Source: Halopseudomonas aestusnigri
Lineage (GTDB): Bacteria > Pseudomonadota > Gammaproteobacteria > Pseudomonadales > Pseudomonadaceae
Direction: 5' to 3'
DNA: 64,000 nt
Assembly: GCF_002197985.1 (NCBI RefSeq)
Contig: NZ_NBYK01000005.1
Coordinates: 10,091-74,090, forward strand
Each line of letters opens with the position of its first letter. Position 1 is the stretch's first letter. Below, piece after piece: positions 1-64,000 of this stretch. Under the pieces are notes generated by a model that ran no database searches, was not told where the DNA came from, and saw only the letters and a list, made by a program, of their open reading frames with translations. A program made the translations under genes and the position numbers.

Positions 1-279
1 GCCTATGACTCTTTTTCCCGATAAATCTGCGCTACTCGCCCGCGTAAACGGGATCTGGGGCCGTGCGCACTCGACCCTATCCTCCGTAATCAAAACCACA
101 CACACGGGACGGTCGAGCTCCCGCTCGACCAGCGAACCGCCGTGCAACGTCATGGCCGAGTTGGAACTCGGCCTTCCCGTAGTGCATGTTCCTGCGACGG
201 GGGATGAGGTGCGCACGGACCAATACCCCCGTCTGCGCGGGCGAGTAGCGCAGGGCTGACGGGAAAAAGAGTCGTAGGC
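1..279. repeat. imperfect inverted-repeat (MITE-like) element
   Basis: Positions 1-20 pair with 260-279 with one mismatch, 29-44 pair perfectly with 236-251, and 59-70 pair with 209-220 with one mismatch. The two halves therefore fold into one long imperfect stem. The centre has two smaller hairpins (GGTCGAG/CTCGACC near 111-130 and GCCGAGTT/AACTCGGC near 153-170). No transposase or convincing gene is present. This organisation suggests a non-autonomous palindromic element or a large intergenic structured repeat. The left edge of the window may cut it, so its true end and any target-site duplication cannot be seen. Confidence 0.6.
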
Positions 280-545
280 TGTCTGAGGAGCGCAGCGACG
301 AGTTTTACGACTCCCCGTCAGGCCGAGCAACGCAGCGAACCCGAAGGGCCGCGCAGCCGGGTGGCCTTTCTTTTGGTTACTTTTCTTTGGCCACACAAAG
401 AAAAGTGACTCGCCAGAAAGGCGAAAGGAATCGCAATGAATGCGAGGAAGTGAGCCTTAAATACCAAAGCCGAGCACGCATATCGAAGAGACCACAAAAC
501 CAGCAAAGGGCACGATTTGCTGTATTTATCAGGGCGACCCAAAGA
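280..545. repeat. intergenic mosaic repeat with TTTTGGTTACTTTTC hairpin
   Basis: This gene-free stretch follows the inverted-repeat element. Positions 302-322 resemble the reverse complement of 255-277, so the element extends as a partly repeated stem. Positions 376-388 (GTTACTTTTCTTT) pair with 397-409 with one mismatch. That hairpin is a widely dispersed intergenic motif I recognise from many proteobacterial genomes; its function is unknown. The rest holds nothing I can interpret. It lies downstream of the histidine kinase gene and could include its transcription end. Confidence 0.5.
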
Positions 546-3146
546 TCACCCACTCACCGCCAACAAATGACTCATCGCCGTCTTCAACTTCATCGGCTTC
601 ACCGGCTTGTGCAAAATCACATGCCCCAACTCCCGCACCTGTAGCTTGAGCGCGTTGCTGTAGTTGGCGGTGATCAGCAGCACGGGCAGCGGTGAGCTGC
701 GGCGGGCGTTGATGCGTTGGACGACGTCGACGCCGTTGACGTCGTTGTCGAGGTGGTAGTCGGCGATCAGCAGGTCGGCCTGGGCGTGGAAGTTGTCGAC
801 CTGGGCTGCGAGGTCTTCTTCCGACAGCGCGGTGATGACGTTGCAGCCCCAGCCTTCCAGCAGCGTGCGCATGCCGGCGCAGATGGCGGCATCGTTATCC
901 AGCACCCAGACGGTGGAGCCCGGCAGGCGTTCGCCGATGCGGGCGGTGACCGGTTCGTCCTGCACCACGGTCGGTTGCAGGCGGCCGAACGGCACATCCA
1001 CGCTGAACACCGAGCCACGGCCTTCGACCGAGCGTACACGGATGCGATGGCCGAGCATGCGGGCGATCTTGTCGACGATGGCAAGACCAAGCCCCAGCCC
1101 ACGGTCGCGGGTGTTGGCGCTGGGGTTGACCCGTTTGAACTCCTGAAAAATCTCCTGCAGCTTGTCTTCCGGGATACCCATGCCGGTGTCCCAGACTTCG
1201 ATGCGCAGGCCGTGGGCATGGCGACGGCAGCCAAGCAGGATGCGCCCGGATGGCGTGTAGCGGATGGCGTTGGTGAGGAAGTTGCGCAGGATGCGTAGCA
1301 GCAGTTGGGCATCGCTGCGCACCACCGCACCACACGGCACAAAGCTCAGCTGCAGACCTTCGCTGGCGGCGAGCTGGCGATATTCGTTGGCGAGGTTGTC
1401 GAGCAGGCTGTCGAGGCAGAAGGCGTTGATATCCGGCTTGATGACCCCGGCGTCCAGCTTGGAAATGTCGACCAGCGTGCCGAGCAGGTTTTCGACATCC
1501 TCCAGCGAGTGGCTGACCTGCCGCACCAGCGATGCACTGCCCTCCGGCACCTGCTGCTCCAGCAGCGCGCCGGTGAATAGCCGGGCGGCGTTGAGCGGCT
1601 GCAGCAGGTCGTGGCTGACGGCGGCGAGAAACTTGGTTTTCGACAGGTTGGCCTGCTCGGCTTCGCGCTTGGCCTCGCGCAGGCGCGCTTCGGCCTCGGC
1701 GCGCTCGCGGATCTCCTGGCGCATCTGACTGTTTACTTCGGTCAGCTCCTGAGTGCGCTCGCGCACGCGCTGCTCCAGATGCTGATAGGCCTGATGCAGC
1801 GCCTCGGAGGTGCGCCGCCGCTCGGTGATGTCGCGAATCATGACGAAGATGCCGACCACCTCGCCCTCGCTGTCACGGTTCGGCACATAGGAGCGCAGCA
1901 GGTAGCGCTGGTGGCCGTCCAGATTGGGTTCGGCAAACTCGAAGCTGACGCTTTCGCCGTTGAAAGCCCGGGCGATGTATGGCTCCAGGCGGGCGTACTG
2001 CTCGGCGCTGTGCACCCGATGCAGGCTGTGACCGAGAATCTCGCCACGCGCCCAGCCGTACCAGTCTTCATAGACCTTGTTGGTGAACTGGTAGGTCAGA
2101 TCGGCACCGACGTAGGCGATCAGCGCCGGTACATGGTCAGTAATCAGCCTGACCCAGCGCTCGCTGTCCTCCAGCGCGCGGGCGTAGAGGTCGCGCTCAG
2201 TAATGTCGGTAAAGGTGTTGACGAAGCCGCCGGTGGGCATGGGATGCGTGCGCACCTCCAGCACCCGGCCATTGCCCAGATGCTGCTCGCAGGTCAGCAC
2301 CGGCGCGCCCTGCTCGGTGCGGCTATAGGGCGTGAACAGCTCCAGCTCGCTGTCTTCCATCACCTCATCAAAGGGGCGGTGGGCTTCAATCGGCGCCAGC
2401 CCGGCCAGTTCCAGGAAGCGGCCGTTCCAGACTTCCAGCGCGCCTTCGTCATTCACCACGGCGACGCCCTGGGACAGACTGTCGACGGTACGCTGCAGCA
2501 ACCGGGTCTTCTGCTCCAGCGCCTTCTCGCGCCGCGCTTTCTCGGACTGCTTGAGGTCGGTGATGTCGGTGTACATGATCACCAGCCCGCCTTCGCGGGT
2601 CGGCCGTTCGCTGACCTGCATCCAGCGCTGGTCACGCAGCTGGTGCAGCAGATGGCCGTCGGCAGCGGCGTCGGTGTCGACAATCAGCCCGGCACGCAGC
2701 GCCATGCGCTTGACCTCACCCAGCGAGGTGCCTTCGGTAATGCGCACGCCGGTGCCCTGCCAGAACGCGGCGAAGCGGCGGTTGTAGAGCACGATGCGCT
2801 TGTTCTCGTCGAACAGCACGAAGGCATCGGGCACGCTTTCGATGGCGTCGATCAGATAGTGATGCGCCTTTTCGGCGCGCGCGCGCGCATCGCTCAGCAG
2901 GCGGTTGCTGGCCTGCAGCTCGGCCATGGTGTCGTTCAGCGCCTGAGTGCGTTCACGCACCTGTTCGGCCAATTCCACCGAGTGCTGAAACGCGGCGTAG
3001 CTTTCGGTGCGCTGGCTGGAACTGGATTCGACCCGTTCGATCAGCGCGGCGTTGATGCGTTTGAGTTTGCGGTTTTCCGCCCGCAGCGCCTCCAGCTCGG
3101 CCAGCAGCTCCGGGTCATGCAGCGGCAACTCAACGCGGGAATGCAA
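546..3146 (-). CDS. nahK: PAS-rich hybrid histidine kinase, NahK/ErcS' type
   Basis: Cytoplasmic hybrid sensor kinase of 866 residues with no membrane segment. Order: N-terminal coiled coil (about 12-95), three PAS domains (about 100-197, 218-317, 330-442, each ending in a (Y/F)TDITE/IRDITE-like motif), a second coiled coil (445-500), a HisKA domain with the phospho-acceptor His at about 512 (AVSHDLLQPLN), an HATPase with DTGMGIP and GLGLGLAI boxes, and a C-terminal receiver with Asp about 796 (LIADYHLD) and Lys in HKPVKP. The start is a TTG overlapping the upstream FIST gene by 17 bp, so the two are probably cotranslated. In P. aeruginosa an equivalent kinase (NahK/ErcS') also sits beside a FIST gene near the exa alcohol-oxidation genes, which fits this context. 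The family is known for phosphorelay signalling in ethanol oxidation and for controlling biofilm or virulence through HptB; the ligand here is unknown. Confidence 0.85.
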   Translation of the reverse strand: MHSRVELPLHDPELLAELEALRAENRKLKRINAALIERVESSSSQRTESYAAFQHSVELAEQVRERTQALNDTMAELQASNRLLSDARARAEKAHHYLIDAIESVPDAFVLFDENKRIVLYNRRFAAFWQGTGVRITEGTSLGEVKRMALRAGLIVDTDAAADGHLLHQLRDQRWMQVSERPTREGGLVIMYTDITDLKQSEKARREKALEQKTRLLQRTVDSLSQGVAVVNDEGALEVWNGRFLELAGLAPIEAHRPFDEVMEDSELELFTPYSRTEQGAPVLTCEQHLGNGRVLEVRTHPMPTGGFVNTFTDITERDLYARALEDSERWVRLITDHVPALIAYVGADLTYQFTNKVYEDWYGWARGEILGHSLHRVHSAEQYARLEPYIARAFNGESVSFEFAEPNLDGHQRYLLRSYVPNRDSEGEVVGIFVMIRDITERRRTSEALHQAYQHLEQRVRERTQELTEVNSQMRQEIRERAEAEARLREAKREAEQANLSKTKFLAAVSHDLLQPLNAARLFTGALLEQQVPEGSASLVRQVSHSLEDVENLLGTLVDISKLDAGVIKPDINAFCLDSLLDNLANEYRQLAASEGLQLSFVPCGAVVRSDAQLLLRILRNFLTNAIRYTPSGRILLGCRRHAHGLRIEVWDTGMGIPEDKLQEIFQEFKRVNPSANTRDRGLGLGLAIVDKIARMLGHRIRVRSVEGRGSVFSVDVPFGRLQPTVVQDEPVTARIGERLPGSTVWVLDNDAAICAGMRTLLEGWGCNVITALSEEDLAAQVDNFHAQADLLIADYHLDNDVNGVDVVQRINARRSSPLPVLLITANYSNALKLQVRELGHVILHKPVKPMKLKTAMSHLLAVSG

Positions 3147-4308
3147 AGGCCACCCCGGTGAAGGTCTGGTTGATGTGCATGCCGTTGAACTGCTCGCCGT
3201 AGGTGTTGAAGCCGATCACCCGGTTGGCAGCGAGAAACTCCGACATGCGCTTATCTTCACCACGCAGCTCGGATTCCATGCGGCGCAGGAAGCAGTCGCA
3301 GCCGAGGATCAGCACCGGTTCACCGAGACGCTGACGCAGCTGCTCAAAACGCAGGCGCAGATTGGGCAGCAGCTCGCCTGGTGTCATCGCGGTCAGCACG
3401 ATGCCGGTATCCACCGCGCAGTAGAAGGTCAGGCTGCGGTCCGGATTGACGCGCTGAATCGAGCGCACGTAGAACTGGTCGCGAATGCGCACCGCCAGCG
3501 CGTCGAGGGCGAAGTGTTTGCCGCTCAGCTCATCCACCGGCACGCCGACCAGCCGGGCGTATTCCTCGGCGGCGGGTTCGGCGTTCAGTTCAAGTACGGT
3601 ACGGGTGCTGCTGTCGGCGTCGGTCACCACCAGCTTGCTGTCGGTGGGTTTGAGGTGATGGGTGGTGAACACCTCAAAGTCCAGCCAGGTGTTGACCATC
3701 ACCACCACGGCGGCGCCGGTAACGAAGCGGCCCTGGTAGTAGACGTGGGTGTGGCTCAGGTGGTTGTCGTCGCCGGCCGAACCGCCGAAATGGGGAATGC
3801 TGCCGAGCGCGGCGCTCAGGGTGTTGAGCACCAGCTCCTCGCGACTGGACAGACCATCGAGCAGGGTCAGGGCAAAGGTGTGATCCTTGACCGGTGCCAG
3901 ATTGACCTGCCGACAGTGACCCAGCATCCGCTCTACCGCCTGCTGCGCCTCAACCAGACTGAAGCTCTCAAGTCCACGGATCAGCGTGCAGTCGACCGCA
4001 AAGGTGCGCAGGTCGAGCCCGACCGCGCTGATGCAGCCGCGGCCATATCCTGCGGCGCTGATTTCTCCGGCGGTGGTGCAGCCCAGCAGCATGACGCCGC
4101 CAAAGTGCTGATCCAGCGCGGTCGCCAGCTGGTCGAGCGGATATTCCGCCGAGCAGAAGAACAGCACGCAGCCCAGATGCGGGTGCAGCAGCTGACGCGC
4201 CAGATCCTGCGCCGCAGCGTCCGGGTCGGTGGCCTCGGTCATGGCGGTGCGGAAGCAGTCGTCGAGCGGCTGGGTGCTGAAGTCGGGCATACCGGAAATC
4301 GGGTTCAT
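3130..4308 (-). CDS. FIST-domain sensory protein
   Basis: A 392-residue protein with FIST_N (about 30-220) and FIST_C (about 225-370) regions. Seen motifs include LGCTTAGEIS, ALTLLDGLSSREELVL, GGSAGDDN and a C-terminal GFNTYGEQFNGMHINQT segment typical of FIST_C. FIST domains are thought to bind small ligands, possibly amino acids, and feed into signal transduction. The gene precedes and overlaps the PAS histidine kinase, so it is a likely input partner of that kinase. ATG start at 4308. A copy of the CTACC-N5-AGTA motif lies 48 bp upstream, on the same strand. The ligand cannot be inferred. Confidence 0.85.
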   Translation of the reverse strand: MNPISGMPDFSTQPLDDCFRTAMTEATDPDAAAQDLARQLLHPHLGCVLFFCSAEYPLDQLATALDQHFGGVMLLGCTTAGEISAAGYGRGCISAVGLDLRTFAVDCTLIRGLESFSLVEAQQAVERMLGHCRQVNLAPVKDHTFALTLLDGLSSREELVLNTLSAALGSIPHFGGSAGDDNHLSHTHVYYQGRFVTGAAVVVMVNTWLDFEVFTTHHLKPTDSKLVVTDADSSTRTVLELNAEPAAEEYARLVGVPVDELSGKHFALDALAVRIRDQFYVRSIQRVNPDRSLTFYCAVDTGIVLTAMTPGELLPNLRLRFEQLRQRLGEPVLILGCDCFLRRMESELRGEDKRMSEFLAANRVIGFNTYGEQFNGMHINQTFTGVAFAFPR

Positions 4309-4356
4309 GCCAACGATTCTAGAGAGCAGGCAAGCCCCGGCCCTATGCTACTTCAG

Positions 4357-4370
4357 TACTGGATTGGTAG
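4357..4370 (-). promoter_or_regulatory. candidate operator CTACCAATCCAGTA upstream of FIST-kinase operon
   Basis: The minus-strand sequence CTACCAATCCAGTA fits the CTACC(A/T)ANNNAGTA pattern found upstream of other alcohol-oxidation genes in this window. It is 48 bp before the FIST start. Function is inferred only from recurrence and position. Confidence 0.4.
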
Positions 4371-4400
4371 GTCTTGGGGACGACGCGGAGCGGGGCTGGT

Positions 4401-4500
4401 GATTGACGGAGAAGCCTGCGGCGTTCTCCATCCTACATGGTTGAGGTGCGGGGCTGGCGGCGGCCGTAGGGTGGAGAATCGCGTAGCGTTCTCCACCATG
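4401..4500. repeat. pair of REP-like hairpins
   Basis: Two related short palindromes: GGAGAA (4408-4413) pairs with TTCTCC (4424-4429), and GGTGGAGAA (4470-4478) pairs perfectly with TTCTCCACC (4489-4497). Each is flanked by a CTAC/GTAGG-type end and they lie in opposite orientation, like a BIME pair. They are in the gap between FIST and the porin terminator. Confidence 0.6.
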
Positions 4501-4548
4501 AGCGCCCCGCCGAAGCCCCGCAGCCAAGCTGGAACTCGGCCGTCCCAG

Positions 4549-4583
4549 AAACAAAAACCCCCGCCTGCTCACACAGGCGGGGG
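4549..4583 (-). terminator. rho-independent terminator of the porin gene
   Basis: A 10-bp perfect stem (4558-4567 with 4574-4583, CCCCCGCCTG/CAGGCGGGGG) with a 6-base loop, followed on the minus strand by TTTTTGTTT. It starts 20 bp after the porin stop. Confidence 0.9.
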
Positions 4584-4602
4584 CCGGTACTGCTGAAGGC
4601 TC

Positions 4603-5769
4603 TTACCAGCTCAGGGCAACACCCAGAGCGACGGAGTCGGTCTCTTCGATGGTGACGCTGTTGGTGCGGTCTTCGATCTCAAACTGGTTGTACTCGGCTA
4701 CCAGCGTCAGGTGCTCGTTGATGCTGTGGAACAGGCCGATGGCGCGGGTTTCGTAGTCAGCGGCAACGCCCAGGCCATTGCCGTCGTCTTCGGTCTTGCC
4801 ATAGGACAGCGCCAACCGGGTCTTGCCGCCGAAGGTGTAGGAACCCTGCAACAGGTGTCCAGTGCTGTCAACTTCACGCAGTACCGCTTCGCCCGCATTG
4901 TTGGTGAAGAACGGGTTGATGCCTTCGGCGTCAAAACCGGATGCGGTCAGCGACAGGGCGCCCATCTTCGCCTGGACGCCGTAGCCAAAACCCTGCGAGG
5001 TCACGTCGTCGACGGTGCTGTCGGTGTTCTTGGAGGTCTGGTAGCCGGCGTTCACCCAGCTGTAGATATCGGCGCCAGCCAGATCGAACTGGTAGGTGAC
5101 TTCAGTTTCGAAACGCGGTGCGTCCTGGTAGTTCTTGCCGACAGCGCTGTCGTCACTGGTGTCGACCGGGTCCATGATACCGGCGGCAACACGCAGGCCA
5201 CCCATGACCGGCGAGCGGTAGGTGATCTGAGCGGTCGGGAACGGGTACGGGTAGCCGCTGCCGATGTTGCCGAAGGACACGCCGCCGCCGTCGACCAGAC
5301 CCAGTGTGTCGCTGACCTGACCGTAACCGGCGAGCATTTCGTCGAGCAGGATGTTGGAGCGGGCAAACAGCCCGAAGTCCTTACCGACCAGCACTTCACC
5401 CCAGTCGCCGCCGATAGTGCCGTAGAACTGACGTACGTCGATGGCGGTCGCGGTGCCGTTGGTTTCGCTGTCGTTGATGGTGACCCAGAACGACGAACGC
5501 GCGCCGAGTGTCAGGTCGCCCATGTCCTTGCCCATGTTGAAGCCGATGTAGTTCGGCAGAAAGCCCATCTTGACGCGGGCCTGATCGCGGTCCAGGTCGT
5601 CATTGATGTTGTCGGTGTCGGTCTGAACGTAGAAGGCATTGACGTAGCCGTCAGCGGAGAAGGTGGTGCCGTCTTCGTCGTACAGGGTAATGGCGGCGGA
5701 GGCCGGCGCGCTCAGCAACGCGAGGGCGATGGGGGTCAGCAGGGTGCAGGCAATCTTGTTCTTGTACAT
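4603..5769 (-). CDS. Gram-negative trimeric porin (OmpC/Porin_4-like)
   Basis: Outer-membrane beta-barrel of 388 residues. A signal peptide (KNKIACTLLTPIALALLSAPASA) is followed by ITLYDEDGTTFSADGYVNAF, and amphipathic strands run to a C-terminal aromatic residue (GVALSW), as expected for BAM recognition. The ATG at 5769 is chosen because GGAGAG lies about 8 bases upstream and the signal peptide starts there; an upstream in-frame start would add 12 non-signal residues. A single-gene unit with its own terminator. A regulatory-looking palindrome cluster lies 140-170 bp upstream, containing one copy of the motif shared with the dehydrogenase promoters, so it may be an alcohol-induced porin. Substrate specificity is unknown. 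Confidence 0.85.
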   Translation of the reverse strand: MYKNKIACTLLTPIALALLSAPASAAITLYDEDGTTFSADGYVNAFYVQTDTDNINDDLDRDQARVKMGFLPNYIGFNMGKDMGDLTLGARSSFWVTINDSETNGTATAIDVRQFYGTIGGDWGEVLVGKDFGLFARSNILLDEMLAGYGQVSDTLGLVDGGGVSFGNIGSGYPYPFPTAQITYRSPVMGGLRVAAGIMDPVDTSDDSAVGKNYQDAPRFETEVTYQFDLAGADIYSWVNAGYQTSKNTDSTVDDVTSQGFGYGVQAKMGALSLTASGFDAEGINPFFTNNAGEAVLREVDSTGHLLQGSYTFGGKTRLALSYGKTEDDGNGLGVAADYETRAIGLFHSINEHLTLVAEYNQFEIEDRTNSVTIEETDSVALGVALSW

Positions 5770-5908
5770 GGTGCTCTCCGATGTAATCAGTGACTGAAGC
5801 GTCACGCCGATTATCAGAAAGCCCCCTGCCCGCCCCCATTGGCCATGAGCGGCGGTTGTATTGCCCTTTGGTGTGTGCGACCAAGCGACGAAGAAAATCG
5901 CCGGCGGC

Positions 5909-5938
5909 AGGTTGTATTTACAACCTACCTAGGTAGTA
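5909..5938. promoter_or_regulatory. overlapping palindromes upstream of the porin
   Basis: AGGTTGTATTTACAACCT (5909-5926) is a perfect 8-bp-arm palindrome. It overlaps the perfect palindrome CTACCTAGGTAG (5925-5936), which continues as CTACCTAGGTAGTA (5925-5938) and matches the cluster-wide motif CTACC(A/T)ANNNAGTA. The site is about 140-170 bp before the porin start, a reasonable activator position. Confidence 0.45.
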
Positions 5939-5952
5939 CACATGCGCCTTTT

Positions 5953-8529
5953 TCAGTCCGCCCCGGCCTGCCGACTGAGCAGGCGCCAACGCGCACTGTG
6001 CGGCAGGCGACTGACGAATGCGCGCCAGTGCAGGGCGTCAAGCTGCAGCAACGCCTGCCGCTCTGCCACCAACTGATCTTCGCGCTGCCAGAGACAGTCT
6101 TCCCAGTGCGCCTCAAAACCCTGCTGCGGGTGCTGCCGATACTGCTCCAGCAACTGCGAAAGGTGCACGGCATGGTCCTGCAATTGAACGGTAGACAGGG
6201 CACCCAGATGCTTGAGGCTCTGCTCCAGAAAGCGGTCTACCGCCGATTCGATGCAGCGGTGTGAACGGTCCGGCGACTGCACCAGCAGCAACAGACCGGG
6301 GCGGCCGGCACGGCGATGCAGGCGCGCGACTACCCAGTAGCCCAGCTGCTGGCGGGTGCGCAGCTCGGCAAAGAAGGAATCAGCCAGCAAGTGGTGCAGC
6401 AGACGCCAGCAGGCCGCTTCCAGCAGGCTGTCGCCTTCAGCCGGCAGATACAGCAGCTGGGCGCGGTCGGTGTGCTTGCTGCTGACCTCGCTGACCTGCA
6501 GCTGCCCCGGCTGCAGCTGCGGCAACGGACAGCGCCAGGCAAACGGCTGCATCAGACTCGGGCACAGATTGATCAGCAATTTGGCCACTTGCGAGCGCTC
6601 GGCCTCCGGCCAGCCGTCGGGTTTGAGCCAGATGATCTGCGCCTGCCCGCACAGCCGCTGCCAGAGCGCCAACGGGTCGCGCAGCCGCAAGGCCTGAGTC
6701 GAGCGTTCCTGCTCCAGCGTCTGCAGCAGCCGCCAGGCGGGCAAGGCGTCCTGCTCGTCCTGCAACCAGCGACGACTGCGACGCTCGATCAAAGGCAGCT
6801 GGCTGGCCGCAGGCGGCGTCTGCAACTGACTCAGCAGCTCGCGCACAAAGCCAGGCAACAGGGCCTGCGGACCACGCACATCCAGCACCAGTTGGCCCGG
6901 CGCCAGCGACCATTGCAGCCCCACGCCAACCCGCGCGCCCCAACGCTCCAGCGCCTCGCTTTGCAGCGTCCAGCAAGCCTGCAGCCAGCGCCGCTCGGCC
7001 AGTGTTGCCGAACTGTCTGCCCAGCACCATGCCAGTCGGGTGCGCAACGCCCCACCTTGCGGACTAAAGCGTTGCAGACGCAGACCGGGCGCGACCGATG
7101 ACCAGCGCAGCCCTTTGGGTGCCTCGGCCAGCGGACCAAGGCAGGGGCCGAGCCGACCGGCCAGGTTGGCGGTCGGCGCAGGGCTAGGCGGCAACGCGCA
7201 TGCCTGCCAGCGGGTGTCGGTGTGCGCACACAGCTCGTCGCCTGGCAGCCTTGGCAGGCGCTGCAACAGTAAACGGTTGGTCGGATTCAGTTGGCTGAGC
7301 AGTTGCTGCCAATCGGCCAGGCCGAGAGTCGGCAGCGCAACGCCAGCCACATCCAGTACCTGTTCCGCCGACAGCGTCAGCAACCGATCGGCGTAGCAAC
7401 GGCAGCTGTCGAGCATGTCACCCTGCGGGCCAAGATCAAAGGCGGTCTGCGCCAGAGCCCGACGCGCCGCCTGCTGCCACTCGGCCGGGTCCTTGCTGCG
7501 CATGGCCTGCAGCCAGCCGTCCAGGCCGGCCAGCACCTGTTCGGGCTCGGCGTCAGCACTGTACAACTCGATACGCAGCAGCGCCTGACCGCCGACGTCC
7601 GGCTCCAGCGAGGCGCGCAACTCATCGAGCAAACCGCGATCGCGCAGATATCCCAGCGCGCCTGCGGGCGAGGGGCTGTTCAGCCATTCATCCAGCCAGT
7701 GCGCTGCAGCGCCGTGCGAATCACACTCGCGCAGGGGATACAGCAACACCGTCTGCGGCTGACTGCTGCGACCTTGCCATTCCACCTGACGCGGCAACTG
7801 GCCTGGCGCAAACAGCGGCAGGACGAAAGGTTCAGGCGCGCGCCCCGCCGGCAGTTGCTCCGCGCTGTCCCGTGCCAGCGCCAGCAGTTGCTCTGGCGCC
7901 TGCGGCCCGTGCAGCACCAGCGCCATGCTTCCCGCACGGTAGTGGATGGCGTGCCACTGGCTCAGCCGCTCGGATACCCTAGCCGCGTCCCCCGCCAGTG
8001 TTTGCGCATTGCCGGCGGTAAAGCGGCTGAGTGGATGCTGCGATTGCACCTGCGTGGCGAGCACCGCCTGGGCATGGATGTCATCGTCGGCCAGTCGGGT
8101 CTTGAACTCGGCGTCAATCACCCGCCGTTCCTGCTCGATCTGTTCAGGGGCAAACAATGGTGCCGCCAGCATGTCGGTCAGCTGGGCCAGGCATGGCTGC
8201 AGGCCCTGCGGGCTGACCGAGCAGAAAAAACGGGTGGCATAGGGTGCGGTGCTGGCATTGAAGCGCCCGCCCCACTCCGCTACCCGGGCCGGGAACGCGC
8301 CGGGCTCAGGCCAGCGCTGCGAACCCATAAACAGCATGTGTTCGAGCAGATGCGCCAGCCCCGGCAGGTCATCGGGCTCGGCATGGCTGCCGGCGGCAAC
8401 CTGATAAACCGCCGTCGCCTGGCTGGCGTGGGCGTCGTGAATCAGCAGACAGAGCAGACCGTTACTGGCGCGGTACAACTGGTAGTCGCGCTGGTCGGCA
8501 GGCAGGGAGGCAAGCGGTATCGGGTGCAC
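5953..8529 (-). CDS. pqqF: PqqF-like M16 zinc peptidase (PQQ biosynthesis)
   Basis: An 858-residue insulinase-family (M16) peptidase. The N-terminal catalytic domain has the inverted zinc motif HLLEHMLF (HxxEH, about 62-66) and the downstream glutamate in EQERRVIDAEF. The rest consists of the usual weakly conserved inactive M16 repeats, including a GYWV motif in the third quarter. PqqF helps process the PqqA precursor peptide in pyrroloquinoline quinone synthesis. The length fits PqqF, and a PQQ dehydrogenase lies directly upstream on the same strand. No pqqA-E genes are in the window, so they must lie elsewhere. M16 membership is certain; the PqqF assignment rests on length and neighbours. 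Confidence 0.8.
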   Translation of the reverse strand: MHPIPLASLPADQRDYQLYRASNGLLCLLIHDAHASQATAVYQVAAGSHAEPDDLPGLAHLLEHMLFMGSQRWPEPGAFPARVAEWGGRFNASTAPYATRFFCSVSPQGLQPCLAQLTDMLAAPLFAPEQIEQERRVIDAEFKTRLADDDIHAQAVLATQVQSQHPLSRFTAGNAQTLAGDAARVSERLSQWHAIHYRAGSMALVLHGPQAPEQLLALARDSAEQLPAGRAPEPFVLPLFAPGQLPRQVEWQGRSSQPQTVLLYPLRECDSHGAAAHWLDEWLNSPSPAGALGYLRDRGLLDELRASLEPDVGGQALLRIELYSADAEPEQVLAGLDGWLQAMRSKDPAEWQQAARRALAQTAFDLGPQGDMLDSCRCYADRLLTLSAEQVLDVAGVALPTLGLADWQQLLSQLNPTNRLLLQRLPRLPGDELCAHTDTRWQACALPPSPAPTANLAGRLGPCLGPLAEAPKGLRWSSVAPGLRLQRFSPQGGALRTRLAWCWADSSATLAERRWLQACWTLQSEALERWGARVGVGLQWSLAPGQLVLDVRGPQALLPGFVRELLSQLQTPPAASQLPLIERRSRRWLQDEQDALPAWRLLQTLEQERSTQALRLRDPLALWQRLCGQAQIIWLKPDGWPEAERSQVAKLLINLCPSLMQPFAWRCPLPQLQPGQLQVSEVSSKHTDRAQLLYLPAEGDSLLEAACWRLLHHLLADSFFAELRTRQQLGYWVVARLHRRAGRPGLLLLVQSPDRSHRCIESAVDRFLEQSLKHLGALSTVQLQDHAVHLSQLLEQYRQHPQQGFEAHWEDCLWQREDQLVAERQALLQLDALHWRAFVSRLPHSARWRLLSRQAGAD

Positions 8530-8596
8530 GGCAGGTCACGCAGGGTAGAAGCCAGTGCTCAGGTTAACGCAGCCTGAGAGGGCGCCCGGCAAACCG

Positions 8597-8610
8597 GTAC
8601 CAAAGTAGTA
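8597..8610 (+). promoter_or_regulatory. candidate operator upstream of pqqF
   Basis: GTACCAAAGTAGTA lies 67 bp before the pqqF start, in opposite orientation to the gene. It matches the CTACC(A/T)ANNNAGTA motif in all but its first base. Between it and the upstream dehydrogenase stop are two hairpins (8635-8643/8649-8657 and 8667-8692) that may end the dehydrogenase transcript, although no T-tract follows. Confidence 0.4.
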
Positions 8611-8697
8611 AATTGCCGCGACAGGCGGCGAAGAACCGGGCGCAGGACGCGCCCGGTGGCAGGATGCGGGAGTACGCCTAGGCGCACTCCCGACTGC

Positions 8698-10476
8698 TTA
8701 GCGCTGGCTGACTGCCGCGCTGCTCGGCAGCTTGAAGGTCCAGAGAGTGCCGCCCTGGGTGAAGTTCTTCACCCGCTCGGCAACGTGGCCACCCCACAGC
8801 GGTACCGCACCACCCCAGCCGGACATGACGGAGACATACTGCTCGCCGTCCATCTCCCAGGTAATCGGTGAGCCGATCACGCCGGAACCGGTATTGAACT
8901 GCCACAGTTTCTCACCGTTACGCGAGTCAAACGCCATCAGGTAGCCCTCGGGGTTACCGGTGAACACCAGGTTGCCCTTGGTGCTCAGCACGCCGCCCCA
9001 CAGCGGAGCCTCGTTCTGGTAACGCCAGATTTCCTCACCGGTTTTCGGATCCATCGCACGCAGGACGCCGATGTACTCCTCGTTCAGCGGCTTGATGGTG
9101 AAGCCGGCACCCAGGTAGGCGGCGCCCTTCTTGTAGGTGGTGGATTCGTTCCAGATGTCCATGCCCCACTCATTGGACGGGACGTAGAACAGACCGGTGT
9201 TCTGGCCGTAGGACATCGGCATCCAGTTCTTGCCGCCGAGGAAGGCCGGTGCGGTGAACACCTGACGGCCGGCATCGCCGGATTCAGTCGGTGCGCCCGG
9301 ACGGTAATCATCGGCGTAGATCGGACGGCCATTCTCATCCAGACCGGTTGCCCAGGTGATCTTGTCTACGAACGGGAAGCCGCGGATAAAGTCGCCGTTG
9401 GTGCGATCCAGCACGTAGAAGAAGCCGTTGCGGTCGGCGGTACCGGCCGCTTTCACTTCCTTGCCGTCTTCTTCGTAATTGAAGGAGATCAGTTCGTTCA
9501 CACCGTCAAAGTCCCAGCCGTCATGCGGGGTGGTCTGGAAGTGCCAGACGATCTGACCGTTGTCGGGGTTCAAAGCCAGACGCGAAGACGAGTACAGGTT
9601 GTCGCCGGGGCGCAGGTGCGAGTTCCAGGGTGCCGGGTTACCGGTGCCGAAGAACAGCAGGTTGGTTTCCGGATCGTAATAGCCGCCCAGCCACGGCGCG
9701 CCGCCACCGGTCTTCCACAGGTCGCCCGGCCAGCTCTGGTTTGCTTCGCCACCGGAGATACCGGCCTCGACGGCCTTGCCGTCTTCGTAGGTGTAACCCA
9801 TGTGACCTTCGATGGTCGGACGGGTCCACAGCAGTTCGCCGTTGGAGGGATTGTAGGCTTCGATCTTGCCAACCACGCCGAATTCACCACCGGAGACGCC
9901 GGTGATCAGCTTGCCGTCAACCACCAGCGGAGCTGCGGTGATCGAGTAGCCGGCCTTGTAGTCAGCAACGGTCTTGCGCCAGACAACCTTGCCGGTGTCC
10001 TTGTCCAAGGCGACCAGCTTGGCGTCCAGGGTGCCGAAGATCACCAGGTTATCCCACAGGGCTACACCACGGTTGATTACGTCGCAGCACGGCATGATGC
10101 CGTCGGGCAGGCGGGCGTCGTATTGCCAGAGTTTCGCACCGGTGCGGGCGTCAACCGCGAAGACCCGCGAGTAGGAACCGGTGACATACATCACGCCGTC
10201 CTTGATCATCGGCTGGGACTGCTGACCGCGCTGCTTTTCGCCACCCAGCGAGAAAGCCCAGACCGGCTGCAGGCTGCTGACGTTTTCGGTATTGAGCATG
10301 TCCAGGGTGCTGTAACGCTGACCCTGCAGACCCATGCCGTTGGTGACCACCTGGCTGTTGTTGGTGGCATCGGCACGGATATCGTCGTTGGTGACATTGG
10401 CTGCGGCCACGCCGGCGACGCTCATGGCGGCAACCAGCGTGGTCAACAGAAAGGAAGAGCGGGCATGTTTGGTCAT
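8698..10476 (-). CDS. pedH: PQQ alcohol dehydrogenase, lanthanide-type (PedH-like)
   Basis: Periplasmic quinoprotein of 592 residues: a signal peptide ([26 protein letters not shown]) and an eight-bladed propeller with repeated tryptophan-docking motifs. Seen features: the vicinal disulfide Cys-Cys in [10 protein letters not shown], the metal/PQQ region GNPAPWN, and the catalytic segment [12 protein letters not shown]. The second Asp (D-x-D) replaces the small residue of Ca-dependent enzymes and is the established signature of lanthanide-dependent XoxF/PedH enzymes. The ExaA-like paralogue at 25.9 kb has D-x-S. It would oxidise ethanol and other short alcohols or aldehydes and pass electrons to cytochrome c550. 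ATG at 10476 with GAGGTAG upstream; an upstream in-frame start would not begin at the signal peptide. The metal preference is inferred from one signature. Confidence 0.85.
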
Positions 10477-10566
10477 TGCTGCTACCTCTGAGATGTTGTT
10501 GTATTGGCGCAGTCGGGTTGTGCCGAGCGATACTCGCTGCCGCTCGGCACGTCCCACACGATGAAA

Positions 10567-10658
10567 CGGGAAAATTTCCTGCTTCTGGCCACGATTCTTG
10601 GCTCAGAGCCCAATACCAACAATTGCTCGCAGGGGTAATTTCCTTACTCCCTTGGTAG
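10567..10658 (-). promoter_or_regulatory. pedH upstream control region with shared motifs
   Basis: On the minus strand, CTACCAAGGGAGTA (10658 to 10645) is followed at once by AGGAAATTACCCC (10644 to 10632). A second box, AGGAAATTTTCCCG (10580 to 10567), lies 90 bp before the ATG. The latter matches GGGCAATTTTCCCG upstream of exaA at 12 of 14 positions and at a similar distance. These are likely activator or regulator sites for the dehydrogenase genes. Confidence 0.45.
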
Positions 10659-10673
10659 CACTACCCGCCCGCC

Positions 10674-12713
10674 TCAGAACACGAAACGCGCGCCAACCGT
10701 GAGGTTGCGGCCCGGCAGCAGCACCTCATCCTTGATGAACGAACTGTGCTGACGCGCCTTCTCGTTGAGCAGGTTGTTGCCGCGCAGATACAGCAGCAGA
10801 TCGCTTTCACCCAGCTGTCCACGCCAGTTCACGCCAGCGCCCAGCAGGGTGTAATCGCCTGTCTCGGTCTCGTAGTCGGCGGTGTTGTCCTGACGCATCA
10901 CCTGACTCGCTTCCAGCTGCGCAGACACTGACCCAGTCAGACGCTGATCCAGCCGCACGCCGACCCGATCAGCCGGGATACGCGGCAGATCACCACCGTC
11001 CTTCAGACGGCCACGCACACTATCGCCGAACAGGGTCAGCCCGGTCGCCGCGGTTGCCTGCCAGCTCACGCTGCCTTCCAGCCCCTGCAGCACGGCATCA
11101 GCCTGGCGGTACTCAACGACGCGATAGCCCGCGCCGGGATCAGCCCCGGTATCAGCGGCGTAGATGAAGTCATCCACCTCGTTGCGGTAGACACTGACAT
11201 CAAAGGTGACCGCGCCACGGGTACGACGCAGACCGAGTTCAGCGTTGATCGCAGTTTCCCGATCCAGATCCGGGTCACCCAGTTCTACCGTACGGGTCGC
11301 CGCATGCGGGCCGTTGGCATAAAGCTCTTCGGCGGTCGGCAGACGCTGTGAGCGCGACAGCGAACCGTACAGCGCCAGGTCCGGCTGAAACTGCCAGGAC
11401 GCGCCGAACGACAGCGAGGTACCGCGATGGTCAGCGTCGTCACTGCCCTGCTTCACATCGACCGACTGCCATTCCTGGCGCAGACCGACTTCGTACAACC
11501 AGTCGCCGGCCTCATAGCTTTCCAGCAGGAACAGCGCGCGGTTGTGGGTCAGCGTCGCCGGAACGTACGCCTCCTCCCCTTCGGCGGCAAAGTCGCGACG
11601 AGTCAGCTGGGTGCCGATCACCCCGCGCCAGCCGGCAACCGGGGCGTGAGTAACCTCCAGACGCCCGTCTGTACCGCGATTGGTAAAGCGGGTTCCGACT
11701 TCATCACCTTCCATCTCGACGTGGCGGTAGTCGGTATCGGCAACGCGCAGGCGTACACGTTCTACCCCGGCAAACGGATTCTGGTATTCGCCACGCAGAT
11801 CCCAGCGGCGCTGCTCCATATCGATCCAGGCATCGGCGTGTTCGTGGTCATGATCATGGTCGTCGTGATCATCGTCGTGGTCGTGATCGTCATGACCGCC
11901 GCAGTGCCAATCAGGGCCGTGGGTGTGACAGTCGGCGTGCTCGTGCGCCAGCAAACCGTATTCGCGATCCTGACGGCTGTAGGCCAGGCCCAGATAACCC
12001 TGCTCACCAATCCAGCTCAGCCCCAGAGAACCGGTATCGGTATCGTTGTAGGCGCCTTCCTGACGGGAGGGGTGCCCGGGAATACGATAGGGATCAGCCT
12101 CACTCTTGCCGCCCTCGATACGCATGGCAAAGGCACCGGTACCCAACGTCAGACCCGCAGAACCCGCGCGCTCATCGGCAACCGTATTGGCGCGCAGATC
12201 AATCTCACCCTCGTAACCGCGCTCGGGTACGTAGGTCGGCACCCGGCGGTCGATCAGGTTGACCACCCCGCCAATCGCACCGCCACCGTACAACAGCGTG
12301 GCCGGGCCCTTGAGTACCTCCACCCGCTCGATCAATGCGGTATCGGCGCTGATCGCGTGGTCCGGGCTGATAGTCGAAGCATCCAGCACATCAGCACCGT
12401 CGCTGAGCACCCGCACCCGCGCACCATCCAGCCCGCGAATCACCGGTCGGCTGCTGCCCGGGCCAAACCCGGCAGCGCGCACCCCCGGCAGCGACTCCAG
12501 ACTGTCCGCCAGCCCGGTCTCACGCAGCGCAAACCAGTCCTCACCCTGCAGCACCGCCGCCGGCTGAACCATTTGCTCCGGAGTCTGATTCAGCGCACTG
12601 GCGCTGACCGTCAGCGTCGGCAAATCCAGCGGCGCATCCGCTGCCTGCACGGAAGAGACACCAGCGGCCACCGCCGCCAGCGCCAGAGTCAAAGGCGTCT
12701 TGCTTGAAAACAT
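10674..12713 (-). CDS. znuD: ZnuD-like TonB-dependent metal receptor
   Basis: Outer-membrane TonB-dependent receptor of 679 residues: a signal peptide (MFSSKTPLTLALAAVAAGVSSVQA), a plug domain with a degenerate TonB box region, the motif FGPGSSRPVIRGLDGARVRVLSDG, and a 22-strand-type barrel ending in F (VGARFVF). A large extracellular loop around residues 255-290 is extremely His/Asp rich (HEHADCHTHG, then repeated HDDHDHD). This is typical of the zinc receptor ZnuD and its relatives, where it captures Zn2+. The ATG at 12713 is preceded by AAGGGAG. A near-consensus Zur box lies about 65-80 bp upstream, supporting zinc-repressed expression. Because it lies just upstream of a lanthanide-type dehydrogenase, another metal is a possible but weaker alternative. 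Confidence 0.85.
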   Translation of the reverse strand: MFSSKTPLTLALAAVAAGVSSVQAADAPLDLPTLTVSASALNQTPEQMVQPAAVLQGEDWFALRETGLADSLESLPGVRAAGFGPGSSRPVIRGLDGARVRVLSDGADVLDASTISPDHAISADTALIERVEVLKGPATLLYGGGAIGGVVNLIDRRVPTYVPERGYEGEIDLRANTVADERAGSAGLTLGTGAFAMRIEGGKSEADPYRIPGHPSRQEGAYNDTDTGSLGLSWIGEQGYLGLAYSRQDREYGLLAHEHADCHTHGPDWHCGGHDDHDHDDDHDDHDHDHEHADAWIDMEQRRWDLRGEYQNPFAGVERVRLRVADTDYRHVEMEGDEVGTRFTNRGTDGRLEVTHAPVAGWRGVIGTQLTRRDFAAEGEEAYVPATLTHNRALFLLESYEAGDWLYEVGLRQEWQSVDVKQGSDDADHRGTSLSFGASWQFQPDLALYGSLSRSQRLPTAEELYANGPHAATRTVELGDPDLDRETAINAELGLRRTRGAVTFDVSVYRNEVDDFIYAADTGADPGAGYRVVEYRQADAVLQGLEGSVSWQATAATGLTLFGDSVRGRLKDGGDLPRIPADRVGVRLDQRLTGSVSAQLEASQVMRQDNTADYETETGDYTLLGAGVNWRGQLGESDLLLYLRGNNLLNEKARQHSSFIKDEVLLPGRNLTVGARFVF

Positions 12714-12776
12714 GGCTGCTCCCTTTCGATTTGGTATTGGCAACGGCGTGGCTGACACACCGCGGGGCAGACTATA

Positions 12777-12795
12777 ATTGTTATAACGTAACAAT
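12777..12795. promoter_or_regulatory. candidate Zur box of the TonB receptor
   Basis: ATTGTTATAACGTAACAAT has 7-bp inverted arms (ATTGTTA/TAACAAT) and an AT-rich core. Its inner 15 bases match the gammaproteobacterial Zur pattern TGTTATAATATAACA at 13 positions. It overlaps the likely promoter of the znuD-like gene (minus-strand TATAGT at about 12769-12774) and lies only about 20 bp from the end of the CRISPR array. Confidence 0.6.
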
Positions 12796-12812
12796 AAAAG
12801 AGATTTTCCACG

Positions 12813-15781
12813 AACCTATGCTGCCTACACGGCAGTGAAGATGGGCAAGCCGGGCGGTTATTCTGATCCGATTTTCTGAGCTGCCTACACGGCAGTGAAG
12901 CCACTCTTTGCGCCCGGCGCGGATCTCAGACATTTCTGAGCTGCCTACACGGCAGTGAAGTTCCGCCTGCATTTCGAGTGCTCGGATTTGTGTTTCTGAG
13001 CTGCCTACACGGCAGTGAAGTGGGCGCCATTGTGGTCGACCGGTCAGAGTCGTTTCTGAGCTGCCTACACGGCAGTGAAGACTCCAGCGCGAACTGCACT
13101 GTGTAGGGTGCCTTTCTGAGCTGCCTACACGGCAGTGAAGGGGCGGTTGGGTCAGCAGCATGGCGCTGGACCTTTCTGAGCTGCCTACACGGCAGTGAAG
13201 CAGTGGCTGGCGTACCAGGCGGTGCAGATGCTTTTCTGAGCTGCCTACACGGCAGTGAAGGCAAGTGGTATGAGCTGCGTGATCTGGGCAACTTTCTGAG
13301 CTGCCTACACGGCAGTGAAGCGTAGGTGCCGCCCATGGGGTTGGTGGCATCATTTCTGAGCTGCCTACACGGCAGTGAAGCTGGACTGCGGACTCCCACT
13401 CTTCCGGAGTAATTTCTGAGCTGCCTACACGGCAGTGAAGTGCGCCGGATAGCATTCTCTGATCGTTCGATATTTCTGAGCTGCCTACACGGCAGTGAAG
13501 GGTCGGTGATGGCCTGCAGCGTGCCGTCCATTTTTCTGAGCTGCCTACACGGCAGTGAAGGACAAGATCGGCGACGTTTTCAAGGATGTGCATTTCTGAG
13601 CTGCCTACACGGCAGTGAAGTATGCACAGGCGCGTGACAGCGGCGTGCTGCTTTTCTGAGCTGCCTACACGGCAGTGAAGGTGACCCTGAATCACCCTGC
13701 GAGAAGTATCGCTTTCTGAGCTGCCTACACGGCAGTGAAGGAGTCGATGATCTTCGATGCAGAGACGTTGGATTTCTGAGCTGCCTACACGGCAGTGAAG
13801 TGGCACGTAACAGCTTGCTGGTCTCCGTGGTATTTCTGAGCTGCCTACACGGCAGTGAAGGGGGACCCCGGCAGCGCAGCGGTAGCGCGGCTTTTCTGAG
13901 CTGCCTACACGGCAGTGAAGTACACCGCCCAACAACCGGCAGCGCCTGATCCTTTCTGAGCTGCCTACACGGCAGTGAAGGGCGCGGTCTCGCTGGCCAG
14001 CTTCAAGGTGCATTTCTGAGCTGCCTACACGGCAGTGAAGCGAACCCAGAACTTCGCGGTAATCACGTCCTTTTTCTGAGCTGCCTACACGGCAGTGAAG
14101 TTTGTTGTCAGCGTGCCCTTGGTCAACGGTGTTTTCTGAGCTGCCTACACGGCAGTGAAGTCGCCGGCGTCACTGATGCCTTTGGACTTCTGTTTCTGAG
14201 CTGCCTACACGGCAGTGAAGATGATCTACGATGCTGGCGGAGATCCGTTGGCTTTCTGAGCTGCCTACACGGCAGTGAAGAGCAGAAGCTGGCACTGCAG
14301 CGGCTGATGGAATTTCTGAGCTGCCTACACGGCAGTGAAGGGTCGCTCTATCGCTCGCTGATGGAACCTATCTTTCTGAGCTGCCTACACGGCAGTGAAG
14401 AGTAGAAATCAAGACAAGTGAGCTGGAAGGTGTTTTCTGAGCTGCCTACACGGCAGTGAAGGGGACGCTTGCGCCTCTTGACCGGATCACTACTTTCTGA
14501 GCTGCCTACACGGCAGTGAAGAGAAACGCCTTGCTGATGCCGGTGGCCTGGACTTTCTGAGCTGCCTACACGGCAGTGAAGCTCTTGCGCGATAGTGTTC
14601 GCGATTACCGTCTTTTCTGAGCTGCCTACACGGCAGTGAAGTCGAGCTTGAGACCATGATGGCGGAATGGGACTTTCTGAGCTGCCTACACGGCAGTGAA
14701 GGATCAGCCGCATCAATGGTGCCGTTTAGCGCTTTTCTGAGCTGCCTACACGGCAGTGAAGAGCAGGCACGGCTTGATGCCGCGCTCAATACCTTTCTGA
14801 GCTGCCTACACGGCAGTGAAGTTTCGCGTCTTCGTTCCGGTCAATTTCATCTTTTTCTGAGCTGCCTACACGGCAGTGAAGGTTGTGGTGCTGTTCCGTG
14901 CTGGCTACGGTTCTTTCTGAGCTGCCTACACGGCAGTGAAGTTATTGTTCCCGGGATAAATATGCATTTCTCATTTCTGAGCTGCCTACACGGCAGTGAA
15001 GGGTGCTTGTCGAATAGGGTCCACGGGCAAGACTTTCTGAGCTGCCTACACGGCAGTGAAGGGACGCGGATAGTCTCAACCGGCGCGCTAGAATTTCTGA
15101 GCTGCCTACACGGCAGTGAAGAGAGTCTGCGCAAACTGCACGGGGTGCATGATTTTCTGAGCTGCCTACACGGCAGTGAAGGCTTTTCGGGTACAGACGC
15201 TTGAGCTCAAGCATTTCTGAGCTGCCTACACGGCAGTGAAGGAGGTCGGTGCCCATTGCGGTTGCGACGTCCATTTCTGAGCTGCCTACACGGCAGTGAA
15301 GATACCCAGTTCTGGGACACAGCGCTAGCAGCTTTTCTGAGCTGCCTACACGGCAGTGAAGACTACCCAGCACGGCATCCAATGCGCCGGACTTTTCTGA
15401 GCTGCCTACACGGCAGTGAAGTCACCCGGACAGCGACCGGCGACAAAGGCCGATTTCTGAGCTGCCTACACGGCAGTGAAGGCAAGCGTGGGGACGTACC
15501 GAGCATCGCTACTTTTCTGAGCTGCCTACACGGCAGTGAAGTCATCAACGTAGTCGGGAACCACGACGACACGTTTCTGAGCTGCCTACACGGCAGTGAA
15601 GTTCCAGATGCCCAGCAGATCCGCTGCTGGGGCTTTCTGAGCTGCCTACACGGCAGTGAAGAAAACAAGTTTGATATTCGATGCGACTTCTCTTTTCTGA
15701 GCTGCCTACACGGCAGTGAAGACTTGCTTGGCACCGGAGGTCATCGCCGAGCGTTTCTGAGCTGCCTACACGGCAGTGAAG
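12813..15781 (-). CRISPR. type I-F CRISPR array, 50 repeats and 49 spacers
   Basis: 28-bp repeats (minus-strand form begins CTTCACTGCC and ends CTCAGAAA, with the GCCGTGTAGGC hairpin) alternate with 32-bp spacers at a 60-bp period. I count 27 repeats ending at 12840 to 14400 and 23 ending at 14461 to 15781. The spacer at 14401-14433 is 33 bp, which shifts the phase by one. All repeats read as identical except the last (12813-12840), whose final eight bases are degenerate (minus-strand CATAGGTT). Repeat form, leader position and terminal degeneration all show transcription on the minus strand from 15781 leftward. The repeat matches the type I-F family processed by Cas6f (Csy4), whose gene is adjacent. 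Long reading frames across this region only translate the repeat. Confidence 0.99.
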
Positions 15782-15909
15782 TAGAGATACTTGCACATAA
15801 ATTATTGGTTTTTAAAGAGCAAAACCACCTGCCTGGTGTTTTCCCTTTTTTTCAGAAAAACACCAAGCATTTGATTTCAAAGGCAGTTATGGAGCGCCCT
15901 AAAAAAGGG
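15782..15909 (-). promoter_or_regulatory. CRISPR leader
   Basis: AT-rich 128-bp region between cas6f and the first repeat. On the minus strand it holds a hairpin with arms GGTGTTTT/AAAACACC (about 15836-15869) and then TTTTGCTCTTTAAAAACC close to the first repeat. It should contain the array promoter and the integration-signal/IHF-type sequences used in adaptation. The hairpin could also end the cas transcript. Confidence 0.8.
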
Positions 15910-16467
15910 TCAGAACCAAGGCACCGTAGCTGTACTGCTAAGGCCATAGCTGTTGAACTCACCCGTTCGAGTTTCTGGCGCTTGGGTCTGCTGAATGAAC
16001 AGCAGAAACTGCTGCCCCGAGCTGGTGCTGTTGATACGCAGATGCGGTAATGCCAAAAGACGCTCGACCCTATCTGGTATCAGCTCAACAACGGAGCTTG
16101 AGTCTGTAGTTGGGTGGCGTTTCAAATAACGCCTCCGCAGTCGTGCTGCATTGGATTTGGCTTGGACACGCCTCACCTGATAGGGCACTGCCATAGGAGG
16201 GACAGGCTCAACTCGCGTTATTTCCAGGTGATCTCGCATGCCTCCCAGCCAGGTTTTCGTCATATGCGCAGTCAACCGGGCAACACTACCGTGCAGGCGC
16301 ATAACGCGCCCAAGATGCGACGCGGTCGCATCCGGGAAGCTGATCGCGATATCGATAGACGCATCAGCAGCAAGGGTTCTATGCAGCTTGGCAAACAGTG
16401 CATTCATCAACATCGGCGCAGAGAACTCGGGATCAGGCAGAAGCCGTATGTCCAGATAATGATCCAT
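15910..16467 (-). CDS. cas6f: Cas6f/Csy4 CRISPR RNA endoribonuclease
   Basis: A 185-residue ferredoxin-fold ribonuclease that cuts the pre-crRNA at the base of the repeat hairpin and stays on the 3' handle as part of the Csy complex. His29 matches the catalytic His of P. aeruginosa Csy4. An arginine-rich helix (ARLRRRYLKRH, about 108-118) corresponds to the RNA-major-groove helix, and RRVQAK (99-104) to the hairpin-contact segment. The C-terminal NSTSSGQQFLLFI motif contains the candidate catalytic serine. Last gene of the cas operon, starting 3 bp after cas7f and next to the leader. Confidence 0.95.
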   Translation of the reverse strand: MDHYLDIRLLPDPEFSAPMLMNALFAKLHRTLAADASIDIAISFPDATASHLGRVMRLHGSVARLTAHMTKTWLGGMRDHLEITRVEPVPPMAVPYQVRRVQAKSNAARLRRRYLKRHPTTDSSSVVELIPDRVERLLALPHLRINSTSSGQQFLLFIQQTQAPETRTGEFNSYGLSSTATVPWF

Positions 16468-16470
16468 GAC

Positions 16471-17499
16471 TCAATCCTTGTCTGAAGCGCCGAATACACC
16501 ACCGCGAATCAGCGTGGCCATAACGTAATGCTGATCCCCTGCAGAAGGCGCTTGCCCCTTGAGCACCCAGTTATCGAGAAGGTTGTAGAAATCGACCTTT
16601 TGCTTCGGCTGACGATAGGCACGCCCTTCTGACGTAACCGAACCATAAGGTTCAACTGCAATCGGCCCGATGCTGCCCTCTTCCATCGGATACCAAGTAT
16701 CGATAGTACGCAAGGCATTGCCGATCTTCTGGCTGTGCATTCCAGCAACATTGTCGATCACATACAGGGTTTTGCTCTTGCCTTTACCCCGGTCCAGAAT
16801 CAGCTCTTGGGAGGGATAGACTTCCTGTGCATCCCCCATGCGTGCGTAAGCTTGCACATCCAGCAACGCGTAACCATCCGGCGCTGCAAGCCCACTCTCG
16901 ATCACGGCTGCCAGGGCGACCAGATCACTATTGCTCGCTTCAAACCCACGCAGGGAAAAATCATGCGCGCTGAAAGTCCAATTCGCGACCACCCTGCCCT
17001 GTTCAAGATGGCTGACTCGCACTTCAACAACTTCTGCGCCTACCCGGTTACGCCACAGAAAGCGACCGTTGGCTATATTGCAGGCAAAACGCGTGGCCAA
17101 CTCCGTAAAGCCCTGGCTCTGCGTGTACCCTTCAACCACCTGTAAAAGTGCTGCCTGATAATCGGCATTGTTGCAGGCAGAGGGGACTCCAGCACCGCCG
17201 AGAACCCGCAGCGTAAAGCGGGCACGCAGAGTATCTGCATTAGCAGGCAGGGTAGCCACGTCAACCGTCTGCAGATTGGGCGACTGAATCTGCGCGTCCA
17301 GCTTGGCTGGATCCTGGGCGTTAGCTTTCAGGCGATTTGAAATAGTGCCGCGTACGGACTTCTCACGCACGCTAACAGCTGGCCATTGGGCGCCATTGTC
17401 ACGGTCTTCCCAGCGCCCCGCGCTAAATAGCGCGTCAGACGGATCCAGCTTACGTTCAAATGCCAGTACGGATGCGGTTTTAAGTTCACTCTTGGCCAT
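16471..17499 (-). CDS. csy3: Cas7f/Csy3 backbone subunit of the Csy complex
   Basis: A 342-residue I-F Cas7 protein; six copies normally coat the crRNA spacer. Recognised by [25 protein letters not shown] at the N terminus and family features such as [16 protein letters not shown] and [24 protein letters not shown]. The ATG at 17499 is preferred because AAGGAG lies 8 bases upstream; a GTG two codons earlier overlaps the spacer to that site. Lies 12 bp after cas5f and 3 bp before cas6f. Confidence 0.97.
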
Positions 17500-17511
17500 G
17501 ATCACATCTCC

Positions 17512-18483
17512 TTATGCTATGCCTTCAGCGGCATCGGTCAGATAGTCGGTATAGCGGTTGATACAACGGTATATGCCGGCTTCAGGGTCGGCTTGGTGGT
17601 GCCAGAGCAACTGCTCCAGACAACTAACACGGTGCGGACTCACCCATTCGCCAATGCTGTACAGGCTTTCCACAAAACGAACGGGGGTTTCAGCATCCCG
17701 GCTGTTGAGTACTTCGCCCGGCGCATACAGCTCGCCAAGACCGGCATAGCCGATGGGCAAAGGCACCAGCCAGCCCTCGCGACGACGAACATGCCACTCG
17801 GTGCTGCCATTCGGCTCAGGTTCGGCGTTGGGTTCAATATTCAGGCGCGACAAGTCCAGCAAGGCATCCAGTGCTGTAGCGTTGGGTCGGGTTTCACGCA
17901 GGCGTTGCAGTCCTTGAGCCAACCGATCTTCACGCAGGGTGAGCGCAAAACCCGGCAACCAGTGGCGGCGTAAGCTTCTGAATGCATCATGCCGATCAGC
18001 CTCGGCCGAAGGCCATTCCTCCAGCCGTGGTGCATAAGGAGGGCCAGGGCGCTGCGGTAGCAGGCTCCCCCCCGCCAGGCGCATGGACATAGCCACTCGG
18101 CTGATACTCGCCAGAACCCATGCACGATCATCCTCGGGCACCCAGTCGGCCAGCGCAATCACCAGCGTTACCTCCAGGTGCGCTTTGCCCTCCTCCACCA
18201 GAGAGGCGGTTGCTCCGTCCTTATTTACCGGGTTGCGGGTGAGACAGAACACGCGGGTATAGCTGCCTGCCGGGCGGTACACCTGCGGTTCGAACTGATG
18301 ACAGATAATGCCTACTCCGGCAAAGCCGCCGGGCAGCTCAGCGGTCAACCGACGCTCCAGCGCATGAGCAAAACCGGTGAAAGCTGTGGGCGACGGAAAG
18401 CCCCAGCTCAGCGGCCCAGACACAGCATTAGCCGCCTGAACGCGCAGGCGCGGCAATATCAGCAGACTATTGATTTCAGTCAT
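17512..18483 (-). CDS. csy2: Cas5f/Csy2 subunit of the Csy complex
   Basis: A 323-residue I-F Cas5 protein, which with Cas8f holds the 5' handle of the crRNA. Family features: LLILPRLRVQAANAVSGPLSWGFPS near the N terminus (the opening strand of the RRM fold) and YAPGEVLNSRDAETPVRFVESLYSIGEW in the C-terminal third. The start overlaps the cas8f end by 8 bp, implying translational coupling. Confidence 0.97.
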   Translation of the reverse strand: MTEINSLLILPRLRVQAANAVSGPLSWGFPSPTAFTGFAHALERRLTAELPGGFAGVGIICHQFEPQVYRPAGSYTRVFCLTRNPVNKDGATASLVEEGKAHLEVTLVIALADWVPEDDRAWVLASISRVAMSMRLAGGSLLPQRPGPPYAPRLEEWPSAEADRHDAFRSLRRHWLPGFALTLREDRLAQGLQRLRETRPNATALDALLDLSRLNIEPNAEPEPNGSTEWHVRRREGWLVPLPIGYAGLGELYAPGEVLNSRDAETPVRFVESLYSIGEWVSPHRVSCLEQLLWHHQADPEAGIYRCINRYTDYLTDAAEGIA

Positions 18484-19783
18484 GGCGTAACTCCCTATAC
18501 AGCATGGTCAGCTCTTGCTCCAGCAGGCGACTCCATTCGAACGCCTCGCTCTCACCAACGGGGAGGCCTTTGCCCGTATCAAACAGACGAGCATTAAACC
18601 AGTTGGCAAAGCGGCGGCAGACCTGATCCTGCCAATCGGACTGCCGATAGCGTTCGGCGAAGCCTTCATCCAGAAGGCTTCGCTGCGGATCCAGCCAGCA
18701 TTGCTCTTCCTCGTTCAAACGGCACTCCGCCTCGGCTGACCACCCTGGGGCAAGGCCCCACAACGAAGCCGCATAATGCAGCAACGCATCAAACACAGCC
18801 TGCACTCGCCGCGCCCTGCCCTCGCGCACTGGTTTGTTATTGACGTTTTTGACGCGCTGCAAATAGCTGCGCAGATCGTCCATCGCATCCCGCACGCTGC
18901 GCTGACTGGTAAACCCGCGAACAAAAATGCTCTCGGTATTCAGCGGGGGCCGAATGGCCGCTGATTGCCAAGAGGGCGGTACCGACGGCAAAAGATGGTT
19001 CTCGCCGTAACGCTCACTGTTTAGCTGACTGATATTCTGCGGCTTGGTACCGCCAAACTTCTGCACTACTACATTGGGATACTCGTGATAGCCATGGGCA
19101 AAAGGGAGCTTGTTGCGAGCCGCTTCACGAGCAGCCTTGGCGGGATCTGAGAAACGGTATTCCCGCACCTCTCGCCAGACAGCACTGACCAGGGAACTGG
19201 GGAACAACGGCGCCAGCAAATGGTACTCGCCATTACCCAGAGGCCAGTACATCTGCTTGGCCAAGGTATGCGAAGCCGGTTTGCCCTTGGCCTCTACCAG
19301 CCCGGCAAAGGCCGTCATCCACTCCTCGGCTTTGGCGGTATCTGCCGACAGTGCCTCTCGCAGCGCGGAGTTTCGCTCCAGTGCCAGCGCCAACAGACTT
19401 CGGCCAGCCACCTCAACGCGGAGGAATTTGTATACGTCCAGGGCGGCGGCATTGCCTACTACATCAGGCTCAAACGCATCGCGCAGAACATGCGTACCGA
19501 CATACTGATCACCAACATACAGATTGCCAGCATTGAACAAGTTGGTGCCGCGCGCATCCGGGTGGATGTACTTTATGGCATGCGTGACCTGCTGAATCTG
19601 CCCCACCCGCCGCGCAGCGTCTGCCAACCAAGTCTCCGGCTCATGCGCTCCCAACAGTTTTGCTCGCTCCTCGTGCTGATCCTCCTTGAGCTTGTCGAGC
19701 TTGGCTTGCAGGCGGGTCTGAATAAACTCGCTTATTGCTTGCCGCACGTCGCTTGCCGTCAAGGCAACAGTCGTTTCTTCCAT
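18476..19783 (-). CDS. csy1: Cas8f/Csy1 large subunit (PAM recognition)
   Basis: A 435-residue I-F large subunit that recognises the PAM and recruits Cas2-3. Family features: DVRQAISEFIQTRLQAKLDKL at the N terminus, HPDARGTNLFNAG, and FGGTKPQNISQLNSERYGENHLLPSVPP in the middle. Length is normal. The gene starts 20 bp after the cas2-3 stop and overlaps cas5f. The interference subunit set is complete. Confidence 0.97.
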   Translation of the reverse strand: MEETTVALTASDVRQAISEFIQTRLQAKLDKLKEDQHEERAKLLGAHEPETWLADAARRVGQIQQVTHAIKYIHPDARGTNLFNAGNLYVGDQYVGTHVLRDAFEPDVVGNAAALDVYKFLRVEVAGRSLLALALERNSALREALSADTAKAEEWMTAFAGLVEAKGKPASHTLAKQMYWPLGNGEYHLLAPLFPSSLVSAVWREVREYRFSDPAKAAREAARNKLPFAHGYHEYPNVVVQKFGGTKPQNISQLNSERYGENHLLPSVPPSWQSAAIRPPLNTESIFVRGFTSQRSVRDAMDDLRSYLQRVKNVNNKPVREGRARRVQAVFDALLHYAASLWGLAPGWSAEAECRLNEEEQCWLDPQRSLLDEGFAERYRQSDWQDQVCRRFANWFNARLFDTGKGLPVGESEAFEWSRLLEQELTMLYRELRHD

Positions 19784-19803
19784 GCAAATAGCTCCCTGCG
19801 TTA

Positions 19804-22800
19804 CTAAACCATTCTGTTAAACCCCAATACCGGGTGATACGTCCAGCCGTTCTCACACCCTTTCGCTGGCAAATCCAACCAGCCATAACGGCGAGCAGTC
19901 TGCTCAACTGACATATCCAGCTGTTCTGCGAGCCGCTCCAGCTCTGCCAGATAATCCGTCACACCCCAGGCGCTGATCCCCGGCGCCAACTCCAGGACAA
20001 TGTCATGCTTCAGGTTCTCTACCGGCACCAACTGCCCCTCCCTGTCTAACTGGTGCAGCCGCGCTCTCGCATCGTCCGGCATCAGGACATAGCGTTGACG
20101 CCCTTTGGGGTCATAGCGAAACGGCTGATGACGCTGAAGTACCGAAGTCAGTCCGGCAGACGTCTTCCACCAGAAACTTGCCGGGATGACCTTTAGCGGT
20201 GAGCCGTCACCAGCGCCCTGAATCCAGTGGCGAGTGACCTCATGTTCGAGGTCAACGAGGTTCCCAGCAGGATCAGTCTGGTCCCGCTGCCGAATTCGGC
20301 TGCGGGCATCAATGTGCTGCCACTGCTCATCGCTAAGCAGCTCATGCAGCAAGTGTGTGCGCAAACGAAACTCTTTGCTCTCAAAACCGGGCCGGCAAAA
20401 TGCTTCGGCCGCAAGGCCGCTGCGCAGGTGTTTGAGGTTGGTATCCAGCAAGTGGAGGTTGGGCGCTGCAACGTTGCCTGGTCGATGGCGGCGCACACGC
20501 CCCGCCAGTTGAATGATCGAACGCATGGAGGACGGCTCTACTATCCCCCAATCGTAATCATGATCACGCCCCACTTCAGCGACCGGTGTGGCCAGCACCA
20601 CCAGAATATGATTTTGCTCAGGATTACCATCAAGGATGTGCCTGACTGGCTCAGAGGCCCACCAGGTATCCGGCTGATGCCTGGCAAGCAAGTGATCCAG
20701 CTTCCCCTCAATAGCCGAGCGCACCAGTAGCGGATGCTGCGAGTGGTACACGCATAAATGCACTCGCGTGTCCTCAGCCGCCGGTAAGGCGCACAGCGCC
20801 TGTGCGACGTTCACCAACGGATGAATATTGGCCATACGCACCAAACCAATACTCAACCGCTTGCCGCTAACCGGATCAGCCATCGAATGCGCCCTGTCCA
20901 GCGCGACAACCTGCTGTCGAATGCTGGCTGCAAAAGTGCGGAATAGTTCGGACTCTGGTAGTCCGTGGCGTATATCCAGCGGCTGAATCAACGCCTTGCG
21001 ACGGTTATCATCCGCCTGTCTGCTCTCCAGTTTGCGCAAGCGCTGGGCGACAAACGCCTGATGCTGGCAGAGAAAACTGTCCGCGTCGCCATGCTCGCCC
21101 GCGAGCGGCGTGAACTCGTCAAACCAGGCGCAACACACAGACAATGACCGACCGGGCTGCCCTCGGTTGAGTTGATACTGTTCTCGCCCAGCGAGGTAGG
21201 CGTTAAACAGCCCCTGAATCAACACGGGTGGCAGGGTGGCAGAGGACAGCAAGACCCTGCTGCCCAACATACCCGCCCAGTTGACCAGCCGCGCCAACGC
21301 GGGCAGATCTTCAAGCCCGAAGTCATCCGGCTCATCCAGTACCAGGTCGGAAGTCATCAGCCGCAGCATGGGCGCAATTTGCTGGCCTCCACGGGTACCC
21401 TCGGTTGCAGGCATCAGGTGATCAATAGTGCAGGCCAGCACAGGCGCATCAAGCAAGCGCTGCGCAGTCGGGCTTTCAGCCAGCCAGCGATGTAACGGGC
21501 CATCAACCATGCTGCCCTCGAAGTGAACGTGCTGCCACTCGGGAAGCAGCGGTGCCGCCGATTCGGAGCCATTGTGCAGTTTGAGTTCGTACAATTCCCT
21601 GACGGCAGCGCCGCCAACCATAACGGCCAAGTCCTGCTCCGTCAGACCAAGCCGATCCCGGTAGGCCTGTCCAGTCTGCAGGGTCAAGGTACGTAAACCC
21701 AGCGCGACACTGAAACGCGCGCCGCGCGCAGGATTCGAAAGCGCATACATGATGCGACCGTTGGCCAAGGTCTTGCCACACCCGGTGGACGCCATATTGA
21801 CGCCGAAAAAGCCCTGCTCTGCGCTTTTGTGCTGCAGTCCCTCAGCCAGGTCAAAGGCCTTGTCTTGCCAGGCAAATCGTCTGTCCGCGCTACGCTGACG
21901 AAACCCCTTGTGACGGGCAATACTGGGCAGACTGCCGGTCAACTGAGGCAGGCTACGCAGAATGCGGCTGGCATTCACTTCAACACCTATCAGGTGCTCG
22001 TCCAAGCGCTGTTTGAGCGCCCTCGTCTGCCTATCCGTGTTGGCATAAAGCGGGAAGTCCGCATCGCCATAACGTGCATGCCCGGGTTGGCCAGAGTAAT
22101 AATGGTCCGCCAGCATCAACGTCATACGAGCGGTATGCATGGCATAGGCGTTGATGCACCAGTCTGTGCTCAACAACCCGACCCGGCGCAGCATCTGTAC
22201 GGCCAGCTTACGGGCATGTTCGCACCAGTGACGGCTGTCAAAAGGCAAACCGGCCTTCAGATTCCAGCACTGTTTCAACTCGGATTGCGTCGCATCCTTG
22301 CGCTCGCCGCACCACGCCTTGGTAATAGCGTCAGGCAAAGATTCGATGTGCTTGTGATTGAATTTTTCCTGCGACGCGGGCATCCGGTGGTGACTTACGA
22401 TCAGCCAGCCAACCGCCTTGGCCAGCGGCGGCAGGCCCGCAAAGGGCCCGCGGTGCTCGCCAAGTCCGTCGCACTTCAGCAGTTTGAGGCACGCCTTGGT
22501 TGCCGTTGCATCAACGGCTGCCAATCGCTGCAGCCACTGCTCATCCTCTTGACCTGCAACAAAGGCCTCAAACAAGCGCAGGGAGATCCACTCATGTCGA
22601 TAGGGATCAGCAATCGCAAGGTTTTTGCGTAACTTGTTCTGAAATGCCAGCACCGCCTTGCCAAAATCGTGAAACAGCGCCGCGACACAGGCAAGCAGGC
22701 GAATGTCTTCGGCACTGTGCCAGTCATCCTCATCTCCGGCGCGCAAGACATCGCGCTGGGTCATGTTAGTTGGCGTTGCGCCCTGGCTATTGAACTGCCG

Positions 22801-23037
22801 GGCGTCGCCCACAATCCAGAGTAACTCGCTGTGATCCTTGCCACGAATCCAGTGGCAGGCAACCGCCGTGTTCTTGCGCGCAGTCTTGCGCAACAGCTTG
22901 TGCAGCGTCTGCAACCCCGCCATGGTGATCGGCGTCTGCCAAGTGCGCTCGCCGCGGCGCTCGGCGAACTGGTCGAGGATACGGCGAGTCTCTGTCAACG
23001 CACGCTTGCTGCATTGAGAAACCAACAGGACATTCAT
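19804..23037 (-). CDS. cas3: Cas2-3 fusion nuclease-helicase, type I-F
   Basis: A 1077-residue fusion: Cas2 domain at the N terminus (about 1-95, MNVLLVSQCSKRALTETRRILDQ), HD nuclease (LFHDFGKA, about 136-143), superfamily 2 helicase with Walker A STGCGKT, DEPD box, motif III LSSATLPP and motif VI QLAGRVRRHR, and a C-terminal domain. It degrades target DNA and, with Cas1, also serves in spacer acquisition. This Cas2-Cas3 fusion is diagnostic for I-F systems. All core motifs are intact. The start overlaps the cas1 stop by 4 bp (ATGA). Confidence 0.97.
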   Translation of the reverse strand: MNVLLVSQCSKRALTETRRILDQFAERRGERTWQTPITMAGLQTLHKLLRKTARKNTAVACHWIRGKDHSELLWIVGDARQFNSQGATPTNMTQRDVLRAGDEDDWHSAEDIRLLACVAALFHDFGKAVLAFQNKLRKNLAIADPYRHEWISLRLFEAFVAGQEDEQWLQRLAAVDATATKACLKLLKCDGLGEHRGPFAGLPPLAKAVGWLIVSHHRMPASQEKFNHKHIESLPDAITKAWCGERKDATQSELKQCWNLKAGLPFDSRHWCEHARKLAVQMLRRVGLLSTDWCINAYAMHTARMTLMLADHYYSGQPGHARYGDADFPLYANTDRQTRALKQRLDEHLIGVEVNASRILRSLPQLTGSLPSIARHKGFRQRSADRRFAWQDKAFDLAEGLQHKSAEQGFFGVNMASTGCGKTLANGRIMYALSNPARGARFSVALGLRTLTLQTGQAYRDRLGLTEQDLAVMVGGAAVRELYELKLHNGSESAAPLLPEWQHVHFEGSMVDGPLHRWLAESPTAQRLLDAPVLACTIDHLMPATEGTRGGQQIAPMLRLMTSDLVLDEPDDFGLEDLPALARLVNWAGMLGSRVLLSSATLPPVLIQGLFNAYLAGREQYQLNRGQPGRSLSVCCAWFDEFTPLAGEHGDADSFLCQHQAFVAQRLRKLESRQADDNRRKALIQPLDIRHGLPESELFRTFAASIRQQVVALDRAHSMADPVSGKRLSIGLVRMANIHPLVNVAQALCALPAAEDTRVHLCVYHSQHPLLVRSAIEGKLDHLLARHQPDTWWASEPVRHILDGNPEQNHILVVLATPVAEVGRDHDYDWGIVEPSSMRSIIQLAGRVRRHRPGNVAAPNLHLLDTNLKHLRSGLAAEAFCRPGFESKEFRLRTHLLHELLSDEQWQHIDARSRIRQRDQTDPAGNLVDLEHEVTRHWIQGAGDGSPLKVIPASFWWKTSAGLTSVLQRHQPFRYDPKGRQRYVLMPDDARARLHQLDREGQLVPVENLKHDIVLELAPGISAWGVTDYLAELERLAEQLDMSVEQTARRYGWLDLPAKGCENGWTYHPVLGFNRMV

Positions 23038-24011
23038 TGCGTCCCGTCCCCGAGCGCATCCGCTACCACTTTGATCGACTCAATCATAAAGTCCAGCGAT
23101 TCACTGCGGCTCAGGTTTTCAATACATGCCTGACGAAATTCCTGCTCCTCATCACCACGCATCGCGGATATAAATGCCTGCGGCAGAATGGAGGCATCTT
23201 TCACCAGGTCCGCGACATCAAAAACCAGTCCGCCGCGTCGGGTTTTTCCATGCAGCACGGACAGCCCGTGCGGTAACCCGAGCACCCAGGTCGCAGTCGC
23301 AGCAAGGCCATAAGCGAGGTAGTTGCCGTGATCAAGAAAACGATTTGCCGGATCGCCACCCGAGCCGCGCTTGGCGCGGGTAAAATCACCATAGCCAGTG
23401 GCATCAACCGCCAGTTTGAACAGCGCCTTGGTCAGTCGCGCCTCTTCGGTCAACAACATGGTGTTGTCGCCTGCCTCTTGGTTACGGGCTGCAGCCTCCT
23501 TGAGTAAGTGCCGCAGGCGCTCCGCTGGCACCGTAAAGCCTGCGTCGTCAAAGGCACGATTACCTAGCCATGTACGCTCAATACGGTCAAGGCGCAACTG
23601 TTGCAGTTGTTTGGCAGCAGCCAGCCGCTGCACATCGTCAAACCAGAACTTCACCCATGCCTGCAGGTACTCTGTCGGTCGATACTCACTCTGCGGTGAT
23701 AGCCACGCCACTTCCACATCCACTTCATTGGCGCTGAACAGGGGCGTCCCACCTCCACCACAAAATCCGACTAGCACACCAGCCTTTGCCAGCTCGCGCA
23801 TTGCCGCCTGAGTAATGGAGGTGCCAGTCCCCAGCAATACTGTTGTGGTGTTGGCAATGGGAATATTCCAGTAGAGAGACTGCTTGCCCTCATCGGTAAC
23901 GTATTCAACGCGTCCACCGTTGACCAACACCCGGCAGTGCTGCAAGTAATAAATATTGGCCCGCTTGGAATGCAGGATCGTTTTCAGATCCGAGGGAGAA
24001 AAGTCGTCCAT
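23034..24011 (-). CDS. cas1: Cas1f spacer-acquisition integrase
   Basis: A 325-residue Cas1 of the I-F type that integrates new spacers together with the Cas2 part of Cas2-3. Candidate metal ligands: Glu in EEARLTKALFKLAVDATGY, His in GLPHGLSVLHG, and Asp in VFDVADLVKDA. First gene of the cas operon. ATG start at 24011 with AAGGAC upstream. The operon promoter should lie in the 180 bp before it. Confidence 0.97.
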   Translation of the reverse strand: MDDFSPSDLKTILHSKRANIYYLQHCRVLVNGGRVEYVTDEGKQSLYWNIPIANTTTVLLGTGTSITQAAMRELAKAGVLVGFCGGGGTPLFSANEVDVEVAWLSPQSEYRPTEYLQAWVKFWFDDVQRLAAAKQLQQLRLDRIERTWLGNRAFDDAGFTVPAERLRHLLKEAAARNQEAGDNTMLLTEEARLTKALFKLAVDATGYGDFTRAKRGSGGDPANRFLDHGNYLAYGLAATATWVLGLPHGLSVLHGKTRRGGLVFDVADLVKDASILPQAFISAMRGDEEQEFRQACIENLSRSESLDFMIESIKVVADALGDGTQ

Positions 24012-24150
24012 GCCGTGAGTCCTTCACTATGGCGATTAGGAGCAGATAGCCATCATCCTGATAAGGGCAATAGCAGCACGCCTGAGGTGATGTGTCCAGC
24101 ATCGAAGCACATCGACACGACAAACACTGTCGCTGTAACGCAAGGCAAAC

Positions 24151-24175
24151 AAAAAAAGCCGGCCCAGAGGCCGGC
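24151..24175 (-). terminator. rho-independent terminator after the substrate-binding protein gene
   Basis: Stem GCCGGCC/GGCCGGC (24158-24175) with a TCTG loop, followed on the minus strand by a run of seven T. It starts 17 bp after the stop of the 24192-25079 gene and separates the alcohol cluster from the cas operon. Confidence 0.93.
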
Positions 24176-24191
24176 AAAGGAGATCAGTCGA

Positions 24192-25079
24192 TTACTGCGC
24201 GTAGCGATCAGGCGGCAAATACCGCAGCCCGTGCGCCGCGTAGATAGCCGCCATCCGGCCATCGAGAATCATGCTTTCCACCTCATCACCCAGCGCGTAG
24301 GCCAGTTGACGGTTGGATTCGTGGACGGCCATACCCAGCTCCCACACCTGCTTGCCGATGTTCGGGTAGGCGTTTTCAGTCAATTGCATGCCCGCTGCCG
24401 GGTGTTGCGCCAGCAGCCAGTCGATTTCCGCCTGGGTGCCCATTACCGCGTTGACCTCGCCCTTGAGCATCGCATCAAAGGCAACACTGAGGGTGCGGTA
24501 GTGGTGAATCATTCCGGCCAGGCGGCCGTTCATCACCGAGCCCAGATAGAACGACGGCACCGAGTCTTCCTCTACCCCGACCGGGTAATACTGGAAGATG
24601 GCGATGCTGGGGACGGCGTCGATCTTGCCTGGGTCAAACGCCGCCTGCCAGCGTTCGCGCTGGTAGGGCCCGAACATGTGCACCAGCTCGTTCTTCGGCA
24701 GACCAAGCTCATCGCGGCGGTTGCTGAAGTCCTGATCGTAGGGCACCCGCAACATCACATCGGCGACTTCGCCCGGGCGCAGGTAATGCCCTTTCCACAG
24801 GTGGTTACGCAGGTCACCGTCAATGGTTTCGTCCGCCTGCATCCACTGGATACTCAGGCGGACGCCAAGCCCTTCGGCCAGTGCCTTGGCCAGCGCGACA
24901 TCAACCCCGGTGGGCTCGCCGTTTTGCATGAAGCTGTAGGGCGGGAAGTCCTGGTACAGGGCCACCCGCAGCTCGCCAGAGGCGACGATTTCGTCGTACT
25001 CACGGATGTGGGTGATGTTGTACGCCTGCGCTGGCAGTCCCAGCAGCAGGCAGAGACAAAACAGCCAGGCGCGGACCAT
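24192..25079 (-). CDS. periplasmic substrate-binding protein of the quinoprotein cluster (PedG-like)
   Basis: A 295-residue SBP_bac_3-type protein with a signal peptide (MVRAWLFCLCLLLGLPAQA) and the fold start GELRVALYQDFPPYSFMQNGEPTGVDVALAKALAEGLG. Similar proteins accompany PQQ dehydrogenases (MoxJ-like or PedG) and may help assemble the dehydrogenase or bind a substrate or cofactor; their true role is unresolved. Starts 4 bp after the cytochrome stop, and so is in an operon with it. No ABC permease genes are nearby, which argues against a simple uptake role. Ended by a strong terminator. Confidence 0.85.
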   Translation of the reverse strand: MVRAWLFCLCLLLGLPAQAYNITHIREYDEIVASGELRVALYQDFPPYSFMQNGEPTGVDVALAKALAEGLGVRLSIQWMQADETIDGDLRNHLWKGHYLRPGEVADVMLRVPYDQDFSNRRDELGLPKNELVHMFGPYQRERWQAAFDPGKIDAVPSIAIFQYYPVGVEEDSVPSFYLGSVMNGRLAGMIHHYRTLSVAFDAMLKGEVNAVMGTQAEIDWLLAQHPAAGMQLTENAYPNIGKQVWELGMAVHESNRQLAYALGDEVESMILDGRMAAIYAAHGLRYLPPDRYAQ

Positions 25080-25083
25080 GGCG

Positions 25084-25521
25084 TTATTGCTCCACTGCCA
25101 CGCTTTCCAGCCAGGTACGGATGGACCAGAGTGCTTCCTGACTCAGGAAGTCGGCCATCTTCGGCATGTAGACGCGTCCATCTCGGACCGAGCCATTGAT
25201 CACCCGCTCCTTGAACCACTCATCGCCGTAGTCGCCGACTTCCAGATAGCGCAGGTCGGGCGTAATGCCGCCGGAGATGCCTTCCAGACCATGGCATGCG
25301 GCGCAGTTCTGGTTGTAGGCTGAGGCGCCGACCTTGATCGCCAGCTCGTGCTGCGGGTGGCCCTCACGGTAGGGGTTGGTTTCGCGCCATTCCGTGCCCA
25401 GCTCTTCCAGCCCCTTGGTATCTACTGCCTGAGGGGTGACATTGCCGTGGGCCAGCGCCTGACCGGCGGCCAGTGCCAGGCCGAGTGCGGTCATCTTCAG
25501 TGCGTTCTTGTAATGGTTCAT
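25084..25521 (-). CDS. exaB: cytochrome c550, electron acceptor of PQQ alcohol dehydrogenase
   Basis: A 145-residue periplasmic monohaem cytochrome c. Signal peptide (ALKMTALGLALAAGQALA), haem motif CAACH (QNCAACHGLEG), and a distal methionine in VYMPKMADFLS. It accepts electrons from the PQQ dehydrogenases and passes them to the respiratory chain, as ExaB/PedF does. ATG at 25521 with GAGGTGAG upstream; longer in-frame extensions have no signal-peptide character. Divergent from exaA. Confidence 0.9.
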   Translation of the reverse strand: MNHYKNALKMTALGLALAAGQALAHGNVTPQAVDTKGLEELGTEWRETNPYREGHPQHELAIKVGASAYNQNCAACHGLEGISGGITPDLRYLEVGDYGDEWFKERVINGSVRDGRVYMPKMADFLSQEALWSIRTWLESVAVEQ

Positions 25522-25899
25522 ACTGCTCACCTCGTGGCCGAATCGATTGCGCAAGTGCATTGCTGTCGATGGCCATGGTAGGAAGCAGCCGCAATCGGCC
25601 CAATGCTGCTTTGGTGGCCGCGATCTAGTTCGTTGGTAGTAGAAACCACATCGAACCCGACCAGAAAGCCTTGTTCTAGAGCGGCTACGACGGCTGTGAC
25701 CGAACACCGCATACTCATTGGGCCAAATTCACTCCGCCCCAAGTCCTGCTACCTTTCACCCGCTACCAAGCGCCACCGGTACGGGCAATTTTCCCGCCGT
25801 ACCCGGGCTGTTTTCCGTATCCGCGCCCTGACACCACGCCCACCATGAGCCGTGGATCAGCCCTCGCTGAACACGCCAACGATCAACAGGAAAACTGCC
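25522..25899. promoter_or_regulatory. divergent exaB/exaA control region
   Basis: 378 bp without a gene. On the exaA side: CTACCAAGCGCCAC (25763-25776, half match to the cluster motif) and GGGCAATTTTCCCG (25783-25796), shared with the pedH promoter. On the exaB side: minus-strand CTACCAACGAACTA (25639 to 25626), 105 bp before the cytochrome start. Exact promoters were not identified. Confidence 0.6.
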
Positions 25900-27756
25900 A
25901 TGAAAACAACAAGACTTCCCGCGCTGAAGCCCGTCAGCCAGGCCATCAGGAGCCTGGTATTCGCCGCTGGCCTCGGCCTCGTCGCGGGCCCTGCTGCGGC
26001 CACCCCGGTTACCTGGGAGGACATCGCCAACGACCACATGACCACCAACAACGTGCTGATGTACGGCCTGGGCACGAACGCCCAGCGCTACAGCCCGCTG
26101 AACATGGTCAACGACGAGAACGTGTTCAAACTGACGCCGGCGTGGTCCTTCTCCTTCGGTGATGAAAAGCAGCGCGGTCAGGAATCCCAGGCCATCGTCC
26201 ATGATGGCGTGATCTACGTCACCGGCTCCTACTCGCGCATGTTCGCCCTTGACGCCAAAACCGGGCGGCGACTGTGGAGCTACTCGCATCGCCTGCCCGA
26301 CGATATCCGCCCGTGCTGCGACGTGGTCAACCGCGGCGCCGCCATCTACGGAGACAAGGTGTTCTTCGGTACTCTTGATGCCGGCATCGTTGCGCTCAAC
26401 AAGGACACCGGCAAGGTGGTCTGGCGCAAGAAATTCGCCGACCACAAGGCCGGCTACACCATGACCGGCGCACCAACCATCGTGCAGGACCAGGCCACCG
26501 GCCGCGCGCTGCTGATCCACGGCTCCTCCGGCGATGAATTCGGTGTGGTCGGGCAGCTGTTTGCCCGCGACCCGGAAACCGGCGAAGAGGTATGGATGCG
26601 CCCGTTCGTCGAAGGTCACATGGGCCGTTTGAACGGCGAAGACAGCACCCCCACCGGCGACGTAAAAGCGCCCTCCTGGCCGGATGATCCGAACTCGCCG
26701 ACCGGCAAGGTCGAGGCCTGGAGCCACGGCGGCGGCGCGCCCTGGCAGAGCGCCAGCTTCGATGCGGCAACCAATACCATCATCATCGGTGCAGGCAACC
26801 CGGCCCCCTGGAACGGCTGGGCACGCACTCCGGAAGATGGCAACCCGAACGACTACGACAGCCTCTACACCTCCGGGCAGGTCGGCGTCGACGCCACCAC
26901 AGGCGAGGTCAAGTGGTTCTACCAGCACACCCCGAACGACACCTGGGACTTCTCCGGCAACAACGAGCTGGTGCTGTTCGACTACGAGCAGGACGGCGAG
27001 AAAGTACCCGCGACGGCCCACGCCGACCGCAACGGCTTCTTCTATGTGGTTAACCGCGAAGACGGCAAGCTGATGAACGCCTTCCCGTTTGTCGACAACA
27101 TCACCTGGGCAAGCGGCATTGACCTGGAAACCGGTCGCCCGATCGAGAACGCAGGTCAGCGTCCGCCGCGCCTGGAAGAAGGCCAGGAGCGCAGCGAAGC
27201 GATCGAGGTCTCCCCGCCGTTCCTCGGCGGCAAGAACTGGAACCCGATGGCCTACAGCCGAGACACCGGTCTGTTCTACGTTCCGGCCAATCACTGGAAG
27301 GAGGACTACTGGACAGAAGAAGTCAGCTACACCAAGGGCTCCGCTTATCTGGGCATGGGCTTCCGTATCAAGCGCATGTATGACGATCACGTCGGCATTC
27401 TGCGCGCGATGGACCCGCAGACCGGCCGCGTGGCATGGGAGCACAAGGAGCCACTGCCACTGTGGGCCGGTGTACTGGCCACCGGTGGCAATCTGGTATT
27501 CACCGGCACCGGCGATGGCTACTTCAAGGCCTTCAACGCCGAGACCGGCGAGCAGCTGTGGCAGTTCCAGACCGGCACCGGGATCATCTCCCCGCCGATC
27601 ACCTGGGAGCAGGATGGCGAACAGTACATCGGCGTGACAACCGGTTACGGCGGCGCGGTTCCACTGTGGGGCGGCGACATGGCCGAGCTGACAAAACCGG
27701 TCGCTCAGGGCGGCTCGTTCTGGGTATTCAAGCTGCCCAGCTGGGCCAACGAGTAA
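25900..27756 (+). CDS. exaA: PQQ ethanol dehydrogenase, calcium type (ExaA/PedE)
   Basis: Periplasmic quinoprotein of 618 residues, very close to P. aeruginosa ExaA as I recall it (shared runs such as GGKNWNPMAYS and DTGLFYVPANHWKEDYWTEE). It has a signal peptide (about 1-34), the Cys-Cys pair in RPCCDVVNRG, metal-site GNPAPWNG, and catalytic NDTWDFSGNNEL, where the residue two after the catalytic Asp is Ser, as in Ca2+ enzymes. It oxidises primary alcohols to aldehydes and reduces cytochrome c550. The ATG at 25900 begins the signal peptide; a GTG 48 bp upstream is not supported. Divergent from exaB. Confidence 0.95.
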   Translation: MKTTRLPALKPVSQAIRSLVFAAGLGLVAGPAAATPVTWEDIANDHMTTNNVLMYGLGTNAQRYSPLNMVNDENVFKLTPAWSFSFGDEKQRGQESQAIVHDGVIYVTGSYSRMFALDAKTGRRLWSYSHRLPDDIRPCCDVVNRGAAIYGDKVFFGTLDAGIVALNKDTGKVVWRKKFADHKAGYTMTGAPTIVQDQATGRALLIHGSSGDEFGVVGQLFARDPETGEEVWMRPFVEGHMGRLNGEDSTPTGDVKAPSWPDDPNSPTGKVEAWSHGGGAPWQSASFDAATNTIIIGAGNPAPWNGWARTPEDGNPNDYDSLYTSGQVGVDATTGEVKWFYQHTPNDTWDFSGNNELVLFDYEQDGEKVPATAHADRNGFFYVVNREDGKLMNAFPFVDNITWASGIDLETGRPIENAGQRPPRLEEGQERSEAIEVSPPFLGGKNWNPMAYSRDTGLFYVPANHWKEDYWTEEVSYTKGSAYLGMGFRIKRMYDDHVGILRAMDPQTGRVAWEHKEPLPLWAGVLATGGNLVFTGTGDGYFKAFNAETGEQLWQFQTGTGIISPPITWEQDGEQYIGVTTGYGGAVPLWGGDMAELTKPVAQGGSFWVFKLPSWANE

Positions 27757-27767
27757 CCCCCTGAAAC

Positions 27768-27792
27768 GCCCTGCCCACCTGGTGGGCAGGGC
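27768..27792. terminator. 12-bp perfect hairpin after exaA
   Basis: GCCCTGCCCACC (27768-27779) is the perfect reverse complement of 27781-27792, one base apart. No T-run follows, and it ends just before the ribosome-binding site of the next gene. It may attenuate transcription or stabilise the exaA message rather than stop it. Confidence 0.55.
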
Positions 27793-27805
27793 TATGGAGA
27801 AGAGC

Positions 27806-28471
27806 ATGAAACTGCTTATTCGTTTGACTGCCAGTCTGCTGGCACTGGGCAGCCCCGCGTTGCTGGCGCAGAGCGCTGACATTGCCGAGGAAGACATTCG
27901 CACGCTGAACGGCTGCGCGCTGATTCCCGGCACGCAATGCCAGGGTGCTGATCTGCGTGGCGCTGATCTCCGCCACCTGGATCTGCGCAAGGCGGACCTG
28001 ACCGGCTCCGACCTGCGCGATGCAGACCTCCGTCATGCAGTACTTGACCAAGCCAGACTCGACAACGCCCGGCTCGAAGGAGCCAACTTTACCCGTGCCA
28101 GCTTGCAGCAAACCGCCATGCGCGGCGCCCAGGCCGACGAAGCACAGTTTGTGGCCATCAGTGGCTGGAACCTCACAGCGCAGGGAGCCAGCTTCAAGGG
28201 CGCAGACTTTACGGGCGCCAGCCTGGACTTTGCGCGTTTCAGCGGTGCAACCATGCAAGGCACCGTGCTGCGCGCCGCCAATCTGGAGATGGCCTGGCTG
28301 CCCAAGGCCGATATGGCCGGCGCCGACCTGCGCGACGCCAACCTGCAGGAAGCCAAGCTCAACCACGCCAACCTGACCGATGCCAACCTGGAAGGCGCTC
28401 GCCTGCACTACGGCACCTTTCTGGACGTCACCATGCATGGCTGCCGGGCCTGTCCGGTTGATTGGGAATAA
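27806..28471 (+). CDS. exported pentapeptide-repeat protein
   Basis: A 221-residue protein with a signal peptide (MKLLIRLTASLLALGSPALLAQS). It then has about 30 A(D/N)LXX pentapeptide units forming a right-handed quadrilateral beta-helix (for example GADLRGADLRHLDLRKADLTGSDLRDADL), with CALIPGTQC before the repeats and CRACP at the C terminus, which may form disulfides. The ATG at 27806 starts the signal sequence. Pentapeptide proteins accompany exaA/pedE in other pseudomonads, so a periplasmic role in the alcohol-oxidation system is likely but undefined. Probably cotranscribed with exaA. Confidence 0.85.
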   Translation: MKLLIRLTASLLALGSPALLAQSADIAEEDIRTLNGCALIPGTQCQGADLRGADLRHLDLRKADLTGSDLRDADLRHAVLDQARLDNARLEGANFTRASLQQTAMRGAQADEAQFVAISGWNLTAQGASFKGADFTGASLDFARFSGATMQGTVLRAANLEMAWLPKADMAGADLRDANLQEAKLNHANLTDANLEGARLHYGTFLDVTMHGCRACPVDWE

Positions 28472-28502
28472 CTCGGCTGCGACCTAAAGCCTATCGTCAG
28501 AT

Positions 28503-28542
28503 GTGATTGCATTCTGCTAGTGTCTAGACAGAATGCAGTCAC
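28503..28542. promoter_or_regulatory. inverted repeat upstream of the GGDEF-EAL gene
   Basis: Arms GTGATTGCATTCTG (28503-28516) and CAGAATGCAGTCAC (28529-28542) match at 13 of 14 positions around a 12-base centre. It lies about 20 bp before the start codon. No T-tract follows, so an operator or a 5'UTR structure is more likely than a terminator. Confidence 0.5.
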
Positions 28543-28560
28543 GTCATCGGTGGGTGTCGT

Positions 28561-30894
28561 TTGAAACCATATTCACAGACCTTTGAATCACTGCGCGACG
28601 ACATCGCGCAAATGTACCGCAGTAACGAGCGCGAAATGGCGCTGTTACGGGGCACCCACCTCACCTCGGTAATTCGCGTTACGCCCGCGATGATGTTTGC
28701 CAACGTCGGCGCCGGCGGCTGCATCCTGCTGAGTTTTTCGCCCGATATTCCAAGCGGGCTATGGGTCTGGTTTTGTGCTCTCACCCTGAGCTGCCTGCTC
28801 GCCTGCGTCAGTTGGTGGCGAATGCCGGATAAGGGTCTGATGACGTCAGGTGTAAGCCGAATAAAGCGCTCTACCCTTCTCGCGGCGGGGCTAGCCTGCC
28901 TTTGGGGTGTGATGATCATCCTCTGGTTCCCAACCAGTGGTGGCCTGCAGCAGATGACCATCTCGACACTGGTAACAGGAATGATCGGCGCCGGCGGGTT
29001 TGTTCTCAGCCCGCTGCCACGTGCCAGCATCATCTATGTCGGCATATACACGCTGGCCTCCCTGATCGGCCTGCTGTTTACCGGTCAAACTCACTTCTTT
29101 GCTTTCGCCCTGCTGCTGTCACTCTACTCGCCGATGGTAGTCATCGGTGCGCTGCTGTCGTGGCGCAAATCAACCGACCTGATCAATGCGCAGCGCAAAG
29201 CTTCGCGCCAGGGCGAAATGCTCTCGGTGCTGCTTCAGGACTTCGAGCTGGATGCCGGTGACGCGCTGTGGGAAACAGACGCCGATGGCATGCTCAACCA
29301 CGTTTCGCCGCGGCTGATCGAACTGCTTGAACTGGCGCCCAATGAGCACCTGGAAAAACGCTTCGTGGAGCTGCTGAGTGATCGCTGCGCGGAGTTGAAG
29401 AAGCAAGGCACCGAACTGATTGAATGTCGCCAGAACTTCCGTGCACTGCCGCTCAGCTTGCAAGGCCGCCGCGGAGTGCGCCACCTGGCCTTGACGGGCA
29501 AAATTCTTCTGGATGATCAAGGCCGCTTTGTCGGACGGCGTGGCATCGTCAGCGACGTGACCGACAAGGTCAACAACGAACGCATGCTGCAAACCCTGGC
29601 CCATACCGACTCACTGACCGGCCTGGCCAACCGTTTCAAGCTGCGCGACACCATCAGTGCACTGGTCAAACGCGACCAGCCACTGGCCCTGCTATCGGTC
29701 GACCTGGACCGCTTCAAGAGTATCAACGACAACCACGGCCACAGTACCGGCGACGCCCTGCTTCAGGTCATCGCCCGCCGCCTGCTCGGTTGCGCCGGCG
29801 ACAACATGCTGGTCGCCCGCCTCGGCGGCGATGAATTCGCCTTGGTGGTATGGCAGTTTGAGAGCAGCACAGAGATCACCACCCTGGCCCAGAAGCTGAT
29901 CAGCAACCTCAGTAACCCTGTCACCGTCGCTGAGCGAGAGTTTCGCGTTGGCGCCAGCATCGGTATCAGCGTGCGCCCGCCGGGCGGTCCTCATCTGGAT
30001 GATCTGATGGTGCAATCGGATATGGCACTCTACACAGCAAAGGCTGCGGGCAGGGGCTGCTGGTCGCTCTACTCCGAGGAAATGGGCGAGCGCAGCCGGC
30101 GCAGACTGGCCATTGAAGAGGGTTTGCGACACGCCATTGAGCGAGGGCAGATTCAGGTTCACTGGCAACCAAAGGTTGATCTCGCGCAGTGGGAGATTGT
30201 CGGCGCCGAGGCATTGATTCGCTGGAGCCATCCCGAGCTGGGCAGAGTCGGACCGGACGAGTTTATTCCCATTGCCGAACAGTGCGGTCTGATTGACGGT
30301 CTGGGCCACTGGGTACTTGAGGAGGCCTGCCGGGCCGCAGTCAACGAACTGCAAGGGCTGACCATTTCAGTCAATGTCTCGGCGATGCAGATACAGTTCG
30401 GGCATTTTCTTGAGGACCTCAAGACCCTGCTGCAACGCTACCAGCTCGCCCCGCAGCGGCTTGAGCTGGAGGTCACCGAGTCGGTAATTTTGGATGACCC
30501 GGATCAGGCGCTGGCCATGCTCCACGCCATCCGTGAGACCGGCGTAAGACTGGCACTGGACGACTTCGGTACTGGCTACTCGTCTTTGTCGTACTTGCGC
30601 TGCTTTCCGTTCGACACCCTGAAGATCGACCGCTCATTCATTACCGAATTGCTGACCCGACAGGATGCCCAGGCCATCGTGCGGATGATTACTGAGCTGG
30701 CCATCACCCTCAGCAAGCGTACGGTCTGCGAAGGCGTTGAAACTGCCGAGCAGCTCAATGCCATCTGCGCCACTGGCTGCAACGAGGTACAGGGCTATCT
30801 GATATCCGCGCCGGTGCCGCTCTCGGCATTCCCGCGCAGCCTGCCCGAGCGCCCCAGCGTTGTCACGGTCATGACAAGCGAGCTGCAGAACTGA
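28561..30894 (+). CDS. membrane PAS-GGDEF-EAL cyclic-di-GMP enzyme
   Basis: A 777-residue protein. After a soluble helix of about 40 residues come six predicted membrane helices (about 38-210). Then a PAS-like region (about 225-340), a GGDEF domain with intact RLGGDEF, and an EAL domain with EALIRW, NVSAMQIQ, LDDFGTGYSSLSYLR and KIDRSFI. Both active sites look complete, so it could make and degrade c-di-GMP; which activity dominates is unknown. The start is a TTG at 28561 preceded by GGTGGGTG; an internal ATG 48 bp on is an alternative. It follows the exaA/pentapeptide unit but is probably a separate transcript, ended by the bidirectional terminator at 31142-31180. Confidence 0.88.
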   Translation: MKPYSQTFESLRDDIAQMYRSNEREMALLRGTHLTSVIRVTPAMMFANVGAGGCILLSFSPDIPSGLWVWFCALTLSCLLACVSWWRMPDKGLMTSGVSRIKRSTLLAAGLACLWGVMIILWFPTSGGLQQMTISTLVTGMIGAGGFVLSPLPRASIIYVGIYTLASLIGLLFTGQTHFFAFALLLSLYSPMVVIGALLSWRKSTDLINAQRKASRQGEMLSVLLQDFELDAGDALWETDADGMLNHVSPRLIELLELAPNEHLEKRFVELLSDRCAELKKQGTELIECRQNFRALPLSLQGRRGVRHLALTGKILLDDQGRFVGRRGIVSDVTDKVNNERMLQTLAHTDSLTGLANRFKLRDTISALVKRDQPLALLSVDLDRFKSINDNHGHSTGDALLQVIARRLLGCAGDNMLVARLGGDEFALVVWQFESSTEITTLAQKLISNLSNPVTVAEREFRVGASIGISVRPPGGPHLDDLMVQSDMALYTAKAAGRGCWSLYSEEMGERSRRRLAIEEGLRHAIERGQIQVHWQPKVDLAQWEIVGAEALIRWSHPELGRVGPDEFIPIAEQCGLIDGLGHWVLEEACRAAVNELQGLTISVNVSAMQIQFGHFLEDLKTLLQRYQLAPQRLELEVTESVILDDPDQALAMLHAIRETGVRLALDDFGTGYSSLSYLRCFPFDTLKIDRSFITELLTRQDAQAIVRMITELAITLSKRTVCEGVETAEQLNAICATGCNEVQGYLISAPVPLSAFPRSLPERPSVVTVMTSELQN

Positions 30895-30926
30895 CGCCGC
30901 CCGGCCCTGAGATGGCAGGTAAGCTT

Positions 30927-31160
30927 GCAGGCTCGGTCGAACGAGGGTTCTCACCGAGAGCTCGCCGGATAAACAAAAACGCCCAGCTGAGCCGGGGACT
31001 GTGCCGTCTGAGACTTCGTCAGGGATTATTCGGCGCTGCGCGCCTCACCCCTCTTCGAGGGGCCGCCGTCGCGATGCTCCGGCGTTCCTCGCCTGCAAGC
31101 AGGCTCGGTCGAACGAGGGTTCTCACCGAGAGCTCGCCGGATAAACAAAAACGCCCAGCT
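30927..31160. repeat. 62-bp direct repeat, two copies
   Basis: Positions 30927-30988 and 31099-31160 are identical over 62 bp (GCAGGCTCGG to GCCCAGCT). Each copy ends with the left half of the terminator stem, but only the second copy is followed by the right half. It includes a small CTCGGT/ACCGAG hairpin. Part of a 489-bp gene-free stretch (30895-31383) whose remainder holds the terminator, att site and integrase arm repeats. Confidence 0.8.
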
Positions 31161-31180
31161 AGGCTGGGCGTTTTTGTTTA
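31142..31180. terminator. bidirectional rho-independent terminator
   Basis: A perfect 18-bp stem (TAAACAAAAACGCCCAGC, 31142-31159, with 31163-31180) and 3-base loop, with A and T runs on both sides. It ends the GGDEF-EAL gene. It directly abuts the att site, so before the element inserted it would also have terminated the tRNA-Ser gene. Confidence 0.93.
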
Positions 31181-31181
31181 T

Positions 31182-31195
31182 TGGCGGAGAGTCAG
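31182..31195. other. attachment site, truncated tRNA copy (int side)
   Basis: TGGCGGAGAGTCAG is identical to the 3' terminal 14 bp of the tRNA-Ser at 41035-41048. The tRNA similarity stops here, so this is the att core left on the distal side. Confidence 0.85.
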
Positions 31196-31337
31196 TCCTA
31201 CAAAAACCAATCTATAAGCGTCTATTCAATTCCACTAAACGAACAAAATAAATCAACAAAGCCTAGCATTCACGGGCATTACAGCCTAACATCCGTCCAA
31301 CAAGCACCAAAGCACCCTGTTTCCTTCCACCATCTTA

Positions 31338-31380
31338 ATGGGGGATCAAATGGGGGATCAGCCGAATAAGTGGGGGATCA
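31338..31380 (+). repeat. integrase arm-type repeats, left end (3 copies)
   Basis: ATGGGGGATCA at 31338-31348 and 31350-31360, and GTGGGGGATCA at 31370-31380, in direct orientation just before the integrase start. Matching copies occur inside the right end (40959-40981). This is the layout of integrase or excisionase arm sites. Confidence 0.7.
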
Positions 31381-31383
31381 GGC

Positions 31384-32634
31384 ATGGCGGACCGGACTGC
31401 AAACAAGCTGAAATCCAAGCAGGTGGAAAGCCTGACAGAGCCGGGAACCTATGAGGACGGCAACGGCCTGCGCCTTGTAGTCAGCAAAACTGGCCGCAAG
31501 TCGTGGGTGTTCCGCTATCAGATCAACGGCAAGCGCCGGGAGATGGGGTTAGGCAAATACCCTGGCCGTTCACTGGAGAACGCCCGCAGGGATGCCGAGG
31601 ACGCTCGCAGACAGATCGCTAGCGGCATTGACCCTATCGACGCCGCCCATGCTGAACGCGAAGCCCAGCAGGCCGCCGCTATTGTCGAGGCCGCCAAACG
31701 GATCACCTTTGACCAAGTGGCCGCCGATTACATTGCCGCCCATCGCGCCGGCTGGAAGAACGCCAAGCATGCCCAGCAATGGGAAAACACTCTGAACACC
31801 TATGCATCGCCCGTTATCGGCAAGCTGTCACCGGATGACATAACCACCGAGCAGGTGTTGAAGGTCCTGCAACCGATCTGGACGACCAAGCCCGAAACCG
31901 CAAGCCGAGTGCGCAACCGCATTGAGTTGGTACTGGACGCAGCCAAGGCACGCGGCCTGCGCGATGGCGAGAACCCAGCCCGCTGGCGCGGACACCTGGA
32001 TAAGCTGCTGCCCAAGCGTGCCAAGGTGCGAGCGGTGAAGCATCACCCCGCCCTACCCTGGCAGGACCTGCCCGCGTTTATGGCGCGACTGAGCGAAGCC
32101 GGCAACCTGACGCACGCCGCCATGCGCCTAACCATCCTGACCGCCTGCCGCAGTGCCGAGGTGCTGAACGCTGAATGGTCGGAGATCGACATGCAGGCCC
32201 GCACCTGGACCATTCCAGCCGAACGCATGAAGGCCAGCAAAGAACACCGGGTGCCACTATCTGACGCTGCCATCGCTGTGCTGGAAGCCCTGCCCCGTGA
32301 TGATGACAGCCCCTATGTGTTCCCTGGTGCCCGACGCGGCCGCCCGTTGTCCAATATGGCTATGCTGATGGGGCTGCGCCGTCTGGAGCGTGACGACCTG
32401 ACCATGCACGGCTTTCGCTCCACGTTTCGGGACTGGGCAGCAGAGGCCACCCATTACCCGCGCGACGTATGCGAGCAGGCACTAGCCCATACCATCGGCA
32501 ATGCAGTTGAGGCGGCTTATCGGCGTGGCGATCTGTTCGACAAGCGCCGGGCCATGATGGATGACTGGGCGCATTACGCGACCACCGCCCCAAGCGGCAA
32601 GGTAGTGCGCGGCAATTTCAAGAAATCTGGATGA
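31384..32634 (+). CDS. int: P4-type tyrosine integrase
   Basis: A 416-residue site-specific recombinase that should insert and excise the element at tRNA-Ser. N-terminal DUF4102 arm-binding domain (YEDGNGLRLVVSKTGRKSWVFRYQ), a SAM-like core-binding domain (about 95-180), and a catalytic domain with Arg in TACRSAEVLNAEW, HGFR (HxxR), His in LAHTIGN, and the nucleophile Tyr in EAAYRRGDLF. ATG at 31384 directly after the arm repeats. Full length and apparently intact. It is at the end of the element away from the intact tRNA. Confidence 0.95.
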   Translation: MADRTANKLKSKQVESLTEPGTYEDGNGLRLVVSKTGRKSWVFRYQINGKRREMGLGKYPGRSLENARRDAEDARRQIASGIDPIDAAHAEREAQQAAAIVEAAKRITFDQVAADYIAAHRAGWKNAKHAQQWENTLNTYASPVIGKLSPDDITTEQVLKVLQPIWTTKPETASRVRNRIELVLDAAKARGLRDGENPARWRGHLDKLLPKRAKVRAVKHHPALPWQDLPAFMARLSEAGNLTHAAMRLTILTACRSAEVLNAEWSEIDMQARTWTIPAERMKASKEHRVPLSDAAIAVLEALPRDDDSPYVFPGARRGRPLSNMAMLMGLRRLERDDLTMHGFRSTFRDWAAEATHYPRDVCEQALAHTIGNAVEAAYRRGDLFDKRRAMMDDWAHYATTAPSGKVVRGNFKKSG

Positions 32635-32715
32635 CCGGACGGCATCCGATAGGTGCCGGGCCGCTGTTGGAGCAGTGGCCCGGCTATCACACGGCGACTA
32701 TACGAGGTACACGCC

Positions 32716-32970
32716 ATGCAATACCAAGAGCATATCAAGAAGCTGCCTAAACTGGCATGGGACCACGGCGAGCGGACGGTAAGCGCTGCACTCGGGCTTG
32801 ATGCTATAGCCAACCTGCTAGGCGCTGACGGTTCTGAGCACTACATGAATAACGAGGACCGCGAAGGCCTGGCGCACGCAATTCGTGCTTTGTCCGGGTT
32901 CCTTCATAGTGCAGGCAACGACCTGTGCGAAGAAGCCGAAATGTGCGGCGCGCTGGAGAAATCACAATGA
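32716..32970 (+). CDS. hypothetical protein, element-borne
   Basis: An 84-residue acidic protein (MQYQEHIKKLPKLAWDHGER) with no recognised domain; mostly helical by composition. ATG at 32716 with GAGG upstream. Its stop overlaps the next start (ATGA), so it begins a three-gene translationally coupled set. A hairpin (GCCGGGCC/GGCCCGGC, about 32656-32695) separates it from the integrase. Confidence 0.7.
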   Translation: MQYQEHIKKLPKLAWDHGERTVSAALGLDAIANLLGADGSEHYMNNEDREGLAHAIRALSGFLHSAGNDLCEEAEMCGALEKSQ

Positions 32971-33248
32971 CCACTGAAAACACTACTGCTCTCCTGCATA
33001 GCATTCTTGGTGAAATAGGAACCGCAGCAAACACCCTGGGCGGCGAGCTTATGGAGGCGTGCGCCACCGCAGACGCTTGCACCGGCCGACGCCTGCACGC
33101 GCTTGGGGCATTGGCTGACAAAATCGGCTGGCTTGCAGACCTGGCGTTGGAGAAAACCACCGGGAGCGCGGAAATTGTGGGCGATGCCGAAGACTGGTTT
33201 CTGCCGCCGAGTTACCACGCCGCCAAGAGCATGGAGGGCAAGCAATGA
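32967..33248 (+). CDS. hypothetical protein, element-borne
   Basis: A 93-residue protein (MTTENTTALLHSILGEIGTA), Ala/Leu rich and probably helical, with three Cys. No family recognised. Coupled by ATGA overlaps to both neighbours. Confidence 0.7.
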   Translation: MTTENTTALLHSILGEIGTAANTLGGELMEACATADACTGRRLHALGALADKIGWLADLALEKTTGSAEIVGDAEDWFLPPSYHAAKSMEGKQ

Positions 33249-33517
33249 ACAAGTCTACGCACCCCAAGTTCGATTCCGCTGGAGACTTCACCCGGTTTCT
33301 TGTCGTGCAGCGCGGAGACATACTCCGAGGCCCCTATGGGTATCTAGGACCATTCGCAACTGACGATGAAGTAGATCTAGCCTGCGAACGGCTGGCCTTG
33401 GCAGAACCGGCACAGAGCTTCTACGCAGCAGAATGCATGCTTATCTCGGTCGCAGCATCGGAGATCGAGGCGGACTACCAACAGGCATTGCGACGCCTTG
33501 ACGGCCTAGCAGCCTAA
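33245..33517 (+). CDS. hypothetical protein, element-borne
   Basis: A 90-residue protein (MNKSTHPKFDSAGDFTRFLV) with no recognised domain. Its start overlaps the preceding stop by 4 bp. Last of the coupled set; 90 bp of non-coding DNA follows. Confidence 0.7.
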   Translation: MNKSTHPKFDSAGDFTRFLVVQRGDILRGPYGYLGPFATDDEVDLACERLALAEPAQSFYAAECMLISVAASEIEADYQQALRRLDGLAA

Positions 33518-33607
33518 CCGAGTTCGACCAGCCTAGCCCGACGGGGCGAAAAGCGGATCACCTACCCGCCTGGCTGGTTGATTTAGTAGGTCGCCTGAGG
33601 AGGCGCT

Positions 33608-34246
33608 ATGAAAGTATCAGACCTTGTTTTGTATCGCCGATTTGACCCAAAGGTTCACGGCATTACGGCAGAGGAAGCACTGGACCGAGCAGTTGACGGC
33701 GAGATACCCGTCTTTTACAAAATTGACGCGCCCGTCACGCTTCACGGCCCAACACATACCGAGCCAAGTGGAAAGAAAGTTGCCGGCCCAGACCTTGGCA
33801 AGTGGCACAGCATCACTATTCAGATACCGCAAGGCCTCCTGTTCGACCTCATGCTCGACGAGCAAGCACACCTGACCGACGCAGATGGCAACCCAACCGC
33901 ACTTGAGGTTGAAAGCGTCTACCCTGCCGCTCCACAAGAGTTCAGCTCATACTTGCTATGGCCGGAAGGCCGCCCGATCCAGCTAGAGAGGGACAAGCTA
34001 TTTTTCAACGCTGCCGACTTGAAGGGGCTTGCTACCGACAAAGAGCGACCAATACATACAAGAGAGCGCCGGAACGTAGCCCAGATCATAGCCGCGCTGG
34101 CACGCATGGCTGACCTTGACCTGTCCGAGCCTTACAAAGCGTACGATGCTATGGAGAGCTCGAGCGACCTAGCCGGCGCGCAACTCCCCAGCAAAGACAC
34201 AGTGGCAAGATGGCTCAAAGCCGCCCATGCAGAAGATAAAGCATGA
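33608..34246 (+). CDS. hypothetical protein with C-terminal helical DNA-binding-like segment
   Basis: A 212-residue protein. The N-terminal two thirds are of unknown fold. The C terminus (RRNVAQIIAALARMADLDLSEP to TVARWLKAAH) resembles the paired-helix tails common in phage and mobile-element proteins, where DTVARWLKAA looks like an HTH recognition helix. ATG at 33608 with GAGGAGG upstream. Function unknown. Confidence 0.75.
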   Translation: MKVSDLVLYRRFDPKVHGITAEEALDRAVDGEIPVFYKIDAPVTLHGPTHTEPSGKKVAGPDLGKWHSITIQIPQGLLFDLMLDEQAHLTDADGNPTALEVESVYPAAPQEFSSYLLWPEGRPIQLERDKLFFNAADLKGLATDKERPIHTRERRNVAQIIAALARMADLDLSEPYKAYDAMESSSDLAGAQLPSKDTVARWLKAAHAEDKA

Positions 34247-34255
34247 ACGCCAGAG

Positions 34256-34286
34256 TCTAACTAGAACAACGGCAATTCTAGTTAGA
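34256..34286. promoter_or_regulatory. perfect inverted repeat upstream of alpA
   Basis: TCTAACTAGAA (34256-34266) and TTCTAGTTAGA (34276-34286) are perfect 11-bp arms around a 9-base centre, about 78 bp before alpA. No T-run follows. A regulator operator for the alpA-replication operon is likely. Confidence 0.6.
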
Positions 34287-34363
34287 ACACCTCAGAGGCA
34301 ACCATCTATTGAATGCATAACCACAACCCATTAAGCGCCAACAAGCGCAAAGGAGTTCTGGTT

Positions 34364-34552
34364 ATGTCTACCCGCTACATCATGCGCCTGCCGGAAGTGA
34401 TCGAGAAAACCGGCTACAAGCGCGCCAGCATTTACAACTTCATGAAGGCCGGCACGTTTCCGCAGGCCCGCCGCATCGGTCCGCGCGCCGTTGGCTGGGA
34501 TAGCCTGGAAGTCGAAGCCTGGATCGCCAAGCAACTGGGGGAGGTCGCCTAA
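34364..34552 (+). CDS. AlpA-family DNA-binding regulator/excisionase
   Basis: A 62-residue winged-HTH protein with the AlpA signature RLPEVIEKTGYKRASIYNFMKAGTFPQARRIGPRAVGWDSLEVEAWI. AlpA proteins act as excision factors or transcription activators in satellites and integrative elements. ATG at 34364 with AAGGAG upstream. Followed without gap by the next gene. Confidence 0.93.
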   Translation: MSTRYIMRLPEVIEKTGYKRASIYNFMKAGTFPQARRIGPRAVGWDSLEVEAWIAKQLGEVA

Positions 34553-34840
34553 ATGACAGGCAAAGAAAAGGCCGACCCGAAGGCCAGCCCCAATACACAC
34601 AGCCCCAATAATACCAGTACTGGCGCTCAACGCGCACGACTGCTGGAGCACCTGGAATATGGCGCGGTGGACACCATCACCGCCCGCAGCAAACTGAACG
34701 TGATGCAGCCCGCCGCACGCATCAAGGAACTGCGCGACGCCGGCCACAACATCAGTACCCAACGCATCACCCAGACCGACGAACACGGCCGCACCCATAA
34801 GGGCGTCGCGCTGTACTACCTAAGCCAGTCGGAGGCATAA
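34553..34840 (+). CDS. winged helix-turn-helix protein, element-borne
   Basis: A 95-residue protein. After a disordered N terminus, residues about 25-90 (ARLLEHLEYGAVDTITARSKLNVMQPAARIKELRDAGHNI) look like the winged-HTH domain often encoded beside AlpA and toprim genes in Pseudomonas elements. It starts immediately after alpA. Likely DNA binding for replication or regulation. Confidence 0.75.
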   Translation: MTGKEKADPKASPNTHSPNNTSTGAQRARLLEHLEYGAVDTITARSKLNVMQPAARIKELRDAGHNISTQRITQTDEHGRTHKGVALYYLSQSEA

Positions 34841-34842
34841 CC

Positions 34843-34986
34843 ATGACCACCAACCAACACTGCCGGCAGGCGGTGACGCCCCCGGCTTGCCTGCAAACAA
34901 CCAACGCCCTGTTGCTGGCGCTGCAACCCGCTGGCCCTGACCTGATACTGCTGCTGGCGCTGGAGGTGCTGCTATGGACTGCATAA
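34843..34986 (+). CDS. small overlapping reading frame, element-borne
   Basis: A 47-residue frame (MTTNQHCRQAVTPPACLQTT, with a Leu-rich hydrophobic end ALLLALQPAGPDLILLLALEVLLW). ATG 2 bp after the previous stop with GGAGG upstream. It overlaps the toprim start by 13 bp. It bridges an otherwise empty 133-bp gap in a tightly packed operon, which supports it. Could be a small membrane peptide or just a coupling leader. Confidence 0.5.
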   Translation: MTTNQHCRQAVTPPACLQTTNALLLALQPAGPDLILLLALEVLLWTA

Positions 34987-35846
34987 CCGCCTTCCGTGAT
35001 GCCCCGCAAGCGGTCTATGGAGCAATGGACCTGGACCCGATAGCAGACGGCATGATTCATCGTTTCACCGTCCCCGGCGACCGACCCGGCAGCAATAACG
35101 GCTGGTACGTCCTGCACGCTGGCGTCATTGCGTCTGGTGCCTTTGGTAGCTGGAAGATTGGCGACTGCCACACCTGGACCAGCCGGGAGCCTGCCGACCA
35201 GCGCGAAGCCCACCACCTGCGCCAGCAGATGGAACAGGCCCGACGCCAACGGGAGGCAGAGCAACGCCAGCGCCAGCAGGCCACCGCCGAGTATGCCCGC
35301 AAGCTGTGGCGTGATGCCCGCCGCGCCGATCCAGAACACCCCTACCTAACCGCCAAGGGATGCCGACCGCACGCCCTCCGCCAATTGGGTGATGCCCTGC
35401 TGGTGCCGCTGACCCACAAAGGCGAGCTGATGAACGTACAACGCATCCACCCAGACGGCAGCAAGCGCTTTCTGTCTGGTGGCCGCGTGAAAGGCTGCTG
35501 TAGCCCGCTGGGACTGATACAAGCAGGCCAGCCCCTGTACCTGTGCGAAGGTTGGGCAACCGGCGCAACCCTGCACGAGAACACCGGCCACCCCGTCGCC
35601 TGCGCGATGAACGCCGGCAACCTGTTAGCCGTCGGGCAGCAGCTGCAACGCACCTACCCTGACGCCCTGCTGATCGTAGCCGGTGACGACGACCGCCAGA
35701 CCGAGGGCAACCCCGGCAAGACCGCTGCCATTACCGCCGCCGCGACGCTGGGCTGTGGCCTGATCCTGCCGCCCTGGAGCGGTGACGAACCCCTGACCAT
35801 GACAGACTTCAACGACCTGCGCCAATGGCAGGAGGGCAAGCTATGA
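34974..35846 (+). CDS. toprim-domain primase-like protein
   Basis: A 290-residue protein. A charged coiled segment (about 70-110) precedes a toprim domain with Glu in LYLCEGWATGATL and the acidic motif VAGDDDRQTEGNPG. Such proteins with DUF3987 partners form the replication module of P4-like and other Pseudomonas integrative elements. The stop overlaps the next start by 4 bp. Confidence 0.88.
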   Translation: MDCITAFRDAPQAVYGAMDLDPIADGMIHRFTVPGDRPGSNNGWYVLHAGVIASGAFGSWKIGDCHTWTSREPADQREAHHLRQQMEQARRQREAEQRQRQQATAEYARKLWRDARRADPEHPYLTAKGCRPHALRQLGDALLVPLTHKGELMNVQRIHPDGSKRFLSGGRVKGCCSPLGLIQAGQPLYLCEGWATGATLHENTGHPVACAMNAGNLLAVGQQLQRTYPDALLIVAGDDDRQTEGNPGKTAAITAAATLGCGLILPPWSGDEPLTMTDFNDLRQWQEGKL

Positions 35847-37480
35847 CGCTGATACCAGATCCCACCTACCCCCAGCCGTTGCCGCTGATGCCTGAAGCAT
35901 CCGAGCCCGCGCCCTATCCGGTGCATGTTCTGCCAACACTGCTGCAAGACGCTGCAAGGGCTATCGCTCACCATGTGCAGGCACCCGAAGCCATCGCCGG
36001 GCAATGCGTTATTGGCGTCGCTGCCTACCTGGCTCAAACCCGCGTCAATGCCCCCGCGCTGAATCGCCTGGACGGCATGCCCTGCTCCCTGTTCCTGCTC
36101 ACACTGGCAAACAGCGGCGACCGCAAGAGCGAGTGCCGCCGCCTGGCGTTTCGCGTCATCGACGACGCCGAGCGCGAAGCCCGCAGCGCCTACCGCCAGC
36201 AGTGCAAAGAGATCGAGGACGGGGCGGCACACCTGAAAGGCAAAGCCCGTGATGAGTACCTGGCAGAGCATCCATTGCCGAGTGATCCACGCACGCAATA
36301 CAGCGACGCCACGTTCGAGCCGATTGCAGGCGACTTTATCCGAGGCATGCCGGCTGCCTGCTGGGACACCGACGAAGGCGGCCAGCTGTTTGGTGGTGCA
36401 TCACTGAAAGCCGATACCCGCGCTTCAACACTAGGCGGCCTGGTCAAGGCGTTTGATAGCGGCACCTTTGAACGCACGCGATCACGAGGCAACGTCGAGG
36501 GCTCTGGCGTGGCCTATCACCGCCGCCTAAGCGTTCACCTGCTGGCGCAGGCTGTGACAGTGGCCGAAGCGCTGGACGACCCGCTATTGCAAGGCCAAGG
36601 CTTCCTGCCGCGCTTCCTATTCGCTGACGCCCCGAGCCTGGCCGGTACGCGCCTTTTGACCCCGGACCGCATGCACAGCAGCGCATTTAACGATCCGCGC
36701 CTGCATCGTTTCTGGGACCGCTGCCGGGCCATCATGGCAACCGATGCTGCCATCGACACCGAGACGGGAGAGGTGACACCGCCCACCTTGCAGCCAACCC
36801 CGGCGGCCGAAGAAGTCTGGCGAGAGCATTACAACGCCACCGAAGCCGAACAGAGCACACTAGGCGATCTGGCAGGCGTGCGGCCTTTCGCTGGACGCGC
36901 TGGCGAACTAGCCAGACGCCTAGCCGCCGTCCTCGCCTGTTTTGAGCAGTGCCCAGAGATCACCGACAGCATCATGCAAAGCGCCTGCGCGATAGTCCGC
37001 TACTCGGTTGGTGAGTGGGCGCGCTACACCGAGGGGGAACGCCTTAGCCCTGACCTGAAGCAGGCCGCAGCGTTAATAGCCTGGCTGGTAGAGAAAGATT
37101 GGCAGTCCTTCGATGCCCGGCAACTACAACGAGAAGGCCCCCAATCTGTTCGCCGCAGCGCCAAAGCCCGCGACCGCCTGCTAGCCGTCCTGGTCGAGCA
37201 CCGCTATTTGCTGACCAGCAACGGAAAGCAATTTCAGCTAAACCCCGCTGCGACAACTGCGACACCCGCGACAACGCCCGCCACACCTAGCCCCGGAACG
37301 TGCGACACCTTTGCGACAACCTGCGACAAATCAGAGCCGGCCGACACTTTGTCGCAACCTGTCGCAACTCTGTCGCAACCGTCAAACCCAGTAAACACGG
37401 GACTTGTCGCGGGTGTCGCAAATGTCGCAACCACTTCACGCGAAAAAGAACAGGCCGCCCTGTTTGAGGGGGAGATATGA
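35843..37480 (+). CDS. DUF3987/YfjI-family replication protein
   Basis: A 545-residue protein of the DUF3987 (YfjI) family, recognised by LLTLANSGDRKSECRRLAF (P-loop-like), ACWDTDEGGQLFGG and SVHLLAQAVTVAEALDDPLLQGQGFLPRFLFADAP. Likely an ATPase/helicase partner of the toprim protein in element replication. ATG at 35843 overlaps the toprim stop. The C-terminal 70 residues are an unusual Thr/Ala/Pro-rich repeat (ATTATPATTPATP, then SQPVATLSQP) that looks like a flexible linker or tail. Confidence 0.85.
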   Translation: MTLIPDPTYPQPLPLMPEASEPAPYPVHVLPTLLQDAARAIAHHVQAPEAIAGQCVIGVAAYLAQTRVNAPALNRLDGMPCSLFLLTLANSGDRKSECRRLAFRVIDDAEREARSAYRQQCKEIEDGAAHLKGKARDEYLAEHPLPSDPRTQYSDATFEPIAGDFIRGMPAACWDTDEGGQLFGGASLKADTRASTLGGLVKAFDSGTFERTRSRGNVEGSGVAYHRRLSVHLLAQAVTVAEALDDPLLQGQGFLPRFLFADAPSLAGTRLLTPDRMHSSAFNDPRLHRFWDRCRAIMATDAAIDTETGEVTPPTLQPTPAAEEVWREHYNATEAEQSTLGDLAGVRPFAGRAGELARRLAAVLACFEQCPEITDSIMQSACAIVRYSVGEWARYTEGERLSPDLKQAAALIAWLVEKDWQSFDARQLQREGPQSVRRSAKARDRLLAVLVEHRYLLTSNGKQFQLNPAATTATPATTPATPSPGTCDTFATTCDKSEPADTLSQPVATLSQPSNPVNTGLVAGVANVATTSREKEQAALFEGEI

Positions 37481-38040
37481 GCCCCGCCCACCTGATCGAA
37501 CACGCCCGGCAATCCGGTGTTGTACTGATGCTGATTGGCGACCGCTTGACCTGGAGTGCACCCGAACCACCAACCCCCGATCTGCTGGCCCTACTGCGCG
37601 ACCACAAGCCCGCCGTAATCGAGCACCTGCGCCAGCAGCAACGCACCTGGCTGGAGCGTGTGGCCGCCCTGCTGAACACCACCGCAGATGATCTGCTGGC
37701 GCGTGGATTGATCGACGCCAGCGACATGGCAGAGCAGTACCGGACAGACCCACGACACGCCGCCAAGCTGATCGCCAGCTGCCCGGATTGGCTGGCACTG
37801 GCGCGAGTATGCGGGCAATTGCGGGAGCAGTACGCGCGCGCGCATGCGCGCGTAGGCCCGTTTCGCGAAAGCAACCCCATAAGCGGGAGCAGCAACACCC
37901 GCACCGCTGAATGGACGGCCGCGCGCGACGCCCTGCACCGTCACAGCCTGAGCAGTTGCCCTGCCTGCCATCCGGCGACGGGGCGATACTGCCCGACCGG
38001 CCGGGCACTGCTGGCGCAATACCTGGAGCAGCAGCCATGA
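37477..38040 (+). CDS. TubC_N-like protein with C-terminal Cys motif
   Basis: A 187-residue protein. Residues 1-50 (HLIEHARQSGVVLMLIGDRLTWSAPE, ending VIEHLRQQQ) resemble a TubC N-terminal docking domain, normally seen in NRPS/PKS subunits but also next to mobile-element replication genes. The C terminus has a CPACHPATGRYC cluster that could bind zinc. Function in the element is unknown; perhaps a docking or regulatory partner of the replication proteins. ATGA overlaps on both sides. Confidence 0.7.
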   Translation: MSPAHLIEHARQSGVVLMLIGDRLTWSAPEPPTPDLLALLRDHKPAVIEHLRQQQRTWLERVAALLNTTADDLLARGLIDASDMAEQYRTDPRHAAKLIASCPDWLALARVCGQLREQYARAHARVGPFRESNPISGSSNTRTAEWTAARDALHRHSLSSCPACHPATGRYCPTGRALLAQYLEQQP

Positions 38041-38267
38041 CCATCGACGACGAGATTCGCGCCCACCTGGAGCGCATGGGCGTAGTACCACTGCTGGGCG
38101 GCCTGATACCTGAGCCTGCAACAGCAGAGATGCTTGGCTATGCACCGTCCTGGCTGCGCCGGCTAGCCGCTGCCGGCACCCCGCCCCTGCCCTATGTGCG
38201 CAGAGGGAATCGGCGCTTTTACAGAATCGACGACATACGACGCTTTGTGACTGAAACCAACGAATGA
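38037..38267 (+). CDS. MerR/excisionase-like HTH protein
   Basis: A 76-residue protein with a helix-turn-helix of MerR/Xis type (ATAEMLGYAPSWLRRLAAAG, PPLPYVRRGNRRFYRIDDIRRFV). A second small DNA-binding protein in the element besides AlpA; it could be the excisionase or a late regulator. Start overlaps the previous stop. Confidence 0.8.
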   Translation: MTIDDEIRAHLERMGVVPLLGGLIPEPATAEMLGYAPSWLRRLAAAGTPPLPYVRRGNRRFYRIDDIRRFVTETNE

Positions 38268-38349
38268 CGCCCGAGAACGCCCTACCAGCAGAGCAGCAAC
38301 GGGCCTAATTTGGGCTTATCGGGCTTTTTCATCAGATAGAGGACAGCGA

Positions 38350-38628
38350 ATGACCAGTGCAGCACCAACCAGAGGCCGCCAAGCGAGAGCCACCAAAGCC
38401 GAAGTAACCAATGCCTGGCGCCGCATTCGCGACGCTGCCGAGGATGGCAGCTTGCTCGGTAGCGCCCTGCTGATCGCACTCAGTGAAGGCAAACCGTTTG
38501 CGCACGCTGATGGCGGCATCCTCAACCTGCCCGGTCATGGCGGCTGGGTAGGCGATCCAGCCGACCCCGGCGAGACAATCCGGGCAGCTATTCAAGCCGG
38601 CACTACCACCCGGGGCGGCGACCAATGA
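38350..38628 (+). CDS. hypothetical protein, element-borne
   Basis: A 92-residue protein (MTSAAPTRGRQARATKAEVT) with a basic N terminus and an [28 protein letters not shown] helical segment. No family recognised. The stop overlaps the next start. Confidence 0.65.
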   Translation: MTSAAPTRGRQARATKAEVTNAWRRIRDAAEDGSLLGSALLIALSEGKPFAHADGGILNLPGHGGWVGDPADPGETIRAAIQAGTTTRGGDQ

Positions 38629-38774
38629 GCACACCCAGGGCGGCGATCAAAAGCATTCGCGACTATGAGCAGTTCCTCAAGGTCCGAGGCTTTAGCTGCC
38701 GAGAGGCAAAGATTCTGGCGCGCGCCTGGCGCACGCTCGAGCCACCAGCGCAGGGGGAGGGTTTTCGGGCATAG
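38625..38774 (+). CDS. small hypothetical protein, element-borne
   Basis: A 49-residue protein (MSTPRAAIKSIRDYEQFLKV, then RGFSCREAKILARAWRTLE). ATG at 38625 overlaps the preceding stop by 4 bp, which supports translation. The sequence RDYEQFLKVRGFSCREAKILA resembles small proteins encoded before phage capsid genes, but I cannot name it. Confidence 0.6.
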   Translation: MSTPRAAIKSIRDYEQFLKVRGFSCREAKILARAWRTLEPPAQGEGFRA

Positions 38775-38830
38775 GGCTGCCCCAGTTTCGCGACTCCCCT
38801 GCGCGGGCCTCCCGAGTCGCGAAACAGCCC
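38774..38830. terminator. strong hairpin before the capsid gene
   Basis: GTTTCGCGACTC (38785-38796) pairs perfectly with 38814-38825, extended by GGGCTG/CAGCCC at the base. It starts at the stop codon of the preceding gene, and no T-run follows. It may attenuate read-through or form a structured 5' leader of the capsid message within the 254-bp gap 38775-39028. Confidence 0.55.
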
Positions 38831-39028
38831 AGGGACAATGACCGCTTGAGTCACCCGTAGCAGTACATCGAGCAAGGCATAGGGGGCGGCACCGGGAAGG
38901 TGCTGCCGGCCCCCTTCGACGAAGGAGCCGCGGCGAGAGGTCGCGAACCACCCGAACTGATTGCTGGCGTGAGGCCTGGCGGCATCGGGAGTCGCTGAAC
39001 ACTCAATCCCCAACTGAAGGACACCACC

Positions 39029-40159
39029 ATGCCTACAGACCTGAAAGACGTACAAGCAGTGGCCGAAGCCCTCGGCCAGAAGTTCGACCAGTTCAAAGCC
39101 AAGCAAGACGAGCGTTACGACCTCATCGAGAAGGAACTGGTTACCCTGAAGCGCCCCGGAAGCATTGCCGAAGGTCGCAAATCGCAAGCGAGCAGCGAAG
39201 GCAAATCAGCCCTGCGCACCTACATCAAGAGCGGCGACGACAGCGGCCTGATCGAGCTGCAAGGCAAAGCCATGTCTATCGGATCAGATCCGGATGGCGG
39301 CTATGCTGTGCCCGAGTATCTCGACCAAGAGGTGGAGAGCCTGGAGCTCGACGCATCAGCCATTGCCCGCCTGGCGCGAACCGTCACCACCGCAGGCCCG
39401 AACTACAAGAAGGTGATTAACCTGCGCGGCACAACCTCTGGCTGGGTCGGAGAAACTGACGGCCGCCCCGAAACGGGCACCCCGCAGCTCGCGATTATCG
39501 ATATTCCGGTAGGCGAGTTGTACGCCAACCCGAAGTTGACCCAAGCGATGATCGACGACGCCATGTTCGACGCCGAGAACTACATCACCACCGAGATTGG
39601 CGACGAGTTCTCCGACCAACTGGGCGCGGCGCTGTTCAACGGCGACGGCACCAACAAGCCGACCGGCATCCTCACGAAGACCATCACCGCAGAGGCCGAC
39701 GGCGTTCGCGCATTCGGTAGCCTGCAATCGGTCGAGTCGGAGACCGCTGGAGCGATTGGGTTCGACGACCTCAAGAACCTGAAAGCCGCCCTTCGCGCCA
39801 AGTACCGAACCGGTGCCGCCTGGATCATGAACGACAACACCGCCCTGGTGCTGAGCAAGATCAAGGACAACAACGACGACTATGTGTGGCGCGATGCAGT
39901 GGCGGAAGGCGAGCCCGACACCCTGTTCGGTTACCCGGTCGAGATCGACGAGAACGCACCGGACATTGCGGCCGGCGCATACCCTGTCCTGTTCGGCAAC
40001 TTCCAGCGGGGCTACTACATCGTGCGCCGAACTGGCCGCCGCCTGCTGCGCGATCCGTTCACCAGCAAGCCATACGTTAACTTCTACACGACCGAGCGTG
40101 TAGGCGGTGACGTGGTGAACAGCGAGTGCATCAAGCTGCTGAAGGTCAAAGCGTCGTAA
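39029..40159 (+). CDS. HK97-fold major capsid protein
   Basis: A 376-residue phage major capsid protein. An N-terminal coiled delta-type region (about 5-60) is followed by the HK97-fold core with hallmarks SDPDGGYAVPEYLDQEVESL, TSGWVGETDGRPETGTP, ELYANPKLTQAMIDDA, LFNGDGTNKPTGIL and GNFQRGYYIVRRTGRRLLRDP. Length and motifs look intact. It is the only virion gene of the element. No protease, portal or terminase accompanies it, so it may redirect or resize a helper phage's capsids. ATG at 39029 with GAAGGA upstream. Confidence 0.93.
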   Translation: MPTDLKDVQAVAEALGQKFDQFKAKQDERYDLIEKELVTLKRPGSIAEGRKSQASSEGKSALRTYIKSGDDSGLIELQGKAMSIGSDPDGGYAVPEYLDQEVESLELDASAIARLARTVTTAGPNYKKVINLRGTTSGWVGETDGRPETGTPQLAIIDIPVGELYANPKLTQAMIDDAMFDAENYITTEIGDEFSDQLGAALFNGDGTNKPTGILTKTITAEADGVRAFGSLQSVESETAGAIGFDDLKNLKAALRAKYRTGAAWIMNDNTALVLSKIKDNNDDYVWRDAVAEGEPDTLFGYPVEIDENAPDIAAGAYPVLFGNFQRGYYIVRRTGRRLLRDPFTSKPYVNFYTTERVGGDVVNSECIKLLKVKAS

Positions 40160-40166
40160 AGGTGAC

Positions 40167-40190
40167 GGGGGCAGGCAATCTGCCCCCTTT
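40167..40190 (+). terminator. terminator after the capsid gene
   Basis: GGGGGCA (40167-40173) pairs with TGCCCCC (40181-40187), followed by TTT, 7 bp after the capsid stop. Confidence 0.8.
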
Positions 40191-40958
40191 CCTGATGCCG
40201 CAGCAGGCGTCATAACGGGACACCGCCCCGCATCAAAACCAGCCCTTCCTGCATTTCTGCGAAAACACTGCACACCAAGCACGGCGCGGCCTGTAGCCGA
40301 TTCCTGCATTTCTGCACTGAGAGGATGCAGGAACACATTCGGCAGCATGATCCATATCTGGATCACTCGCCCCGCCAACAGTGCGCCTATCGAGCAGCCA
40401 CTATATCTAGGCCCAGCCAGCAGGCTTTACCACCACTGGAGGTAAAGGCCTAGCAAACGCTGACCTGTCCGCATCGCGTGCGGACACATCGAGCCAAGCC
40501 CCGCGCCCCGGTCAATGGGTCCTCCCGGCCACCCCTGCCCCGAGGGTAATTCGGGCCCCGCCATCACGCTATGTACGACAAAAATGCAGAGGTTGGTTGT
40601 TGTGTTGTCAGCGCGATGAAACGCGCATGGAAGACGGCCTGCATGCCGTCGATATGCCAACCAACGCCTGGTATGACAACGAGCCAAGCCCCAAAGACGA
40701 ATCGGTGCCGACGCGACGCTGTGCGCGGTGGCTTGGACGCCTACACCGCTGGACGGCTAGCGTCACGGATCTGGAACAGGGAGGGGGGAGGCAAAAAGCT
40801 GGAGCTCTGGATATCCCGAACGACGGGGGGAACCGTTTTTATGTTTCCGCAAAATTCGCATTCTGGAAATTATGGGCAGACCACGCAAATCGACGCCCTG
40901 GGGACCTCGGATTTCCACAAAATTCGTATTACCGAGAGAACGGCTTTCCGCCAACCAA
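40191..40958. other. structured non-coding tail of the element
   Basis: No convincing gene. TTCCTGCATTTCTGC occurs twice (40246-40260, 40301-40315), with an inverted TGCAGGAA at 40325-40332. Hairpins follow: CTAGGCC..TTTACC with GGTAAAGGCCTAG (about 40407-40453), GTCCGCA/TGCGGAC (40468-40486) and CCCCGA/TCGGGG (40538-40556). Two imperfect 19-bp direct repeats (TTTCCGCAAAATTCGCATT near 40848, TTTCCACAAAATTCGTATT near 40911) lie near the end. A replication origin, packaging site or small RNA could lie here. Confidence 0.5.
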
Positions 40959-40981
40959 ATGGGGGATCAAGTGGGGGAACA
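40959..40981 (+). repeat. integrase arm-type repeats, right end (2 copies)
   Basis: ATGGGGGATCA (40959-40969) and GTGGGGGAACA (40971-40981), same orientation as the three left-end copies. They mark the right internal end of the element. Confidence 0.7.
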
Positions 40982-40992
40982 GCGAAACCCAA

Positions 40993-41023
40993 AAACAACA
41001 AAGCCCCGATATACGGGGCTTTG
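40993..41023 (-). terminator. element-supplied terminator of tRNA-Ser
   Basis: AAAGCCCCG/CGGGGCTTT (about 41000-41022) with a 5-base loop, followed on the minus strand by TTGTTTTT. It lies 12 bp past the tRNA 3' end, inside the element, and so replaces the chromosomal terminator displaced to 31142-31180. Confidence 0.88.
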
Positions 41024-41034
41024 AGGTCGAATAG

Positions 41035-41124
41035 TGGCGGAGAGTCAGGGATTCGAACCCTGGGTACGGTTGCCCGTACAACGGATTTCGAATCCGTCCC
41101 ATTCGACCACTCTGGCAACTCTCC
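41035..41124 (-). tRNA. tRNA-Ser(CGA)
   Basis: A 90-base class II tRNA with acceptor GGAGAGT/ACTCTCC, D arm, anticodon loop TTCGAAA (anticodon CGA), long variable arm, T arm GGGTTCGAATCCC and encoded CCA. The gene is intact. Its 3' 14 bp are the att core of the integrated element. Confidence 0.97.
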
Positions 41125-41169
41125 AAGTCGGCGCGCATCTTACCAGCATTCGCGGGCAGGACGGAAGCC

Positions 41170-41883
41170 TTACGGCAGCGGTACGCCCAAGCGATGGGCA
41201 ACTTCTTCGTAGGCTTCGATCACGCCGCCAAGGCCCTGGCGGAAGCGATCCTTATCCATCTTCTTGCGGGTTTCCTTGTCCCACAGGCGGCAACCGTCCG
41301 GGCTGAACTCATCGCCCAGGACGATTTCGCCCTTGAACAGGCCGAATTCCAGTTTGAAGTCGACCAGAAGCAGGCCGGCAGCGTCAAACAAGCCCTTGAG
41401 GATGTCGTTGATCTTGAGGGTCAGTTCCTGCATGCGCGCCAATTGTTCAGCGGTCGCCCAGCCGAAGGTGACAACGTGCGACTGATTGATGAAAGGGTCG
41501 CCCTTGGCGTCGTCTTTCAGGAACAGTTCGAAGGTCGGCGGCGTCAGGGCCATGCCCTCTTCCACACCCAGGCGCTTGACCAGGCTGCCGGCGGCGAAGT
41601 TACGCACGACGCATTCGACCGGGATCATGTCGAGCTTTTTGACCAGGCATTCGTTGTCCGACAGCAGGGCGTCGAACTGGGTCGGAATACCCGCTTCTTC
41701 CAGCTTCTGCATGATGAACGCGTTGAAGCGGTTGTTGACCATGCCCTTGCGATCGAGCTGTTCGATCTTCTTCCCATCAAAGGCGGAGGTGTCGTTGCGG
41801 AACAGCAGGACCAAGCGATCCGGATCATCGGTGGTGTACACCGACTTGGCTTTACCACGATAGAGTTCGTTACGTTTTTCCAT
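41170..41883 (-). CDS. purC: SAICAR synthetase (phosphoribosylaminoimidazole-succinocarboxamide synthase)
   Basis: A 237-residue enzyme that joins CAIR and aspartate with ATP in purine synthesis. Hallmarks: [45 protein letters not shown], and [31 protein letters not shown]. Normal length for the bacterial enzyme. Start at 41883 (ATG, GGGAGC upstream). Follows the MBL hydrolase gene on the same strand, in the conserved dapA-bamC-hydrolase-purC order. Confidence 0.97.
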
Positions 41884-41919
41884 TATCGGCTCCCGCTGTC
41901 CGCAACATGGTGATGGGTG

Positions 41920-42681
41920 TTACTCGATGGTCTGCCAGGGCAGCCCTTGATTCTGATGTGCCATAAGCAGGTTGCCGGACCAATCGGTCAGGGCCTCCTG
42001 CATGGCGGCCAGAGCGAGCTCGGGCCGATTATTCTTTTCGCTGATATGGGCCACGGCAATATGCTGCAAACGCTCGCGGCCGCCGGCAATGCGCAGAAAT
42101 CCGGCCGCCTGCTGATTGCTCAGGTGGCCCAGATCACCGCCTACACGCGCTTTCAGGAAGGCCGGATAGGGGCCGACCGACAGCATGTGCGGATCATAGT
42201 TGGCTTCGAGAAAAAGCGCATCCAGATCGGCGTAATGTTCAACGATCCAGGGGGTAATGGTGCCAGTATCGGTCAGCACGCCGAAGCGCCGCCGGCCGTC
42301 GTCAAAGATGTACTGACAGGGCTCACGCGCATCGTGGGGCACGGCAACCGGGGTAATCTCCAGATCGCCAATCTCGAAGCGCCCGTGCAGATCGACCCAG
42401 CGCAGATCCAGGCCCTCTTCGCGCAGCTCAAAGCCGGTACCGGGGGTAAGGTATACCGGCAAGCCATAGCGGCGTGCCAGCTTGCCGACCCCCTGGATAT
42501 GATCGCTGTGCTCGTGGGTGACAACAATGGCGCTCAGTTGGTCGCCCCGCAGACCGGCTTCAGCGAGGCGCTGCTCGGTGGCCCGCAGGCTGAAACCGCA
42601 ATCCACCAGCACCCGAGTGGCACCCTGTTCAATCAGGGTGCCGTTACCACGACTGCCACTACCGAGGGAGCAATAGCGCAC
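41920..42681 (-). CDS. metallo-beta-lactamase-fold hydrolase
   Basis: A 253-residue YycJ/VicX-type MBL-fold protein with LGSGSRGNGTLIEQG at the N terminus and the metal motif THEHSDHIQGV. It probably acts as a metal-dependent phosphodiesterase or nuclease; its substrate is unknown. Overlaps the end of bamC by 23 bp and is conserved between bamC and purC in Pseudomonas. Confidence 0.9.
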   Translation of the reverse strand: MRYCSLGSGSRGNGTLIEQGATRVLVDCGFSLRATEQRLAEAGLRGDQLSAIVVTHEHSDHIQGVGKLARRYGLPVYLTPGTGFELREEGLDLRWVDLHGRFEIGDLEITPVAVPHDAREPCQYIFDDGRRRFGVLTDTGTITPWIVEHYADLDALFLEANYDPHMLSVGPYPAFLKARVGGDLGHLSNQQAAGFLRIAGGRERLQHIAVAHISEKNNRPELALAAMQEALTDWSGNLLMAHQNQGLPWQTIE

Positions 42682-43813
42682 CGCCGTTGGACCCCTCGTT
42701 CAAGCCGCGCTGAATGCGCTCCAGCAGGTCGCGCGCGCGTGCCGAATCTGCCGCTGTTTCAATGCCGGCATCGACACTGACTTCAATCCGGTTGGAGGAC
42801 GGGGTCAGGCGCACCTGCAGCTGATTCTCGTCAGCTACCTGTTGCTCGGCTTCATCGTCACCACCGAACCAGCGGGCGAAGAAGCCCGGCTCTTCCTTCT
42901 CGGAGCGGGTCCGATCCAGGTCAACATAGTAGACACCGGAGCTGCGATTGTAGTCGGTCACAAGGACATCGGCGCGAGCCAGGGCCTCGCCAACATCGGC
43001 CCAGGCGCGGTTAAAGTCGGCGCTGATGTACAGGACGCTGTTGCCTGCGCCGTCCTGCTCGAGGCTGTTCTCAACCGGACCACTGTTGATGATGCTCGAG
43101 ACCAGAGCACTACCGCCAGCGCTAACGCTCTGGTTGAGATAAGTTTCCAGCTCGGCCAGCAGACCACGCTCGAAGTTGGGGTTATCGGAACGCGCCGGCC
43201 ACTGGCTGTCACTGTCGCCAATGTCCCGGTTCTGATGGATCACCTTGATCTCGCTGGTGCCGGCGTTGACGCCCGGTTCCAGGCGAACACGGAAGCGTTG
43301 CTCCTCATCGTCCACCCGGCGGCCATCCTCAAGCAGCGGCATCATGCGACGCACCAGCGGATTACCGGCAGCCTCACCGAAGTTGACCCACTCGGTGGAG
43401 AACTCGCTGAGCGCAGCGTCCTGCTCGGCCATGGGCACCCGATAATCGGACCAGAAGCGTGCCAGCAGCGGCCAGACTTCGTTGGCAGGCAGCTGAGCCA
43501 CCAGCCAGCGTGAGCTGCCCTGCTGCTGCAGAGCAAAGGCCGAGCTGTCGGCGCTGGCCAGCATCGGGCGTGGGCGCGGCGTTTCAAAGCCGTCTTCTCC
43601 GGCCGGCGCAGCTGCTACCTGGCCCGGCACCGGCAGCAGATCGCCAATGGAACGCGTTTGCAGATCTGCCGGGATAGTCATCCGCGGTGCGACCTCGGCC
43701 TGCTGATAGTCACTGCCACGATCACGGAAAAATCCGTTGTCGCCCATCAGATACCCACAGCCGCTCAGGCTGGCCAATACCCCCAGAGTCAGTGCACTCA
43801 GCACAGGCTTCAT
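42659..43813 (-). CDS. bamC: outer-membrane assembly lipoprotein BamC
   Basis: A 384-residue lipoprotein of the BAM complex, which inserts beta-barrel proteins. Lipoprotein signal MKPVLSALTLGVLASLSGC with lipidation Cys19, then the unstructured BamD-binding stretch (GSDYQQAEVAPRMTIPADL) and two helix-grip domains. ATG at 43813 is chosen at the signal peptide with AAGGAA upstream. Lies between dapA and the MBL hydrolase. Confidence 0.93.
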   Translation of the reverse strand: MKPVLSALTLGVLASLSGCGYLMGDNGFFRDRGSDYQQAEVAPRMTIPADLQTRSIGDLLPVPGQVAAAPAGEDGFETPRPRPMLASADSSAFALQQQGSSRWLVAQLPANEVWPLLARFWSDYRVPMAEQDAALSEFSTEWVNFGEAAGNPLVRRMMPLLEDGRRVDDEEQRFRVRLEPGVNAGTSEIKVIHQNRDIGDSDSQWPARSDNPNFERGLLAELETYLNQSVSAGGSALVSSIINSGPVENSLEQDGAGNSVLYISADFNRAWADVGEALARADVLVTDYNRSSGVYYVDLDRTRSEKEEPGFFARWFGGDDEAEQQVADENQLQVRLTPSSNRIEVSVDAGIETAADSARARDLLERIQRGLNEGSNGGALLLPR

Positions 43814-43849
43814 AAACGTTTCCTTGGTCAACAGGTCTTCCCGGTTAGA

Positions 43850-44725
43850 TTACAGCATCCCGCATTGGCGCAGAGCGCCGTGCACGGCGTCATGGCAGCG
43901 AGCACTGAGCGGCGTCAGAGGCAAACGAATGCCATCGGCGATCAGGCCCATTTCCATCAACGCCCACTTGACCGGAATCGGATTGGATTCGATAAACAGT
44001 GCCTTGTGCAACGGCATCAAGGCTTCATTGAGACGACGGGCAGTCTGCTCGTCGCCACGCAGGGCAGCAGCGCACAATTCATGCATCTGTTGCGGTGCGA
44101 CGTTGGCAGTAACCGAAATATTGCCCTTGCCGCCCATCAGAATGAGTTCTACGGCAGTTGCGTCGTCGCCCGAGTAGACCGCCATACGACCATCGACCCG
44201 CTCAATCACCTCACGGGCACGCTGCAGGTCACCGGTCGCTTCCTTGATACCCACGATATTACTGATGGCAGACAGGCGCTCGACAGTTTCCGGCAACATG
44301 TCACAGGCCGTTCGGCTGGGCACATTGTAGAGAATCTGCGGGATAGCCACGGTTTCGGCGATATGCTTGTGATGCAGGTACAGGCCTTCCTGGGTCGGCT
44401 TGTTGTAGTAGGGCGTCACCAGCAATGCGGCATCAGCGCCCACACTGCGTGCGGCTTCGGTCAGCTCAACGGCTTCACGCGTAGAGTTGGCACCGGTACC
44501 GGCGATCACGGGAATGCGGCCGGCCACCTGCTGTACCACCCGACGAATGGCTTCCTTGTGCTCGGCCATATCGAGGGTTGCAGACTCGCCGGAGGTACCG
44601 ACTGCAACGATGCCATCGGTGCCCTTCTCCAGGTGGAAGTCGATGAGACGCTCCAGTGCCTGCCAATCGAGGCCCCCGCCGGAATCCATGGGTGTTACCA
44701 GCGCCACCAGACTACCCGAGATCAT
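43850..44725 (-). CDS. dapA: 4-hydroxy-tetrahydrodipicolinate synthase
   Basis: A 291-residue class I aldolase-type enzyme condensing pyruvate and aspartate semialdehyde in lysine/diaminopimelate synthesis. Tyr in [13 protein letters not shown] and Schiff-base Lys in VGIKEATGD are present, with the start [24 protein letters not shown] at 44725. First gene of the dapA-bamC-hydrolase-purC series; divergent from gcvR. Confidence 0.97.
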
Positions 44726-44955
44726 GCAACTCTCCACTTGAAACAATAAACGGCAATGGTACTTTCGCGCTGCGGCCAGTACAAGGGAAGCGCCGATTAA
44801 ATACGCAGGCTTGCGACGGATCGACAGCCCTCTGGACACAGGGCATCAACCCAATCGGCGGCGGCAGTTGAACCGCTCCCGACAGGCTGTGACAATAGGC
44901 CCTTGCTTTGCGCCCGCCAGACGGGCGATGCCCTTTTTTCAGCCCGAGGAACCCA

Positions 44956-45513
44956 ATGTCCAGCACCCCGAGTCACCGCGAGCAATATCTGGTCGTTCAT
45001 GTCATGGGCCAGGAAACCACATCGCTTGCCAGCCTGCTGACTCGCCTGTGCACCGAGCACCGCTGCCAGATCGTCAGCAGCCGGATGAGTCGCCATGGCT
45101 CCTGCGCCGTTCTGCTGCTTCAGCTCAGCGGCAATTGGGATGCGCTGGCACGCCTGGAGTCGCTGCTGCCGGCGCTGGCCAAGCGTGAGCACTTCCAGTT
45201 GTCCATGAGCCGCAGCCACAGCATCGACGAGCGCCCCCAGGCACTGCCGTACAACGTATTTGTGACGGCGGCCCAGCGGCCCGAACTGGTCGGTGAACTT
45301 TGTCGTTTCTTTCAGCACCTGAACATCGACATCGAGGAGCTGCACAGCTTCACCTATCTGGCCCAGCACACCGGCACCGCGATGCTGAACCTGACGCTGA
45401 CCATCGCCATTCCGGTGCAGACCCAGCTAAGCTGGCTGCGGGAGCAGTTTCTGGACTTCTGTGACGAACTCAACCTGGATGCCGTGATCGAACCCTGGCG
45501 TCCGCTTCACTGA
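44956..45513 (+). CDS. gcvR: glycine cleavage system repressor GcvR (double ACT)
   Basis: A 185-residue regulator with two ACT domains (QYLVVHVMGQETTSLASLLTRLCTEHRC, and YNVFVTAAQRPELVGELCRFFQHLNIDIEEL). GcvR binds glycine and antagonises GcvA in E. coli; in Pseudomonas the partner is less clear. ATG at 44956 with GAGGA upstream. Precedes bcp with an 18-bp gap. Confidence 0.85.
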   Translation: MSSTPSHREQYLVVHVMGQETTSLASLLTRLCTEHRCQIVSSRMSRHGSCAVLLLQLSGNWDALARLESLLPALAKREHFQLSMSRSHSIDERPQALPYNVFVTAAQRPELVGELCRFFQHLNIDIEELHSFTYLAQHTGTAMLNLTLTIAIPVQTQLSWLREQFLDFCDELNLDAVIEPWRPLH

Positions 45514-45531
45514 CTAGCTGACGAGGTTTTC

Positions 45532-45999
45532 ATGCACGTTGAACTGAACAAGCCCGTACCGGATTTCAGCGCCCAGGCCACTGGCGAGCAGACCGTGACA
45601 CCGGCAAGCCTGGCCGGCAAGAACGTTGTGATCTATTTCTACCCCAAGGACAACACCCCCGGCTGCACCACCGAGGGCCAGGACTTTCGTGACGCCCATG
45701 CCGAGTTTGCAGCGGCCAACACGGTCATTTACGGGGTATCCAAGGACAGCCTGCGCACCCATGCCAACTTCAAGGCCAAGCATGAGTTCCCATTCGAGCT
45801 GATCAGCGACCCGGACGAGGCGCTATGCCGCCTGTTCGACGTAATCAAGCTGAAGAAGCTGTACGGCAAGGAATACGAGGGAATCGAGCGCAGCACCTTC
45901 CTGATCGACGCCAAGGGCGTGTTGCGTCAGGAATGGCGCAAGGTGAAGGTACCCGGCCACGTGGCCGAGGTGCTGGCCGCCGTCCGCACCCTCGGCTGA
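45532..45999 (+). CDS. bcp: thiol peroxidase Bcp/PrxQ
   Basis: A 155-residue peroxiredoxin that reduces peroxides. The peroxidatic Cys is in DNTPGCTTEGQDFRD; the second Cys five residues on, present in E. coli Bcp, is missing here, so it probably behaves as a 1-Cys enzyme or uses another thiol. Likely cotranscribed with gcvR. Convergent with the permease gene. Confidence 0.95.
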   Translation: MHVELNKPVPDFSAQATGEQTVTPASLAGKNVVIYFYPKDNTPGCTTEGQDFRDAHAEFAAANTVIYGVSKDSLRTHANFKAKHEFPFELISDPDEALCRLFDVIKLKKLYGKEYEGIERSTFLIDAKGVLRQEWRKVKVPGHVAEVLAAVRTLG

Positions 46000-46022
46000 T
46001 CGTCAGGTACTCGTTCGCTGCC

Positions 46023-47120
46023 TCAGGCCTGCTCGGTCCGAGGCAGCTCTTCTGACTTGATGTCATGGGCGGCTTCAATGCCGCGTGGCCAGGCGTAGAG
46101 CACGGCCTTGAACAGGGTCGCCAGCGGGATCGCAAAGAATACCCCCCAGAACCCCCACAAACCGCCGAAGATCAGCACAGCGGCGATAATTGCCACCGGA
46201 TGCAGGTTGACCGCTTCGGAGAACAGAATGGGCACCAGCACGTTGCCGTCCAGTGCCTGAATCACGCCGTAAACGATCATCAGCATCATGAACTCGTTAC
46301 CGAGCCCCCACTGGAACAGACCAATCACGGCAACCGGGATGGTTACAACCGTAGCGCCGATATACGGCACCAGCACCGACAGGCCCACCAGCACCGCCAG
46401 CAACGCCGCGTAGTTGACGCCGAGAATGGCAAACGAGATGTAGGTTACCGCCCCTACGATCAGAATTTCGACCGCCTTGCCGCGAATGTAATTGGCAATC
46501 TGCTGGTTCATCTCGGTCCAGACGACGCGCATCAGCCGGCGCTCACGCGGCAGATGACTCACGGCCCAATCGGTTATGGTCTGGCTGTCCTTGAGGAAGA
46601 AGAACACCAGGATAGGTACCAGCACCAGATAAACCAGCACCGTAACGATGACCGGCAGGCTCGCCAGTGACTGCGACAGCGCCCACTGACCAAACGAGCC
46701 CACCTCGCCGTTGATGGAGGCCATCAGGCGCTCAATCTGCGCGGCGGAAATGAACGACGGATACTCCTCAGGCAGATGCAGAAGCTGATCACGCCAGGAG
46801 GCGATCATTCCCGGCAGCTCGTTGAACAGATTCAGCATCTGCTTCCAGACCAGCGGCACCAGCACGCCGAACAGTGCCGCCAACGCGCCGAGAAACAGCA
46901 GAAACACAATCCAGACTGCCAGGCCGTGCGGCAGCCAGCGCTGCAGCCGCGATACCAGCCCCTGCAGCAGATAAGCGAGCACCACACCGGTCAGCAACGG
47001 CGCCAGCTTGTCACCGAAACTGATAACAATGGCAAACCCCAGCGCCAGCACAACCGCAAGCACAACCGCCTCTTCGTCGGAGAAATAGCGCTGAACCCAG
47101 CCTCGAAAAACTTTTAGCAT
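46023..47120 (-). CDS. PerM-like AI-2E family membrane transporter
   Basis: A 365-residue inner-membrane protein with about eight membrane helices and the family signature PYIGATVVTIPVAVIGLFQWG. A conserved neighbour of bcp in Pseudomonas. Substrate unknown; the family includes Na+/H+ antiporters and putative AI-2 exporters. It follows the TusA-like gene by 6 bp, in one operon. Confidence 0.88.
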   Translation of the reverse strand: MLKVFRGWVQRYFSDEEAVVLAVVLALGFAIVISFGDKLAPLLTGVVLAYLLQGLVSRLQRWLPHGLAVWIVFLLFLGALAALFGVLVPLVWKQMLNLFNELPGMIASWRDQLLHLPEEYPSFISAAQIERLMASINGEVGSFGQWALSQSLASLPVIVTVLVYLVLVPILVFFFLKDSQTITDWAVSHLPRERRLMRVVWTEMNQQIANYIRGKAVEILIVGAVTYISFAILGVNYAALLAVLVGLSVLVPYIGATVVTIPVAVIGLFQWGLGNEFMMLMIVYGVIQALDGNVLVPILFSEAVNLHPVAIIAAVLIFGGLWGFWGVFFAIPLATLFKAVLYAWPRGIEAAHDIKSEELPRTEQA

Positions 47121-47126
47121 CGGAAC

Positions 47127-47378
47127 CTAATCTGCTTTACGCAACCAATAGTGAAATTCGCCGTCCAATACCCGGGACTCAAGCAATGCATGTCCGGACA
47201 ACTCCGCGAAGCGTTGAATATCCCGCTGAGACCCCGCATCAGTGGCAACCACATGCAGCGTCTGGCCTGCTACCATGCCGTTCAAGGATTGCTTTGCCTT
47301 GAGCAAGGGCAACGGGCAAGACAGACCGCGGGCGTCCAGCTCGACGTCGATGGGTAGATGGGTGTTTTCAACAGACAT
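47127..47378 (-). CDS. TusA-family sulfurtransferase
   Basis: An 83-residue SirA/TusA fold with catalytic Cys in the CPxP motif (ARGLSCPLPLLKAKQSL). Moves sulfur in tRNA thiolation or molybdenum-cofactor metabolism; the P. aeruginosa homologue at this position affects nitrate respiration. ATG at 47378 chosen by conservation of length; divergent from bepA. Confidence 0.9.
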   Translation of the reverse strand: MSVENTHLPIDVELDARGLSCPLPLLKAKQSLNGMVAGQTLHVVATDAGSQRDIQRFAELSGHALLESRVLDGEFHYWLRKAD

Positions 47379-47461
47379 GCAGGGACTCCACAGCGAGTGG
47401 GCCACAGTATAGCCTTGACGGCTCTCACTCCGACAACTGCCAGCACGGGTACGCAACAAAA

Positions 47462-48928
47462 ATGATGCAAAAAAGGATGTCCAGCCGACCGCTCGTCAGG
47501 GCCATGATGCTTGCAGTATCAATGACGCTGCCCGGCATTGCCCTGCCCGCCGGCGACGAGTTCAACCTGCCCTCCCTTGGCGACACCAGCTCGTCCATCA
47601 TGTCCCGCCAACAGGAATACCAGCTCGGCCGGACCTGGCTGACCATGCTCAGGGGCGCAGTCCCGACGCTGGATGATCCGCAACTGAAAAGCTTTGTCGA
47701 AGACCTGACCCGTGGTCTGGCGGAAACCAGCCAGCTGAGCGACCGCCGCCTGGCTTTTGTACTGATTGACAGTCCGCAACTGAACGCCTTTGCCGCGCCC
47801 GGCGGTGTGGTGGGCGTCAACGGCGGCCTGTTCCTGCATGCCCGTAGCGAAGCCGAGTTTGCCTCGGTTCTGGCCCACGAACTGGCCCACCTGTCGCAGC
47901 GCCACTTCGCCCGCGGCCTCGAGCAGCAACAGCGCATGCAAGTGCCCTTCATGACCGCCATGCTCGCCAGCATTGTGCTGGCCGCCGCCGGCGGCGGGGA
48001 CGCTGGCTTTGCCGCCTTGGCGACCACCCAGGCCGCCGCCATCCAGGAACAGCGCCGCTTCTCGCGCCAGAATGAACAGGAAGCCGACCGCATCGGCATT
48101 CTCAACCTGGAAAAAGCAGGCTACGACCCCAGAGCAATGCCGGACATGTTCGAGCGTCTCGCCCAGCTCAGCCGCTACGACACCACGCCGCCCGAGTTCC
48201 TGCTGACCCACCCGGTCAGCCAGTCGCGCATGGCCGATACCCGCAACCGTGCCGAACAGATGGCGGGCAGCGGTCGTACGGATTCACTCAACTTCCAGAT
48301 GATGCGTGCCCGGGTTCAGCTGAAGTACGAGCAAAGCCCGGGGCTCTCTGCCAAGCGCTTCCGCGCCCTGCTTGACGATAACGGCGGCGAGCACGCAGCG
48401 GCGCGCTACGGCCTGGCACTGGCACTCAGCCGCGGCGGCGAGCACGGCGAAGCCACAAGCACCCTCGCCCCGCTACTCGAAGCGACACCGGATGACCTGA
48501 CGGTCAACCTCGCCCAGATCGAGATCGACACCAATGCGGGCCGACTGGCACAGGCGCTGGAGCGCAACCGTCGGTTGCAGCAACGTTATCCTGACAACTT
48601 CCCGCTGGCCTTTTCCGAAGCCGACCTGCTGATGAAACAGCAGCAGTATGCCGAGGCCGAACGCGCGATCAATCGACTCGCCAATCAGCGCGAGAGCGAT
48701 CCGGACGTATGGTACCTGGCGGCAGAAATACGCGGCCTGGCCGGCAATATCCTGGGCGTGCATCTGGCCCGCGCCGAGTACTTCAAGCAGACCGGCGACC
48801 TGCAGCAGGCCGGGCAGCAACTTGACCTGGCGTTACAACGTGCGGGAGGCAACTTTGTTGTCAGCTCGCGTATCAAGGAGCAGCAGAACGAGCTGCAGCG
48901 TCAGCGCGAGCTGATCGAATCACTGTAG
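47462..48928 (+). CDS. bepA: BepA-like M48 metallopeptidase with TPR domain
   Basis: A 488-residue periplasmic protease/chaperone that clears or matures outer-membrane proteins such as LptD. Signal peptide, M48 zinc motif HELAH with ligand Glu in NEQEADRIG, then C-terminal tetratricopeptide repeats (about 290-480). The start could be 47462, 47465 or a later ATG at 47477; the signal peptide is kept in all. Convergent with nadA. Confidence 0.92.
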   Translation: MMQKRMSSRPLVRAMMLAVSMTLPGIALPAGDEFNLPSLGDTSSSIMSRQQEYQLGRTWLTMLRGAVPTLDDPQLKSFVEDLTRGLAETSQLSDRRLAFVLIDSPQLNAFAAPGGVVGVNGGLFLHARSEAEFASVLAHELAHLSQRHFARGLEQQQRMQVPFMTAMLASIVLAAAGGGDAGFAALATTQAAAIQEQRRFSRQNEQEADRIGILNLEKAGYDPRAMPDMFERLAQLSRYDTTPPEFLLTHPVSQSRMADTRNRAEQMAGSGRTDSLNFQMMRARVQLKYEQSPGLSAKRFRALLDDNGGEHAAARYGLALALSRGGEHGEATSTLAPLLEATPDDLTVNLAQIEIDTNAGRLAQALERNRRLQQRYPDNFPLAFSEADLLMKQQQYAEAERAINRLANQRESDPDVWYLAAEIRGLAGNILGVHLARAEYFKQTGDLQQAGQQLDLALQRAGGNFVVSSRIKEQQNELQRQRELIESL

Positions 48929-48938
48929 GGGAAGGCAA

Positions 48939-48963
48939 CGCCCGCCGCACACCGCGGCGGGCG
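48939..48963. terminator. bepA/nadA intergenic hairpin
   Basis: A 10-bp perfect stem CGCCCGCCGC/GCGGCGGGCG with a 5-base loop between the convergent stops. No T-run is present. Confidence 0.6.
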
Positions 48964-48968
48964 CGCAG

Positions 48969-50027
48969 TCAGGCATTACCCTTGGCGGCCAGACTGGCCT
49001 GGCGGGTAAAGTCGAGCATGCGATCCAGCGGGCGCACCGCACGCGGAATCAGCTCGGGATCAACCAGAATCTCATCAGTACCCTGCTCCAGGCTGGCGAG
49101 CACCCGAGGCAGAGTGTTCATCGCCATCCACGGGCAGTGCGCGCAGCTGCGACAGGTTGCGCCATTGCCCGCCGTTGGCGCTTCAATCAACAGCCTGTCC
49201 GGCGCAGCCTGCTGCATCTTGTAGAAGATGCCGCGATCGGTCGCAACGATAAAGGTCGGATTGGGCAGATCACGCGTCGCCTGAATCAACTGACTGGTCG
49301 AACCAACCACATCGGCCATCTCGACAACCGATTGCGGAGATTCCGGGTGCACCAGGACGGCTGCGTCGGGATAGACCTTGCGCAGATCCTCCAGCGCCTT
49401 GGCCTTGAACTCCTCGTGAACGATGCAGGAGCCCTGCCACAGCAGCATGTCTGCACCGGTTTCACGCTGAATGTAGTTACCCAAGTGCTGATCGGGTGCC
49501 CACAGGATCTTTTCACCCTTGTCCATCAGGTGCTCGACGATCGGCAGCGCACAGCTGGACGTCACTACCCAGTCAGCACGCGCCTTTACCGCCGCTGACG
49601 TATTGGCATAGACCACCACGGTGCGGTCCGGATGCTGATCACAGAACGCGGAAAACTCGTCTATCTGACATCCCAGATCGAGCGAGCAGGTCGCCTCCAG
49701 CGTCGGCATCAGAACGCGCTTTTCCGGGCTCAGAATCTTCGCCGTCTCACCCATGAAGCGAACACCGGCAACAATCAGCGTGGTGGCCGGGTGATCACGA
49801 CCAAACCGGGCCATTTCAAGCGAGTCGGAGACGCAGCCACCGGTCTCCTCGGCCAACTCCTGCAACAGGGGGTCGGTGTAGTAGTGGGCAACCAGAACGG
49901 CGTTCTGTGCCTTCAGCGCTGCTGCAATACGGGCCTTGTAGTCTGCCTTCTCTGCATCGCTGAGCGGAGCAGGCGCCTTGGCATCCAGGTGGGCCTGAAC
50001 GAGCAGACGCTCGGGAATCTGGGACAT
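48969..50027 (-). CDS. nadA: quinolinate synthase
   Basis: A 352-residue [4Fe-4S] enzyme that makes quinolinate from iminoaspartate and dihydroxyacetone phosphate in NAD synthesis. Cluster cysteines are in [25 protein letters not shown] and [13 protein letters not shown]. Normal length. ATG at 50027. Confidence 0.97.
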
Positions 50028-50180
50028 GGTTTGTATCCATCAGGAGAACAACGGAGGGCGGCATTGTAGCACGGCTGCCGAAACTGCCCAGCGGCGCCGA
50101 ATCGCACGAACGCGAACGCCTCGGCCGAAGCCAAGGTAGAAAACACAATAAGGGGATCACATCCTGGGAAGGATCCAGAG

Positions 50181-50256
50181 TGGTGGGTCGTGTAGGATTC
50201 GAACCTACGACCAATTGGTTAAAAGCCAACTGCTCTACCAACTGAGCTAACGACCC
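50181..50256 (-). tRNA. tRNA-Lys(TTT)
   Basis: A 76-base tRNA: acceptor GGGTCGT/ACGACCC, anticodon loop CTTTTAA (anticodon TTT), T arm TAGGTTCGAATCCTA, encoded CCA. Between queC and nadA, as in other pseudomonads. Confidence 0.97.
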
Positions 50257-50328
50257 CTGCTGGACGCGCGCTATATTACTGATTTATCAGAGGAACTCAA
50301 GACTTTTTTCGCATCCAGTGAAAAAAGA

Positions 50329-51024
50329 TCAGCTGTAGCGAGTCGGGTCGGCCAGGCCGGCTGCCCTGAACCCTTCCGCCCTCAGCCGGCAACTGTCGCA
50401 GCGCCCACACGCCCTGCCCTGATCATCGGCCTGATAGCAGGACACCGTCTTACTGTAATCCACACCGAGGGCCGCGCCAGCCTGCACGATCTCTGCCTTG
50501 CTCATGTGCTGCAAAGGTGCACGAATATGAAAGCCTTCACCCTCCACGCCTGCACGGGTGGCCAGATTGGCAAGCCGCTCGAACGCCTCGATAAACTCCG
50601 GCCGGCAATCGGGATAGCCCGAGTAATCGACTGCGTTGACGCCGATAAAAATCTCCCGCGCACCCAATACCTCGGCCCAGCCCAGCGCAAGCGACAGAAA
50701 CAGCGTGTTGCGTGCCGGCACGTAGGTCACCGGAATACCGTCCTGCGGCCCTTCGGGCACCGCGATGCTGTCATCGGTCAGCGCTGAACCGCCTATGCCA
50801 CCTAGATTCATGCCAATGACCTTGTGCTCGACCACACCAGCAGTACACGCCACCCGCTCGGCCGCCTGCAGCTCGGCGCGGTGACGCTGACCATAATCAA
50901 AACTCATGGTGTAGCAGCGCAGACCCTGCGCCTGAGCCATCGCCAGCACAGTCGCCGAATCCAGGCCGCCGGACAACAGCACAACGGCGGCAGGCGCTTC
51001 TGACGCAGGATTGGCATGACTCAT
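50329..51024 (-). CDS. queC: 7-cyano-7-deazaguanine synthase
   Basis: A 231-residue ATP-dependent enzyme making preQ0 for queuosine. PP-loop [12 protein letters not shown] and the zinc cysteines in [14 protein letters not shown] are visible. ATG at 51024 with GGAGG upstream. queE, often found between cpoB and queC in Pseudomonas, is not here: the 79-bp gap contains only a terminator. Confidence 0.96.
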
Positions 51025-51046
51025 GAAACCTCCGGGGCAGAAATAC

Positions 51047-51070
51047 AAAAGCGCCCACAGGGCGCTTTTG
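51047..51070 (-). terminator. terminator after cpoB
   Basis: AAAAGCGCCC/GGGCGCTTTT hairpin with flanking A and T runs, between cpoB and queC. It probably ends the tol-pal transcript. Confidence 0.85.
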
Positions 51071-51103
51071 CACAGACATATCGACGGGCCAGCGGCCGCA
51101 TCA

Positions 51104-51889
51104 TCAGTTGAGCGTATTCAGCTCACGACCGGCCAACTGGGCCGCCGACGAGTCGGGGTACTTGCTGATGACCTGCTGAAACAGATCACGCGCCTTGTCG
51201 TTATTGCCAAGCCGACGCTCGACGTCGCCCAGCTTGTACATCGCATCCGACTCCTTGCGGTGATTCGGATAGCGGCTGATTACCTGGGCAAACGCCTTGC
51301 CGGCGGACTCCAGGTCAGACTGAACCAGATAGACCTCACCCAACCAGTACTGTGCATTGCCTGCATACTGACTGTTCGGATAACGCCTGAGGAAAGCATT
51401 GAAGGCCTGTGCAGCCTTGTCAAAATCCCGCGCCTTGACCAGGTCAAAGGACGCGTCATACAGCAGTTTTTCCTGCTCGGGATCAGCCGGGCCGGCGCTG
51501 GCCGCTGGCGCTTCGGCAGGCGGTGCTGCAACATCACTGTCAGCCGACGCACTGCCACTGGCGGCGGGAGCCGGAGCGGAGGTCATGCCGGACAGACGGC
51601 GATCAAGATCCTGGTAACGATCAAGCTGGTCCTGCTCCATCTGCTTGATCTTGTAATTCTGCTCTTCGAGCATGCCCCGCAGCAGAGTGACTTCCTGCTG
51701 GAGCTGATACAGCTGTTGAAACAGCTGGCCTTCACTTGAAAGGCCAGCCGGGGCCTGTTGGGTCACAGAGGAACCCCCGTAACTGGCAGACGACGCGTTG
51801 CTCGAACTACCTTCCATTACCGGGACCTGGGCAACTGCCGCCAGCGGCGACAGTGCCAAGGCCATTACGATGCCTCTGTAACCCTTCAT
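51104..51889 (-). CDS. cpoB: cell-division coordinator CpoB
   Basis: A 261-residue periplasmic protein (YbgF). Signal peptide, N-terminal trimerising coiled coil (about 50-95), a low-complexity Ala/Ser/Pro linker, and C-terminal TPRs ([44 protein letters not shown]). Links peptidoglycan synthesis with the Tol machine. Last gene of tolQRAB-pal-cpoB. Confidence 0.95.
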
Positions 51890-51902
51890 AAGACCTCTTT
51901 TA

Positions 51903-52406
51903 TTACTTGCGCAGCTCTACACGACGGTTCTGAGCCATGGCTTCTTCAGTAGAACCCATCGCTGCAGGCTTTTCTTCGCCGTAGGATACCAGTTCCAGCT
52001 GAGCCGGAGACACGCCTTGCAGAACCAGGTAACGCTGTACGGAGGCCGCACGACGCTCGCCCAGAGCCATGTTGTACTCGCGAGTACCGCGCTCGTCAGT
52101 GTGACCTTCCAGAACAACGCGGTTACCAGCGGACTTCAGGTCCTTGGCGTGAACGTCCAGAGCGCGCATGGCTTCCGGCTTCAGCTCGGAGCTGTCGTAC
52201 TCGAAGTAGAAAGTGGTGATGGCGCGCAGAGCAGCTTCTTCGCTGTTCATGCCGTTGTCCATACCAGCGCCGTTGCTGCCTGCGCCGTAGCCAGCGTTCG
52301 GATCAACTGCGCCAGAGGTGTCACCACCCTTGGAGGAACAGCCAACAACAACGCCGAAAGCAACAACCAGAGCAGCCGCTTTGCCAAACTTGATAACTTG
52401 CATCAT
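51903..52406 (-). CDS. pal: peptidoglycan-associated lipoprotein Pal
   Basis: A 167-residue lipoprotein (signal ending VVVGCSSKG) with an OmpA-like domain ([46 protein letters not shown]). Binds peptidoglycan and TolB to tether and constrict the outer membrane. 13 bp before cpoB. Confidence 0.97.
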
Positions 52407-52446
52407 GAACTCCTATTAACCCCATATGGTTTAGTGTTGGTGCGCC

Positions 52447-53748
52447 CTATGGCAGGTATGGGGACCATGATGGTACGCGCAGGTCGTTGAACTGAGTCGG
52501 TATCACCGACCGTGCACGCCCGTTTGTTGATACCAGCATGAGTACACCCCGCCCCTGTTGACGGGTAGCATAAATTAACATAACGCCGTTGGGTGAGACC
52601 GTCGGGGACTCATCCAGTGACGTTTCTGTTAAAACTCTCAGGTTGCCGCGCTCAAGATCCTGCGTGGCAATCTGAAAATTACGGTAGCCCTCCTGACGGT
52701 GCACCATCACCATGGTGCGGCCGTCCACGGACAGCTTGGCGTTGGCGTTGTAGTTGCCAACGAAGGTCAAACGCTCGGTATTACCCGAACTCAAATTCTG
52801 CTTGTAAATCTGCGGGCGCCCGCCGCGATCGGAGGTAAACACCAGCGTATCGTTACCCATCCAGGTCGGCTCGGTATCGATCGCGAAGTGGTTGGTCACC
52901 CGACGCAACTGCTTGCTCGCCAGATCCATCACATAGATTTCCGGATTGCCGTCGCGCGACAGCACAAACGCAAGCCGCGTGCCGTCAGGCGACCAGGAAG
53001 GCGCTCCGTTCAGGCCCTCAAAGCTGCTGATGCGTTCACGACGGCCGGTACGAATATAGTGGATATAAATCTCCGGGCGACGCGACTCGAACGACACATA
53101 GGCGATGCGCTCGCCGTCGGGCGAATAGCTCGGGCTCAGAATCGGTTCGCGCGACTGCAGCAGCGTCACCGCACGCGCGCCATCGTAATCACTGCGCTGC
53201 AGGGTGTAACGGGTATTGTCGACCGAAAACCGCTCGGCAGCGACGTACAGCAACTTGGTGTTGAAGGCGCCCTGAATACCGGTCAGCTCCTTGAACACCT
53301 CATCACTGAGATGGTGAGCGATATCCCGCAGCTGCGTGCGAGTACCACTGATCGAACGCGCCAGCACGACCTGCTCACGCACCACATTGTACAAACTGTA
53401 GGTCAGCGAAAACGCATCTGCCCCTGTGGCAGACACCTGCCCCACCACCACGTAGTCAGCCCCGATCATGCGCCAGTCGCGGGCATTGATTTCGCTGTCG
53501 CGGGTTGGATAGCTGAGCATGTTGCCGCGCGGAATCGGCGCAAACATACCCGAGTTGCGCAAATCGTTGGCGGTAATGTCCGCCATATCTTCCGGCAGCG
53601 GCGCGCTGCCCTGCCAGCCAAACGGCACTACGGCAATCGGCGTGGCCTTGTCGGTACCACGGGTAATCTCGATGGCGCCCTGGGCCAGCAGAAGCTGGGT
53701 AAAACACAGGGCGACCAGGCCTACCAGTACGTGCGTCAGTCTCTTCAT
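52447..53748 (-). CDS. tolB: Tol-Pal propeller protein TolB
   Basis: A 433-residue periplasmic protein with a signal peptide ([22 protein letters not shown]), an N-terminal domain and a six-bladed propeller of repeated [12 protein letters not shown] / [15 protein letters not shown] units. Mediates Pal binding. It abuts the tolA stop with a 1-bp overlap. Confidence 0.97.
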
Positions 53749-54773
53749 CAGAATGCCAGATCCTCTGGTTTGAAGCGCAGCGTACGCTGTCGATACATGC
53801 GATCGAACGCTGCGGGATTTTCACGTGACAGTGTCTGCATTTCCGGGATGCGTCCCACATTTCTGACCGCCTGCACGGCGGACTGATCAAAACCGGCGTC
53901 CCCACTGGAGCGCGTGACCACCACATCGGTGATCTGCCCTGTCGGCAGCATACTCAGCTGCACCTCAACGACCATGCCATTACGCGCGGTCGGCGGGCGG
54001 CGCCACTGCTGGCTGACATAGCGACGAATCACATCGTCGTAGCTGGCCGCAACCTGATCACCACTGCGATCAGCCTGGGCCATCTGGTACTGCGTCTCTT
54101 CTGCCAGCAACTCGCTGAGGGCGCGGGCCTTGGCCTCTTCCTGGGCACGGCGCTCATTGGCCTGACGCTCCTGCTCGCGACGACGCTGCTCGGCGGCCTC
54201 CGCAGCCTTGCGCTCGGCTTCGGCTTCAGCCTTGCGACGAGCCTCTTCCTGCGCCTTGCGCCTTGCCTCTTCTTCGGCGCGCTTGCGCTCTGCCTCGGCA
54301 CGCCGGGCTGCTTCAGCTTCTGCGGCCTTTTTCGCCTCTTCAACCTTGCGTCGCTCGGCGGCAGCAGCCGCCTCGGCCGCCTTGCGATCGGCCTCTGCCT
54401 GCGCCTGACGTTCCGCCGCTGCAGCGGCTGCCTGCGCTTGCTCTCTGGCCTTTTCGGCCGCGGCAGCGCGGGCGGCTTCAGCTGCTTGCTGCTGCTGACG
54501 CTGGGCTTCCATAGCCTCTTCTTCATGACGCGGCGCAGCTGTCTTCTGCGCCTCGCCGGCAATCTTCTGGTCAGTCTGCGTCACAGCCGGACTCATTGAG
54601 TCCAACTGCACCAGCGTGGCTTGCACGATCGGCTTGGCCGGCTCGAACTCTGGCGCACTGCTGAATGAAGCGAACAGCAGAATCGCCACCGCCAAATGCA
54701 GCCCTGCGGCCTTCAAAAACGGCGTCGAGTAGCGCTCGGACGCCGTAGGCCGATGTTGATATCGCGTGCTCAC
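53748..54773 (-). CDS. tolA: membrane-spanning TolA
   Basis: A 341-residue energy-transducing protein: an N-terminal membrane helix (about 23-42), a long Ala/Glu/Lys/Arg-rich helical stalk (about 85-220), and a C-terminal globular domain ([35 protein letters not shown]). It couples TolQR motion to TolB-Pal. Overlaps tolR by 4 bp. Confidence 0.96.
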
Positions 54774-55222
54774 GGCGCCTCGGTAATCAGACCCACGTTG
54801 GGGACGCCTGCCTGCTGCAAGGCCCCCATGGCAGTCACAACCACGCCATAGTTGGCGTTCTTGTCACCCCGAATGTAGACCAGCGTGTCCGGTTTGGCGG
54901 TCATGATCTTGGTGACACCTTCGGTCATTTCGGCCAGCGATACGACGCTGTCGGAATGATTTTCGGTATCCACGCTCTCACCCAGGTTCCAGTAGTAGGT
55001 ACCATCAGCCAGCACCGACAGGGTCAACACCTGCTGATTGCTGTCAGACGGCAGAACCTCACTGGATACCTGCGGCAGATCGACCTTTACACCCTGGTTG
55101 AGCATCGGCGCGGTCACCATAAAGATGACCAGCAGCACCAGCATCACGTCGATGTACGGCACCACGTTCATTTCCGCGACGGGTTTGCGCTTCTGTCGCC
55201 GCCCCTGCATGTGCATGCCCAT
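54770..55222 (-). CDS. tolR: TolR
   Basis: A 150-residue ExbD-family protein with one membrane helix carrying the proton-conducting Asp in NVVPYIDVMLVLLVIFMVTAP. Works with TolQ as the proton-driven motor. Confidence 0.96.
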   Translation of the reverse strand: MGMHMQGRRQKRKPVAEMNVVPYIDVMLVLLVIFMVTAPMLNQGVKVDLPQVSSEVLPSDSNQQVLTLSVLADGTYYWNLGESVDTENHSDSVVSLAEMTEGVTKIMTAKPDTLVYIRGDKNANYGVVVTAMGALQQAGVPNVGLITEAP

Positions 55223-55234
55223 AACGACTCTCGC

Positions 55235-55921
55235 TTACTCCTCGCGTGCGTGAACGCGGCGGTGCAGAATGCTGGAGAACTCTTCTGCAAAGGTGTAATA
55301 GCGGCCGATCAGCATTTCCGAACGCGCGGCAAAGCGGTTGTAGGCCACCACGGCCGGAATGGCCGCAAACAGGCCGATTGCCGTCGCCACCAGTGCTTCG
55401 GCAATACCCGGAGCAACGGTCGCCAGCGTCGCCTGCTGCACGGTCGCCAGCCCGCGGAACGAGTTCATGATCCCCCAGACCGTACCAAACAGGCCCACAT
55501 ACGGACTGGTTGAACCGACGGTCGCGAGGAACGGCAGATGCTGCTCAAGCTTTTCCTCTTCGCGCGAAATGGCAACACGCATGGCGCGCTGCACTGCGTC
55601 CATCACCGCATCGGGATCCACTCCCGACTGCTGACGCATGCGTGAAAATTCCTTGAAGCCGGCACGAAAGATCTGCTCCAGACCCGAGTTCTCATCCGGG
55701 GAGCCGGTGACCTGACGGTACAGCTGGGACAAATCGACACCGGACCAGAAGCGGTCTTCAAAATCATCCAGTGCACTCTTGGCCCCGCGCATGACGCTGC
55801 CGCGCTGGAAAATGAGCACCCACGACATCACCGATGCCGCCAGCAGCGACAACATTACCAGTTGCACCAGCACACTGGCGCCGGACACCAGGTGCCATAT
55901 CGACATTTGGTCAGCCTGCAC
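55235..55921 (-). CDS. tolQ: TolQ
   Basis: A 228-residue MotA/TolQ/ExbB family protein with three membrane helices (about 12-34, 137-160, 170-195). Conserved ATVGSTSPYVGLFGTVWGIM is present. The start is GTG at 55921 with GGAG upstream; an ATG five codons on is an alternative. 12 bp before tolR. Confidence 0.95.
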   Translation of the reverse strand: MQADQMSIWHLVSGASVLVQLVMLSLLAASVMSWVLIFQRGSVMRGAKSALDDFEDRFWSGVDLSQLYRQVTGSPDENSGLEQIFRAGFKEFSRMRQQSGVDPDAVMDAVQRAMRVAISREEEKLEQHLPFLATVGSTSPYVGLFGTVWGIMNSFRGLATVQQATLATVAPGIAEALVATAIGLFAAIPAVVAYNRFAARSEMLIGRYYTFAEEFSSILHRRVHAREE

Positions 55922-55961
55922 GCTCAGCTACTCCTCGCTTGTCCATCAAATTTCTGACTCA

Positions 55962-56399
55962 TTACCCGTTGATCTCGGCCCGGGCGGTGTTCTCGAATGC
56001 CGTACGCATGGCTTCGGGAATCGCTCTCGGGCGATAGCGGTCGGCGCTGACGCAGGCGACCAGCACCTCACCTTCACACAACAACTCTCCCGCCCGAGTC
56101 ACGCTCTGGCGGAAGCGAATACTTGCTCGCTTGGTTTCCAAGACAGTCGCAGTTACGACAAGTTCATCATCCAATCGTGCGGGCGCGTGATAACGCGCCG
56201 TGACCGAGTGCACAACAAAAATGACGTTTTCTCTCTGCAGAGCGCTTTGATCAAAGCCCAGAGTACGGACCAGCTCCGTCCGCGCACGCTCCATAAACTT
56301 CAGGTAATTGACGTAGTAGACGATGCCACCGGCATCGGTATCTTCAAAGTAGACGCGGGCTTTCAGCTCGAACGGCGGCCCAGAACGTTCAACGCGCAT
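55962..56399 (-). CDS. ybgC: acyl-CoA thioesterase YbgC of the Tol-Pal operon
   Basis: A 145-residue hotdog thioesterase; active-site Asp in [26 protein letters not shown]. Start 56399 gives the usual family length; a longer frame reaching 56492 would overlap ruvB and add unrelated residues. First gene before tolQ, 40-bp gap. Confidence 0.92.
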
Positions 56400-56460
56400 A
56401 ATGTAGAGCCAAGCAAGGGTTTTGCATAGTGGGTCTCCTGGCAAAATGCAAAATATTTTT

Positions 56461-57522
56461 TCAGGACGCGTCCGGCGCCGCCGGATCGTCAAACAGATCG
56501 GCTGCCGCCCCGGCCATCCGGGGCGGCAGCCTCAGACCAAAGTGCTGATAGGCGTGCCGCGTGACGACCCGACCACGGGGCGTGCGCATGATGAACCCCT
56601 GCTGGATCAGGTAGGGCTCCAGCACATCCTCAATGGTGTGTCGTTCCTCGCCGATAGACGCCGACAGATTGTCCAGCCCGACCGGCCCGCCATCGAACTT
56701 GTCGATCATGGTGAGCAGCAGGCGGCGGTCCATATGATCAAAACCCTGCTCGTCCACATCCAGCAGGTTCAGAGCCTGATCCGCCACGTCCTGGCTGATG
56801 ACACCGGCACCGCGCACTTCGGCAAAGTCCCGTACCCGGCGCAGCAGGCGGTTGGCGATTCGGGGGGTGCCGCGGGAGCGGCGGGCGATCTCGCGCGCGC
56901 CGCCGTCATCCATCTGCAAACCAAGAATGGCGGCAGAACGCGCCACGATGGTTGCCAGGTCGGCAACCGAATAGAATTCCAGCCGCTGCACAATGCCGAA
57001 GCGGTCGCGCAGCGGGTTGGTCAGCATTCCGGCTCGGGTGGTGGCCCCGACCAGGGTAAAGGGCGGCAGATCCAGCTTGATCGAACGGGCAGCCGGGCCT
57101 TCGCCGATCATGATGTCGAGCTGATAATCTTCCATCGCCGGATACAGAATCTCTTCGACGACCGGAGACAGGCGATGAATCTCGTCAACGAAGAGCACAT
57201 CGCCCGCTTCCAGATTGGTCAGCAGTGCAGCCAGGTCACCGGCGCGCTCCAGCACAGGTCCGGAGGTGCTCTTGATCTTGGCGCCCATCTCCTGGGCGAT
57301 GATATTGGCCAGCGTGGTCTTGCCGAGACCGGGCGGCCCGAAGATCAGCACATGATCCAGCGCCTCGCCACGCCCCTTGGCCGCCTTGATGAACAATTCC
57401 ATCTGCTCGCGCACGGTCGGCTGGCCGATATATTCCGCCAGCTTGAGCGGCCGAATCGCCCGGTCAATGACTTCTTCCTGCTGCCTGGGCGTTGCCGCGA
57501 TCAGGCGATCTTCTTCCAGCAT
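56461..57522 (-). CDS. ruvB: Holliday-junction helicase RuvB
   Basis: A 353-residue AAA+ motor. Walker [13 protein letters not shown], Walker B FVDEIHR, sensor GATTRAG and C-terminal winged helix. Drives branch migration with RuvA. 48 bp after ruvA. Confidence 0.98.
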
Positions 57523-57570
57523 GTCTTATCCATTCAAAGGGAACGCAACCGGTTCTGCACCGGATCTGCG

Positions 57571-58176
57571 CTACACCATGCCCCTGAGCGCACGGCGAAT
57601 CAACTCCTCACTGCTCAGACCGTCTTCCTCGACCGCCGCAACCGCCTTGCTGGCCTCCTGCGGCTTGTAGCCCAGGGCAATCAGCGCACTGACCGCGTCG
57701 GCACTTGGCTTGACCGGCGCATTGGCGATACCCGACGGGGCCGCCAGAGACACTGCACCCGGCAGCGCGTCCCAGGCCTTGAAGCGATCACGCAACTCGA
57801 TCAACAGGCGCTCGGCAGTCTTCTTGCCAACCCCCGGCACCCTGACCAGGGCACTGACATCCTGATGCTGCACGGCCATGACCAGCTCATCAACTTCCAT
57901 GCCCGACATCAGCGCCAGCGCCAGCTTCGGACCCACGCCATTGAGCCGGATCAGCTCGCGGAACAGCTCTCGACCGCGCTTGTCAGCGAAGGCATAGAGC
58001 AACTGCGCATCCTCACGCACGACCATGTGGGTATGCAGGGTTACCTTCTCGCCAAGCGCCGGCAATTGATAAAACGTGCTCATCGGCGCATCCAGCTCGT
58101 AACCAACCCCTTGCACATCCAGCAAAATATGTGGCGGCTGTTTTTCCAGCAAAATACCGCTCAAACGCCCTATCAC
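57571..58176 (-). CDS. ruvA: Holliday-junction binding protein RuvA
   Basis: A 201-residue protein: OB fold ([21 protein letters not shown]), two helix-hairpin-helix motifs ([26 protein letters not shown]) and the RuvB-contacting domain III. 24 bp after ruvC. Confidence 0.98.
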
Positions 58177-58200
58177 CAGTGCCTCTCCCTGAAAGTCAGT

Positions 58201-58728
58201 TCAACGACGGCGCACACGGCCGGCGCGCATCGCCAGCGCGGCATTGCCCAGCTGCTGCTGCACACCGCTCATGTGGGCATGACAGAGGGCAATCGCCAGT
58301 GCATCGGCAGCATCGGCCTGGGGTGTACCGCCCAGGCCCAGCAATTGGGTAACCATGTGCTGCACCTGCTTCTTGTCAGCCGCCCCGGTGCCGACTACCG
58401 CCTGCTTGACCTGGCGCGCACTGTACTCGTGCACCGCCAACCCGGCATTGACCGCAGCGACGATAGCCGCCCCCCGCGCCTGACCCAGCTTGAGGGCAGA
58501 ATCCGGGTTACGCGCCATGAACACCTGCTCGATGCTGACCACATCAGGCTGGTATTGACCAATCAGCTCCGACAGATAGTGAAAAATTCTCTGCAGGCGC
58601 TCCGGGAAGGCACCATCGCCCACCCGGATACAACCGGACGTCACATACTCCTGACGGCCAGCCGCGTGGCGGACAATACCGAAACCGGTTATCCGGGAGC
58701 CGGGGTCAATCCCCAGTATCAGCGCCAT
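58201..58728 (-). CDS. ruvC: Holliday-junction resolvase RuvC
   Basis: A 175-residue RNase-H-fold endonuclease. The catalytic Asp in [14 protein letters not shown] and further acidic residues in SIEQVF and [13 protein letters not shown] are intact. First gene of ruvCAB, separated from yebC by a terminator. Confidence 0.98.
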
Positions 58729-58755
58729 GTGTTATCCGTCAGCATGCGGGCCATA

Positions 58756-58782
58756 GAAAAAAGGGAGGCCCGCGCCTCCCTT
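58756..58782 (-). terminator. rho-independent terminator after yebC
   Basis: AAGGGAGGC/GCCTCCCTT stem (58761-58782) followed on the minus strand by a T-run, between yebC and ruvC. Confidence 0.9.
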
Positions 58783-58804
58783 ACCTGCATCAGTATGCGC
58801 CGGC

Positions 58805-59551
58805 TCAACCCAGCTGTTCCATGATGTCATCGGAGATCGATGCATTGGAATAGACATTCTGCACATCGTCCAGATCTTCCAGCATATCGATCAGCCTGAC
58901 CACCTTCTGCGCCGTATCCAGATCCAGCTCGGCCTGGGTCGACGGCACCATGGTGACCTCCGCCGATTCCGGTGCAAAGCCCGCCGTCTCAAGGGCATCG
59001 CGCACCGCACCGAACTCCTCGAAGCTGGTGAACACGTCAAAGGAGCCGTCATCATTGGTGACGAAATCTTCCGCGCCCGACTCCAGCGCCGCTTCCATCA
59101 GCGACTCTTCATCCGCATCGGCAGAAAACGTCAACTGACCGCGCCGGGTAAACAGATACGCAACGGAGCCATCGGTACCCAGATTGCCGCCGCACTTGCT
59201 GAACGCATGACGCACTTCGCTGACTGTGCGGTTGCGATTGTCCGTCATCGCCTCGACCAGCACGGCCACACCACCGGCACCGTAACCCTCGTAAGTCAGC
59301 TCTTCCATGTTGTCGGCATCGTTGCTGCCGGCACCACGAGCAATGGCGCGATCGATGGTGTCACGGGTCATGTTGGCGCCCAGCGCCTTGTCGACCGCCG
59401 CGCGCAAACGCGGGTTGTCAGCCGGATTGCCGCCGCCGACCTTGGCGGAGACAGTCAACTCACGAATCAGCTTGGTAAAGATCTTGCCGCGCCTTGCGTC
59501 CTGAGCCGCCTTGCGGTGCTTGATATTGGCCCATTTTGAATGACCGGCCAT
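58805..59551 (-). CDS. YebC/PmpR-family protein
   Basis: A 248-residue conserved protein ([27 protein letters not shown]). Reported as a transcription regulator in P. aeruginosa (PmpR) and, for the wider family, as a translation factor easing ribosome stalling at proline runs. Between aspS and ruvC; 60 bp after aspS. Confidence 0.96.
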
Positions 59552-59611
59552 AAAACCAACTCCAGATAGCAGAATCCCCGCCGAGCCAGCGGCACTGCGG
59601 GGACAAGGAAC

Positions 59612-61387
59612 TTACTCAGCCTTGGGCTGTTCACGCAGACGAATGTGCAGCTCGCGCAGCGACTTGTTATCCACCTCACCCGGCGCCTGGGTCATGACAC
59701 AGGCAGCGCTCTGGGTTTTCGGGAAGGCAATGACTTCGCGAATCGACTGCGCGCCGGTCATCAGCATGACCAGACGATCCAGGCCAAAGGCCAGACCACC
59801 GTGCGGCGGCGCACCATATTTCAGCGCATCCAGCAGGAAGCCGAACTTCTCCTGCTGCTCGTCTTCGCTGATGCCCAGCACACGGAATACGGTCTGCTGC
59901 ATGGTCTTGTCGTGGATACGAATGGAACCGCCACCCAGCTCGGTACCGTTCAGCACCATGTCGTAGGCACGCGACAGCGCGGCAGCCGGATTGGCTTCCA
60001 GCTCTGCCGGGGTGCACTTGGGCGCGGTGAACGGGTGGTGCATCGCGGTCAGACTGCCGTCGTCGTTCTCTTCGAACATCGGGAAGTCGACCACCCACAG
60101 CGGCGCCCATTCGCAGGTGAACAGATTCAGATCGTGACCGAGCTTGATACGCAGCGCGCCCAGTGCCTCGGATACGATGCGCGCCTTATCTGCGCCAAAG
60201 AACACGATGTCACCATCAACCGCGCCAACGCGATCCAGAATCACATTGATGTTGTCCAGCGGGATGTTCTTGACGATCGGCGACTGCAAGCCTTCTACAC
60301 CTGCTGCGCGCTCGTTGACCTTGATGTACGCCAGGCCCTTGGCGCCATAGATGCCGACGAACTTGGTGTAGTCGTCGATCTGCTTGCGCGGCATGCTCGC
60401 ACCGCCCGGAACGCGCAGCGCGGTGACGCGGCACTTGGGATCATTGGCCGGACCGGCAAACACCTTGAACTCGACATCCTTGAGCTGATCTTCAACATCC
60501 ACCAGCTCCAGCGGGATACGCAGGTCGGGCTTGTCGGAGCCGAAACGGCGCATGGCTTCGGCCAGTGACATGTGCGGCAGCTCGCCAAACTCGACATCCA
60601 GCACTTCCTTGAACAGGTTGCGCACCATGGTCTCGGTGATACCCATGATGTCTTTTTCATCGAGGAAGCTGGTCTCGATATCGATCTGGGTGAATTCCGG
60701 CTGACGGTCTGCGCGCAGATCTTCGTCGCGGAAGCACTTGGCGATCTGGTAGTAACGGTCGAACCCGGCAACCATCAGCAACTGCTTGAACAGCTGCGGC
60801 GACTGCGGCAGGGCGAAGAAGCTGCCCGCGTGGGTGCGGCTCGGCACCAGGTAGTCACGCGCACCTTCCGGCGTGGCACGGGTCAGAATCGGGGTTTCAA
60901 CATCGAGGAAACCATTGTCATCCAGGTAACGGCGAATGCTGGAGGTGATGCGCGAACGCAGCTTCAGCTTCTCGGCCATTTCCGGGCGACGCAGGTCGAT
61001 AAAGCGATAGCGCAGGCGGGTTTCCTCGCCCACGTCGGTATATTCGTTGAGCGGGAACGGCGGCGTCTCGGCCTCATTCAGCACCTCAAGCTCGTAGCCC
61101 AGTACCTCGATGGCGCCCGACGCCATGTTGGCGTTGCGTGCACCTTCCGGACGCAGGCGTACCTTGCCGGTCACCTTGACCACATATTCGCTGCGCACAC
61201 GGTCAGCCTTGGCAAAGGTTTCAGCGCGGTCCGGATCAAACACCACCTGGGCCAGGCCTTCGCGATCACGGATATCAAGGAAGATGACCCCACCATGGTC
61301 ACGGCGACGGTGAACCCAGCCGCAAAGAGTTACTTCCTGATCCGCCAGCGATTCGTTCAGCTGGCCGCAATAGTGGCTACGCATCAT
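59612..61387 (-). CDS. aspS: aspartyl-tRNA synthetase
   Basis: A 591-residue class II synthetase: N-terminal OB fold ([26 protein letters not shown]), motif 2 [21 protein letters not shown] insertion, and motif 3 [13 protein letters not shown]. The pseudomonad enzyme is typically non-discriminating, also charging tRNA-Asn, which I did not verify here. ATG at 61387 ([10 protein letters not shown]). Confidence 0.97.
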
Positions 61388-61637
61388 GGTATGGTGCTTC
61401 CTGTGGTCGGCAAATTCGTTGCGATAGGATGCGTTGCGGCGGTACACGCGCAAGGCACCCAAACAAAACGCCATACTATACCGGAAACTTGCCCCGCTAG
61501 GGAGTCCGCCCCGGCATGCTCACGGTACCGGGGAACCTCTCGCGATAGCGGACATCGGAGTAAAGAGATATACCGCAGCGACGACACATCCAGCAGCGCC
61601 GCAGCGGTACAAACAGCAATGCAAGCAAGGAGCCAAG

Positions 61638-62108
61638 ATGAAAATTGATATCGGCATTACCGAAACTGATCGCGCGCAAATCGCTGAAGGCCTGTCACGC
61701 CTGCTGGCAGACACCTACACCCTGTACCTGAAAACCCACAATTTCCACTGGAACGTCAAAGGCCCGATGTTCCAGACCCTGCATCTGATGTTCGAGACCC
61801 ACTACACCGAGCTGGCACTGGCAGTCGACGAGATTGCCGAGCGCATTCGCACACTGGGCTTCCCGGCGCCGGGTACTTACCGCCAGTTCGTCGAACTGAG
61901 CAGCATCAAGGAAGAAGAAGGAGTACCGGAGGCGAAGGAAATGATTCGCCTGCTGGTCGAGGGTCACGAAGCCTGCGTACGCACCGCGCGCAGTATTTTT
62001 CCGCAATGTGACGAGGCCCATGACGAACCCACGGCCGATCTGCTGACCCAGCGCATGCAGACCCACGAAAAAACTGCCTGGATGCTGCGCAGCCTGCTAG
62101 AAAGCTGA
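61638..62108 (+). CDS. dps: Dps-like DNA-protection ferritin
   Basis: A 156-residue Dps protein with ferroxidase ligands in [38 protein letters not shown]. Forms a 12-mer that stores iron and shields DNA from oxidants. ATG at 61638 with AAGGAG upstream. Divergent from aspS and followed by a terminator. Confidence 0.95.
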
Positions 62109-62133
62109 TCAGGTCGACAGCCCCGGCAACCGG

Positions 62134-62165
62134 ACGCCCGACTCCGTTTGGAGGCCGGGCGTTTT
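62134..62165 (+). terminator. rho-independent terminator after dps
   Basis: ACGCCCGACTCC/GGAGGCCGGGCG (62134-62145, 62150-62161, one bulge or mismatch) then TTTT. Confidence 0.85.
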
Positions 62166-62194
62166 CAGGTTAGAGTGCCCCGGCGGCTCAAGCT

Positions 62195-62896
62195 ATGAGC
62201 CGCACCAAGCAGCATGATCACAATACCAACAGCACTCTATTTACGGTGAGCCTCTTGAAGACCCTTCGTTATTTGCACCTTTTCATCGGTGCTGCCGCCC
62301 TGCTGGCCGGCCTGTTTGCCAGCGTCCCGTTCCTGACCCCGTCAGCACCGATCAGCTACCCTGGCCTGCTGGCCATTCTGACCGGCCTGATCAACCTGCA
62401 GCAATTCGCCCAGCAGCGCACAGCAGACCACGGCATGGCCGGCGGCGTTGCCCTTCTCGGCTCGGCCCTGCTGATCGTCTCCGCGTGCATCCCGTTCGGC
62501 GCGTTGCTGATCCACCCGATGTTTGCCGACTGGAGCATCTGGGCACTCAGCGCCGCCATTACCGGCGTCTGCCTGCATACCCTGATCGTACTGGTGCAGG
62601 AACTGGCTGCCATTCAACGCGCCCCGCGACCAGCCAAAAAGGCAGCCAAGCCCAAAGCATCCAGCAACGGTGGCAGCGGACGAGAAAACGGCACTGTCAA
62701 ATGGTTCAACACCAGCAAGGGTTTCGGCTTCATTACCCGCGATGACGGCGGCGATGTCTTTGTCCACTTCCGGTCGATTCAGGGCGAAGGTCATCGAGCC
62801 CTGCAGGAAGGCCAGCGCGTGTCCTACGTGGTTGCCAATCGCGACAAGGGCCTGCAGGCCGAGGATGTCACCATTCTCAACGAGCGCAAGCGCTGA
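62195..62896 (+). CDS. membrane-anchored cold-shock-domain protein
   Basis: A 233-residue protein with about four membrane helices (about 27-150), then a basic linker ([17 protein letters not shown]) and a C-terminal cold-shock domain with RNP1 KGFGFI and RNP2 VFVHF ([20 protein letters not shown]). Cold-shock proteins bind single-stranded RNA or DNA; the membrane anchor would place this at the inner membrane. The first 19 residues may be too long: a TTG at 62252 is a possible start. Position after dps is conserved in Pseudomonas. Confidence 0.85.
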
Positions 62897-62906
62897 ACAC
62901 CGCGTC

Positions 62907-63125
62907 TCAGTAATGGGGCGGCGGTGCTTCCTCCCCGGCGTCGCCGGGGATCTGCGCCGCCAGGTCGGCCTGCCGCTTGGCCACCAGCTCCAGCGAGCGC
63001 CGCAGGCGATCCAGCTCAAACTGCTGCGCCGCCAGCGCGTCATTCAACGCCTGAATGGTGTCATCCTGAAACGCCAGACGCGTTTCCAGCTCATCCACCC
63101 TTGCCACCAATTGATCCTGCGTCAT
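62907..63125 (-). CDS. slyX: SlyX-family protein
   Basis: A 72-residue coiled-coil protein (QDQLVARVDELETRLAFQDD, IQALNDALAAQQFELDRLR) ending PPPHY, as in SlyX. Function unknown. Overlaps the HIT gene by 4 bp (ATGA). Confidence 0.93.
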   Translation of the reverse strand: MTQDQLVARVDELETRLAFQDDTIQALNDALAAQQFELDRLRRSLELVAKRQADLAAQIPGDAGEEAPPPHY

Positions 63126-63553
63126 TTTTCCTCCTCAACGAACCCGCATTCGCCGCGCAGAGCAATCCTCACCTTATCCAGAACTGCTTGCAGCGCCGCG
63201 GCTTCATAAGGCTTGGCGGGCAACTTGCCCCACACCGGGGCCGGCCATGCCGGATCCGTTTGATATCGCACAATATGATGAACATGCAGCTGGGGCACCA
63301 TATTCCCCAATGCCGCAATATTCAGCTTGTCAGCCGAAAAGATATCAGCGAGCAACGCAGCAAGCCGATCGGATTCCCGATGAAACTGAGCCCGGTCATC
63401 ATCGGCAAGTTCAAACACCTCATGCATCTGCGCTCGCCGCGGCACCAGAATAAACCAGGGATATTGACTGTCGTTCAACAGCAAAACACGACAGAGCGTA
63501 AAGTCTCCGACAAACACACAGTCCTTCTGCAGCTGTGCATGTAATTCAAACAT
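63122..63553 (-). CDS. HIT-domain protein
   Basis: A 143-residue nucleotide hydrolase/transferase-type HIT protein. Active-site His triad QLHVHHIVR. ATG at 63553 begins MFELHAQLQKDC; an earlier in-frame start adds seven residues without support. Substrate unknown. Coupled to slyX. Confidence 0.9.
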   Translation of the reverse strand: MFELHAQLQKDCVFVGDFTLCRVLLLNDSQYPWFILVPRRAQMHEVFELADDDRAQFHRESDRLAALLADIFSADKLNIAALGNMVPQLHVHHIVRYQTDPAWPAPVWGKLPAKPYEAAALQAVLDKVRIALRGECGFVEEEK

Positions 63554-63825
63554 CCGAATCCGCCTCAGAATCAATAAACTTTAAAAACGTCTCAAACAGG
63601 GATAAATCAAACGCTTTTCCGGTATTTACGCACACTGCGTATAAAAAAATGCACACAAGGTATCGCCATTTGTGGCGCAATATTTTATAAACATTCCCCG
63701 ACAAAACGCTGTTTTTTAAGGCGCTTGCTTTCGCCTTTGGCACATAGGTGCTTAAATATAGAGCGAAAACAAGAGACCAGGCCGCTAGAGCCTAAAGGTT
63801 TTCTTTATATCAAAGGAGCACACCA
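63554..63825. promoter_or_regulatory. divergent promoter region of the HIT and oprD-like genes
   Basis: 272 bp, AT-rich, without a supported gene. The oprD-like gene has AAGGAG 8 bases before its ATG, and TTAAATATAG (about 63752-63761) is a possible -10 region. No operator was recognised. Confidence 0.5.
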
Positions 63826-64000
63826 ATGAAGAACGCAGTTAAATGGAGTACGCTCGCACTGGCAGTTGCCGCTGGCAACGGCCTGATTGCAAGCCAGGCA
63901 ATGGCAGAGGGCGAAGGCTTCGTGGAAGGCGCCTCCGCCACCCTGAGCAACCGCACCGTTTACTTCAACCGCGATTTTCGTGACAACACTGCCGGCCAGA
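63826..64000 (+). CDS. OprD-family outer-membrane porin, 5' part
   Basis: 58 codons seen, running off the window. Signal peptide MKNAVKWSTLALAVAAGNGLIASQAMA, then EGEGFVEGASATLSNRTVYFNRDFRDNTAGQ, the typical N-terminal strand of OprD porins, which take up basic amino acids, peptides or carboxylates. Next to the HIT/slyX genes, as oprD is in P. aeruginosa. Specificity cannot be told from this fragment. Confidence 0.9.
   Translation, partial: MKNAVKWSTLALAVAAGNGLIASQAMAEGEGFVEGASATLSNRTVYFNRDFRDNTAGQ

Follow-up and report, generated by a model that had tools for sequence, protein, structure and literature searches.

The locus raises the question of why an integrated mobile element should carry a single virion gene, that of an HK97-type major capsid protein (MCP). 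In the window, the whole 64,000-nucleotide stretch of Halopseudomonas aestusnigri DNA analysed here, a 9.85-kb element flanked by 14-bp repeats occupies the 3' end of a tRNA-Ser gene (Table 1). The repeat TGGCGGAGAGTCAG is present at both ends, and its second copy forms the 3' end of tRNA-Ser(cga). Empty sites were found in 9 of 29 genus-relative loci, where sequence up to 31195 on the left and from 41035 on the right joins with an overlap of exactly 14 bp; in the remaining 20 loci, the left flank was unmatched or its match ended early, or the match to the right flank started within it. These ends agree exactly with those of a preliminary description of this DNA. Its int-alpA-toprim-DUF3987 make-up was likewise recovered with Pfam (integrase, AlpA, Toprim_3 and DUF3987), to which Rfam adds an int-alpA RNA. 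The term satellite-like used there was also upheld: as is general for phage satellites, the element is integrative, has its own integrase and replication genes and is devoid of a full virion set, and relatives show the empty site.

Table 1 Features of the element and its integration site (window positions).
Feature	Position	Strand	Evidence
attL core TGGCGGAGAGTCAG	31182..31195	+	repeat and empty-site comparison
Tyrosine integrase	31384..32634	+	PF22022, PF13356, PF00589
Small protein, no assigned function	32716..32970	+	ORF; no Pfam, PHROGs or PADLOC match
Small protein, no assigned function	32967..33248	+	ORF; PHROGs matches at chance level only
Small protein, no assigned function	33245..33517	+	ORF; no family match
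int-alpA RNA, known Rfam family	33526..33591	+	RF02996, 60.2 bits (gathering 35.8)
212-aa protein, no assigned function	33608..34246	+	no family match
AlpA-type regulator	34364..34552	+	PF05930 1.6e-19
Winged-helix protein	34553..34840	+	PF14090 6.1e-18
Toprim primase	34974..35846	+	PF13362 8.6e-9, phrog_2249 4.9e-65
DUF3987 helicase/primase-like protein	35843..37480	+	PF13148 5.7e-50, phrog_2373 3.8e-38
Protein with TubC_N-like N terminus	37477..38040	+	PF18563 7.9e-9
Small HTH protein	38037..38267	+	PF12728 6.4e-6 (longer frame), just below family cut-off
g92, small protein, also upstream of g49 in L007 and L011	38350..38628	+	tblastn 2e-8 and 1e-7
g49, 49-aa free-standing equivalent of head-protease C-terminal tail	38625..38774	+	viral contigs, profile comparison
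Conserved structured leader RNA of capsid gene	38783..39000	+	covariance model; no Rfam match there
HK97-type MCP, 376 aa, shortened scaffold (delta) domain	39029..40159	+	PF05065 E=3.2e-70, phrog_10 E=4.2e-74
Terminator-like hairpin, 8-bp stem then TTT	40167..40190	+	read from sequence by eye
attR core, tRNA gene 3' end	41035..41048	+	repeat and empty-site comparison
tRNA-Ser (cga), target gene	41035..41124	-	

The full-length MCP is the sole recognised virion gene of the element. No portal, terminase, protease or tail genes were identified among its predicted genes with Pfam or PHROGs, and custom HMMs run on every frame of 45 residues or more between positions 30001 and 42000 returned no portal, protease or TerL. 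The single intact capsid gene noted in the preliminary description was confirmed by Pfam, PHROGs and the custom HMMs, and it is the only Phage_capsid gene in the host genome. Such a gene could be the chance survivor of a decayed prophage, as the integrase and phage-type genes of the element and the existence of complete phages with related MCPs might suggest. However, the MCP frame is open in relatives and its dN/dS is low (dN 0.135 and dS 1.11 against the MCP of element L007), values by which the MCP is judged to be under purifying selection. The comparison with close relatives proposed in the preliminary description was carried out: the three nearest MCP relatives (61–78% identical) are also lone and lie inside otherwise different elements. 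Neither broken frames nor relatives with the same ends plus a full head module were found, the att repeats are intact, lone MCPs occur in several lineages, and the order g49, leader, MCP recurs alongside different integrases and replication genes. Because the MCP appears to be held by selection and its three nearest relatives are lone as well, prophage decay is highly improbable, in agreement with the original view that this is not a degenerated prophage.

The MCP was predicted to adopt the HK97 fold (pLDDT 81.3, pTM 0.71). Single shell genes without a portal are able to form closed compartments, and an encapsulin-like compartment serving the host, or another non-viral use of the shell protein, was therefore considered. 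This is the least probable of the readings weighed here: the scaffold domain is kept, though shortened, no cargo gene was recognised, mobile elements carry the gene, and the capsids nearest to its product are those of GTAs, cf-PICIs and phages. The nearest solved capsids are those of RcGTA, the closest by sequence (E=3.5e-72), and the cf-PICI EcCI2. GTAs have a head-tail cluster and no self-mobility, unlike the element. The cf-PICIs are satellites with their own MCP, but are described as also encoding protease, portal, connectors and terminase (PMC10690885), whereas the element has the MCP only.

Compared with three phage MCPs at 46–48% identity, the MCP of the element lacks 28 residues (four heptads) of scaffold coil, the reference being the MCPs of related complete phages. 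The predicted scaffold helix spans residues 5–39 in this protein and 5–67 in the related viral-contig MCP L045. For HK97, D3 and T5, a correlation between capsid size and coil length has been reported (PMC12749128). Natural pairs of short- and long-scaffold MCPs at 46–48% identity offer a way to test how HK97-type capsids arrive at their size. Scaffold lengths of the lone MCPs were 70–85 residues; the measurement gave no value for the MCPs of L008, L167 and L238, and a looser rule gave 67 for L008. Short scaffolds are not confined to lone MCPs, as 6 of 33 measurable module-bearing clusters lie at 54–75 residues and overlap the lone range. L184, which belongs to these short, module-bearing clusters, stands closest to the RcGTA capsid. 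The scaffold of L234, apparently an ordinary phage ended by the contig edge, also looks short, and those of L009 and L015 (85) are close to that of their module-bearing neighbour L168 (83).

Helper capsids are shrunk by several satellite proteins, P4 Sid and PLE TcaP as well as SaPI CpmAB and Rcm, which are not capsid proteins themselves, unlike the MCP of the element. CpmAB, Rcm and like proteins are described as scaffold-type factors acting on the helper capsid protein (PMC12409344, PMC10945586, PMC5052747). According to the preliminary description, a known satellite has either a complete head module or no capsid gene at all. This is incorrect: the cos-type island SaPIbov5 encodes Ccm, a lone HK97-type capsid homologue reported to redirect helper capsids to small size (PMC5052747, PMC8569155), and the lone-capsid strategy is therefore known in principle. 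The delta domain of Ccm is given as 44 residues shorter, phi12 capsids are redirected by it, and its loss restored the phi12 titre by 10^6–10^7 (PMC5052747, PMC8569155). The element resembles this system in being a satellite whose one head gene encodes an HK97-type capsid homologue, here with a scaffold that is short relative to those of related phage MCPs; the remaining parts come from the helper in the case of Ccm (PMC5052747, PMC8569155). It differs in host group and replication genes, and the cited passages on Ccm mention neither a free-standing protease tail nor a leader RNA nor pairing with a tape measure (PMC5052747, PMC8569155). Seven solved chains matched the sequence of the MCP at E≤1, and Ccm was not one of them.

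At a probability of roughly two in three, the element is an integrative phage satellite with Ccm-like capsid redirection. It probably replicates by its own Toprim and DUF3987 proteins and would make its short-scaffold MCP during the activity of a helper phage whose head is of the HK97 type. The satellite MCP would then join helper head assembly, whether co-assembled with helper MCP in the manner of Ccm or forming the shell by itself, and may drive formation of a smaller shell that fits the ~10-kb genome and not that of the helper, which would provide portal, protease, terminase, connector and tail. Shell supply to a helper, or interference with it, as first proposed, is supported as the likely role. 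Against this reading stand the short scaffolds of module-bearing clusters noted above and a PF05065 search of three host genomes for a helper prophage, which returned no further Phage_capsid gene.

Ten lone-MCP elements were found in total, including that of the window; six have MCPs distant from that of the window and are also devoid of portal and protease. In an MCP tree of 63 rows, built by a quick method and with L166 as a long branch, the lone MCPs require 6 label changes, at least 3 of them forced, which suggests several separate origins of lone-MCP elements. Paired att repeats delimit seven of the ten (9.85 kb in the window, L007 9.75, L166 9.31, L009 10.3, L167 9.28, L238 10.8 and L239 13.1 kb). 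The MCP of L166 had no relative in viral contigs and, in 140 family genomes, matched only its own genome at E≤1e-40. A 132-aa ORF upstream of the L009 MCP had no match in plasmids. Four loci with no portal or protease match (L280, L285, L288 and L290) are candidates only and were left out of the count. An 8-kb contig, L275, running from integrase through MCP without a portal, may represent an eleventh element; it is not included in the ten.

A free-standing protease-tail gene lies upstream of the MCP in 5 of the 10 elements; in the window this is g49, whose ATG overlaps the stop of g92 (ATGA). The identity of g49 is clear only via viral contigs and profile comparison, since pairwise alignment with three phage proteases was not convincing and a tblastn search of phages returned just one weak hit. 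The profile score is not independent because g49 itself had served as the query that retrieved the compared tails; the position of the matching tails at protease C termini is independent of this bias. L131, examined as a g49 carrier, was dismissed as a chance match. The protein probably occupies the protease-recruiting site on the assembling MCP, as a small assembly factor or a protease-loading competitor.

The hairpin leader noted originally corresponds to a covarying region of ~220 nt, conserved in two relatives and present in 3 of the 10 elements. Its covariance model matched only the window, L007 and L011 among 20 and then 69 sources (77 distinct); 298 family genomes yielded the window's own full match and two near-threshold matches of 32 and 45 bases. 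The leader as a known RNA was rejected (Rfam gave no match there at E≤1), as was a site shared with phages, 13 phage records giving weak matches at E up to 10 that each covered at most 13% of the query. A 19-base leader pattern occurred in viral contigs only in L011 and L149, in the latter inside an unrelated ORF. The leader probably governs translation or timing of MCP synthesis.

The MCP and protease tail could instead serve interference only, poisoning helper head assembly as an anti-phage defence while the element stays unpackaged. Ccm too is reported to block its helper strongly (PMC5052747), and a free-standing tail might act as a competitor of the helper's own protease. Against this, a terminase small subunit gene is present in three of the ten elements (L011, L166 and L238) and L167 has a TerL-like gene, which suggests a need for DNA packaging. 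In addition, PADLOC gave nothing convincing for ten of the element's proteins, MCP and g49 not among them (one weak HTH match). Pure interference is accordingly considered unlikely.

Ccm, from Staphylococcus, is the one lone-capsid size switch described in the literature searched, and the set of ten suggests that the same trick has arisen repeatedly in Proteobacteria. Apparently new here are this repeated origin, the free copy of the protease tail, the covarying leader RNA and the tape measure beside a lone MCP. A naturally occurring protein that consists of nothing but the protease tail could reveal how protease is loaded into proheads. A broader reading is offered tentatively, as somewhat doubtful: an unnamed, convergent class of Proteobacteria satellites may take over just those virion parts that set size (an MCP with a short scaffold and sometimes a tape measure), with a detached protease tail controlling protease loading and a leader RNA controlling capsid synthesis or DNA selection, the helper giving the rest. 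A tape-measure gene adjoins the lone MCP in 3 of the 10 elements. Tail shortening is not supported in L007, because its tape measure (959 aa) exceeds that of the closest phage match (816 aa). The named hosts of the set are Pseudomonas, Rheinheimera and Rhizobium.

The stretch bounded by short direct repeats in the window is a real satellite-like element, hereafter W, carrying a lone, selected, short-scaffold major capsid protein (MCP). The capsid protein matches PF05065 at 3.2e-70, and no portal, protease or TerL gene was found in the element with Pfam, PHROGs or HMMs built in this analysis. Phage_capsid is a single-copy gene in each of the three genomes counted (that of W, P. psychrophila HA-4 and Rheinheimera maricola). 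All 578 phage records matching the MCP fall below 60% identity, with 39–44% among the 30 matches listed. Substitution rates between W and its closest relative, L007, are dN 0.135 and dS 1.11. The AlphaFold model has an HK97 fold (pLDDT 81.3, pTM 0.71, 33 sequences), and the nearest solved structures are the capsids of RcGTA and of the cf-PICI EcCI2.

The right repeat copy of W forms the 3' terminus of a tRNA-Ser(cga) gene, and the right flank is present in 36 of 37 genomes of the genus, including its own. Among 29 relative loci compared, 9 have the left flank (to 31195) joined to the right flank (from 41035) with an overlap of exactly the 14-bp core, which identifies an empty site in those relatives. 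The remaining 20 loci showed no left match in the short stretch compared, a left match that stops early or a right match with a later start. The Rfam int-alpA RNA also lies within the element. Just to its left, at 30928–31162, a ~60-nt stretch occurs twice in near-identical direct copies (about 30928 and 31101).

Ends and selected genes of W and other lone-capsid elements.
Element	Position	Ends	Genes and matches
W	31182-31195 and 41035-41048	Direct repeats TGGCGGAGAGTCAG	Integrase, four small unknown genes, AlpA, winged-helix protein, Toprim, DUF3987, TubC_N-like protein, small HTH protein, g92, g49 (49 aa), MCP
L007	tape-measure gene at 11324-14203	Repeats of at least 30 bp at tRNA-Arg (4834/14579)	959-aa tape-measure protein immediately 3' of MCP (phrog_2854, 9e-145)
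L009 (Rhizobium rhizogenes)		15-bp att pair at tRNA-Ser(gga)	
L015 (8.9-kb contig)	tape-measure gene at 2453-4894		MCP, then 813-aa tape-measure protein (phrog_17300, 2.6e-126)
L166		16-bp att pair at tRNA-Ser(gct)	Prim-Pol primase; TerS (PF05119, 6e-9)
L167		14-bp att pair at tRNA-Leu	DUF3987; TerL-like gene
L238		47-bp att pair at tRNA-Glu	TerS (phrog_83, 2.4e-6)
L239	tape-measure gene at 10825-11916	46-bp att pair at tRNA-Pro	363-aa tape-measure protein (phrog_8125, 1e-23)

The MCPs closest to that of W, from L007 (P. psychrophila HA-4, 78%), L011 (a 10.7-kb IMG/VR contig, 70%) and L008 (R. maricola, 61%), are also lone. What these elements share with W is g92 (L007 and L011 only), g49, the RNA leader and the MCP; beyond that there are only some short stretches of matching DNA and, in L008, an integrase and an AlpA that match distantly. 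L011 encodes a terminase small subunit (phrog_83, 5.7e-12), and its contig ends have in common a 294-bp repeat whose copies are 94.6% identical, so that circularity is not proven. L008 adjoins a tmRNA gene; a search for its second att copy found none.

With the six more distant elements of the table, lone-MCP elements total ten. L238 and L239 were, with W, the only three matches in an MCP search of 350 genomes of the class at E<=1e-60, and were checked for portal and protease with HMMs built in this analysis. Only about 0.85 kb lies 5' of the L015 MCP, so a portal past the contig end is possible. The lone MCP is followed by a tape-measure gene in L007, L015 and L239, whose MCPs belong to different lineages. 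In a census that precedes L238 and L239 and includes duplicates and short contigs, 189 of 228 loci with an MCP also had a portal. The 39 portal-less loci comprise 19 that are the lone-MCP elements above or duplicates of them, 5 with a protease match, and 15 whose MCP lies within about 1.2 kb of the contig start, where the gene neighbourhood is therefore not visible. A quick method, with the scaffold excluded, was used to build a tree of the 10 lone MCPs and 53 others that represent clusters of 186 loci with a portal (63 in all). The lone label needs 6 changes on it, of which starred branches force at least 3. One clade (SH-aLRT 99) unites W, L007, L011 and L008; the position of L166, a long branch, is unsure.

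The g49 gene is kept in all four members of this clade (57–73% identity to that of W). A viral-contig scan with the g49 alignment matched L011 and 11 other contigs, in 10 of which the motif is found close to the C-terminal end of a head-protease ORF; the other, L131, is a chance match. Three of these ten proteases (L132–L134) are the same protein, and in nine of the ten loci the MCP is directly downstream of the protease. A profile comparison between five g49-type proteins and eight protease tails gave a probability of 98.6 (E=5.9e-16, 35 columns), a score that is not independent since the tails were fetched with g49 as query, whereas their place at the protease C terminus is. In a motif scan of all collected loci, ORFs below 110 aa with the motif occurred only in W, L007, L008, L011, L166 and duplicate loci. 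Three others of the ten, the head proteases of L125, L127 and L129, look like ClpP by eye and end in the C-terminal tail seen in D14E-type proteases. As it is common to two protease types, the tail suggests a module for targeting or assembly, with targeting as a putative function; its distribution looks like that of an exchangeable module. PMC12749128 cites work on HK97 protease functional domains and encapsidation.

Between g49 and the MCP gene, W, L007 and L011 have in common a structured leader region of ~220 nt (mean column identity 75%). Its consensus structure of 59 pairs shows both-sided changes at 21 pairs, including 10 in the 12-bp first stem, in covariation drawn from the three sequences that also supplied the structure. 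None of 500 shuffles equalled the structure on any of the five measures used, and the signal collapses in slid versions. Folded as a single sequence, the leader is unremarkable (z -1.57), and a model search did not find it in L008.

In alignment, W-type MCPs are without a 28-residue coiled-coil block (four heptads) found in the MCPs of D14E, VW-6S and ST64B, and the predicted scaffold helix spans residues 5–39 in W versus 5–67 in L045. By a motif-based measure, scaffolds of the lone MCPs (7 of 10 measurable) are 70, 70, 71, 72, 78, 85 and 85 residues long, versus a median of 96 (range 54–140) for portal-bearing clusters (33 of 53 measurable). Short scaffolds are typical of lone MCPs and not unique to them, since five portal-bearing clusters fall at 54–55 and one at 75, L234 looks short despite ordinary head-tail and tail genes, and L168, a portal-bearing neighbour of L009 and L015, has 83. 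L184, also in the short group, has the RcGTA capsid as its best match; GTA particles are small.

In the HK97, D3 and T5 comparison described in PMC12749128, coil length correlates with capsid size. As outlined in PMC5052747, the delta domain of Ccm, the lone HK97-type capsid homologue of SaPIbov5, is 44 residues shorter than that of its helper, and a correlation of delta length with capsid size has been suggested. According to PMC8569155, Ccm is located in the pentamers of T=4 procapsids; it is unable to form shells alone. W most likely works like Ccm; no claim is made that its MCP belongs to the Ccm family. In the part covered of the PMC literature on satellites with own or lone capsid genes or with MCP and tape measure, cf-PICI and HK97 satellites, VEIMEs and tycheposons, Ccm was the sole lone capsid homologue noticed, and an earlier mention elsewhere is possible. 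The lone-capsid strategy is already known; what appears to be new is that it recurs in Proteobacteria, along with the detached protease tail, the leader RNA and the pairing of MCP with tape measure.

Three further loci were observed. L275, an 8.0-kb IMG/VR contig running from integrase through MCP (51% to that of L239) with no portal or protease match, is likely a further lone-capsid element. L168, an 11.7-kb IMG/VR contig, has a portal, an integrase, an MCP with 60% identity to the one in L015 and a short tape-measure-like ORF of 460 aa, with no protease match, and is possibly an intermediate. L242 (plasmid CP018459.1, a circular record of 16,971 bp) carries integrase, capsid, protease and terminase genes and one annotated as tape measure; it resembles a cf-PICI, and its portal matches are spread over several frames.
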